From a virus, in IMG/VR virus record IMGVR_UViG_3300044695_002148, positions 1 through 31,078 of that record: a DNA stretch of 31,078 nt, one strand, 5' to 3'. Numbering within the stretch: position 1 is the stretch's first letter; the number at the start of each line of letters is the position of its first letter. The notes under the pieces were generated by a model. That model saw nothing but the letters and a program-made list of their open reading frames with translations, was not told the origin of the DNA and searched no databases. Of this stretch, positions 1 through 31,078 are shown piece after piece. Position numbers and translations under genes: made by a program.

Positions 1-8
1 TCAATTCC

Positions 9-482
9 ATGAGGAACAAGAAGTCTCAAGTCCTTGTTTATGACATGGTTCATCGGCAGTGGCGTGGGTGTGACTGGGTTCCTCCGCAGGATGAGGACAA
101 GGTTTCGTTGCTCTTGAGAACCATCAATGATCTCAAGCGTGATGTTGCGTATCTGAAGACCGCGGTGAAGAAGCATGAACGATCGATTGGCCAACTCGAA
201 AGGAAGCGTCCGGGTAAGCGTAAGGAGGAGGATGAATCGAAGAAGGAGGAGGAGGCTCCTAGCTACGAACCCGTCGTCGATGAAACATTGATGGAAGCAG
301 CGAAAAAAGCCTCTGCCGAGGAGGAAGAGGCTGGTGGAGAAGACTGGTGGAAAGCTATGCGCGCCGCCTTGGCCGATGTGGAGGTGGTTGCGGCTCCTTC
401 AGTTGCGCCCCGGTCATCATCATCGGGTTCCACTGCTCCCACAGAATACCCGTGGGAGAATGACGAAGATGAAGTGAGCTAG
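9..482 (+). CDS. Charged coiled-coil protein of unknown function, the only plus-strand gene
   Basis: I do not recognise this 157-aa protein. Residues about 30-65 carry heptad-like leucine/isoleucine spacing (for example LLRTINDLKRDVAYLKTAV) and probably form a coiled coil. Residues 65-110 are very rich in Lys and Glu, and the tail is Ser-rich and then acidic, ending in EDEVS. No enzyme motif is visible. Only eight bases precede the ATG and the frame is open to the window edge, so the start may lie outside the window and no ribosome binding site can be judged. It converges with the primase-helicase gene, and the two overlap by 128 bp at their 3' ends. The biased but non-random composition and the termination just past the neighbour's end suggest a real gene, perhaps from an opposite-strand transcription unit. 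It could still be a fortuitous ORF. Confidence 0.65.
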   Translation: MRNKKSQVLVYDMVHRQWRGCDWVPPQDEDKVSLLLRTINDLKRDVAYLKTAVKKHERSIGQLERKRPGKRKEEDESKKEEEAPSYEPVVDETLMEAAKKASAEEEEAGGEDWWKAMRAALADVEVVAAPSVAPRSSSSGSTAPTEYPWENDEDEVS

Positions 483-2139
483 ACTGGAGCCGCGATCCCC
501 GCTTGCAGAAGGCCAACTGGAACCTTCTAGGTTTGTTTTGGCCTACCTCATGGAGAACGGCTATCTCACGCGCCCAGTTGGCGAGTTCGCTGGAGCCGAA
601 GCCTGAGTGGGCCAGTTCCATTGTGGTGAGTGGTTCATTGCTTTCCTTACGCTGAGGTTTGGCAACGTGATGCATCCAGATCCAAGCGACCTTGGTCTCG
701 TGTAGGATGGGCTGGAGTTTGTTGCGAAGGAACACGCTGACCTCGCCCTGATCGCTGAGGTCACCGCCGAAGTAGCTGAAGAGTGGATCGGCCACGATGA
801 CATCGAGCTTGGATTTGTGGATGAACCGGCGGGCGTAGGCGAGGAACTGGTCGCCGGTACGGACGGCTTCGGTGCGGAAGTGGAGGTTTTCTTGGAGGAT
901 AGCGATCTCGCTGACGCTCATGTTGAGTCCTTTGATGACCCCGCGGAAGGCTTCGGCGAGGTCACCCTTGTCGTTCTCGGCCTGGATGACTCCGATCTTC
1001 AATCGCTTCACCGGCTTGATCCCGAAGAAGTCGAGGCCGAGGCACCAGCGGATGACGATCTGCATCATGAGGCTGGACTTCCCGATACCGGTACCACCGC
1101 TGATGATCATGGAGGAGCCGCGGGTGAGCCAGCGTTTGCCGATCAGGTTGTCGGGATCGTTGTCTGGATCGAAGTTGATGAGGTCTTTGATCGAGACCAC
1201 CGTGGACTTGTCATCATCGGTCTCCCGGGAGGTGAGGTAGTCTTCCCATGAAGCGGAGCCGAGGTTAGTGGCCAACAACTTTTGCTGGGACGTAGGACTC
1301 CGCCATGCGCCCGGGAGCCTGCTGTAGCGCGAGGGGTTCTTGTTCTTGGCATCGATGCCCGGGATCGACGAGTAGATAATATCCCGGCGGATGTCCCACT
1401 CCTTGCGGTTGGGAGCATCTACGCGGACCCAGCCATGGATACTCTTACCACCGGAGTCGATGAGTACGGTGATCGGTAGGCCAGAATCTCGGAATAGCTT
1501 CTCCTGTTCAGCCTTGGGCTTGTCATCGAACTCCACCAGGACATGGCGGTACGCGCTAACATCGTTGTCGGAGCCGCTGTAGAGGTTGGGCTTGAAGGGA
1601 TTGATGCGGACAAAGATCCCCTCGCGTTCCGGTGATAGGATGCGGGATGCCGGATCATCGAAGCGGGCGATCCATTCCTCGATGGGAATGAATGATCCAG
1701 CAGTGACTGGCCTACCCTCCTCGACGGCATCACAGATACAGACTACTTCGGTGGGTGCGAAGGCGGCTTGAAGGAACCGCTTGAACTCGCTGGCTTGAGG
1801 ATCGGGCGCAACTGCTGGTGACGGCCTCTTGAATGAGACCTTGGTGATATCGAATGGAGCGGTTGATGGGGATACCCCTGATTGAAGGAGATGGCCGGCT
1901 GGTTTGGAGTGAGACTTGGAAGCGGCTTCGCGGAGCTTGTGGATGAGTTCGCGCTCGGTCCAAGAGGGTTGGCAGGATTGATTCCAGCTTGAGAGCAGGG
2001 CTAGAGAGTCAGCCTCCGATAGCTGGAAGCCGTGTACGAGGCCGACGGCAGCGGTGTAGGTGGTTGAGTGTCCGGACTGGCCAGAGACGGCTGGCGGCAC
2101 CTTGGAAAGCCAAAGGGCCGCTCGTTGGAGCGGTGTCAT
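355..2139 (-). CDS. Primase-helicase fusion: PriCT-like, RepB-type AEP primase and RepA/SF4-type ATPase
   Basis: This 594-aa protein probably primes and unwinds phage DNA. Residues 1-75 look like a primase C-terminal (PriCT) domain, with KVPPAVSGQSGH and a WTERELIHKLREA helix. Residues about 115-300 match the RepB-like archaeo-eukaryotic primase group, with acidic VEFDD at 202-206 and the SxH motif in DSGGKSIHGWVRV at 228-240. Residues about 320-570 form a RecA-fold ATPase of the RepA/SF4 type: Walker A GGTGIGKS at 348-355, Walker B DVIVADP at 446-452, and WMHH at 488-491. A GTCCCAAACAAACA-type leader ends five bases before the ATG and there is no Shine-Dalgarno, as in other replication genes here. 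The last 43 codons overlap the convergent plus-strand gene, and the Pro/Arg-rich tail lies beyond the recognisable ATPase fold. Domain calls are from motifs; the function is inferred from the family. Confidence 0.9.
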   Translation of the reverse strand: MTPLQRAALWLSKVPPAVSGQSGHSTTYTAAVGLVHGFQLSEADSLALLSSWNQSCQPSWTERELIHKLREAASKSHSKPAGHLLQSGVSPSTAPFDITKVSFKRPSPAVAPDPQASEFKRFLQAAFAPTEVVCICDAVEEGRPVTAGSFIPIEEWIARFDDPASRILSPEREGIFVRINPFKPNLYSGSDNDVSAYRHVLVEFDDKPKAEQEKLFRDSGLPITVLIDSGGKSIHGWVRVDAPNRKEWDIRRDIIYSSIPGIDAKNKNPSRYSRLPGAWRSPTSQQKLLATNLGSASWEDYLTSRETDDDKSTVVSIKDLINFDPDNDPDNLIGKRWLTRGSSMIISGGTGIGKSSLMMQIVIRWCLGLDFFGIKPVKRLKIGVIQAENDKGDLAEAFRGVIKGLNMSVSEIAILQENLHFRTEAVRTGDQFLAYARRFIHKSKLDVIVADPLFSYFGGDLSDQGEVSVFLRNKLQPILHETKVAWIWMHHVAKPQRKESNEPLTTMELAHSGFGSSELANWAREIAVLHEVGQNKPRRFQLAFCKRGSRLQSSSLHLRHSPTGILWEQWNPMMMTGAQLKEPQPPPHRPRRRA

Positions 2140-2144
2140 ATCGT

Positions 2145-2159
2145 TGTTTGTTTGGGACC
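2145..2159 (-). promoter_or_regulatory. GGTCCCAAACAAACA leader motif before the primase-helicase
   Basis: Read on the minus strand this is GGTCCCAAACAAACA, five bases upstream of the primase-helicase ATG. Near copies precede the RuvC-like, helicase and DUF669-like genes. It could be a translation enhancer in place of a Shine-Dalgarno, a protein-binding site or a promoter element. Only the sequence similarity is certain. Confidence 0.5.
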
Positions 2160-2171
2160 GATCGTTGGGGG

Positions 2172-2297
2172 CTACTTCATTTTGTCTATCTTCATCAGCC
2201 GTTTGATGGCTTGGGTTTTGGGGGAATAGGTTCCGGTCTTCTTGGTGCTGGGCTTGGCGGCGTAGGCGGCGGCCTTGGCGGACTTAGCTTTCTTCAT
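2172..2297 (-). CDS. Short lysine-rich basic protein (41 aa)
   Basis: The protein is strongly basic with Ala/Lys repeats (MKKAKSAKAAAYAAKPSTKK) and a second basic helix, QAIKRLMKIDKMK. It has no recognisable domain but could bind nucleic acid. The ATG at 2297 overlaps the end of the 66-aa gene by 14 bases, and no Shine-Dalgarno is seen. The stop lies just before the leader of the primase-helicase gene. Composition and position in the packed operon support it; its small size keeps confidence moderate. Confidence 0.5.
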   Translation of the reverse strand: MKKAKSAKAAAYAAKPSTKKTGTYSPKTQAIKRLMKIDKMK

Positions 2298-2484
2298 AGG
2301 GTTTGAACTTGGTGTGGAATTCCGAGGTGAGGCGAACGTAGATGTTGCTGCCTCTTTGGTAGATGATGACGGGAGCTTTGAGTTCTGCGAGCCGATATTG
2401 GCCAACATGAAGGACCGTGACTATGACTCCAGAGTTGGATCGATTGACGAACCGGGAGGGTGGGAGAGTTGAGGGATTTTCCAT
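2284..2484 (-). CDS. Small conserved-looking protein of unknown function (66 aa)
   Basis: After a short polar start the protein is a beta-rich module: GVIVTVLHVGQYRLAELK, then PVIIYQRGSNIYVRLTSEF, then HTKFKPYEES. This looks like a small compact fold that phages often carry downstream of replication genes, but I cannot name a family. The ATG at 2484 lies inside the 3' end of the preceding gene, a 64-base overlap in another frame. The overlap is unusual, but no later start in this frame would keep the beta-rich core. Confidence 0.6.
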   Translation of the reverse strand: MENPSTLPPSRFVNRSNSGVIVTVLHVGQYRLAELKAPVIIYQRGSNIYVRLTSEFHTKFKPYEES

Positions 2485-2681
2485 ATGCGACGTTCGATGG
2501 GTTCGGGGTAAGCGATCCAGCCTTTAGCAATTCCCCAAGCAATTATCTGTGCGGACTGCTCGATGAGCCGGCGGTTCTCATCGGTGATGATGGTTCGTTC
2601 TTCTTCGGTTATGGGACCAGGTTTCTTATTATTTGAGAGGCGGGATTCGTACCAGGGTTGCTCTTGCCTTGGGGTCTTCAT
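2421..2681 (-). CDS. Hypothetical protein with a central amphipathic helix (86 aa)
   Basis: I do not recognise this protein. The N-terminal third is polar and basic. Residues 24-50 read as a helix, EEERTIITDENRRLIEQSAQ, followed by the hydrophobic IIAWGIAKGWIAY. The C-terminus is proline-rich. The start at 2681 is chosen because it gives an ATGA overlap with the preceding gene, the usual spacing in this operon; an upstream in-frame ATG at 2741 would run well into that gene. Confidence 0.65.
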   Translation of the reverse strand: MKTPRQEQPWYESRLSNNKKPGPITEEERTIITDENRRLIEQSAQIIAWGIAKGWIAYPEPIERRIWKIPQLSHPPGSSIDPTLES

Positions 2682-2923
2682 GAGGTGATGAGGCGAGCCA
2701 AGATACAGTTGCAGTAGGAACCCTTGGTCTTGGCGTTGCATCGACCATGATGCACAGGGTTGGAGATGATGTGTGCTGTAAGGTCGCTCGTGAGCTGGAC
2801 CAGCTCAAGGAGACGAGTGGATGCTTCTGCACAGAGCGCATTGGGGATTCCATCTTGGGTATCTAGTTCGGCTGATAGGATATTGAGCGCGTTGACGAGG
2901 TCGTGTGTTGAGGACTGTTTCAT
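2678..2923 (-). CDS. Small His/Cys-containing protein, possible metal-binding end (81 aa)
   Basis: The first 55 residues are helical (DLVNALNILSAELDTQDG and LLELVQLTSDLTAHII). The C-terminal part, NPVHHGRCNAKTKGSYCNC, holds two His and three Cys in a pattern that could bind zinc. No family is recognised. The gene overlaps both neighbours by ATGA, so it is almost certainly co-translated with the 86-aa genes on either side. The helical-plus-Cys layout suggests a small adaptor or DNA-associated protein, but that is inference. Confidence 0.7.
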   Translation of the reverse strand: MKQSSTHDLVNALNILSAELDTQDGIPNALCAEASTRLLELVQLTSDLTAHIISNPVHHGRCNAKTKGSYCNCILARLITS

Positions 2924-3180
2924 TTTTGTTTGTGGACTACGAGTCCGTTGCCTTTGGAATCAACCAGTTCTACGGATCGAACGCTCTCCATGCGGGCCAG
3001 AGTCTTGATCATCTCGATGGGATCATGGGCTTGGGACACGCAAGTGAGGTGGATATCACCATCTCCGTAGTTGGTCTTTAGATTCTCTTCGGTTCGATCA
3101 CGCACCACTCGGATGGTTCTTCCATCTGAGAGATGGACCACCTTGATGGATTCGACGAGCGGGAATGCGTGACGGCTCAT
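2920..3180 (-). CDS. Hypothetical alpha/beta protein (86 aa)
   Basis: No family is recognised. The sequence alternates beta strands (SIKVVHLSDGRTIRVVRD, DIHLTCVS) with a helix (PIEMIKTLARMESV) and ends in another strand pair, SVELVDSKGNGLVVH. It therefore looks like a small folded domain. It starts at an ATGA overlap with the HTH/alpha-CTD-like gene and ends at an ATGA overlap with the next gene. No Shine-Dalgarno is visible, so translation is probably coupled to the gene before it. Confidence 0.7.
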   Translation of the reverse strand: MSRHAFPLVESIKVVHLSDGRTIRVVRDRTEENLKTNYGDGDIHLTCVSQAHDPIEMIKTLARMESVRSVELVDSKGNGLVVHKQK

Positions 3181-3728
3181 TGCTTAGAGGTTTTACCGCA
3201 ATGGGGGCAGTGCCGGCCTAGACCGGGATCGGCGGGTAGAGTACCAAGCCACGAGCACAGATCGTGGTAGGATCGAACACCGAAGTTCGGCCACTTGAAC
3301 GGTACGATGTCACGGGTATGGATTGCATGGATGGCGGTCTCCTTGTCTTTGATGCCAAGCTTCTCCATCAAGTTCGCGTTGCGAGAACTGAGACCCGCGG
3401 TCCATTTGTTATTCGAGGCATCCCGCTTCTTGCCGGCGGCGATGATCTGGAACACCCGTTGCTTTGAGATGTTTAACTCTGCACCGATAGCTTTGTAGGT
3501 AAGTCCCTTAACCCTGAATCCTCTTACCTTATCGATTGAATCGTTGGTTTTCATGTATGTATGTTTGAGATACTTTCTTTTTTTCTTCTTTGGTTCTTTA
3601 TCTATTGCAACGGTATCTGGACCGCTCGATACCGTTTCTGTGCTTTGTGGCACTGGACGCACAGGCCGGTTTGAGTTGTGCATCCGCATCCCAAGCATGC
3701 GGCCAATTCGTGACATAACAGTTTCCAT
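3177..3728 (-). CDS. Putative transcription regulator: HTH plus an RNA polymerase alpha-CTD-like domain
   Basis: This 183-aa protein has three recognisable parts. A Lys/Arg-rich disordered start (1-60) is followed by a helix-turn-helix at about 68-99 (GLTYKAIGAELNISKQRV), like sigma region 4 or resolvase HTHs. Residues about 112-165 match the C-terminal domain of RNA polymerase alpha closely: LSSRNAN at 113-119 aligns with LTVRSAN, and PNFGVRS at 147-153 aligns with PNLGKKS. The residues equivalent to the DNA-contacting Arg265, Asn268, Gly296 and Ser299 are kept, and Arg replaces Lys298. The tail has HCPHCGK. Role inferred: a DNA-binding regulator, perhaps at UP-element-like sites or contacting host polymerase. 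The ATG at 3728 has a weak GAGG ten bases upstream. A start at 3554 (MKTNDSID) would remove the disordered region and most of the overlap with the Cys-rich ORF. Confidence 0.8.
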   Translation of the reverse strand: METVMSRIGRMLGMRMHNSNRPVRPVPQSTETVSSGPDTVAIDKEPKKKKRKYLKHTYMKTNDSIDKVRGFRVKGLTYKAIGAELNISKQRVFQIIAAGKKRDASNNKWTAGLSSRNANLMEKLGIKDKETAIHAIHTRDIVPFKWPNFGVRSYHDLCSWLGTLPADPGLGRHCPHCGKTSKQ

Positions 3729-3784
3729 CGTTGTAGTTCCTCTATTGTTTGTTTGGTTGTTTGTTCTTGATGTTCCATACGCAT
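3602..3784 (-). CDS. Possible small Cys-rich (zinc-ribbon-like) protein overlapping the neighbouring frames
   Basis: The ORF encodes up to 60 aa; ATGs at 3784 and 3778 are both possible. A charged helical start (TIEELQRWKLLCHELA) leads into CLGCGCTTQTGLCVQCHKAQ, a CxxCxC plus CxxC arrangement typical of a small zinc-binding module. It overlaps the end of the 80-aa HTH gene and the start of the alpha-CTD-like gene. If that gene truly starts at 3554 the two would sit side by side with little conflict. The regular Cys spacing argues that this frame codes. The heavy overlap argues caution. Confidence 0.4.
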   Translation of the reverse strand: MRMEHQEQTTKQTIEELQRWKLLCHELAACLGCGCTTQTGLCVQCHKAQKRYRAVQIPLQ

Positions 3785-3984
3785 GAATGCGAGATACCGT
3801 ATTTCTTGGCCAACTCCCTGTAGGTGAATGTTGAGTTATCCCTGAGAATCGATTCCCGAATCTTTGCTGGAACAGCTTCCCACCGCCGGCAGATCAATGG
3901 ATCAGGGGCTTTGAAGGCGGGAACTGGTCCCAACATCTTCGCCATTGACTCCTTCGTCAACCCCAATTCTTGAAGTAGACTCAT
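3742..3984 (-). CDS. Small helix-turn-helix protein (80 aa)
   Basis: The C-terminal half holds a clear HTH: IRESILRDNSTFTYRELAKK followed by YGISHSCVWNIKNK. This is the layout of small terminase-subunit-like or resolvase-like DNA-binding domains. The N-terminal half (LLQELGLTKESMAKMLGPVP) is an unassigned helix. The ATG at 3984 is preferred over a TTG two codons earlier; only a weak GAG lies upstream. Its last codons are themselves a copy of the CAACCAAACAAACAA-type sequence that precedes several replication genes. It probably binds DNA as a local regulator; the target is unknown. Confidence 0.7.
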   Translation of the reverse strand: MSLLQELGLTKESMAKMLGPVPAFKAPDPLICRRWEAVPAKIRESILRDNSTFTYRELAKKYGISHSCVWNIKNKQPNKQ

Positions 3985-3991
3985 TTTCAAT

Positions 3992-4060
3992 CTACTCGCT
4001 CTTCATCGGTGTGGACTGAACGCCATTATAGGCCACATGGGCATCGACTATATGGCTCAC
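3992..4060 (-). CDS. Microgene of 22 codons in the coupled operon
   Basis: A GTG at 4060 forms a GTGA overlap with the preceding gene and has a strong AAGGAGG eight bases upstream. The ORF reads MSHIVDAHVAYNGVQSTPMK and ends with a further SE. This initiation signal is as good as those of the larger neighbours, so it is likely translated. The peptide has no recognisable motif and could be only a degenerate remnant of a duplicated cassette. Confidence 0.4.
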   Translation of the reverse strand: MSHIVDAHVAYNGVQSTPMKSE

Positions 4061-4236
4061 AGATTAACCTCCTTCTCGCTCCACAATAATAGATCCGCTC
4101 GCATTGCGTCGTTCTCTGTTTCGAGTTGCGTGATGTAAGCCAGTCGCACCGCTGCGAGTCGCTCCAGCCTCCTGCACAGCATACCCAGCTCGGCTACGTT
4201 GTGCGGGGTTGAGTCGGATATGGGGGTGTCGCTCAC
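4057..4236 (-). CDS. Short coiled-coil protein, family B (59 aa)
   Basis: The GTG at 4236 follows AAGGAGGTGAAGCC and overlaps the preceding stop as GTGA. The protein starts MSDTPISDS, continues with the helix MLCRRLERLAAV, and ends QLETENDAMRADLLLW plus a short tail. The last motif is nearly the same as QLESENDALRADLLLW in the 131-aa gene at 5195-5590, so these two are paralogues. Function is unknown; the heptads suggest oligomer formation. Confidence 0.65.
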   Translation of the reverse strand: MSDTPISDSTPHNVAELGMLCRRLERLAAVRLAYITQLETENDAMRADLLLWSEKEVNL

Positions 4237-4529
4237 GGCTTCACCTCCTTCCCAATCTTAGCGTCGTCCCATCCTTGCAACAGGTTGTCCATTCGGATGG
4301 TCCTCATGCTCGGAGATGGAGGGTTGATGAATGCGTACATTGCGTTGCCAGCTATTTCGAGTTCTCGGATGCGCTGATCGTAGAACTTCCTCTCCCCTTC
4401 GAGCTTGTCCCACAGAGCGCGGAGACGGTTTTCGAGTTGGGTGACGTGCTGCTTAAGATCTTCGTTCTCTTTCGCCATTGCTCCGATGGATTTGCACAAG
4501 CGTTCGTGCGCTTCGTGTTCGGGGTTCAT
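4233..4529 (-). CDS. Coiled-coil small phage protein, family A (98 aa)
   Basis: The ATG at 4529 follows AAGGAGAACAAGCA and overlaps the previous stop (ATGA). Residues about 15-60 are a long coiled coil (KENEDLKQHVTQLENRLRAL and on to QRIRELEIAGNAM). It ends GWDDAKIGKEVKP. RIRELEIAGNAM is a diverged copy of the DRIkxLxxaGDxM motif shared with genes at 4526, 5587 and 6017. The terminal KEVKP codons also form the Shine-Dalgarno for the next gene, so coding and initiation signals are shared. Function is unknown. Confidence 0.75.
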   Translation of the reverse strand: MNPEHEAHERLCKSIGAMAKENEDLKQHVTQLENRLRALWDKLEGERKFYDQRIRELEIAGNAMYAFINPPSPSMRTIRMDNLLQGWDDAKIGKEVKP

Positions 4530-4894
4530 TGCTTGTTCTCCTTTGCTCGCTGCCATGCGTTGGCCAGCAACCGATAGTTTGAGTCGGAAATGGTACCGTC
4601 CTTCAGCCACTCAAGCAGTTCGTCGCCAGTACTCTTCATCAGCTTGATCCGATCTTGCAGGTACTCGACCAGCTCCTTCAGCTCGTTCACATCGGATTGA
4701 AGCTCCCTGATCTTAGCTGCTTGTGCGTCGGCAAACCATTGCTCCTTCATAATCCGAAGCACTTCTTTGGCTGCATCAGTAGCGGGTATGGATTCGTTGA
4801 CCGTGAATCCACCATCCAGATCAACCCGCATGATCTGGGTGCTTGGATTCGATATCGGGTGGCTGTTGGTTGAAAAGTAGATTGGTTCGCTCAT
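4526..4894 (-). CDS. Coiled-coil small phage protein, family A (122 aa)
   Basis: The start at 4894 (MSEPIYFS) is chosen for its AAGGAGTGCAA Shine-Dalgarno and ATGA overlap. Residues 1-45 look like a small beta module, IMRVDLDGGFTVNESIPATD, comparable with LRIRSDGSFEIQKGAP in the 96-aa gene at 6017. A coiled coil follows, then DRIKLMKSTGDELLEWL and the terminal AWQRAKENKQ. It thus has the same order of modules as the gene at 6017-6307, so the two are paralogues. Function is unknown. Confidence 0.8.
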   Translation of the reverse strand: MSEPIYFSTNSHPISNPSTQIMRVDLDGGFTVNESIPATDAAKEVLRIMKEQWFADAQAAKIRELQSDVNELKELVEYLQDRIKLMKSTGDELLEWLKDGTISDSNYRLLANAWQRAKENKQ

Positions 4895-5091
4895 TTGCAC
4901 TCCTTCCATTTGAATTGAGTCGGACCTCCGCCAGCGCATCTAACCCACTCGGCGCGTCCTGCTTTGACTGCTGCTTCCTGATCTATGTGCCGCGTCATTG
5001 AACCGCCCACCATGAATCCAATTACAAACACCACTGAGAGTATCATGCCGTTCGTCAGTGCGTCTGAGTAGAATGCGATTACGTTTCTCAC
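4891..5091 (-). CDS. Small single-pass membrane protein (66 aa)
   Basis: The GTG at 5091 follows AAGGAGGTGAAGCC and overlaps the preceding stop as GTGA. A short polar start is followed by one transmembrane segment, GMILSVVFVIGFMVGGSM (residues about 16-33), then a polar region with two Cys, WVRCAGGG and WKECK. It probably inserts in the inner membrane. No family is recognised, and position among non-lysis genes gives no clear hint of its role. Confidence 0.7.
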   Translation of the reverse strand: MRNVIAFYSDALTNGMILSVVFVIGFMVGGSMTRHIDQEAAVKAGRAEWVRCAGGGPTQFKWKECK

Positions 5092-5198
5092 GGCTTCACC
5101 TCCTTCTTTCTGCATTTATGGAAGAACGGGAACATGAATCGACCAATCCATCCTATCAGTTCTCCGCACTTCTGGCAGCAATAGCTTGGATACTTCAT
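5088..5198 (-). CDS. Very short Cys-rich protein (36 aa)
   Basis: The ORF reads MKYPSYCCQKCGELIGWIGR, then FMFPFFHKCRKKEVKP. The pattern CCxxCG and HKC could form a small zinc site. The ATG at 5198 overlaps the preceding stop (ATGA) and a GGAGG lies ten bases upstream. The last codons contain the Shine-Dalgarno of the next gene, as in its neighbours. Coupling on both sides supports translation despite the size. Confidence 0.6.
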   Translation of the reverse strand: MKYPSYCCQKCGELIGWIGRFMFPFFHKCRKKEVKP

Positions 5199-5590
5199 GG
5201 CAACGGCCCTCCATTCTCCCACAGCAACAGATCAGCGCGGAGTGCATCGTTCTCGGATTCGAGTTGCTTGATCCGATCCTCCAGTTTTCGCACCTGAAAG
5301 GCGATTGCGCGGAGTTCGCGTGGATGGTTGCAATCGGGAGACTCCGCTAGGAAAAGGATTCGTTGTTCTTCTTCTGTAAGTTTGTGCGCTTTGGATTGAT
5401 CATCGTTTTCCAGTTCTTTGGAACAATCGTCAGGAATCACGAAGTATTCCTTCTGTTCCCAATTCCATGTTGGGACGTACAGAATTTCCAACAACGGTTC
5501 CATTGATCTTGTAGGTCGAGTTCCGACCTTCTTTCCGTTTGCGTATGCAATCATCACGTTTGCAGCGTTCAGCACTTCTTGTTTTGTCAT
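5195..5590 (-). CDS. Small phage protein with a C-terminal coiled coil, family B (131 aa)
   Basis: The start at 5590 (MTKQEVLNAANVMIAYANG) has AAAGGAGACGAA upstream and an ATGA overlap. Residues 1-75 look like a folded domain with strands PLLEILYVPTW and KEYFVIPDD. A short acidic linker leads to the helix ELRAIAFQVRKLEDRIKQL and the family B ending ENDALRADLLLW. The N-terminal domain is absent from its 59-aa paralogue at 4057, so the coiled-coil tail behaves as a mobile module. Function is unknown. Confidence 0.8.
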   Translation of the reverse strand: MTKQEVLNAANVMIAYANGKKVGTRPTRSMEPLLEILYVPTWNWEQKEYFVIPDDCSKELENDDQSKAHKLTEEEQRILFLAESPDCNHPRELRAIAFQVRKLEDRIKQLESENDALRADLLLWENGGPLP

Positions 5591-5826
5591 TTCGTCTCCT
5601 TTGCTTTTGCCCACAGTTTAGCGGATTGTTCAGTAGCGTACGGCTCCATGATGTCTCCTGCTGCCGTGAGCGTTTTGATTCTGTCGTTTGCTTGGTTCAG
5701 TTCGTTCTTAAGTTTTACAACAACATGATGCGTGTGCTTCATGTTCACTTCGTTTTCCAGCTCAATGATTCGCTTTTGAGCTTCGACCAATTGATCGAAA
5801 AGGCTTTTGCTGTTTTGATTTGTCAC
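5587..5826 (-). CDS. Coiled-coil small phage protein, family A (79 aa)
   Basis: The GTG at 5826 is selected because it follows AAGGAGGCCAAGCC and overlaps the previous stop (GTGA). Almost the whole protein is coiled coil: LFDQLVEAQKRIIELENEV, then KLKNELNQANDRIKTLTAAG. It ends with DIMEPYA and LWAKAKETK, the family A signature. It lacks the N-terminal beta module of the genes at 4526 and 6017. Function is unknown; an oligomerising or adaptor role is only a guess. Confidence 0.75.
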   Translation of the reverse strand: MTNQNSKSLFDQLVEAQKRIIELENEVNMKHTHHVVVKLKNELNQANDRIKTLTAAGDIMEPYATEQSAKLWAKAKETK

Positions 5827-6020
5827 GGCTTGGCCTCCTTGATGACTAGAAGTACACCCATGTAAACCATCCAAACGGCTCCGATCGGTATCAGCCAAAA
5901 CAGCCGGAAGATCTGTCCAAAGTCATACTGCCCGCTGGAACGGTATGGCCTGAACATGATGCACAGCAGGATTACGGTGATGAGTGCTGGCACGATCCAC
6001 GATTTGATTGTGATGCTCAC
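5823..6020 (-). CDS. Small two-span membrane protein (65 aa)
   Basis: The GTG at 6020 follows AAGGAGGACAAACC and overlaps the preceding stop as GTGA. Two hydrophobic segments are seen: IVPALITVILLCIMF (about 8-22) and IFRLFWLIPIGAVWMVYMGV (about 36-55), joined by a short polar loop. It could be an inner-membrane protein of the early region. A holin role is possible from topology but the neighbours are not lysis genes. The last residues, KEAKP, come from the Shine-Dalgarno of the next gene. Confidence 0.7.
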   Translation of the reverse strand: MSITIKSWIVPALITVILLCIMFRPYRSSGQYDFGQIFRLFWLIPIGAVWMVYMGVLLVIKEAKP

Positions 6021-6307
6021 GGTTTGTCCTCCTTGGCTTTGTTCCATTTTGAAACAGTGTGCTGCACTGCATCCAACCGCTCATCGCGCAGCCATGCCTC
6101 CATCTTATCTCCCGCCTCCTCCAGCCGACGGATGCGGTCCTGCTGCTTCAGGAATGCGTGAACCAATTCACCCAGCACAAACAGAGTTGGTGCGCCTTTC
6201 TGGATTTCAAACGATCCGTCTGAGCGGATCCTCAGAAACTCAGCGTTTGGTTTTGCGTCGTTCCATTTGATAAGTGTTGCGTTGCTCATGTTGTTTGTGT
6301 CGCTCAC
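6017..6307 (-). CDS. Coiled-coil small phage protein, family A (96 aa)
   Basis: The GTG at 6307 (MSDTNNMSN) follows AAGGAGGCCAAGCC and overlaps the previous stop. A short beta module, FLRIRSDGSFEIQKGAP, is followed by the helix LGELVHAFLKQQDRIRRLEE, then AGDKMEAWL and the terminal KWNKAKEDKP. The order of modules is the same as in the 122-aa gene at 4526-4894. Function is unknown. Confidence 0.8.
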   Translation of the reverse strand: MSDTNNMSNATLIKWNDAKPNAEFLRIRSDGSFEIQKGAPTLFVLGELVHAFLKQQDRIRRLEEAGDKMEAWLRDERLDAVQHTVSKWNKAKEDKP

Positions 6308-6582
6308 GGCTTGGCCTCCTTTTCTTTTCTTCCTATCTCTTCTCCTTTAAGAATAGCTTCTACTAGACACACATCTCCGTAGTCAACGTGCTCACGGAAG
6401 AGTTCGATCTCACGCTCCAGCCGCTTGATGCGGTCGTTTGCTGCGTTGAGTTCGCGTTCGAGTTGGCGAGCTAAGTCAACATCTACGGTTGGATAACCAT
6501 CTCCTCCATCAGGTTTCCACGCACAATCCGTTCTCGGTGTATCGCTGATCATTTTCGTGGGGTCAGGAATATGATCGCTCAT
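6304..6582 (-). CDS. Small phage protein with an SDTPRTD motif and coiled coil (92 aa)
   Basis: The ATG at 6582 follows AAGGAGGCGAA and overlaps the stop of the 51-aa gene. ISDTPRTDCAW followed by DLARQLERELNAANDRIKRL is a recurrent layout in small proteins of phage early regions; the function of that group is not known to me. The coil part closely matches NELNQANDRIKTL in the gene at 5587. It ends GRKEKEAKP, again encoding the next Shine-Dalgarno. This gene seems closest to a founder of the local coiled-coil family. Confidence 0.8.
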   Translation of the reverse strand: MSDHIPDPTKMISDTPRTDCAWKPDGGDGYPTVDVDLARQLERELNAANDRIKRLEREIELFREHVDYGDVCLVEAILKGEEIGRKEKEAKP

Positions 6583-6734
6583 TTCGCCTCCTTGGATTTG
6601 CGGTTCCTAGTCCAGTAACTGAACGCATAGTTCTTCACCTTCTTAGCCGCTTTGTGGATTTCTCCGGCTTCCTTCTTGGTGATACTGTAAACTCCGGTAC
6701 CGCTATCGATGAAGCTCTTGATTTTGTCGCTCAT
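6579..6734 (-). CDS. Small basic protein (51 aa)
   Basis: The ORF starts MSDKIKSFIDSGTGVYSITK, continues with a basic helix, KKEAGEIHKAAKKVKNYAFS, and ends RNRKSKEAK. It has a net positive charge of about ten. The ATG at 6734 has GGAGG six bases upstream and an ATGA overlap with the RuvC-like gene; its own stop overlaps the next start. It may bind DNA or RNA, but no family is recognised. Confidence 0.65.
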   Translation of the reverse strand: MSDKIKSFIDSGTGVYSITKKEAGEIHKAAKKVKNYAFSYWTRNRKSKEAK

Positions 6735-7186
6735 CGGCCACCTCCGAGTGCGTAGTGCAGCACCAGCAGGGCGTCACAGTTCTTGAGCGTGACGTCTAAT
6801 TGCGGATACAGCTCCTGGGCCTTGCTCTTAAGCTTACGCTTCCATTCAGGACCAGTAGCGCATGAACGCTTGCCACCGAGTCCAAGAGGATCCTGCCAGA
6901 TCTTGGGTTCGACGCGATGAAGCGCGTAACCTTGAGAGTAGGCCAGTCCTTGGACGATGCCGTAGTTTTCATGGAGCGTTGCCACGCTTGCTGAGGGCGT
7001 GAGCTTGGACACGAACTTGGGTACCTTCTCGATCCATAGGTGACTGTCCGCCACCTTGAATCCGCTGAGGAGTTGCGCCATATCCGGTAAGGATTCGGGC
7101 ATTGCGAAGAGAAGGATGCCGTCCTTGGTGTGGATAGCGAACCCCCCGTTTACGCCTGGGTCACAGGCTACGATTGTTTTGTTCAT
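6731..7186 (-). CDS. RuvC-like Holliday-junction resolvase (151 aa)
   Basis: The protein has an RNase H-like fold of the RuvC type and should cut branched DNA during replication or packaging. The first strand carries the catalytic Asp in IVACDPGVNGGFAI (residues 4-17, Asp8). A second acid lies in LWIEKVP (about 60-66), and the last motif is KNCDALLVLHYAL near 135-147. Length is normal for phage RuvC-like nucleases. The ATG at 7186 is preferred over a start at 7231 because the N-terminus then begins right at the first strand. It has no Shine-Dalgarno but a GGTCCCAACAAACAAA leader five bases upstream. The neighbouring helicase and annealing genes fit a recombination module. Confidence 0.88.
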   Translation of the reverse strand: MNKTIVACDPGVNGGFAIHTKDGILLFAMPESLPDMAQLLSGFKVADSHLWIEKVPKFVSKLTPSASVATLHENYGIVQGLAYSQGYALHRVEPKIWQDPLGLGGKRSCATGPEWKRKLKSKAQELYPQLDVTLKNCDALLVLHYALGGGR

Positions 7187-7298
7187 TGGTTTTTGTTTGT
7201 TGGGACCGAATAGTGAGAGAGTGGCCGACATAGATCCCGGCGATCACGCACAGTGGCAGCAGTACTGCCATGCCCATGATAGTCAGTGCGGTGTTCAT
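7161..7298 (-). CDS. Small membrane protein between helicase and resolvase (45 aa)
   Basis: The ORF begins MNTALTIMGMAVLLPLCVIA, continues GIYVGHSL and ends in a polar tail. It has one transmembrane segment (about 5-25). Its ATG overlaps the helicase stop (ATGA), and its 3' end overlaps the start of the RuvC-like gene by 26 bases, crossing that gene's leader motif. Coupled start and a clean membrane segment support it. No family is recognised. Confidence 0.55.
   Translation of the reverse strand: MNTALTIMGMAVLLPLCVIAGIYVGHSLTIRSQQTKTNEQNNRSL
7192..7207 (-). promoter_or_regulatory. GGTCCCAACAAACAAA leader motif before the RuvC-like gene
   Basis: On the minus strand this is GGTCCCAACAAACAAA, five bases before the resolvase ATG. 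It is a one-base-shorter variant of the motif preceding the primase and helicase genes. It also lies within the small membrane-protein ORF. Function is unknown. Confidence 0.45.
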
Positions 7299-9457
7299 GG
7301 GATCGAGCATCCAAGTTCCTTGTAGCACTTGACCCGTTTCTTGGAGTGAGCCTGAGCCAGAGGATGGAAGGTGTCCTTGAAGTCGTGGATGATCGCAGTG
7401 TCCTTACCTGGTGCCCGCCGCAGCGCACGGCTGGCCCGCTGGATGGTTTTCTGTGCGGACCGCCCTCCAGATACCATTACGAGGGTGTGGACGTTAGGAA
7501 GGTCAAGCCCCTCATCGGCCAGCGAGGTGGCGATCATGGTTGAGATGTTCCCTGCCTTGAACTCTTCCATCGCTTCCCGGCGATGCTTCTTCGGCATCTT
7601 CGAGTGAACGAGTACGGAGCCTCTCAATGACATGTTGTAATATTCTCCGAGTGTGACTCGGGGAACCAGAACCAGCGTGGGGTATTTAGGACTACCGGAT
7701 GCGGCCATCATGATCGCCATATCGTTTCTGGCCCTGTTCCCACAGATACCGATCTCAGTGAGTGCTTCCCAAGCGCACATGGCCCGAAGGATGGGCTGAC
7801 TGACTTGCATGTACCGTTTCCGATCAATGAACAGCCTCTCGATTTGATCATCGATCTTCTGCTGGAGATGTAGGTCAGTGGCAGAGTGCATGTAGATGTT
7901 GGCGTGAGCGAGTACACCGGCCAGTTCATCACGACGGATCTCGAACTGGGTATCGCGGAACATCTTACGAAGGATCTCGTTACGCTCGGGATCATCGGAC
8001 CAAGGAGTGGCATCGAATCCGAAGCGAAGTCCTTTGCAGGACTCGATAATCTTACGCCAGGTGGTCGCCGGCGCATGCTTGCAGTTGTGGACTAGGATTC
8101 CGTTGGCGAAGTAATTCTCATTTCCTTCAACCGAGAAATTGTAGACATGATCTTCTCCGCGCATTGCTCGGCTCCAAGAAGGACTTCCTTGTTGGTGAAC
8201 CTCAACACGCACCACCCGAGTGAATTGAGTGTTTCGGTTTTCTTTTTGTCCGCAGCCTTCCTGCTGATTGAACTGTGAGAAGACCCGTCTACTTCTATCG
8301 CCAGCTTCACTAAAGGCTCCGCAAGATCCACCTTGTAACAGTTTGGAACCTTCGCGATTCCGCTTCCCGCTGTCGGTATCGCATACTCCATTAGAAGGTT
8401 GCACATGAATGAGAGCGTATGCTGACTTAATGTTGGTCCTGTTCCATTTCCCCCACGAACCTTCGGCTTGTGGTCGATCAGTTTGAGCGATTCCGAGATA
8501 CGCTTCCTGGTCTGATCGGATACAGTCCTCGCTGACATCCATTTGGAAATCTTGTCGCCCATCCGTTTGTTCGTGGCCGACATTGTTTCCGAACTCATTT
8601 TTGAAACCATCAAGTCCCGACACTGAATCGAGCAGTAGGCTCGACCTCGTTTGAGTGCATCCAAACTCTTGTGAGCTGGAGTTCTTCCCATGCATGTGAC
8701 CGGCGTCTTGCACCATGCACATTGAGTTTCCACGCGCTTTCTCTTCTCGAACCGAAGAACGGTTTTGCATTGCTCGCAAACCGGCTTTCGGGTTGTTGAG
8801 AAATGACCGTTTCTTTCGGTCGTCGATCCGCATTCTCTGCATTCCATGTTCATGCGTTGGAATGATGGCAACCACATCGTTTGATGTCAAGCTGGCGGCT
8901 GGAACGTAGTCGAACCCATTCCAGAATGGATGACCTGGGGTACAGGTGACTGGCCCGTTTTCAGTCCAAATTGTCACCATCGTGTCAGGAGCCGGTGTCT
9001 TGAAAACCTCAAGAACCCTCCGTTTTTCAATGGATTTAGAATCATGGTTATAGGAATCGACAAGGTCTCCAGCCTTGATTTGGCTGATTGGCTTGTCGCC
9101 AATTTGAACCCACGATGGGAAACATTCATCAACGATGATCAGGTTCTTACGGGAGAAATCTACGGAGTCATGGGGGCAACGAACCTCGACCCGTGAAGTA
9201 TCGACTCCTACTGCTATGAGCGAAGCGATTGCTTGCTGGCAGGTCTCACGGGTAGGAGCAAGCCAACCAAAGGTCCACTCGGGCCATCGAGCAAAGTGCT
9301 TGATGATGGAAGAGGCGATGACGGTCTTTCCGCATCCAGCAGGAGCGATAATGAGTCCATCGGCTCCAGACTTAGCCCACTCGACGGCTCGTTGCTGGTA
9401 GGGACGAAGCAGAAATGCTTGCGTCGAATTGGTTTCGGGATGATCTTTGGTCTGCAT
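7295..9457 (-). CDS. SF2 DNA helicase interrupted by an intein in motif II
   Basis: The 720-aa precursor should yield a helicase of about 373 aa after protein splicing. Before the intein: Q-like LRPYQQRAVEW (17-27), motif I APAGCGKT (38-45), motif Ia LAPTRE (66-71) and IIVDE (107-111). The intein runs from Cys112 to Asn458. After it: CKHAPATTW completes motif II, then motif III-like FDATPWSDD, motif V ATSLADEGLDLP and motif VI QRASRALRRAPG. This is the set of a phage SF2 (UvsW/RecG-like in broad terms) helicase, likely for replication or branch processing. The ATG at 9457 is chosen over an in-frame GTG at 9511, which lies inside a hairpin. A GTCCCAAACAAACA leader is 17 bases upstream. Without splicing, motif II would be split and the helicase inactive. 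Confidence 0.92.
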   Translation of the reverse strand: MQTKDHPETNSTQAFLLRPYQQRAVEWAKSGADGLIIAPAGCGKTVIASSIIKHFARWPEWTFGWLAPTRETCQQAIASLIAVGVDTSRVEVRCPHDSVDFSRKNLIIVDECFPSWVQIGDKPISQIKAGDLVDSYNHDSKSIEKRRVLEVFKTPAPDTMVTIWTENGPVTCTPGHPFWNGFDYVPAASLTSNDVVAIIPTHEHGMQRMRIDDRKKRSFLNNPKAGLRAMQNRSSVREEKARGNSMCMVQDAGHMHGKNSSSQEFGCTQTRSSLLLDSVSGLDGFKNEFGNNVGHEQTDGRQDFQMDVSEDCIRSDQEAYLGIAQTDRPQAEGSWGKWNRTNIKSAYALIHVQPSNGVCDTDSGKRNREGSKLLQGGSCGAFSEAGDRSRRVFSQFNQQEGCGQKENRNTQFTRVVRVEVHQQGSPSWSRAMRGEDHVYNFSVEGNENYFANGILVHNCKHAPATTWRKIIESCKGLRFGFDATPWSDDPERNEILRKMFRDTQFEIRRDELAGVLAHANIYMHSATDLHLQQKIDDQIERLFIDRKRYMQVSQPILRAMCAWEALTEIGICGNRARNDMAIMMAASGSPKYPTLVLVPRVTLGEYYNMSLRGSVLVHSKMPKKHRREAMEEFKAGNISTMIATSLADEGLDLPNVHTLVMVSGGRSAQKTIQRASRALRRAPGKDTAIIHDFKDTFHPLAQAHSKKRVKCYKELGCSIP
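8084..9124 (-). mobile_element. Intein (347 aa) with the endonuclease gene in another frame
   Basis: The intein begins at Cys112 of the precursor (CFPSWVQIGDKPISQIKAGD, block A) and ends in VHN with Cys as the first extein residue. Block B is GPVTCTPGHPFW with the TxxH motif. Block F is VYNFSVEGNENYFANG and block G is NGILVHN/C. All residues needed for class 1 splicing (Cys1, TxxH, penultimate His, Asn, Cys+1) are present. The N-terminal splicing part is about 82 aa and the C-terminal part about 25-45 aa. Between them about 240 codons of the host frame have no recognisable domain; the same DNA encodes a homing endonuclease one base out of phase. Insertion directly after Asp-Glu of helicase motif II is a typical conserved-site choice for inteins. 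Confidence 0.93.
8092..8877 (-). CDS. Homing endonuclease nested out of frame in the intein: Cys pairs, NUMOD3-like motif, VSR-like nuclease
   Basis: The 261-codon gene starts with ATG at 8877, four codons after an in-frame TGA, so it cannot be an in-frame part of the intein. Residues 13-86 hold Cys pairs at 13/16, 34/37, 53/56 and 82/86, likely zinc-binding. Residues about 109-133 (KISKWMSARTVSDQTRKRIS, then ESLKL) resemble the NUMOD3 DNA-binding helix of homing endonucleases. Residues about 155-235 look like the VSR/DUF559 nuclease fold: Glu164, IEVDGSSH (Asp197, His201), ADKKK (Asp210) and GWCVLRF, matching the EDxHD order. It should cut intein-less helicase alleles. No Shine-Dalgarno is seen before 8877 or before ATGs at 8853 and 8847, so how it is translated is unclear. 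Its last codons overlap intein blocks F and G. Confidence 0.85.
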   Translation of the reverse strand: MWLPSFQRMNMECRECGSTTERNGHFSTTRKPVCEQCKTVLRFEKRKRVETQCAWCKTPVTCMGRTPAHKSLDALKRGRAYCSIQCRDLMVSKMSSETMSATNKRMGDKISKWMSARTVSDQTRKRISESLKLIDHKPKVRGGNGTGPTLSQHTLSFMCNLLMEYAIPTAGSGIAKVPNCYKVDLAEPLVKLAIEVDGSSHSSISRKAADKKKTETLNSLGWCVLRFTNKEVLLGAEQCAEKIMSTISRLKEMRITSPTES

Positions 9458-9474
9458 AGCGTTCGTTGCGACTA

Positions 9475-9488
9475 TGTTTGTTTGGGAC
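9475..9488 (-). promoter_or_regulatory. GTCCCAAACAAACA leader motif before the helicase
   Basis: The minus strand reads GTCCCAAACAAACA, 17 bases before the helicase ATG. It is identical over 14 bases to the motif before the primase-helicase gene. The upstream hairpin at 9496-9521 ends seven bases before it. Function is unknown. Confidence 0.5.
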
Positions 9489-9495
9489 TCGATCA

Positions 9496-9521
9496 CCCCC
9501 GGGAGCTGCACCTCCCGGGGG
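9496..9521. terminator. Perfect 10-bp GC-rich hairpin between the DUF669-like and helicase genes
   Basis: CCCCCGGGAG and CTCCCGGGGG pair perfectly around a six-base loop. On the minus strand no T-run follows (TGATCGAG), so it does not look like a standard intrinsic terminator for the operon. On the plus strand it is followed by the T-rich CTTTCGTTTGT and could stop antisense transcripts. It may also be an attenuator, a processing site or an mRNA stabiliser that lowers helicase expression. The structure is certain, the role is not. Confidence 0.5.
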
Positions 9522-9535
9522 CTTTCGTTTGTAGG

Positions 9536-9955
9536 TTAGATGGCGTCGAGATCAGCGGGCACTTTCTTCATGCGGCGCACTCGGAAGGTCGTTTGTTCGG
9601 CACCATGCTTGTCGGTGTACTTCTCTTCCTCGATCACGATCACGAGGGACAAGCCAACGAATCCCTGCAAGAACCGTAGGAAAGCCCCTCCAATGCTAAA
9701 ATCGAACTCATCTCCATCGGCGATGTTAGCTTCGGTGGCACTGATGAGTGCCTGAAGCCGCCACATCATGGTGTCCTTGAGAACGAAGCGGTCGCTGATG
9801 ACTTCGCCCGCTGGCCCCTTGTACCGGAGGGTTGCGACGGCGTTACCGCTCTTGTCGAGTCCATCGTCCTTACAGGAGTTGACGGTGACGGTGTATTCGC
9901 CGGGAGCGGCGAACGGCTTAACTTCTGCGGATGCGCGATCTACTTTAAATGTCAT
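9536..9955 (-). CDS. DUF669-like phage replication/recombination protein (139 aa)
   Basis: The protein is an OB-fold-sized domain: EYTVTVNSCKDDGLDKSGNA, then ATLRYKGPAGEVISDRFVLK, then TMMWRLQALISA, then LSLVIVIEEEKYTDKHG and a basic end. This order (strands, a 'trade-off' loop with KSGN, a W-containing helix and a final strand pair) matches DUF669 proteins, which sit beside recombination genes and are thought to bind single-stranded DNA. The neighbours RecE-like, RecT-like and helicase fit that. The ATG at 9955 is preceded by a GTCCGAATAACAAACA leader rather than a Shine-Dalgarno; a much longer upstream frame overlaps the nuclease gene and is a shadow. Confidence 0.78.
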   Translation of the reverse strand: MTFKVDRASAEVKPFAAPGEYTVTVNSCKDDGLDKSGNAVATLRYKGPAGEVISDRFVLKDTMMWRLQALISATEANIADGDEFDFSIGGAFLRFLQGFVGLSLVIVIEEEKYTDKHGAEQTTFRVRRMKKVPADLDAI

Positions 9956-9974
9956 ATGATTGTGCGTTGGTTGA

Positions 9975-9990
9975 TGTTTGTTATTCGGAC
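9975..9990 (-). promoter_or_regulatory. GTCCGAATAACAAACA leader motif before the DUF669-like gene
   Basis: The minus strand reads GTCCGAATAACAAACA, 19 bases before the ATG. It keeps the GTCC start and AACAAACA end of the motif but differs in the middle, so it is the weakest of the four copies. It overlaps the last codons of the nuclease gene. Confidence 0.35.
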
Positions 9991-10757
9991 TGACGAGCCG
10001 CCCACGCGGGCAGCGAGAGTGTTTGGGTAGTGGAAGGGTAACAAGGCCAAGAGTTGAGTTCTTGGCATTCGATAAACGTGCGGAGCTGCTCGTCGATAAT
10101 GGAGTTACCAAGATCGATGGCCTGCCGGTCGAGTTCGTAGCAGCAGACTCCATAGGGTGCTTCCTTCTCGACTGCGATGAAGATGAACCGGTTGATGCCG
10201 GTGATGCGCTGATACCAAGCGGCTTGAACATGGTAGCGGAACTGAGCGCAACTCTTAGCGAACGCCGCGAGGCTGGCGTCTTGGGTGGTCTTGAGGTCGA
10301 TGATGTAATCCTTGCCGATCCCATCGATACGGGCTTTGACCTCGATGCCGGACCATTCGGCGAAGTAGGAGACCTCGGTCTTGATACCATCCAGTAGGCC
10401 AGCAGCAGTGGGATGAGCGTAAACCGCATCGGCTGCTCCGGTGAGGTTGTTCCACTGATCTTGAGGCAGCGGGATCTGTCCGTTGTCGATGATCAGTTGG
10501 TAGTCTTCTTTACCCTGCTTGGTGCGACGATCACCAGTGAACATCCTGTAGGTGAGGATAAAGCGTTCCGGCTCCAACACGGCGCAATGGGCGGCGGTAC
10601 CGAACTCCAGCGCGGGACTGGATTCGTTGCGGGTCTTTCCATCCTGCCAAGAGCGGAAGTGCGCGGGCGACTTGCGGAACTGATCGAGACCAGACTTCGA
10701 GAGTGCCTTCGCCTCGTGGTAATCCGCGGCGGGCATGTCGTTCATGATATCAACCAT
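9981..10757 (-). CDS. RecE-like PD-(D/E)XK exonuclease (258 aa)
   Basis: This protein resembles RecE/exonuclease VIII C-terminal nucleases that resect double-stranded ends to feed an annealing protein. Visible motifs: HEAKALSKSGLDQFRKSPAH (14-33 region), FGTAAHCAVLEPERF with the conserved GTxxH, VKARIDGIGKDYIIDLKTT with catalytic Asp and Asp-x-Lys, and YHVQAAWYQRI, the QxxxY helix. The ATG at 10757 has a strong GGAGG six bases upstream and overlaps the RecT-like stop by eight bases; a second ATG at 10745 is possible. Pairing with the gene just upstream gives a RecE/RecT-type two-component recombination system, common in phages. Confidence 0.88.
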   Translation of the reverse strand: MVDIMNDMPAADYHEAKALSKSGLDQFRKSPAHFRSWQDGKTRNESSPALEFGTAAHCAVLEPERFILTYRMFTGDRRTKQGKEDYQLIIDNGQIPLPQDQWNNLTGAADAVYAHPTAAGLLDGIKTEVSYFAEWSGIEVKARIDGIGKDYIIDLKTTQDASLAAFAKSCAQFRYHVQAAWYQRITGINRFIFIAVEKEAPYGVCCYELDRQAIDLGNSIIDEQLRTFIECQELNSWPCYPSTTQTLSLPAWAARQSE

Positions 10758-11541
10758 TGGAAACCTCCGTGGTGGCGATCTCAGGGGTGACGATGACGGC
10801 GAGCTTGGACAGGATGAGGTCCGGCTTGGAGATGTACTTGGAAGCGACCGCATCGGGGAGATCGCGGAATGTCTGACCATCCTGAATGCGACCGGCTTTG
10901 AGGAGCAGGGCGTTAACCTCTTGCTCGCGATCCTCGAACAGGGCTTCGAGTTTGGCGGTGATGTCGAAGCTCTTGGTAGGAGCGACCGATACCTCGGTGA
11001 GAGCGGGGGTAAACTCCTCGGTCTCCTCCGGTGTGTAGATGCCGGCCACAACCTCAGGGGCGAGCATGCGAACCGCTTTGGATATACAACGAGCGCGGAG
11101 CATTGCGGAAGGATCCTTGGCCCATCCAGACCCCGGCTTGGCGGGCAATAAGCCGGCCATCTTAGCGTCCTCGGTGGTGAAGGAGATCTCGCAAGCGTTG
11201 CCGTCGTAGGTCCAGAGGGCGATGGCGGCGCGGGAGTCGAACTGCTTCCAGAGGATCTTGCCTCCGCGGGCACGGTAACCGGCGAGCATTGCGTCTGAGC
11301 GCATGCTGAGGGAGCCGTTGATGATGTGGTATTCTCTCTTGAAATCGAACGGGGTCTTCTTCTCGGCGGCGCATTGCCACGCGATAAGCTTACCTTGTTC
11401 GACCTTGGTGCAGCCAAGCATTCCGCTGGCCGCGATCCACTCGCCCATCTTTTCAATGGCACTGATGGGGTCTTGGATCTTGGAGTACATCTCGGAGTTA
11501 TCCGAGGGTTGGGGGGTTGTCGTTGCGATTGAGTTGTTCAT
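10750..11541 (-). CDS. RecT-like single-strand annealing protein (263 aa)
   Basis: The central region carries the RecT-family layout: EWIAASGMLGCTKVEQGKLI, then REYHIINGSLSMRSDAMLAG, then SGWAKDPSAMLRARCISKAV with RMLAPEVVAGIYTPEE. The last part is the typical 'P..ML.aRa.s.a.R...Pev..G.yt.eE' stretch. The Ser/Thr/Gln-rich start and the C-terminal third (after about 200) are variable, as usual. It should bind single strands made by the RecE-like nuclease and anneal them. The ATG at 11541 is chosen for its ATGA overlap with the HTH gene; a longer frame upstream is a shadow of that gene. Confidence 0.82.
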   Translation of the reverse strand: MNNSIATTTPQPSDNSEMYSKIQDPISAIEKMGEWIAASGMLGCTKVEQGKLIAWQCAAEKKTPFDFKREYHIINGSLSMRSDAMLAGYRARGGKILWKQFDSRAAIALWTYDGNACEISFTTEDAKMAGLLPAKPGSGWAKDPSAMLRARCISKAVRMLAPEVVAGIYTPEETEEFTPALTEVSVAPTKSFDITAKLEALFEDREQEVNALLLKAGRIQDGQTFRDLPDAVASKYISKPDLILSKLAVIVTPEIATTEVSNG

Positions 11542-11711
11542 TGTGGGTTTTGTCTGAGTAGTTCCTCGATTACATCGGAGCGGACACGGATGGTGCGCTT
11601 CGTCGCCTTCATGGCTGGAAGTTTTCCTGACCGGATCCACCGACGCACCGTCTCGGGATGAGTCCCGAGGGCGGATGCGATCTCTTGGACGGTTAGAAGT
11701 TTTACGCTCAC
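11538..11711 (-). CDS. Small MerR/excisionase-type HTH protein (57 aa)
   Basis: The sequence starts KLLTVQEIASALGTHPETVR and continues with RWIRSGKLPAMKATKRT and IRVRSDVIEELL. This is the winged HTH of small excisionase or MerR-like DNA-binding proteins. It is the first gene of the replication block, so it may control that transcription unit; no integrase is seen, so an excision role has no support here. No ATG is available: GTG at 11711 is chosen because the domain begins immediately after it, and a TTG at 11738 is also possible. No Shine-Dalgarno precedes either. Confidence 0.75.
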   Translation of the reverse strand: MSVKLLTVQEIASALGTHPETVRRWIRSGKLPAMKATKRTIRVRSDVIEELLRQNPQ

Positions 11712-11765
11712 GCAAGCCAAAGTAGCAGCGTGTTGCAAACTGTCGAGAGTTTTCTTTCGGAAAGT
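11712..11765 (-). promoter_or_regulatory. Boundary between virion and replication genes, possible promoter
   Basis: This 54-base gap follows the last virion gene and precedes the HTH gene. On the minus strand it holds AAACT-6-AGTTT, a small inverted repeat, and TCGACA followed 16 bases later by TACTTT, a weak sigma-70-like pair. A short GC-rich stem at the end of the virion gene has no T-run. A promoter for the replication block is expected near here, but these matches are weak. Confidence 0.3.
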
Positions 11766-14700
11766 TTACTCGGGGGGTTGTTGGAAGCCCCGGCGGGCTG
11801 AGATTGGCGTGAGGGTTTGGCCGGATTCTCGCAGTTCCTTGAGGAAACGGTACTTGCCGATTTCCCCACCTTTCTCGTAGGCGGATCGCAGCAATTTCAG
11901 TTTGATTTCATCGGTTCCTTGCTGGTACTGGCCACTAGTAAAGACCCGCTCAGAAAGCCCTCTCCGGTAGAAACCAACGAGTTGAGAATACCGGTCATAT
12001 TGCTCTGGATTCATCCGCTCAAAAGTTTTGTTATGAAATGTAAGCGAAGGGTTTGGAACCGATGGAATTGCGTTGTTGTCCGCCGTCTTGCGCCAGAGGC
12101 GGTAGATCGAGGCGTTGAGAGGATCAGCCTCAATGGACCGACTTTTCCACGCATCGAAGAAATTGTAGGTCCAAGGATTCTCGCCCTTTGGCGTCTGCTC
12201 AACAGCATCTCCCCACAAATCCCGGCGCACCGGCATGGAGTTCGGATCCTTTACACCAGGGATGGCCAACCCAAGGGCGGCGTACCTCTGGTTTAGCTCG
12301 TTAATCGAATCCTTGATGAACCCTTCGCCGCCAATTGAAGGCAGGTATTCACGCTCGGCACGGCGAGCTGCACCAAGGATATTGGGCGCAAGAGGTGATG
12401 CTGCGGTGATCGAAAGATTTTTCACAAATCGATCCAGTGAATTTGATGACTCTTCGGACATCAGCTTGATGAAGTCGCTGGTTCCTTTAAGGAACTGCTG
12501 CTCCATGATGAAGTTGATTCCAGAAAGAGCTGCACCTTTTCCAAGCGATAGAAAATCGGGATCACTCGTCTTGGACCGCTCTTGGATTCGACGGGTTGTT
12601 CCCACCATTAACCCGATGGCTCCGCTTGTTCCAAGTGCTGACAGATCTTTCACGCTATCACCGGGCCGGAACGATGGGTCTTCTCCTTTAACTAACCGTC
12701 GAAGTGCGCTGGTGTTGATCGTACCTGGAGGCATCACGCCACCAGCTTTGGCCAACTCGCGAGCCTTGTTGGTCTCCCCTGGAGTATCCAAATTCGGTGT
12801 AATCACACCCTTGTCGTAAAGGTAAGCGTAGGCTCCTGCAACCGTGGTTCCTACGATCAATCGAGCGGTCGCCGTATTGCGCTCTTTGGGAGTCATCTTT
12901 GACCAATTCCGAAGTACACCAGCAGGGGTGAACTGGAGGATTTCAGCGGCAACATTGATCGGTGTTTTCTGGAACAACGAGATCAACCGATACGGGATAT
13001 AGAGAGGGGTTTTTTCTCTTATGAATTGATTGATTCCTGCAACGCCCTGAGTCGCAACATTGTCTTGCTGGAAGATTGAACGGGCGGCTTCGAACTCAAT
13101 TTGACCAAGATCTTCGGCGGTGAATCCACGTTGGCCAGCAGCTTGAGCCTCATCGGAAATGAGCATTAACTTAGGGTTACGAGTAGCCACACGGATTTGC
13201 CCTTCCGATAAACCCCGCTGGCGACCAATCTCTGAAACTACACGGGCGCGTTCAGCCTGACGGAAAGGAACATCGGTCGCTTGAGTCATCCTAAGCATGA
13301 CGTCTGGAATGACGCCTACCGTTGCTTCGACTAGGTTGCGAATAACTGGTGTTTCCTTGTACTCGCCAGACATGGCTTCAAACAAGTTTCTCCACGCCCT
13401 CTGAAAATTAAGTGGATTTCCAATGCTTGTTCCAAGCTCATAAGGATTTCCTTCTGAACCCTTAAGCATAATACGCTTTGCTGTTGGCAGCGATTTTCCA
13501 AACGCCTCGATACGCTTAAGTGTTCGTGATCGGATGTCGTATGAGTTGTTCTTTCCTCCAGACAAAGCGGAATCAATTGCCATCGCGGTAAGGTCTGCTA
13601 ACTCTCTCAATGGGGCGTTGATAGTGTTTCCAAGCACGTTGCGAATAATGGAGATCGGACCCATCACAGATCCTTGAACCATCGACAAAAACAGGTCTGT
13701 TGCAGTAGATGGGTTTATGCGAGCAATCTGCTCATTTAACACAACATCAGCTTCAGATCGAAGAGCATCGGCCATGTCTGCGAGACCAGACGCAATTCTC
13801 TCTCCACGGACATCTCCTTTGTTAGCTGCATCTGTCATCAGGATCTCAGCGCGTTTAACGGCATCAACAGCACCGCGATACTGATCCATTGAATTCCCCA
13901 GTTTAGTGGCCTGCTCAGGAGTGATCATCCTTCCACGTTCAGCCATCGATTTCGTGACCAACTGAACCACTCCTTCGCGAGATGCTGACTTCAGTAGCTT
14001 GAATTGGTTGATGAGCTGACCCCAAGTGGTTCCGCTTTCAGCCAAGGTAAGCGATAGATCCGCAGCTTCTTTGGTGCGACCTTCATTGATCAACCGGTTG
14101 AACAGTTCCATTCCCGAAGCAACGCGGGTATTGGACTTAGCATTTCCAAGATCAGCATTAAGCTGTTCAGGGGTTGCAACCGATACTTGATCGACCACTT
14201 GTTCAACATTCTGCGGCAGATATGAAGCACGGGGCGATTTCGCTACCGATTCACGAATAACCGGAGGAACACTTGGGGCGGCGGCAACGCGCTCAGCAAA
14301 TGCGCGAGGTTCCATTTTCGGAGGAGCTTGAATTTGTGATGGTCGTTGGATTGTTCGCGTGAGTTGGTTTGCAAACTCAGCCTCATCAAAATTCTCTTTA
14401 AAGTTCTGTTGAGCGTAACGTAATCCAGCAGCAGCGGCGTCAGCAATAGATCCTCCAGCGCGGATAATTTCTTGAGCTACAGTCAATGCCCCATTCCAAG
14501 CTGAACCCATAAGCTGTGGGAACGGATTCATACCAAGCCCAGGTTCTACATTGGTACGAAGACCTTCTAATTTTTCAGCAACACCCTCAGCTTTCTTCCG
14601 GAACTTACCTTGAGTCTCTTCCAAAGATTTCTGCCATACTTCGTTAAAAATCGTGCGTTCAGCAACAGGCAACCCAACCTCCTTGCGACCAATACCAATG

Positions 14701-16091
14701 GCCTTCTCAATGCTTTTTTTTGTAACCTGAGCGGATTCTCCACGAAAAGCTCCAGACTCTAATGCTTCCGAAACGGCTTCAGAAACAAGCCGCTTGTCAC
14801 GCGAAGCAAGTGCGCGACTCAGCTTCTCATCAACCGTTTCAAGAGGAGTAGATGTTTGGGCAGCAGATTTATCTTCAGCAGCGATTCGTTCGTCACGAGC
14901 TTTAAGACGTTCAGCAAGGATTTGATCCTGAGTCTTTAGTGTATCCGGAGCCTCATCAATTACTTCACTGATAGGAATTTTGCCGCCTTCAGCCGCAGCG
15001 CGTGGACCTTCTCCAATCACTTCTGGTTGATAGATAAACGGCTCATCGGGGTTCATCTCGGCAATCAGTTCTCGGAACTGAGTCTTGAGATCACGCACCG
15101 GAACGATGCGATCCATCTGATCGATGAGTCCACTGACTTGGCCGATGGCTTCCCCAACGGTCTGTTTTCGAGAAGCAAGGTTATCAAGCACATCAGCTTG
15201 AGTTACACCTTTCCCGCGCATGCCAAACGAGCGGGCCGCTTGAGTGCCAAGACCGGCTGCGAAGAGAGTTCCAATAGCCGCTTCGTATGAAGCCTTGAGC
15301 TTCTGCTCTGGAGTAGCTTCTGGATCAGCGATGGTCTGCAATGCAACACCGGTTGATTCAGCGGCACCACGGGTTACCTCGGGAGCAAGAACAGCGGGGA
15401 TGGCTTGGCCAACTTGCTCAGTTGCACGAGCCGCCTCTCCAGCGCGAGTAAGATCCGCAATCTGTGCAGCGCGAGCAGCAGAAGGGGCTGTGGCTTCAGC
15501 AAATGATTCAGTGGCGGCAGCAACCGATCTAGGAATTTGAGTGGCTTCTTTAGCAGCACCCGCAATCCCCATCGTCATCAGATTCATCGGGGAAAGAAGA
15601 TCAGCAGCAACTTGGCCTGCTACTTCTCCTGCCGGACGAGTCACTGACTGCGGAATTGATCGAAGACCAGGAGTAACTATTCTCGCAATGTCAGCGGCTT
15701 TTGCACCTAGAGACGCTCCCAGTTCGCGTTTTTCAGGAGAAGCGGACAAGAGGGCCATGATACCTTCCTTGTCGATACGGGATGCGCCTTCGAGCATTCC
15801 CTGCTTTGGTTCTCCACCAGTGACTTGCTGGAGAACTCTTCCAGCGGTTGCGACATCTTGGGGGGTTGGACCACCAAACGCCAACGGAGCGACAAGACGA
15901 GCCAATGAAGGGGCCACAGACTTGGCCTGCTCGTACAAGCTAGGAGGAGCCTGGAGAACTGGTGCATCTGGATATTTCTGTTTGCCAGCAAAAGCGAAGG
16001 CCCGCTCGACATCTTCCTTTGTCGGGGGCCTGTCGCCTTCCAGCTCAAGAGTTACTCCAGTGGCATCCTGAGTGACTTCGTAGATAGGCAT
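11766..16091 (-). CDS. Giant internal-virion (DNA-ejection) type protein (1441 aa)
   Basis: I assign this by size, composition and position, not by an enzyme motif. It is the last and largest gene of the virion block, as the giant ejection proteins are in podoviruses. The first 560 residues are Ala/Glu/Gln-rich and mostly helical. Residues about 830-1090 are hydrophobic helices and loops (LFLSMVQGSVMGPISIIRNV, PLYIPYRLISLFQKTP, ARLIVGTTVAGAYAYLYDKG), which could enter a membrane. The C-terminal part is polar with many aromatic residues (NPWTYNFFDAWKSRSIEADP). Such proteins leave the capsid during infection and build a channel or move DNA. It could instead be one of the polyvalent proteins with embedded enzymes; no lysozyme or transglycosylase motif was seen. 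The start ATG follows AAATAAT with no Shine-Dalgarno. Confidence 0.75.
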   Translation of the reverse strand: MPIYEVTQDATGVTLELEGDRPPTKEDVERAFAFAGKQKYPDAPVLQAPPSLYEQAKSVAPSLARLVAPLAFGGPTPQDVATAGRVLQQVTGGEPKQGMLEGASRIDKEGIMALLSASPEKRELGASLGAKAADIARIVTPGLRSIPQSVTRPAGEVAGQVAADLLSPMNLMTMGIAGAAKEATQIPRSVAAATESFAEATAPSAARAAQIADLTRAGEAARATEQVGQAIPAVLAPEVTRGAAESTGVALQTIADPEATPEQKLKASYEAAIGTLFAAGLGTQAARSFGMRGKGVTQADVLDNLASRKQTVGEAIGQVSGLIDQMDRIVPVRDLKTQFRELIAEMNPDEPFIYQPEVIGEGPRAAAEGGKIPISEVIDEAPDTLKTQDQILAERLKARDERIAAEDKSAAQTSTPLETVDEKLSRALASRDKRLVSEAVSEALESGAFRGESAQVTKKSIEKAIGIGRKEVGLPVAERTIFNEVWQKSLEETQGKFRKKAEGVAEKLEGLRTNVEPGLGMNPFPQLMGSAWNGALTVAQEIIRAGGSIADAAAAGLRYAQQNFKENFDEAEFANQLTRTIQRPSQIQAPPKMEPRAFAERVAAAPSVPPVIRESVAKSPRASYLPQNVEQVVDQVSVATPEQLNADLGNAKSNTRVASGMELFNRLINEGRTKEAADLSLTLAESGTTWGQLINQFKLLKSASREGVVQLVTKSMAERGRMITPEQATKLGNSMDQYRGAVDAVKRAEILMTDAANKGDVRGERIASGLADMADALRSEADVVLNEQIARINPSTATDLFLSMVQGSVMGPISIIRNVLGNTINAPLRELADLTAMAIDSALSGGKNNSYDIRSRTLKRIEAFGKSLPTAKRIMLKGSEGNPYELGTSIGNPLNFQRAWRNLFEAMSGEYKETPVIRNLVEATVGVIPDVMLRMTQATDVPFRQAERARVVSEIGRQRGLSEGQIRVATRNPKLMLISDEAQAAGQRGFTAEDLGQIEFEAARSIFQQDNVATQGVAGINQFIREKTPLYIPYRLISLFQKTPINVAAEILQFTPAGVLRNWSKMTPKERNTATARLIVGTTVAGAYAYLYDKGVITPNLDTPGETNKARELAKAGGVMPPGTINTSALRRLVKGEDPSFRPGDSVKDLSALGTSGAIGLMVGTTRRIQERSKTSDPDFLSLGKGAALSGINFIMEQQFLKGTSDFIKLMSEESSNSLDRFVKNLSITAASPLAPNILGAARRAEREYLPSIGGEGFIKDSINELNQRYAALGLAIPGVKDPNSMPVRRDLWGDAVEQTPKGENPWTYNFFDAWKSRSIEADPLNASIYRLWRKTADNNAIPSVPNPSLTFHNKTFERMNPEQYDRYSQLVGFYRRGLSERVFTSGQYQQGTDEIKLKLLRSAYEKGGEIGKYRFLKELRESGQTLTPISARRGFQQPPE

Positions 16092-16092
16092 A

Positions 16093-16938
16093 TTATTTCA
16101 TTCTGACTTTAAACCCCGGAATATCAGTCGATTTCTCTTCTTCAGGCTTTTTAGTTGCTCCAGCGGGCGGAGGCGCACCGAATCCTTGTCCTTGATTTGA
16201 AAACAATTGTTGAAGAATCTTTTGTTGTTCAGCAATAGGAACTGGTTTCTTGAAACGAACAGTAGGTTGCATCTGACCAGTCAGAGAATCCGTTGAATAT
16301 GTAACTTCATACGGGGGCTCTTCAGAAGGCTTCTGCTCAAGAAATTGCTTGAGCTGAGGAATCTTATTTGAAAGCTCAGATATCTGATCAGCAGTGCCTC
16401 CAACAGTTCCATATCCTGGAACATTGATTTGAGTGTACCCTGACTTTATTTTCTTGGCCTCATCTTTCTGTTCCTGTATGGCCTTCTCGTAAGCAGCCTG
16501 TTCCTCAAGAGATTCAATCGGCTCCAAGGCCGGTATAGGCATGGCCATTGATCCGCCAAGCTGGTACTCAGGACGAGCCTTAAGTTGGCCAACCAATGAT
16601 GGACGTAGAGTTTCGCGCTTTTCACCGGCTTCTTTTGCCCGAGTTTCTGAAGCAGCTTTATCGCGGGCAGCGATTAATTTAATCTCGTCCTGAAGCCTCT
16701 GCTGCCGTTCAGCTTCCATTCGACTGCCCAACCTTTCTTCATTCAAAGACTTCAAGTTTTCTTCCATCAACGCCCGCTTCGCATAGTTCCGATTCCGGAT
16801 GTCCTCGTTGGTCCCGGTGAACTCGCCGGCAATACCTCCGGTAAGCATGGAGAGCCCCTTCATGAAAGGGTTGATGCGCTGATTGGCCTGCCGCTCAAGC
16901 ATAGCCCTGATGTCCTCGTTTTCTTCTCTGGTAGCCAT
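16093..16938 (-). CDS. Probable internal virion protein, helical (281 aa)
   Basis: The N-terminal 115 residues are charged helices (EENEDIRAMLERQANQ, RMEAERQQRLQDEIKLIAAR), with a short glycine-rich hydrophobic patch at about 30-42 (MLTGGIAGEFTG). The rest is a flexible, Pro/Gln-rich region ending DIPGFKVRMK. It lies between two other internal-virion candidates and one base from the 1441-aa gene, so it is probably part of the same ejection assembly. No enzymatic motif is seen. The AT-rich AAATAATATCTT precedes the start. Confidence 0.65.
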   Translation of the reverse strand: MATREENEDIRAMLERQANQRINPFMKGLSMLTGGIAGEFTGTNEDIRNRNYAKRALMEENLKSLNEERLGSRMEAERQQRLQDEIKLIAARDKAASETRAKEAGEKRETLRPSLVGQLKARPEYQLGGSMAMPIPALEPIESLEEQAAYEKAIQEQKDEAKKIKSGYTQINVPGYGTVGGTADQISELSNKIPQLKQFLEQKPSEEPPYEVTYSTDSLTGQMQPTVRFKKPVPIAEQQKILQQLFSNQGQGFGAPPPAGATKKPEEEKSTDIPGFKVRMK

Positions 16939-16948
16939 AAGATATTAT

Positions 16949-18445
16949 TTAGTAACCCTGCAACGACCGCATCGCACCCCGTCTCCTGAATCCGCTCATG
17001 GCGGCATTCATGATCTGATCGGGATCGTAGTTGATGTACCTGTACCTATCCTCTTGTTGTTGGGAGTTGGCCAGCAAGTCAGCGTAGAGCTTGGCGAAAG
17101 GATCGGCCTGACGATCGGGTAGAGGAACCTCCTTGGTTCCCTTGGTGGGTATGACAACTTCACGCCTTACGAGAGGAGTGACTGGCTCCCTAGTGGGAAG
17201 GGGGGTTCCGGTGTAGGTGCCAGTGCCGGTTCCGGTGCCGGTGCCGGGTCTAGCTCCGCCACCGGGAGGAGTTGTGGTCGTGCCACCGCCAGGAGGAGTA
17301 GTCGTGGTTCCACCACCGGGAGGGGTGGTTACAACAGGAGTAGTTACGTTTATTGGAGGGGTTTTTACAAAAGGTATCCACTTACCATTTTCCCAATCCC
17401 AAATATTACCCTCACCATCAGGATAAACATCTCCAACTTTTATTCCACCAGTTCCTGGAACAACCGTTCCTTCAGTTACACCTTCAGGAGTTACTATTAG
17501 TTTTCTGGGTGGATTACTACTCGCTATTGTCCAAGGCGAATCCTTAAACTCATCACCCGGTTTAACTTCTGGTTTTGGAACATAACCAGGGGTAACATCA
17601 GTGGTTCCACCAGGACCAGCCACACCAGGACCAGCCGTTACATTCCCTCCAGTGTTATCAAACCCACCTACGCTGGCGGTTGGCGGTTGAGCCGCTCCAA
17701 CTGGTTGATATGCTCCAACTGGTGATGGCGTAAAAGGTGTTGAACCAACAGATGTATCTGTTGTTTTTGTTGATATAAACGGCAACTTTAGGTTTGGATT
17801 TTCCCTTAAATCAGGAACGCCTGGGTAGCCTGGAGCACTCGGTACTATAAAATCAACTTTTCTAGTTTCGCTGTTTATATAACTGATGTTTCCATCTGTA
17901 TCGATACTTTGTCTGTAAGTAGGAGCGCCTCTTCCCGGGATTAAAATCGTTTTTCCGCGAGTAATAAATTCTTCAGGATGCGACGAAGGTGTTTGGCCTG
18001 CCGTAAGATCCTCAATCTGCTTTGGAGTCAGATAATCAACCCCAACGAATCCCCCTGCTTGGTGAGGTGGAACAAGACCTTTAACTCCATAGAAGTCCTC
18101 AGTCTTCGGATCCAGCGGGGTTCCGATTCCTGTTCTTATAAGCGCATCCTGCTCATCCGTATTCCCAATGTTGATTCGATCAACAGGTTGATCTCGTATG
18201 TTGTAATCGATGTTTCCAAAACCTACGTCTGAAGGAGCAGCCTGAAACTCAAAAGCTCCAGTTCTCCAGTTGTATGGAGCTTCTTGTCCATACGCATCAG
18301 TGCCATAAAAGTCTGTGTCCCCAATTCTAACACCTGCCATTCCTGGGACTAAATCTCCCATTTTTAATCCAGGGAATCCCGGGAACTCATCTACGGCATT
18401 GGCCTGATTTAGGTCTTGAGCCAGATTATCGATTGCGTCAGGCAT
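16949..18445 (-). CDS. Pro/Gly/Thr-rich virion-associated protein with short repeats (498 aa)
   Basis: I do not recognise a family. Residues 1-230 are polar and Gly/Asp-rich, a possible set of beta repeats. Residues about 230-370 contain Gly/Pro/Thr loops, and residues about 368-414 are tandem TTPPGGGTT units followed by GT repeats. The last 80 residues are charged, ending DQIMNAAMSGFRRRGAMRSL. Its place between the 451-aa and 281-aa proteins suggests an internal or tail-tip component with a long flexible linker. AT-rich AACTGATAT precedes the ATG; no Shine-Dalgarno is present. Confidence 0.65.
   Translation of the reverse strand: MPDAIDNLAQDLNQANAVDEFPGFPGLKMGDLVPGMAGVRIGDTDFYGTDAYGQEAPYNWRTGAFEFQAAPSDVGFGNIDYNIRDQPVDRINIGNTDEQDALIRTGIGTPLDPKTEDFYGVKGLVPPHQAGGFVGVDYLTPKQIEDLTAGQTPSSHPEEFITRGKTILIPGRGAPTYRQSIDTDGNISYINSETRKVDFIVPSAPGYPGVPDLRENPNLKLPFISTKTTDTSVGSTPFTPSPVGAYQPVGAAQPPTASVGGFDNTGGNVTAGPGVAGPGGTTDVTPGYVPKPEVKPGDEFKDSPWTIASSNPPRKLIVTPEGVTEGTVVPGTGGIKVGDVYPDGEGNIWDWENGKWIPFVKTPPINVTTPVVTTPPGGGTTTTPPGGGTTTTPPGGGARPGTGTGTGTGTYTGTPLPTREPVTPLVRREVVIPTKGTKEVPLPDRQADPFAKLYADLLANSQQQEDRYRYINYDPDQIMNAAMSGFRRRGAMRSLQGY
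17205..17340. repeat. Short tandem repeats coding PPGGGTT and GTGT units
   Basis: On the plus strand, three copies of a unit near ccaccgggaggagttgtggt (with small changes) lie side by side, next to a run of ggtgccggt-type units. They encode TTPPGGG repeats and a GTGTGT stretch. Such repeats are prone to copy-number change by slippage or recombination. Confidence 0.75.
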
Positions 18446-18448
18446 ATA

Positions 18449-19804
18449 TCAGTTTTTGGGGATTACGCTGTTGATTCGAGCTATCATCCAGTTGGCCACA
18501 AGCTTCTTGACCTTGGGCTTGTCCTTGAGCCACTTCGCAAACTTCTCGGCGTTGCTGTCGTAGAAGCTCTTGAACCACTTGGGTCCAACGAGTTCCTTCC
18601 AGAAGTAGAACGCCTCCCACTGATCGGGGATACACTCACGAGCGACGAAGCATCCGCCAAGCCCGAAGCCCGCGTAGGATGATCCAAGGTTTCCGATCGC
18701 ACCAGCATACCCTTGGAACTGGTTCATGAAGGAGTTGGCTTGATCGGACTTGTATTGATTCTCAGCGTTGGTCAGCGCAAAGCCAGTGCCCATCTTCATC
18801 AGGTCTCCAGGGCTAGATAGCTGCATTCCCTGAGTATACTGAGGAGTAATAAACGGAGAAGCACCCTGCTGAAGACCACCTAGCTGGGCAGCTTGGGATG
18901 ATACGGGCTGGAGTCCTAGGGCGGACTGGACGTTGGCAATGTTCTGCTGGCGACCAGACAACATCTGCTGCTGAGAAGCCATCTGGCCTGCAAAGCTCTG
19001 TTGCGCCGCGGTGTTCCGCTGACCGGTGGCCGCAAGGATGTTCTGGAAGGCTTCTTGTGCGTTCCGATTGGCAGTATCGCTCGTGCTTTGACCGCTCTGA
19101 AGCAAGCCCATCGCAGCGTTCCAGCGTTGAGAGTTTGCGTTTCCAAGAGCATCTTGAATTGCGATCGACTCACGAAGAGCCGAAGGATTGCCAAGAACAT
19201 TGCCAATGGAACTACCGCGAGCGCGAGCGGCCTGTTGGACCCGTCGCTCCATGCTTGGATCCAGAGTGCCAACCTGAGAAAGACCCTGTTGGATCTGACG
19301 TTCAAGCTCGCTACGAATCAACTGAGAAGCCCCTGTATCCTGTTGGGCACCGGGCATCCCAACCCTCTCGTAGGTAGGCGATTCTACCCGCGTATCCGGA
19401 GCGGCGGCATCCCCCTTAACATCGCTGAGGAACTGCTCATAGAGATCGAACTTCCGAGGATCAAGAGCCTCTAGCTCGTTTCGACGCTGTTGGGCAAACT
19501 GAGTTCCATACTGCTTTGCAAGGTCAAGCTGTTTGCCAGTAAGCTCAGGGGCAATTGCAGCAGCAGCCCTTGCAAATGTTTCAGCTATCTGAACATCACC
19601 AATTGGCTTGTAGCCAATGATATTACCAGCTTTATCTTTTTGAGCACCGCTAAAATCGTATTCCTTTCCGTCATAAGTAACGGATGTTCCAAGCCTAGCG
19701 GCTGCATCTAATGCCCTTAGCTTTGGATACGTTTCAGCTTGGGCTTCTACAGCCTCTCTGTTAGCGGCTGCTAAATTCGGTGCCTCATATCTATCTCCTC
19801 CCAT
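18449..19804 (-). CDS. Internal virion protein with a C-terminal CFV...W domain (451 aa)
   Basis: The first 360 residues are Ala/Gln/Ser-rich and helical, ending in a Gln/Gly region with MASQQQMLSGRQQNIANVQS. The C-terminal 70 residues contain CFVARECIPDQWEAFYFWKE and DKPKVKKLVANWMIARI. That 'CFVA' end resembles the CFIATAAYG-type tail found at the C-terminus of several phage internal proteins. The protein has the place and composition of the T7 gp14/gp15-type ejection proteins. The ATG at 19804 follows AAAGGATTACTT and overlaps the previous gene by 14 bases. Confidence 0.75.
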   Translation of the reverse strand: MGGDRYEAPNLAAANREAVEAQAETYPKLRALDAAARLGTSVTYDGKEYDFSGAQKDKAGNIIGYKPIGDVQIAETFARAAAAIAPELTGKQLDLAKQYGTQFAQQRRNELEALDPRKFDLYEQFLSDVKGDAAAPDTRVESPTYERVGMPGAQQDTGASQLIRSELERQIQQGLSQVGTLDPSMERRVQQAARARGSSIGNVLGNPSALRESIAIQDALGNANSQRWNAAMGLLQSGQSTSDTANRNAQEAFQNILAATGQRNTAAQQSFAGQMASQQQMLSGRQQNIANVQSALGLQPVSSQAAQLGGLQQGASPFITPQYTQGMQLSSPGDLMKMGTGFALTNAENQYKSDQANSFMNQFQGYAGAIGNLGSSYAGFGLGGCFVARECIPDQWEAFYFWKELVGPKWFKSFYDSNAEKFAKWLKDKPKVKKLVANWMIARINSVIPKN

Positions 19805-20216
19805 AAGTAATCCTTTCGTTCATAATCAGTTTATAATACCTGTTAAAATCGTACAAACGGCAAGCTCCTTTATAAAAACCACCAAGCTTGGTTACGTTTT
19901 TAGAGCATAACCGCATCATTCCCATCCAAAGAGATTGAACCGCATACGGCTCGGTGCCAATGGCGATTTCAACCCAAGCAATATGACCATCCGGAAAGTT
20001 GTTGTTAATATCCTTGGATTCCTCAATTGAGTTTAGGAATCTAACGGCTCCAACACCAACGCACTTTCCTTCATCGTTGTTAACAATTCCAAACAGTTTC
20101 TTAGAACTAAAAATACAGATCCAATTAAGAATCTGATCCTCAGTCCATGACGAAAAAGCTGGCCAATGCTCTCGCAGTAGCTTGGCCGCTTCAATGTTTG
20201 TTGGATGTGCGGTCAT
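19791..20216 (-). CDS. Small virion-region protein at the T7 gp13 position, possibly GNAT-like (141 aa)
   Basis: The protein alternates helices and strands: IEAAKLLREHWPAFSSWTED, KLFGIVNND, GKCVGVGAVRFLNS, HIAWVEIAIGTEP, VQSLWMGMMRLCSKNVTKLG and RLYDFNRYYKLI. This resembles the order of the GNAT fold (HIAWVEIAIGT as a central strand and LYDFNRYYKLI near the end). Many podoviruses have a small acetyltransferase-like protein between tail tubular genes and the internal core proteins, where T7 gp13 lies. Whether it has activity or is structural is not clear; no strong acetyl-CoA loop (Q/RxxGxG/A) is seen. It starts with an ATGA overlap with the tail-hub gene. Confidence 0.65.
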   Translation of the reverse strand: MTAHPTNIEAAKLLREHWPAFSSWTEDQILNWICIFSSKKLFGIVNNDEGKCVGVGAVRFLNSIEESKDINNNFPDGHIAWVEIAIGTEPYAVQSLWMGMMRLCSKNVTKLGGFYKGACRLYDFNRYYKLIMNERITYGRR

Positions 20217-22171
20217 TGCTGAGGACGCACAGAATCGACGAATCCGGAGAGAATAGTGGATTGCAGAGACAGGCGACCAGCGTCTGCGGTTACCTTGAAT
20301 TGCAAAGTATTCCAGCGGCCTTGGCTTATCAGGTTGTAAGCCTTCAGGAACTTCTGGCTTGAGGTGATCGCCAGCGCGGAATCGAGCGTCACGAATGTGT
20401 CCGACATATCCTTGGCCAACGACACTGCGGCGGTCGTGGTGGCGGTAGTGTACGGGTTATCGAAGGCGAACTGAACGCTGTACCCAATCTTGTCAGGGAT
20501 AGGTTCGTTGAGGTTGTAAGCCTTGGTGATCACCGTGGATTCGTAATTCGCACCGCCATCGGTGTATGCGGAGCTTGAGACCGGCGACAACCGGCTGTTC
20601 GGGAGGTAATCGTTGAATGACCAGACCTGGCCCGCTCCCGCTGACACCGAGATGATGTCGCCGGCAAACATGAGGACGGGTCCAAATGTTGAGAACGAGG
20701 TTGGGATGAAGTCGTTAACGATCCAGTTGTCCCAGTAACCAAGCCAAGAGCGGGCCAGTGAGTGGTAGACGATGACCGCGTTGTTCTCGTTGAGCGCACC
20801 TTCGAGTGCGATATCGACGCTGTTCTCGGTCAGGAGCGCGTACTCGCTTTCGATTCCGAGGATCGCTGGTTCCTCGGCAACGAACGGAACCGCCAACAGA
20901 TAGCGGTTGTTCCAGAATACACCGTCGCAGAGATCGAGCTTGGTCTTGTCGATGCGACTGATGAGGTCGTTGATCGGGCTGGAGAGCGCGAGACCTACGC
21001 TAGTCTGGGTACCGGCTTGGATCTGCTGGAGAGATCGGATGCCGTCGCGAGAGAAGAAGAATACGTCAGGACCAACCGCGGTGATGGACCGGTGCGATGA
21101 GCAGCCGATATTGCCGCTGATGAGTGATATGGTCCAATCGGCAGCATCCTGCGTAGGATCGGCATTTACGCTCCAAATAGAGCGTTCCTTGAAGACGATG
21201 AGTTGATAGCCGAACCAAGAGTAGAGGCCCTTGATGGGATCGCCATCGCCACCGATCCGAAGAGACCCGAGAGGATCCCAGGATTCGCCATCGAGGATAT
21301 CCGAGAAGTAGAGGGTATCGGGCTGGATGGATGGATCCGCGGAAACTGCGAACAACCGATTGGTATGGGTGGTTAGATAGATCGGTTGGGCAGGAGGCGT
21401 GAGCGATACAAAGGCTTTGGCGTGAGACGAGGCGGCAGGAGAAATAGTAATCGCTGGAGCGGTCGTATAGCCGCTGCCAGGATTGGTGATCGTTATGAAT
21501 ACGAGATTACCATCGTTAGCAACAACCGCAGTGGCCGTAGCCGTGATGCCGCTGGGAGGGGCTGCGACGGTTATCGTTGGAATGGAGCCGTGATTCGATC
21601 CCTGATTGATGACATCGATGCGGCTGATCTTGCCGGCTGTGGTGGAGCTGTCGAGGTTTGAGCTTGAGACGTATTTCAGCGTTCCGAGACCGTCTGAATA
21701 AAACAATTTGTCATTTAATTGAGCAAAATAGACGTAGGAAGCGGCAGCGTTGAGCGTTGATCCCGAAATCAGGTTGTAGGAAACGCCGGGTGACCCGTAG
21801 TAGAGGCTCTTGGTAGAGGTGCTAAGGTCATTAACAGCGATGACAAGGCGTTCGGAAGCGGCTGTATCGAAGTAGAAACCGGACAATACCGTCGCGTTGA
21901 TTGGAAGGTTACTGCCAAAGTTGGAAGTCGTTGACTCCCAGTTGGTGATGACGTCTTCCCAGTTGGCGGTGATGCTGTTGCCTGCCAGTGAAACGGCTCC
22001 TAGACGGGTGACGAGATTGCCGAAGTCGTCATAATCCATGTTGATGGCCGATTCCATGCTGGTTGCAGGAATGCCATCGGGACGAGTGGCTGAAATTACG
22101 CCGGTCGAAAACCCAGTGCTTCCATCCAGAAGCATCTGGTCATCGAGAGCATCTGAGGATTGGAATGGCAT
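20213..22171 (-). CDS. Tail hub/tubular protein B-like structural protein (652 aa)
   Basis: The N-terminus, RPDGIPATSMESAINMDYDD followed by FGNLVTRLGA, is typical of large podovirus tail-hub proteins (P22 gp10 or T7 gp12-type), where a defined 'ATSMENA..NVD' start is common. The body is beta-rich with propeller-like blades: LYFSDILDGESWDPLGSLRI, GLYSWFGYQLIVFKERSIWS and SHRSITAVGPDVFFFSRDGI. It probably forms the tail tube or nozzle and is positioned right after the connector protein. Length is in the range of this group. The assignment rests on motif layout and context. Confidence 0.78.
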   Translation of the reverse strand: MPFQSSDALDDQMLLDGSTGFSTGVISATRPDGIPATSMESAINMDYDDFGNLVTRLGAVSLAGNSITANWEDVITNWESTTSNFGSNLPINATVLSGFYFDTAASERLVIAVNDLSTSTKSLYYGSPGVSYNLISGSTLNAAASYVYFAQLNDKLFYSDGLGTLKYVSSSNLDSSTTAGKISRIDVINQGSNHGSIPTITVAAPPSGITATATAVVANDGNLVFITITNPGSGYTTAPAITISPAASSHAKAFVSLTPPAQPIYLTTHTNRLFAVSADPSIQPDTLYFSDILDGESWDPLGSLRIGGDGDPIKGLYSWFGYQLIVFKERSIWSVNADPTQDAADWTISLISGNIGCSSHRSITAVGPDVFFFSRDGIRSLQQIQAGTQTSVGLALSSPINDLISRIDKTKLDLCDGVFWNNRYLLAVPFVAEEPAILGIESEYALLTENSVDIALEGALNENNAVIVYHSLARSWLGYWDNWIVNDFIPTSFSTFGPVLMFAGDIISVSAGAGQVWSFNDYLPNSRLSPVSSSAYTDGGANYESTVITKAYNLNEPIPDKIGYSVQFAFDNPYTTATTTAAVSLAKDMSDTFVTLDSALAITSSQKFLKAYNLISQGRWNTLQFKVTADAGRLSLQSTILSGFVDSVRPQQ

Positions 22172-22177
22172 GGCGGA

Positions 22178-22939
22178 TTACAGGATGTCTTGGAACGTGT
22201 AATCGTACAAGCTATCTGGGATGATGCGGCTGATTTGCTGTTGTTGGCCGCGTTCCATGTCTTTCATGATGGAGACCTGAGCGGCTCCTTCTTGGAACTT
22301 GGCTTGGGCTTTACCGTACTGCCGAGAGTATTCGAGGAGATCGCCTTCAGTGTAGGCCATTAGAGCGTTCTCTACGCCTCGCAACTCAAAGTTGGTATCG
22401 TTGGAGATGGTTACCGCCTCACCGAACTGCCGCATCTGCGACTGTTTCTTGGCAAGGATGAACAGGGTGCCATCGGCATTGGGCGTGGGAACGAGCTTGA
22501 TGCGCGGAACACCGGCCTCGCCATAAGCTCCACCGATCAATCGAGTCCAGTTAACAAAGTTGCCGGGGGTGGCTTTACGGCTATCGACGTTGTTCCAAGT
22601 GTTGGGATCGAGCTGGAAGAACGAGACCCATTCCGCGGCGGGCACTTCGATGCCATCGGTATCTCCGGTGACCGTGAAGCGAATGGCTACGGGGAAGTCG
22701 ATGAAGGTATTGTAACCGGTCCCTGAAGCGTAGGCGGAGGCGACGTAATCCGAGAGGGTGATCATCTCATCGCCGGCGGTGACCGGATGAGAGATAATGC
22801 CGAGGGTATCGTTCCACAGGCAGGAATCCCAGATCATCGAGTAGCGGCGGATACAGAACTTCTTGGCCAACGCGATGGTGGCCGAGTCTGTGAACGACAG
22901 CTTGTCGCAAGCCGCTTGAGCCGCTTCGGAGGGTTTCAT
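22178..22939 (-). CDS. Head-tail connector (tail tubular protein A-like), 253 aa
   Basis: The N-terminal half is helical (KPSEAAQAACDKLSFTDSAT, then FCIRRYSMIWDSCLWND), followed by a beta-rich core and a long C-terminal helix with EYSRQYGKAQAKFQEGAAQV. This is the usual outline of a head-tail adaptor that docks under the portal. It sits immediately upstream of the tail-hub gene, as gp11 does before gp12 in T7-like phages. Start: ATGA overlap with the fibre gene. Confidence 0.75.
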   Translation of the reverse strand: MKPSEAAQAACDKLSFTDSATIALAKKFCIRRYSMIWDSCLWNDTLGIISHPVTAGDEMITLSDYVASAYASGTGYNTFIDFPVAIRFTVTGDTDGIEVPAAEWVSFFQLDPNTWNNVDSRKATPGNFVNWTRLIGGAYGEAGVPRIKLVPTPNADGTLFILAKKQSQMRQFGEAVTISNDTNFELRGVENALMAYTEGDLLEYSRQYGKAQAKFQEGAAQVSIMKDMERGQQQQISRIIPDSLYDYTFQDIL

Positions 22940-24216
22940 GCGAAGTATTCTTGCAAGATCATTGAGGAGCTGGTGCGGGCAAGGCTGTCAGCGTTAACTC
23001 CATTAGTAACATCTTGTAATGTTCTGTTTACCCATATTGATGGGAAATTCGTTGGACCAGTGGCGTACAAATGGATCTTGTAAGTAACAGCGGATGCGGA
23101 TGCCGGTGAATCAAGAATCTGGATGAATTGACTAGTGAAAACACTTCCACTAGTAGATCCAGTGCTATTTAAAGGAGCAATGCCGTACAACAATGAACCT
23201 ACGTTATTTGATCCAATTTCCGTTCCATTACGAGTTATTCTGAATGCTCCGTAGGATAAGATTCCGGAAACTCCAACGTTGATAGCTATAGTAACCAACA
23301 CTGTTGAGGCTGTGGATCTAGGAGTAATCGATGTGGTAAGCACCGTTATCTCAGTTCCTGATCCAGCACTTGTGGCAACAAACGGACTTCCTCCAGCGGT
23401 GGAGTCTTGATAGAGAGTCTGTTTTACTTGAGGAGCATTTGTCGCACTTATCCCCAACGAACTGGCGGGAACAACCTTAACCTTGCTAGAATCGTTTGCG
23501 TCAGTGATCAGCACCTTGTCGGCGGCAAGATCTATTGTAGCACTAAGTATATTTGGAACCGTGATCTGATCTGAAAGAATAACTACAAGATCTGCCGGTG
23601 CGCTTCCAAGCGTAGTATCACCGTTAACGGTTAGGTTTGCCGCCAGCGTAGCATTGCCGGTTACGCCAAGGGTTGTGCCAACAGTAGCCGCTCCCGTAAC
23701 AACAGCACTGGCCAACGTAGAGACTCCAGTGACTCCGAGGGTTGTTCCAACAGTAGCGGCTCCGGTCACGCCGACGCTTGCTAGTGTGCTTGCTCCGGTT
23801 ACCCCGAGAGTACCGGTAACAGCGGTGGCACCGGTCAGGGTGGAGGTTCCGGTGACCGCAAGGTTTCCTGGGACCGTAAGATTGCCGGTGAGCGTGGTTG
23901 CTCCGGTGACATTTAGCGCACCGCCTATGGTCGCTGCACCGCTTGTAGCGAGGCTTGATAGGTTGGTAGCCCCGGTGACAGCCAAAGTACCCGCAACAGC
24001 CGTGTTGCCGCTTGCAGCAGCCACTGTGAGCTTGTTAGTGGCTACGCTGAAGTCTCCGGTGGTATTGACTGCGGCGTTGGAGACTTGGAGTGCGGAGTCA
24101 TTGCCGCTGCCGTCGCTGATGGCTTTGAGCGTTGCGCCTACGGTGGAGTTGTCGGAGTTCTTGAGTAGGCCAGTGTAGGTCGATGCAACGCTACTGCCTG
24201 TGAGTGGTATTCCCAT
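22936..24216 (-). CDS. Repeat-rich fibre protein (426 aa)
   Basis: Residues 1-70 look like an attachment domain (MGIPLTGSSVASTYTGLLKN, then ISDGSGNDSALQVSNAA). Residues about 74-200 are a run of pseudo-repeats of the kind GxLxVTGATTLTGNLTV and VTGAATVGTTLGVTG, probably a beta-helix or triple-stranded stalk. Residues about 265-426 are a separate globular beta domain, ending SSSMILQEYFA, probably the receptor-binding tip. Its start has AT-rich ACTGAT and no Shine-Dalgarno. It shares the fibre style but not the tip with the 329-aa fibre at 25399-26388, so the phage may carry two binding proteins, one of them perhaps on the head. Confidence 0.8.
   Translation of the reverse strand: MGIPLTGSSVASTYTGLLKNSDNSTVGATLKAISDGSGNDSALQVSNAAVNTTGDFSVATNKLTVAAASGNTAVAGTLAVTGATNLSSLATSGAATIGGALNVTGATTLTGNLTVPGNLAVTGTSTLTGATAVTGTLGVTGASTLASVGVTGAATVGTTLGVTGVSTLASAVVTGAATVGTTLGVTGNATLAANLTVNGDTTLGSAPADLVVILSDQITVPNILSATIDLAADKVLITDANDSSKVKVVPASSLGISATNAPQVKQTLYQDSTAGGSPFVATSAGSGTEITVLTTSITPRSTASTVLVTIAINVGVSGILSYGAFRITRNGTEIGSNNVGSLLYGIAPLNSTGSTSGSVFTSQFIQILDSPASASAVTYKIHLYATGPTNFPSIWVNRTLQDVTNGVNADSLARTSSSMILQEYFA
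23617..23997. repeat. Degenerate tandem repeats in the fibre gene
   Basis: This part of the fibre gene encodes about eight to ten copies of a 12-17-residue unit ending in VTG or TG (for example VTGAATVGTTLGVTG, twice, nearly identical). The DNA repeats are only partly conserved, so the unit is under protein-level constraint. Copy number may vary among relatives by recombination. Confidence 0.7.
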
Positions 24217-24217
24217 A

Positions 24218-24439
24218 TCAGTTCTTCGGTAAAACGTACCAACCTGCCGGCAGCACCACCTTGGATGGCCCCACCAGCTTCTTATCAGAATCGAATCCGT
24301 AGACGCTGGCCTTTACCGGCTGTGCCAGCATCACCGGATCACCGCTAGGAACGAGGATCACCTTCGTCTGCTGGCAACCCAGGCAGATCGGCAACACGGC
24401 CAGCCAGATCATCCTTGAGGGCCTCGGGAGCTTTACCAT
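24218..24439 (-). CDS. Small lipoprotein-like protein, possible outer-membrane spanin (73 aa)
   Basis: The N-terminus has basic residues, a hydrophobic segment (MIWLAVLPICLGC) and Cys22 after Leu-Gly, an imperfect lipobox (Cys at -3). The mature part, QQTKVILVPSGDPVMLAQPV and LVGPSKVVLPAGWYVLPKN, is a small beta domain. Phage lipoproteins of this size near holins often act as outer-membrane spanins. This one would bring the outer membrane into lysis if the host is diderm. Its start overlaps the 55-aa gene in another frame by 95 bases, echoing the overlap of Rz and Rz1, but the partner lacks a clear transmembrane segment. ATG 24439 is preferred; 24448 is also possible. Confidence 0.6.
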   Translation of the reverse strand: MVKLPRPSRMIWLAVLPICLGCQQTKVILVPSGDPVMLAQPVKASVYGFDSDKKLVGPSKVVLPAGWYVLPKN

Positions 24440-24512
24440 GTTGCACATCGGTAGGTGGTGTTGCTCGTAGGAAGTCGAGGATTGCCCGAAGGATCTGGTA
24501 GACCCAGTTCAC
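24345..24512 (-). CDS. Small protein overlapping the lipoprotein gene (55 aa)
   Basis: The GTG at 24512 overlaps the preceding stop (GTGA). The product starts MNWVYQILRAILDFLRATPP with an amphipathic N-terminal helix and ends in a polar tail with KAPEALKDDLAGRVADLPG. It overlaps the lipoprotein gene in another frame by 95 bases. The helix-plus-polar form and coupling suggest a real small lysis-region gene, but there is no classical transmembrane segment or coiled coil, so it is not a clear inner-membrane spanin. Confidence 0.5.
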   Translation of the reverse strand: MNWVYQILRAILDFLRATPPTDVQHGKAPEALKDDLAGRVADLPGLPADEGDPRS

Positions 24513-24700
24513 GGCTTGGTAACTTCGGCTTCCTTGGCATCCTTAGCCATGATCAAACCAATGCCAGCGGTCACCGCGGCGATGGTCGAGGCGATGTCGA
24601 TGTTGGTCGTAGGATCACCGTCGAAGGCAGCCCGTAAGGCACCACCAACAGCGACCAGTATGGCACCAACACCAGCGAGAGTTGTTTTCGTGTTTTTCAT
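24509..24700 (-). CDS. Small two-hydrophobic-segment protein, holin-like (63 aa)
   Basis: Two hydrophobic stretches (TTLAGVGAILVAVGGALRAA at about 6-25 and DIASTIAAVTAGIGLIMAKD at about 35-54) flank a short polar loop, and the ends are charged. This fits a class II holin or a small membrane protein of the lysis region. Start ATG 24700 overlaps the previous stop (ATGA). Two such genes lie in tandem, so they could be a holin/antiholin pair. Confidence 0.65.
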   Translation of the reverse strand: MKNTKTTLAGVGAILVAVGGALRAAFDGDPTTNIDIASTIAAVTAGIGLIMAKDAKEAEVTKP

Positions 24701-24867
24701 TTGGATTTGAACAGCCTATAGGCTCCGTAACAGGCGCAGGCTAAGCCGATCAGCGCGGTGATAAGGCGAACCCAGTCGGTCAGTACCGGAAGAAACGAAA
24801 CAGCGGTGGCACCTGCCGCTGCTGCTAGGCTGAGTCCAGGGCTGGTGCTGCTGTTCGTTGGTTCCAT
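24697..24867 (-). CDS. Small membrane protein, holin-like (56 aa)
   Basis: The ORF begins MEPTNSSTSPGLSLAAAAGA, continues TAVSFLPVLTDWVRLITALI and ends GLACACYGAYRLFKSK. The N-terminal 12-28 region is Ala-rich and hydrophobic, residues 33-50 form a clear transmembrane helix, and the end is basic. Its ATG shares one base with the preceding stop (TAATG), and it overlaps the next gene by ATGA. Its size and topology suit a holin. No cognate endolysin was seen in the window. Confidence 0.65.
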   Translation of the reverse strand: MEPTNSSTSPGLSLAAAAGATAVSFLPVLTDWVRLITALIGLACACYGAYRLFKSK

Positions 24868-25016
24868 TACTCGGATTTAGGCTGTGCGGCGTTGAGGATG
24901 ATGTCTGCCAGAGGAACGCCAACCTTAGCGTTCTGATAGCCACCGGCCTTGATGGCAATGTCGATGAGTTGGAGGAGGCTATTCACCTGCTCGGTGCTGA
25001 GTTCGATCTTGATCAT
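24867..25016 (-). CDS. Small hydrophilic helical protein (49 aa)
   Basis: The ORF reads MIKIELSTEQVNSLLQLIDI, then AIKAGGYQNAKVGVPLADII and a polar end. It begins at an ATGA overlap with the 124-aa gene. The pattern of a short beta start, helix and loop resembles small phage proteins near fibres, but no name can be given. Confidence 0.6.
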   Translation of the reverse strand: MIKIELSTEQVNSLLQLIDIAIKAGGYQNAKVGVPLADIILNAAQPKSE

Positions 25017-25387
25017 GCGGAGGCAGTATTGAGAACCACAACAGGCTCCGCAACCTTAACCGGAGGCGGCACCGGCACCCACGGCAACGGCGGAGCGATG
25101 ATCGGCGGATTGATCTGATTCTCGATCTGCTGCGTCACGTTCGCTTCGATAGCCGCTTGATCGACGCTATTGGCGTAGCACCAACCAAGCACCTGTTCCT
25201 GCGTCAGGTCAGGATATGGCGTGAAGTCACCAGTCGGCGGCTGGAACGAGCAGGAGCCGTAGCAGGTGCCGCTGTATTGATCTTGAGTGCCGTTGCAACG
25301 CCAGTCGGCGGTGATGACGACATCGGGATTGCTGCCTTCGATGGGCTTAACGAGAAGGCGTTCGATGATCCAAGAGAGGGTAATCAT
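25013..25387 (-). CDS. Conserved-type phage protein near fibre genes (124 aa)
   Basis: The sequence has MITLSWIIERLLVKPIEGSN, VVITADWRCNGTQDQYSGTC, FTPYPDLTQEQVLGWCYANS and a Pro-rich end, PPLPWVPVPPP. The W-rich beta start followed by a 'Tqeq v.gW' helix is a layout I associate with small conserved phage proteins of unknown function near tail-fibre genes. It probably folds as a compact beta domain with a flexible tail. It is coupled by ATGA to the 49-aa gene. Confidence 0.7.
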   Translation of the reverse strand: MITLSWIIERLLVKPIEGSNPDVVITADWRCNGTQDQYSGTCYGSCSFQPPTGDFTPYPDLTQEQVLGWCYANSVDQAAIEANVTQQIENQINPPIIAPPLPWVPVPPPVKVAEPVVVLNTASA

Positions 25388-25398
25388 GGTCGTTTAAA

Positions 25399-26388
25399 TT
25401 AGGCGGCTGCGATTGTGGTGATGGTGCCAGAGCTTCCACGGAACTTCAGCGCACCGGACTCGACGTAGAGTTGACCGCCAGTTACGTTAGCCGTAGGAGC
25501 GGTTCCGTTGGCAATCTGGATAGTTTTGGCAGCGGTGGTTCCAGCAGTAGCTAAACCGACAAGCAAGTTTCCAGAGGAGTCGATTGTGAGTCTGGCGGTG
25601 TTGTTAGTTGCGATGACAACCGGATAAGCTCCGGTGCTACCAATGCACAGCGAGTAAGGTTGGCCGTACAATCGACCACCGACAGAGTTATCAACTCCAA
25701 TGAAGTAGTTGCCACCAGTGTTGAGGAAATTGATAGCAACAGAATTGGTTCCTGTACTCGCTTCCAGCTTCAAGGCAGAGTTATCTGGATTTGCTGACAC
25801 AAACAATCCTTTTCCAGCCACAGTCAATTTCTCAACCGCACTCGCACCAATCCCCAACCCCGTAGAGTTGAGGGTCATGGCGGTGGAGCCAGCTACGGAC
25901 CAAGTGGAGATGCCGGTAGCGTCGATTACATAGCGAACTCCTAATGCGCCACCAGCACCATCTGCCGTGTATATGGTCAGTCCGCCAGTTCCAGAAGTTC
26001 CAACATTAGCTCCAGCATTTCCGCTGTTTCTAAATTCTAAAAATCCAGCACCAGCTTTATCCAAAATCAAACCATCCGCTGCTGTAATACGGGCAGCACC
26101 GACCACATCCAATACATAACCCGAAGCAGGAGTCGCCGTACCAATACCCACCCGATTATTCGTCGAATCAACCTTCAGCGTCGAGGTATCCACCGTCAGA
26201 TCGCCGGTGATGGTGGCGGAGGCGAGGGTGGCGGTGCCGGATGCTCCGAGGATGTTGTTTACGCTGATCTTCTTAGTCGTACCAGATGCCGCCATCGTGG
26301 TATCGCTGACATCAACGATAGGGATAACGTCATTAGCCGGATCAGCGGCGGTCAACGCCGTCAGTGCTGTGATCTTTGTGTCTGCCAT
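25399..26388 (-). CDS. Fibre protein with trimeric beta repeats (329 aa)
   Basis: The N-terminal 60 residues (KITALTALTAADPANDVIPI and VDVSDTTMAASGTTKKISVN) are a common adaptor of phage fibre and head-fibre proteins. The body is beta-repeat rich, with RVGIGTATPASGYVLDVVG, GLGIGASAVEKLTVAGKGLF and NLLVGLATAGTTAAKTIQI. These 'vGIGT..P...LdV.G' units are typical of beta-helical fibres. It ends GALKFRGSSGTITTIAAA. It lies right after small head proteins, so it could be a capsid fibre rather than a tail fibre. Start ATG is preceded by AGAATAAT without a Shine-Dalgarno. Confidence 0.8.
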   Translation of the reverse strand: MADTKITALTALTAADPANDVIPIVDVSDTTMAASGTTKKISVNNILGASGTATLASATITGDLTVDTSTLKVDSTNNRVGIGTATPASGYVLDVVGAARITAADGLILDKAGAGFLEFRNSGNAGANVGTSGTGGLTIYTADGAGGALGVRYVIDATGISTWSVAGSTAMTLNSTGLGIGASAVEKLTVAGKGLFVSANPDNSALKLEASTGTNSVAINFLNTGGNYFIGVDNSVGGRLYGQPYSLCIGSTGAYPVVIATNNTARLTIDSSGNLLVGLATAGTTAAKTIQIANGTAPTANVTGGQLYVESGALKFRGSSGTITTIAAA

Positions 26389-26389
26389 A

Positions 26390-26629
26390 TTATTCTACGG
26401 TTAAAATGAATTTGTCGGATGCTTCGGTTAAAATGAGATCGGTGCCCTGCTCAGTTGCCATTCGATCGTAGGTGCCAAAAGACAACACGATCTTCCCAGT
26501 TCCATCCTCTTGCAGTACGAAGAACTCGTCTTCCTGCAATAGATCCCGGCGCACGATCGGCAGATCGGCGGGCGTGACGTTTCCGCCAGACCCACTCGAA
26601 GCCAATCGTGTTCCAAGAGCGAGTGTCAC
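26390..26629 (-). CDS. Small beta-rich structural protein (79 aa)
   Basis: The GTG at 26629 is the only start near the end of the preceding gene; the frame reaches 26740 but that part overlaps its neighbour in-phase with nothing recognisable. The product includes TPADLPIVRRDLLQEDEFFV, KIVLSFGTYDRM and GTDLILTEASDKFILTVE. The repeated 'd.lvLtEd..d.iv..' is usual in small phage attachment or decoration proteins upstream of fibres. Function is inferred only from context. Confidence 0.6.
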   Translation of the reverse strand: MTLALGTRLASSGSGGNVTPADLPIVRRDLLQEDEFFVLQEDGTGKIVLSFGTYDRMATEQGTDLILTEASDKFILTVE

Positions 26630-26631
26630 GG

Positions 26632-26898
26632 TTAGGAGCTGATGATTCCGTTGAACGCGACCACCTGACCACTGGAAATCTGGAAGCTCGTAATCGGTCC
26701 AGGAAGCGTAATGCCAGCGGGGATAGCCACTGTGGACCAAGAGCCGCTGATTCCATTACCGGTGATCGAAGTGAAAGTAGTTACGGCAATCGTGGTGATC
26801 GCAACGAATGGGCCAGTGGTCAACGCGGTAGAGGTCACGAGCTGGAAGCCCGCATTGCCCATCGAATACTCGGTTGCCAGATTAGATTCTATGCTCAT
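26632..26898 (-). CDS. Small beta-rich protein, possible head decoration (88 aa)
   Basis: The protein is hydrophobic, Thr/Ser-rich and nearly free of charged residues after the first 10: AGFQLVTSTALTTGPFVAIT, then SITGNGISGSWSTVAIPAGI. It looks like a single beta-sandwich. ATG 26898 overlaps the preceding stop (ATGA) and is preferred over a TTG three codons earlier. It lies among head accessory genes and could be a capsid decoration or fibre base, without a recognised family. Confidence 0.6.
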   Translation of the reverse strand: MSIESNLATEYSMGNAGFQLVTSTALTTGPFVAITTIAVTTFTSITGNGISGSWSTVAIPAGITLPGPITSFQISSGQVVAFNGIISS

Positions 26899-27149
26899 AT
26901 GTCCCAAATTTTACGGATCTGATTCTTGCTGAAAGTGCTTTCAAAGCGGGTACCCTGCCGGTCTTCCATCCGGCTAAAGCCCTGCTTCACCTTGTCCTTG
27001 AGTTCGGCTTCGCGGGCAAAACCGGTAACCCCGAAGCGGGCTACCGGCTGCCTCGTCCAGCGTTCACCCTTGATCACAAGAGAATCGGTTCCCATCGGAG
27101 CGATTTGCTCCAAGGACTTGCCTTTGTTCTCGAAGGTGTAGATCGGCAT
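26895..27149 (-). CDS. Small basic protein with a beta start (84 aa)
   Basis: MPIYTFENKGKSLEQIAPMG resembles the first strand of FmdB-like zinc ribbons but the expected Cys pairs are absent. The rest is basic and helical (REAELKDKVKQGFSRMEDRQ). Lying between capsid and fibre genes, it is probably a minor head protein. No function is assigned. The start at 27149 follows the previous stop by one base. Confidence 0.65.
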   Translation of the reverse strand: MPIYTFENKGKSLEQIAPMGTDSLVIKGERWTRQPVARFGVTGFAREAELKDKVKQGFSRMEDRQGTRFESTFSKNQIRKIWDI

Positions 27150-27150
27150 G

Positions 27151-27537
27151 TTAAGACTCCATCTCGCTGTCGTACTCGGAAACCATGTTTCGCATACCTT
27201 CTTCGTCCATTGGTTCCATAGATTCCTTGCCGGCCTTCTCGTACTCGGCGGGCATACCGTTCACGCTTTGGATCTCAACGTAAGCCTCACCATTTTCAAG
27301 CTTCTTGAGAATACCCCGAACTTCCTGTAGGACAACTTCATCACCAACCTCGGGGGAAGCCTGTTGGCCATCTTCCGTGTCAGTGGAAAGAGCCTCGACT
27401 GGAATCGCAATCATTGGCGCATTGTTGTCAGCCTCATCACATCCGCAAGCGGAATGAGAAGGGGCACCACCGATTTCTCGACGATGCCCCTTTGGGCCGA
27501 CGGCAATCACCATGATGGTGGCCGTCTTAGGTCGCAT
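27151..27537 (-). CDS. Small acidic protein after the capsid gene (128 aa)
   Basis: After an N-terminal strand, TATIMVIAVG, and a Cys pair (SACGCDE), there is SPEVGDEVVLQEVRGILKKL, then ENGEAYVEIQSVNGMPAEYE, then an acidic helical tail. The central section looks like a small beta barrel. It is directly downstream of the major capsid gene with one base between them, so it is probably a head-associated protein. No family is recognised. Confidence 0.65.
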   Translation of the reverse strand: MRPKTATIMVIAVGPKGHRREIGGAPSHSACGCDEADNNAPMIAIPVEALSTDTEDGQQASPEVGDEVVLQEVRGILKKLENGEAYVEIQSVNGMPAEYEKAGKESMEPMDEEGMRNMVSEYDSEMES

Positions 27538-27538
27538 A

Positions 27539-28693
27539 TTACAGCGTGGTAGAGGTCTTAGTACGATGCACCAGGTACCACACCGGGTTAGCAGTGGAGC
27601 CAGTGTTACCAGCGGCCAAACGCAGAGCGGCGAAGTACAGCTTCACACCAACGGTGACGAGCTGGTTCAACGGATCGCTCTTGTCGGGGGTATCGGTGAT
27701 CACAACCTTCGGGGACAACGGATCATCACCGGTCAAGGCAGGGATACCAAAGGACTCATTACCAAAGAAGAACGAGGCGATGATGTCCTTGCTAACCGCC
27801 AGACCGCCACCCGCGGCGGAAGCCTGATAGATGAACTCGTCAGCGGCAGTACCGGAGCCGGTGCTAACAAACGAGTTGGTCTGAGTGACAACGCGGCAAC
27901 CGTAGATGGAACCCACCTCGCCCTTGTAGAACGGGGTACCCTTGTTGCCGTAGTTGGAGGCGTTCAACCAATCGGCATCGCGCATCAAATCACGGGTAAC
28001 ACGAGGATCGGTCGCCAGGACGTAGCCACCGTTGATCATCGGAGCGCGGTTACGCTTCAGACGAGTCATGGAATCCAAGACAGCCGAAGCGGTCATCGTG
28101 GCATCGGCAGCAGTGGTCGCACTGTTCAGACCAGAGAACGTCTGAGTGGTCAGCGTAGCAGGGTTGCCGTACACCTTAATACCGCCGGAAGAAGCGGCAG
28201 TGTTACAAGCATCCGAGTTATCAAACGTACCACCACCCTCAGCGGCGGAACCGATAGAAGAACCGCTCGCAGTGAGGTTAGATCCGATCAGGGTGTTACG
28301 AATGACCGAGTCAACCCAGAGGGCCATGTCCAGACCGGAAGTCTTGGTGGCCTGCTGGAGGGAGTTGAACAGGTCCGTAGCGCGGAGAATATCGGTCAAT
28401 CCGATCACCTGACCGTACTGAGCGAGGCTCTTGCTGAGGCTGTTGAGAACAAGGGAACGATAGTTTCCAGAGCTGATAGGAGTACCTTCAGAACTGATGG
28501 TCTGGACACCAGCAACGCTCGGAGGACCGAAGCGGAACATCGTGATGGCCTTGTTACCATTGTTCTTGGGGATCGGAGCCTTCATGGAGAACTGATCAAG
28601 AATCGTCTCCTGTTGGACGATCGAGAGAAGCTCCTTGCTGAAGAAGTTCTGGAACTGACTGGTTAGCGTGGTTGAAGTAGTAATGCCTGCCAT
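27539..28693 (-). CDS. Major capsid protein, N4-gp56 type (384 aa)
   Basis: The sequence follows the N4-gp56 family of HK97-fold capsid proteins: FFSKELLSIVQQETILDQFS near the start, then KNNGNKAITMFRFGPPS, then SSEGTPIS, SLAQYGQVIGLTDILRATD and a long helix LDMALWVDSVIRNTLIG. The C-terminal part contains GSIYGCRVVTQTNSF and ends PVWYLVHRTKTSTTL. Length fits the family. It follows the scaffold gene, the standard order. The ATG is preceded by CTAAAAT with no Shine-Dalgarno even though this should be the most expressed gene; a long plus-strand frame opposite it is a shadow. Confidence 0.9.
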   Translation of the reverse strand: MAGITTSTTLTSQFQNFFSKELLSIVQQETILDQFSMKAPIPKNNGNKAITMFRFGPPSVAGVQTISSEGTPISSGNYRSLVLNSLSKSLAQYGQVIGLTDILRATDLFNSLQQATKTSGLDMALWVDSVIRNTLIGSNLTASGSSIGSAAEGGGTFDNSDACNTAASSGGIKVYGNPATLTTQTFSGLNSATTAADATMTASAVLDSMTRLKRNRAPMINGGYVLATDPRVTRDLMRDADWLNASNYGNKGTPFYKGEVGSIYGCRVVTQTNSFVSTGSGTAADEFIYQASAAGGGLAVSKDIIASFFFGNESFGIPALTGDDPLSPKVVITDTPDKSDPLNQLVTVGVKLYFAALRLAAGNTGSTANPVWYLVHRTKTSTTL

Positions 28694-28711
28694 ATTTTAG
28701 TTGTGGTTGTG

Positions 28712-29671
28712 CTATTGGTTGCTTTCCCGGTCGAACTCTCGTGTCGCTCGCATGAGCGCATCCCTTTGCTCCTTCATGGATAACCGTGAGAAATCTTTCT
28801 CCTCGGTCTTGAGTTGTCCTGCCGGAACGCTTTTACCAATGGCGGTCTTCTGCTGGAGCTTGTTGAGCTGTTCTTTCAGAGACTTATTCTCGGCTTCTAC
28901 AGACTGAAATCGACCCGCAGTATCTTGGAGCTTCATCAATTCTACCGCATGGGCTAACCCATTGGGCAGCGTTGTTAAGATCGGAATGCGCTGCAACAAC
29001 TCAACCGTTCGCTTGTACTCGTTACTGGACTGATCCTTCAACCAAGTCTCCTTCTCGGACAACTTGTTGAAATTATCTGCCCAAGTCCTCGTAAAGCGTT
29101 CCTGTTGAACCTGCTGCTGCTTCACACTCACGGTCTTACGGACGCCATCAGCCTTAGCTCGCGCTGCCTTGGCCAACTGAGAGTCACCATCCGCATCGAA
29201 TTCCTTGGCCGCAGCCTCGTAATCCTCCGCAGTGTAACCCTTCTCGTCCCGAAAAGAATTGGTATCAGCAACCGTGGATTGCTCCCGTTGCTTGCTCCAC
29301 TCTTCCCGTTCACGCCTCACCGCCTCGCGCTCGGCCCTGATAGCCTCCTTCTCAGCGTTGATTTGTTCCCAGGTCTTGGTCTTTCGATTCTGATCCTGGG
29401 CGAATTTGCTCTTCTGATCCTTCGGCTTCTCCCCTTCCTTCTGCTTGGCCTTGGAATCGGTCTCTGACTTACTGCTCGTGCCTACATCATCTTGCTCGCG
29501 GTTATTAACCTCTTTACTGGCACTCCCCTCATTGGAGGAATCTTGCTCAACCGAAGCTGACTCGTTTTTGTTTTGAGTCTGCTCCCGTGGTTGGCTGTCG
29601 ATATCGACACCAGCATCGTGATCATTGGCCAAAGCGAGCATCGCATCGGCACTCATTGTTTCATCTGACAT
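28712..29671 (-). CDS. Scaffolding protein (319 aa)
   Basis: The protein is highly charged and mostly helical: a Ser/Glu-rich first third (SVEQDSSNEGSASKEVNNRE), then QINAEKEAIRAEREAVRRER and further coiled coil, ending SMKEQRDALMRATREFDRES. This composition and the position immediately upstream of the capsid gene are typical of podovirus scaffolds. ATG 29671 (MSDETMSADAMLALAND) is preferred over an upstream start within the gap. It should form the core for prohead assembly and be released later. Confidence 0.82.
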   Translation of the reverse strand: MSDETMSADAMLALANDHDAGVDIDSQPREQTQNKNESASVEQDSSNEGSASKEVNNREQDDVGTSSKSETDSKAKQKEGEKPKDQKSKFAQDQNRKTKTWEQINAEKEAIRAEREAVRREREEWSKQREQSTVADTNSFRDEKGYTAEDYEAAAKEFDADGDSQLAKAARAKADGVRKTVSVKQQQVQQERFTRTWADNFNKLSEKETWLKDQSSNEYKRTVELLQRIPILTTLPNGLAHAVELMKLQDTAGRFQSVEAENKSLKEQLNKLQQKTAIGKSVPAGQLKTEEKDFSRLSMKEQRDALMRATREFDRESNQ

Positions 29672-29727
29672 ATTGTGCTTGTATTCGTTTGCTGGTCCGC
29701 ACAGACGCAGCAACCGCAACTTTGATC

Positions 29728-30051
29728 CTATGTATTCGTGACAGAATCCGGATCATCTTCCTGTCCCGTAATTGATTCTCGATCGGCCATCATCTCGATG
29801 ACCTTCACAAGACTGGCCTGACCCATTGCAAATCCAGAGGAGTATTGCAAATGGTTTCTGTCCGTAATTGCAGAAGCGTTCTGCATAAGAACAGTGTTCA
29901 GGAGAGCGTCCTTGAACTTTTTTCCGGTCTCGCTCTTGAAAAAGTTATTGAGAGTGGTCGCGTCATCCCTGCTCCAAGGAAGCGCATCGACCCAGCATTG
30001 ATGCCGGCCAAAAGTCCATGCGGCGCGGACTCGTGAAATGAGTGAGATCAT
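29728..30051 (-). CDS. Small head-region protein (107 aa)
   Basis: A basic, aromatic start (RVRAAWTFGRHQCWVDALPW) is followed by helices: NNFFKSETGKKFKDALLNTV and SGFAMGQASLVKVIEMM, and an acidic end. Small helical proteins of this kind occur between portal and scaffold in podoviruses. No family name can be given. ATGA overlap with the cupin gene. Confidence 0.65.
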   Translation of the reverse strand: MISLISRVRAAWTFGRHQCWVDALPWSRDDATTLNNFFKSETGKKFKDALLNTVLMQNASAITDRNHLQYSSGFAMGQASLVKVIEMMADRESITGQEDDPDSVTNT

Positions 30052-30506
30052 TCGATCTTTGTGATGTTCACTTCGTTCCCGCTTTTCTGGTTTTTGGCAT
30101 CATGCCAGTCGTTAGCCACTGATGACGGTTGTTCTCCGTTGAGCCATTTTTGAATCGAAAGAAAAGTAGCTCCAAGCTCTCCGGTTTTTCCACCGTGCCA
30201 GTAGCTGGTCTTCACGCGAATGGATTCGCCAATTTTAGGAGAATCAAATATTTGACCGTTGCATGTGAAAGCTATGTCTCCGGTCAAATACACCTCAAAG
30301 CTGTCCACATTTGGATGCAGATGCTCTTCAATCAAGGTGTTAGGTGGGGTGATAAACAACTGCACCTGATATGGATACTGCCGATACAAAACCGTGCCAG
30401 CAATGTCTGCATGGTAGCATGGTTTGGCACCTTCATAGGTGTTGATTGGCCTGTAGTTAAGCCACCAGTTTTTGAATTCTTCTAGGTCGTCGAATGGTTT
30501 TACCAT
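30048..30506 (-). CDS. Cupin-fold protein (152 aa)
   Basis: The middle of the protein carries the cupin metal site: EEHLHPNVDSFEVYLTG (His62, His64, Glu71, with Gly76) and the second motif TSYWHGG with His104. The strands VQLFITPPNTLI and GATFLSIQKWLNG frame it. Metal-binding cupins have many activities, or a binding role only. In a head gene cluster it could be a virion or assembly factor, or a small-molecule or sugar enzyme. It starts by overlapping the conserved 81-aa gene by seven bases and ends at an ATGA overlap. No closer family can be named. Confidence 0.75.
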   Translation of the reverse strand: MVKPFDDLEEFKNWWLNYRPINTYEGAKPCYHADIAGTVLYRQYPYQVQLFITPPNTLIEEHLHPNVDSFEVYLTGDIAFTCNGQIFDSPKIGESIRVKTSYWHGGKTGELGATFLSIQKWLNGEQPSSVANDWHDAKNQKSGNEVNITKIE

Positions 30507-30745
30507 GCTTTGCAGCTCCAGTGTCTTGGGGTTGTTTTGTCAGTTGCCGTATCGCAGTTGTGCCGCGCTCGGAAGCTCTTGCGCCGCTCCGGATCGTCCT
30601 TCTTAACCTCCATATTGGGATCTCCGAAGCGAACCTTGATCACGGTGCCCTTCGGATTGCGGACGTACACCGCTTTCTTCTTGGACTCGCCCGGTGTGTA
30701 GAAAGGTTTGCCAAGCGATACTTTCTTTCCTTGGTACTCGGCCAT
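30500..30745 (-). CDS. Conserved small phage protein with an FRARHNC...WSCK motif (81 aa)
   Basis: The sequence runs MAEYQGKKVSLGKPFYTPG, KKKAVYVRNPKGTVIKVRFG, DPNMEVKKDDPERRKSFRAR and HNCD...RHWSCKAW. I have seen this strongly conserved arrangement, with Cys, His and Trp near the end, in phage head regions, sometimes fused to other proteins. Its function is unknown to me; the HNC and WSC residues suggest a metal-bound or structural end. ATG 30745 is chosen as the upstream extension is only an overlap with the preceding gene. Confidence 0.8.
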   Translation of the reverse strand: MAEYQGKKVSLGKPFYTPGESKKKAVYVRNPKGTVIKVRFGDPNMEVKKDDPERRKSFRARHNCDTATDKTTPRHWSCKAW

Positions 30746-30746
30746 A

Positions 30747-31049
30747 TCAAGATTGGAATAGCGGTGAATCCTGCAACTCCTTGATGTTCTCCTGCCTCTT
30801 AGCCTTCTGGAACCTGATCTTCGGTGCCACACCCTCCTCAAGCTGCTCCATTAACGGAGCTTGGGCTTGTGATTGCACCGGAATCGAGGTCAAAACGGGC
30901 TGAGGCTCCACAATAATAGCGGTCATAGCGTAAAATTCTCCGCACCAATCGAAATCCAGCACAGTGGGCCAGCAAGTTGGCCTACTGGTGGGCGGAAACC
31001 GCCGGCAGGTCTTGTCGGAGGCTCGATATCGGCAATCTTTGCAGGTCAT
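30747..31049 (-). CDS. Small Cys-rich protein (100 aa)
   Basis: MTCKDCRYRASDKTCRRFPP, then CWPTVLDFDWCGEFYA carry Cys at 3, 6, 15, 26 and 36. This is a compact zinc-binding layout common in small phage proteins. The remainder is Pro/Gln-rich and then charged (EGVAPKIRFQKAKRQENIKE). It is the first gene in the window on this strand; what lies upstream is outside the window. Function is unknown. Confidence 0.7.
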   Translation of the reverse strand: MTCKDCRYRASDKTCRRFPPTSRPTCWPTVLDFDWCGEFYAMTAIIVEPQPVLTSIPVQSQAQAPLMEQLEEGVAPKIRFQKAKRQENIKELQDSPLFQS

Positions 31050-31078
31050 AGCTTATTGAACCATCTGCGGCTCTGGTG

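Follow-up and report, generated by a model that had tools for sequence, protein, structure and literature searches.

The C-terminal domain of the RNA polymerase alpha subunit (alpha-CTD) reaches into the minor groove with R265 and N294 in the closed complex of E. coli, and its K291 and K298 contact phosphates (PMC7822876). Phage-encoded alpha-CTDs outside RpoA are already on record in the Goe8 'RNA polymerase subunit alpha', Mazun gp26 and Ruegeria V16 gp23, and the protein described here joins them in this respect; they differ from it in carrying other partner domains, no detected sigma-4 HTH and a canonical CTD that scores above cut-off. We also considered SPO1 gp27.1, which is encoded beside a sigma gene (E 0.4-0.5), and dismissed it as a chance match because its sequence and Pfam scan were without an alpha-CTD. 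A literature search of partial coverage returned no description of a fusion between an HTH and an alpha-CTD-like domain of the present kind.

The window analyzed here is a 31,078-nucleotide stretch of virus DNA (IMG/VR record IMGVR_UViG_3300044695_002148) whose minus strand contains an ATG-started ORF (3177-3728) encoding a 183-aa protein. An initial annotation had proposed that this protein combines an HTH with an alpha-CTD-like domain followed by a Cys pair. That architecture was upheld by family profiles, a domain-only structural model and residue conservation, and both the preceding HTH and the trailing pair (C174-PH-C177) are present. The gene, its conservation, the HTH, the alpha-CTD-like fold and the retained contact residues are all computed results. 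Scanning IMG/VR yielded 116 confirmed relatives of the fusion protein, with 48-99% identity to the window protein among those aligned. Across the HTH and alpha-CTD body, variable sites at codon positions 1, 2 and 3 number 71, 56 and 93 of 103, a bias toward the third position in line with purifying selection acting on a gene. Together, the 116 relatives and this codon-position pattern indicate that ORF 3177-3728 is a genuine gene. A Shine-Dalgarno-like AGAGGA (3738..3743, minus strand) lies 9 nt 5' of the ATG and overlaps the stop of the upstream HTH gene; it is retained in nearly all relatives examined and is absent from two (L108 and L109). No entry in Pfam, PHROGs or NCBIfam spans the whole fusion family. 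The closest PHROGs each cover a part of it, with phrog_686 (HTH DNA binding protein) matching the HTH at E 1e-6 and phrog_24281 matching residues 115-156 at E 0.003 for the protein, and neither spans both domains.

The N-terminal residues 1-42 (METVMSRIGRMLG...; 3603..3728, minus strand) are encoded in an overlap with a second conserved frame. Whereas the body varies most at the third position, variable sites at positions 1, 2 and 3 of this overlap number 11, 2 and 5 of 42. The second frame is a Cys-rich 60-aa ORF (3602..3784, minus strand) that overlaps the start of the fusion gene and contains the motif CHELAxCLGCGCTxQxGLCVQCHKA. It is present at 79/79 loci, its Cys-rich core is open and conserved in 38 of the 38 relatives listed, and its product is likely to bind zinc. 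We asked whether residues 1-42 might be untranslated, with their conservation being a mere shadow of the Cys-rich ORF. This is countered by the Shine-Dalgarno-like site and by the low variability of both frames, as there is little variation in either and both look constrained. These two observations argue that the overlapping frames are both translated, with the ATG as the putative start of the fusion protein.

Residues 59-107 (3408..3554, minus strand) form a sigma-region-4-like HTH, identified through a Sigma70_r4 match and through model matches. Sigma70_r4 (PF04545) is the best Pfam match of this segment (E 0.00025) at 21.0 bits, below the curated cut-off of 24.1 bits, and relatives score up to 23.2 bits. 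Sigma70_r4 matches were found in 11/11 virus records searched, with the fusion-gene HTH being the top place in the window. In the full-length model the HTH is predicted to adopt the sigma-4 helical fold, and many chains of sigma region 4 align with it at Z 7-8; because NarL-type and archaeal HTHs score Z 8-9, it can be called at most 'sigma-4-like'. HTH chains filled up the VIA-align matches of this full-length model, and its pTM of 0.38 means that the mutual placement of the HTH and the alpha-CTD-like domain is not fixed by the model.

We consider it very probable that residues 108-164 (3237..3407, minus strand) constitute an alpha-CTD-like helix-hairpin-helix domain, which emerges from a structure match, hhalign and reciprocal ranks. 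The profile match to alpha-CTD that the initial annotation had set as a check did not appear when PF03118 was searched with the window protein alone, and emerged at the level of the family. The curated cut-off of RNA_pol_A_CTD (PF03118) is 23.8 bits and no family member reaches it, with 5/16 members matching weakly in a Pfam scan (best E 0.071); the domain as judged by this threshold is outside PF03118. Over 19 whole virus records, PF03118 nonetheless picked out only two places, both in the fusion gene (E 0.0035, 11.8 bits; E 0.017). No alpha-CTD match exceeded the threshold in Pfam, NCBIfam or PDB-sequence searches, whether the query was the window protein or the family profile. When the family domain was compared with 13 RpoA CTDs by hhalign, we observed a score of 33.2 (E 2.5e-6), where 300 shuffles of the columns averaged 9.7 and peaked at 19.0, and a wider CTD set gave 32.4 against a shuffle maximum of 22.0 and 14.0 for the reversed profile. 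The window clade alone was borderline, at 23.8 versus a shuffle maximum of 23.9. In decoy tests against E. coli, rpoA came first of 599 ORFs by hmmsearch (at E 2.6, so that rank alone counts) and top of 167 ORFs by hhalign, and in the reverse search an RpoA-CTD profile placed four fusion-family members at ranks 1-4 of 868 virus ORFs. Collectively, these comparisons indicate that the alpha-CTD likeness exceeds chance at the family level.

The AlphaFold2 model of the domain alone (108-164; pLDDT 78.7) points the same way. VIA-align returned two matches at Z >= 2 and both are alpha-CTDs, namely 8hih (54 residues aligned at 2.6 A, Z 5.5) and the alpha subunit of 8pil (Z 4.1); a plain Foldseek search with this model gave nothing significant and listed neither. 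The predicted structure can thus be superposed on an alpha-CTD across 54 residues, a comparison that the initial annotation had proposed, and provides evidence of moderate strength that the alpha-CTD helix-hairpin-helix fold is present. The C-terminal tail (3180..3236, minus strand) carries C174 and C177, which together with C158 are invariant in the family, and zinc-ribbon Pfam matches to it are weak. These invariant cysteines, along with the lack of a significant Pfam, PDB-sequence or plain Foldseek match, would suit a convergent likeness in which a generic helix-hairpin-helix/SAM-like domain binds DNA non-specifically or C158, C174 and C177 build a zinc-binding protein-contact module. We judge such convergence quite improbable, given that the profile-profile comparison and the reciprocal rankings single out alpha-CTD and that the anchor residues are in register.

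Closer inspection of the contact residues separates the faces of the domain. Both quoted motifs, L113-S-S-R116-N-A-N119 and P147-N148-F-G150-V-R152-S153, are present in the window protein. Among the UP-element contacts said to be kept, the equivalents of Arg265 (R116), Gly296 (G150) and Ser299 (S153) are invariant in the family, but the Asn268 equivalent, N119, is mostly replaced across the relatives, by K, H, S, T, L and other residues, and must be struck from the list. N148, equivalent to N294, is also invariant; K145 (K291) and R152 (K298) are occupied by K/R in nearly all members, with T at the K298 position in one, and the E302 position is D156 throughout. D259 and E261, the sigma-contact residues of alpha-CTD, correspond to T110 and G112 and are not kept, and the activator-contact 287 determinant (285-288) is not conserved in the family. 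Residue conservation suggests that the DNA-contact face is retained and the protein-contact faces are lost, a pattern that fits DNA-binding use better than protein-contact mimicry. The idea that a copied domain mimics or competes with the host, replacing host alpha-CTD at UP elements or sequestering sigma or activators, found no positive support. A sigma-4-like and alpha-CTD-like pair on one chain does resemble -35/UP neighbors, and a retained DNA-contact face would be compatible with this role; in light of the T110/G112 substitutions and the lost activator-contact region, however, we hold a polymerase mimic to be possible but improbable, and less supported than either a two-module regulator or an origin binder.

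The origin binder arises from the gene neighborhood. In practically every relative, one strand carries in order an 82-aa HTH protein gene (3742..3990; 78/78 relatives, same strand, weak HTH Pfam matches), the fusion gene, an 86-aa protein gene whose start overlaps the fusion-gene stop (2920..3180; 82/83; no credible Pfam family for its product), an 81-aa ORF (2678..2923; 82/82), a 106-aa ORF (2421..2741; 81/81) and a primase/helicase gene (355..2139; phrog_2597 DNA primase, E 7e-49; 79/79), all on the minus strand in the window, with each count referring to relatives with enough flank. Upstream of this cassette are RecT-like, exonuclease VIII-like, SSB-like, helicase and RuvC-like genes. A run of small, partly coiled-coil-looking ORFs also occupies 4233-6582 upstream, and the two that were tested occur in only 9/60 and 9/51 relatives, unlike the invariant cassette downstream.

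Helix-hairpin-helix domains are common in replication and recombination proteins, and the fusion protein could be one of these, using its HTH and helix-hairpin-helix domain to bind structured DNA or the origin of the phage and helping to load the downstream primase-helicase. Due to its linkage to the primase-helicase, which is invariant (79/79) and usually accompanied by a RuvC-like gene (30/32), this is the strongest rival to a role in transcription, and the RecT-like, exonuclease VIII-like and SSB-like genes of the surrounding module are in keeping with it. Set against this are the specific resemblance of the helix-hairpin-helix domain to alpha-CTD, including the R265, K291, N294 and K298 equivalents, the absence of RuvA from the best scores although it was in the E. 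coli decoy set, and the likeness of the HTH to sigma region 4. We therefore regard a replication or recombination function as somewhat unlikely.

Our preferred reading, to which we assign about an even chance, is that the fusion protein is a two-module phage DNA-binding regulator of promoters. A gut phage-labelled record speaks for it, as one of its proteins combines HTH_17, Sigma70_r4 and RNA_pol_A_CTD, each scoring above cut-off. On the other side, adjacency to the primase-helicase suits replication equally well, and scores below the PF03118 cut-off, a Foldseek search with nothing significant, a borderline window clade and a pTM of 0.38 all temper the assignment. As a regulator, the protein would most likely be made with the replication-module operon and would switch transcription by binding at a small number of sites close to promoters of the phage (or host). 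Its sigma-4-like HTH would read the major groove, the R265 and N294 equivalents of the helix-hairpin-helix domain would insert into a neighboring minor groove that is narrow and probably AT-rich, and the K291 and K298 equivalents would grip the DNA backbone. DNA binding, site preference, timing and direction of regulation are in this scheme what we infer. An unlikely further reading is a portable -35/UP reader, whose fused modules would occupy the upstream promoter half without RNA polymerase and thereby either shut off promoters of the host or nucleate polymerase on those of the phage. If AT-rich minor grooves are indeed bound next to an HTH site, the family would offer a simple model of phage promoter readers built from polymerase parts.

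No target site for the fusion protein was found. Sigma-70-type promoter-like sites are rarer than expected within 1-12000, with 1 observed against 7.4 +/- 2.9 in shuffles, and their scarcity may reflect phage use of other promoters. T7-type RNA polymerase (PF00940) had no match in 14 records, but the control was also unmatched in this search, so the absence carries no weight. Separately, the helicase gene at 7295-9511 (minus strand) contains an intein at 8081-9124, and a 261-aa DUF559/Vsr-like endonuclease-type ORF (8092-8877, minus strand; PF04480, E 1.8e-12) sits wholly within the intein coding stretch in another frame. The intein and the Vsr-like ORF occur in only 2/19 related records, and the intein is 99% identical as opposed to 89% for the helicase flank; this distribution and the identity contrast suggest that the intein is mobile and that an endonuclease gene is encoded out of frame within it.

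Compared with the E. coli RpoA CTD (PF03118), the fusion domain shares a helix-hairpin-helix over ~54 residues, the LxVRxxN and NxGxxS motifs and the equivalents of R265, K291, N294, G296, K298 and S299, and it differs in a short insertion before the hairpin, seen in the profile alignment, and an extra CxxC tail. The whole protein is 183 aa long and, in contrast to RpoA, has no alpha NTD match. The nearest counterpart in architecture is a protein of MT835636 (L117), a gut phage-labelled scaffold, in which a sigma-4-like HTH is likewise followed by an alpha-CTD. That protein has in addition an N-terminal HTH_17, a long linker and a canonical alpha-CTD well above cut-off, and it does not have the CPHC tail; as MT835636 is an unverified metagenome scaffold, the likeness is one of architecture and not established as shared descent. 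Scans of genome contigs with the fusion family, and separately with the MT835636 protein, yielded no confirmed relatives in bacteria, and the collection contained no phage isolate that proved close. Here a phage protein would have taken over, as one of its modules, the polymerase's grip on upstream DNA, within a widespread family from uncultivated phages that current domain libraries miss. HTH and alpha-CTD fusions are already in public phage-labelled records, and the present family is a more divergent one that carries a CPHC tail.

What the first reader, a model, noticed from the sequence alone, without database searches (positions are those of the whole stretch)
8084..9124. Intein whose homing endonuclease is encoded in a different reading frame
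The intein in the helicase has intact splicing blocks A, B, F and G. The central linker position usually holds an in-frame endonuclease. Here the host frame has about 240 codons with no recognisable domain, while the +1 frame of the same DNA encodes a complete 261-codon homing endonuclease with its own ATG and stop. An in-frame TGA lies four codons before that ATG, so this is not a simple in-frame insert. A random sequence of 261 codons would carry about 12 stops (261 x 3/64), yet the host frame has none, so both frames seem to be maintained. Known inteins carry in-frame endonucleases, or are split with free-standing ORFs between halves; an uninterrupted intein with a nested, out-of-frame nuclease gene is an arrangement I do not know as described.
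Basis: partly seen in the sequence, partly recalled or inferred. Interest (0 to 1): 0.92.

Follow-up and report, generated by a model that had tools for sequence, protein, structure and literature searches.

The report
Intein with out-of-frame nested homing endonuclease
A self-removing protein insert (an intein) in a phage helicase carries the DNA-cutting enzyme that spreads it in a second, overlapping reading frame of the same DNA, and the same arrangement turned up in 169 distinct sequences from phages and bacteria, so it is an old and stable design and not a sequencing error.

Summary
Confirmed and much extended. Window 8084-9124 (-) is a 347-aa intein at motif II (DE|C) of a phage SF2 helicase. 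The host-frame splicing parts (residues 1-92 and 297-347) model as a confident Hint-type domain; the 204 residues between model as disordered. The +1 frame of that DNA encodes an EDxHD/DUF559 homing endonuclease whose model best matches I-Bth0305I. In 11 distinct close relatives both frames stay open. Substitutions show the endonuclease frame is protein-constrained and the host linker is constrained only against stops. Inteins share 81-90% of DNA where exteins share 61-65%, and near-identical phages lack the insert: recent homing.

Wider searches found 169 distinct inteins of this type (IMG/VR viruses, bacterial genomes, isolates such as Vibrio CP-T1, Pseudomonas MR14, Corynebacterium phi673). 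All have the endonuclease in the +1 frame; none is in frame. Host-frame stops: 0, against 2731 in the third frame. One further relative is a split ('fractured') gene; sister phages carry mini-inteins at the same site. Most likely the endonuclease is translated from its own internal start.

Nearest precedent: the 2025 ShiLan element (hidden HNH, no splicing domain). One unread 2025 preprint may overlap. New variant of a known kind.

The parts
9125..9457 (-). N-extein of SF2 (DEAD/ResIII) helicase, probable ATG at 9457 (ORF open from GTG 9511), ending in motif II ...IIVDE
8084..9124 (-). Intein, 347 aa, C1...N347, followed by Cys+1
   Evidence: Pfam Intein_splicing 7.4e-11; identical 1041-nt length in 13 copies
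8849..9124 (-). Intein N part (residues 1-92, blocks A and B)
   Evidence: AlphaFold2 10-residue block means 90-97, beta-rich
8237..8848 (-). Host-frame linker (residues 93-296), predicted disordered; carries the endonuclease in the other frame
   Evidence: pLDDT < 50 throughout; no aa constraint, no stops
8084..8236 (-). Intein C part (residues 297-347, blocks F and G), overlapped by the endonuclease C-terminus down to 8092
   Evidence: pLDDT block means 93-96
8092..8877 (-). Nested homing endonuclease ORF, +1 frame, 261 codons from the first ATG, stop TAG
   Evidence: Pfam DUF559 1.8e-12; fold match to I-Bth0305I; purifying selection
8887..8889 (-). TGA in the endonuclease frame, four codons upstream of ATG 8877
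   Evidence: stop at the same place in all 13 copies
8851..8853 (-). Invariant ATG (M9), likely start; a second invariant ATG (M11) lies at 8845-8847
   Evidence: ATG 8877 is lost in L010 and L011, these two are not
8767..8841 (-). First zinc-ribbon-like Cys cluster of the endonuclease (C13-C37)
8620..8721 (-). Second Cys cluster (C53xxC56...C82xxxC86), invariant in the wider family
8248..8295 (-). Catalytic motif E-x-D-G-x-S-H...D (EDxHD type)
   Evidence: E195, D197, G198, S200, H201, D210 invariant in A2; fold match
7295..8083 (-). C-extein of the helicase (Cys+1, Helicase_C domain)
   Evidence: Pfam Helicase_C 1.4e-14

Best explanation
This is an active mobile intein in which two genes share one DNA stretch. 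The helicase frame is translated straight through; the Hint parts at its two ends excise the insert by protein splicing, and the middle of that frame is only an unstructured spacer that must stay free of stops. The +1 frame of the same DNA is translated separately, from its own internal start codon, into a free EDxHD/DUF559-type homing endonuclease. That enzyme cuts intein-free helicase alleles at the motif II (DE|A/S-KH) codons, and repair copies the intein in together with the obligatory Cys+1 codon. Shown here: the layout, the selection pattern, the horizontal spread, the empty sites and the wide distribution. Inferred: splicing activity, nuclease activity, target site and internal initiation.
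For: Splicing residues and folded Hint halves. Folded endonuclease (pLDDT 87.9) with best PDB match I-Bth0305I. Endonuclease-synonymous/host-nonsynonymous rate 0.226 against endonuclease-nonsynonymous/host-synonymous 0.043; 0 changes at 52 endonuclease-synonymous/host-nonsense opportunities where about 12 are expected. Codon-position variability flips where the frames overlap. Synonymous shuffles never give a stop-free host frame. Intein 81-90% identical where C-exteins are 61-62%, still 76-81% in the non-overlapping N part. Near-identical intein-free phages with Ala (others Ser) at the Cys+1 position. 169 distinct +1 one-ORF inteins with 0 host-frame stops against 2731 in the third frame. SD-like pairing before the first endonuclease ATG is stronger than before other ATGs of the same genes (-4.76 v -2.47 kcal/mol, p = 2e-10, 156 loci), and in 9 of 86 loci the endonuclease-frame stop lies immediately before that ATG, leaving no room for entry by frameshift upstream of it. 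Mini-inteins without the long linker at the same site in sister phages. No RNA family, hence no known self-splicing intron, at 7000-9800.
Against: No experiment shows splicing, cleavage or translation of the endonuclease. The window's own endonuclease start has no recognisable Shine-Dalgarno sequence, and a few relatives have no ATG near the start. The loci in the SD test are related, so its p value is optimistic. The pairwise rates rest on few changes.
Confidence: 0.86

Rival explanations
1. The endonuclease is made by programmed +1 ribosomal frameshifting from the helicase frame, as a helicaseN-inteinN-endonuclease fusion, not from its own start.
For: The offset is always +1, which a +1 frameshift would explain; no good SD before the window's own ATGs.
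Against: In the window a TGA in the endonuclease frame leaves only a dozen or so codons for a shift; in 9 of 86 loci the stop lies immediately before the endonuclease ATG, and within 3 codons of it in 28 of 86. SD-like sequences are enriched before the internal ATGs. A single origin explains a constant offset as well.
Confidence: 0.1
2. Sequencing or assembly frameshift errors moved an ordinary in-frame endonuclease out of frame.
For: Inteins usually carry in-frame endonucleases.
Against: 13 window-type copies have the same 1041-nt insert without an indel; sequenced isolates have the same layout; 169 of 169 one-ORF cases are +1.
Confidence: 0.005
3. The host frame is stop-free by chance or composition; the helicase is really interrupted and non-functional.
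For: The linker has no domain and no aa conservation of its own.
Against: Synonymous shuffles of the endonuclease give about 13 host-frame stops; the third frame has 2731 stops against 0; the helicase C-domain remains intact.
Confidence: 0.01
4. The endonuclease frame is a decaying remnant, and the element now survives only as a spliced spacer.
For: Homing endonucleases often decay after fixation; HEN-less mini-inteins occur at the same site.
Against: Strong purifying selection on the endonuclease frame, intact catalytic residues, and recent spread into diverged helicases.
Confidence: 0.03

Closest known systems
ShiLan domain, out-of-frame hidden HNH endonuclease in phage methylases (Arsenault, Gosselin, Gogarten 2025, PMC11855218)
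   Same: A mobile insertion read in frame by its host gene without stops, carrying its endonuclease in another frame with its own start and stop near the ends of the insertion.
   Different: The ShiLan insertion has no detectable splicing domain (the authors predict it stays in the protein), an HNH nuclease in the third frame, and a methylase host that close relatives can lack. Here the host frame is a canonical intein, and the nuclease is EDxHD/DUF559 in the +1 frame.
Fractured genes with split inteins and Vsr-like endonucleases (Dassa et al. 2009; not readable here, known from memory and from citations)
   Same: Intein with an endonuclease ORF in a different frame between intein halves; L171 and Salmonella phage S16 uvsW show that layout.
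   Different: There the host gene is split into two ORFs that need trans-splicing; here the host ORF is continuous and the endonuclease lies inside it.
Canonical inteins with in-frame LAGLIDADG or HNH endonuclease domain (reviewed in PMC3943268, PMC6801210)
   Same: Hint splicing domain interrupted by an endonuclease at the linker position, conserved ATPase motif as target, homing.
   Different: In those the endonuclease is translated as a fusion with the intein and remains part of it; here it would be a separate protein from an overlapping frame.
I-Bth0305I, EDxHD homing endonuclease (PDB 3r3p)
   Same: Closest solved fold of the nuclease domain and the E..D..H..D motif.
   Different: A group I intron ORF by general knowledge, not nested out of frame in an intein; only 20% identity over the matched region.
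[quoted passage not shown]
   Same: Its title, and its citation in PMC11855218 for overlapping reading frames, suggest it may report inteins with out-of-frame endonucleases.
   Different: Could not be read. The endonuclease family found here has no clear match in actinobacteriophage records other than phi673, so at least this family is probably not covered there.

Membership tests
Intein | Blocks A, B, F, G with C1, TxxH-type block B, C-terminal HN and a Cys/Ser/Thr at +1 | tested here: met
   CFPSW..., TPGH...ILVHN/C; C1, H65, H346, N347 invariant in 21 aligned inteins; Cys+1 in all window-type copies; Pfam Intein_splicing 7.4e-11
Intein | Hint fold in the host frame | tested here: met
   AlphaFold2: residues 1-92 and 297-347 at pLDDT mostly above 90, beta-rich; the model was not searched against solved Hint structures, so this rests on Pfam plus model
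Intein | Excises itself by protein splicing | not testable with these tools
   needs expression of the precursor
Intein | Patchy distribution with empty alleles at the same site | tested here: met
   about 40 intein-free relatives, one with a 99% identical helicase fragment
Canonical large intein (in-frame endonuclease) | Endonuclease domain in the intein reading frame | tested here: not met
   +1 frame in the window and in all 169 one-ORF relatives
EDxHD / DUF559 homing endonuclease | E-D-x-H-D catalytic residues and the matching nuclease fold | tested here: met
   E195, D197, H201, D210 invariant in nine aligned relatives; DUF559 1.8e-12; Foldseek best hit 3r3p, probability 1.00, though its E-value is only 0.014
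EDxHD / DUF559 homing endonuclease | Site-specific cleavage of the intein-free allele | not testable with these tools
   needs purified protein
Fractured gene / split intein | Host gene broken into two ORFs, each with an intein half | tested here: not met
   window helicase ORF is continuous; the feature is present in relative L171
ShiLan-type hidden endonuclease insertion | Out-of-frame endonuclease nested in a stop-free in-frame insertion | tested here: met
ShiLan-type hidden endonuclease insertion | No splicing domain; HNH nuclease | tested here: not met
   splicing domain present; nuclease is DUF559/EDxHD
Self-splicing intron | Group I or II ribozyme in the insertion | tested here: not met
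   no Rfam match up to E = 1 at 7000-9800

The most novel reading that the evidence does not exclude
A whole, ancient class of inteins, spread over phages and bacteria and inserted mostly at Walker B / motif II of helicases and clamp loaders, in which the homing endonuclease is always in the +1 overlapping frame and made as a separate protein from an internal start. The overlap ties splicing and homing together in the same bases, and breaking the host frame (as in L171) turns such an intein into a fractured gene with a split intein.
Probability: 0.6. Interest if true: 0.87.

Novelty: new variant of a known kind. Interest (0 to 1): 0.82.

Why it matters
Textbook inteins carry their endonuclease as an in-frame domain; a large lineage that never does so changes what is counted as a mini-intein or 'long-linker' intein, because annotation of one frame hides the nuclease (the isolate records sampled here annotate only one helicase or hypothetical protein). 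It shows long-term dual coding with a clean division of labour: one frame constrained as protein, the other only against stops. It makes testable how a selfish nuclease is expressed from inside another gene, and offers a concrete route from continuous inteins to fractured genes and split inteins. The enzymes target conserved ATPase motifs and may be useful as site-specific nucleases.

Tried and rejected
Sequencing-error and chance-ORF explanations were tested and rejected. A self-splicing intron was looked for and not found. A profile search with the splicing part alone had no stretch conserved enough; a tblastn of the N part replaced it. ATG 8877 was considered as the start and set aside because it is not conserved. 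Dassa 2009, Gorbalenya 1998 and the Gosselin 2025 preprint are not held, so novelty is judged without them. Each collection scan keeps only the best 80 loci, so rare in-frame or free-standing relatives at greater distance are not excluded; about 40 genome loci that match only the generic DUF559 part show no intein.

Full report
What is there. The helicase ORF (7295-9511, minus strand) is continuous and contains an intein of 347 residues at 8084-9124, between the Asp-Glu of motif II and a Cys that replaces the usual Ala. Pfam finds ResIII/DEAD, Helicase_C and Intein_splicing (7.4e-11) in this frame. The +1 frame holds a 261-codon ORF at 8092-8877 with a DUF559 domain (1.8e-12) and Cys clusters. 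It begins inside the intein's N part and ends 8 bases before the last base of the intein, so it also overlaps the C-terminal splicing blocks. The window is an IMG/VR virus record of 31,078 bases with a major head protein and a RecT-like and a DUF3799 gene.

Both frames are intact in close relatives. Twelve further IMG/VR contigs carry the same insertion, 11 distinct intein sequences in all, 79-99.5% identical in DNA. Every copy is 1041 nt with no indel, has no stop in the host frame and an intact endonuclease frame with the same upstream and downstream stops. Codon-position variability in the part of the intein before the overlap is highest at host position 3 (0.65); in the middle of the overlap it moves to host position 1, which is endonuclease position 3 (0.65 against 0.21 and 0.19). 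In three non-overlapping pairs the rate of endonuclease-silent, host-changing differences is 0.226 per site, equal to the few doubly silent sites; endonuclease-changing, host-silent differences run at 0.043; and none occurs at 52 sites where an endonuclease-silent change would create a host stop, where about 12 would be expected. So the endonuclease is under purifying selection as a protein and the host linker only has to remain open. Shuffling synonymous endonuclease codons produces 12.6-15.1 host stops on average and never zero in 5000 trials per sequence.

Structure. With an alignment of 21 sequences, AlphaFold2 models intein residues 1-92 and 297-347 mostly above pLDDT 90 as a beta-rich domain of Hint type, and residues 93-296 entirely below 50. 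The same DNA in the +1 frame gives a confident model (mean pLDDT 87.9) whose best match among solved structures is the EDxHD homing endonuclease I-Bth0305I, 3r3p (Foldseek probability 1.00, E = 0.014, TM-score 0.61 on the target), followed by 3hrl. The E-x-D-G-x-S-H...D residues are invariant in the wider family. In the host frame the catalytic IEVDG appears only as its shadow, DRSRR.

It moves. Intein DNA of the window and L022 is 89.5% identical while the C-exteins are 61.7%; other pairs are similar. Part of that excess comes from dual coding, but the single-coding N part of the intein is still 76-81% identical in these pairs, against 61-65% for exteins. About 40 relatives have no intein; one, L063, is 99% identical over its helicase fragment and reads DEAKH where the intein-bearing phages read DE|CKH, so the Cys+1 codon arrives with the intein.

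It is general. A tblastn of the endonuclease against 50,697 phage records gave about 40 clear matches, all under a helicase or unnamed host gene of Vibrio, Pseudomonas and Corynebacterium phages; in the eight I fetched, the host ORF is continuous and the endonuclease is +1. Two profile scans of IMG/VR and one of GTDB genomes, classified with intein and endonuclease HMMs, bring the total to 169 distinct one-ORF inteins (126 viral, 35 from bacterial genome assemblies, 8 phage isolates). All are +1 to both intein halves; none is in frame or +2. Across 37,431 codons the host frame has 0 stops and the third frame 2731. The endonucleases form 21 single-linkage clusters at 50% identity. Hosts are SF2 and SNF2 helicases, methylase-helicase fusions and DnaX/delta-prime clamp loaders, nearly always interrupted at Walker B / motif II. 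One relative, L171, has 23 stops in the host frame and is a split gene: helicase-N plus intein-N, endonuclease, intein-C plus helicase-C. Vibrio phages with helicases closely similar to that of K391 carry endonuclease-free mini-inteins at the same site, so the long linker is dispensable for the element.

How the endonuclease is made. The first ATG (8877) is not conserved, but the ATGs at 8853 and 8847 are. The window's own starts lack a Shine-Dalgarno sequence, as do several other genes of this phage. Over 156 distinct family members, pairing with the anti-SD before the first endonuclease ATG is stronger than before other ATGs of the same host genes (-4.76 against -2.47 kcal/mol, Wilcoxon p = 2e-10; the loci are related, so this is optimistic). 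In 9 of 86 loci the endonuclease-frame stop immediately precedes the ATG. Internal initiation therefore fits better than frameshifting.

Known or new. Reviews describe intein endonucleases as in-frame fusions or nested domains (PMC3943268, PMC6801210). The 2025 ShiLan element is a hidden out-of-frame HNH gene in a phage methylase but has no splicing domain (PMC11855218). A 2025 preprint by the same group on non-canonical intein architecture could not be read and may contain the same idea; the present endonuclease family is nearly absent from actinobacteriophage records. I therefore call this a new variant of a known kind, with the reservation that the general arrangement may have been reported there.

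Noticed in passing
L171:3160-5454: A helicase gene in a Lacinutrix MAG is split at this intein into helicase-N+intein-N, endonuclease and intein-C+helicase-C ORFs: a fractured gene of the same family.
   Followed up: partly
L028 and L040, around the DE|CKH site: Two intein-free helicases carry Cys where other empty alleles have Ala or Ser, in a locally diverged patch of about 45 bases; possibly a scar of intein loss or an altered, resistant target site.
   Followed up: partly
L318:1814-4540 (Salmonella phage S16 uvsW): Split uvsW with intein halves and an overlapping endonuclease-like ORF of a different type (weak TnsA-like and NUMOD3 hits), in the +2 frame, annotated only as a hypothetical protein.
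   Followed up: partly
L312-L316 (Vibrio phages 13VV501A, PS65A.1, K459, K453, K389): Endonuclease-free mini-inteins at the same motif II site; two of these phages (L312, L313) carry a second intein at Walker A, in PS65A.1 (L313) with an in-frame LAGLIDADG-type endonuclease.
   Followed up: partly
L179:1861-5649: A helicase with two inteins, one with an in-frame LAGLIDADG domain and one with the nested +1 endonuclease.
   Followed up: no
L183, L185, L190: The same nested-endonuclease intein sits in DNA polymerase III clamp-loader genes (DnaX/delta-prime family).
   Followed up: partly
window:27512-28693: Two overlapping antiparallel 384-aa ORFs; the minus-strand one is the major head protein (phrog_1357, 1.2e-34), the plus-strand one has no match and is probably its antisense shadow.
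   Followed up: yes
window:11766-16091: A 1441-aa ORF without any Pfam or PHROG match.
   Followed up: no
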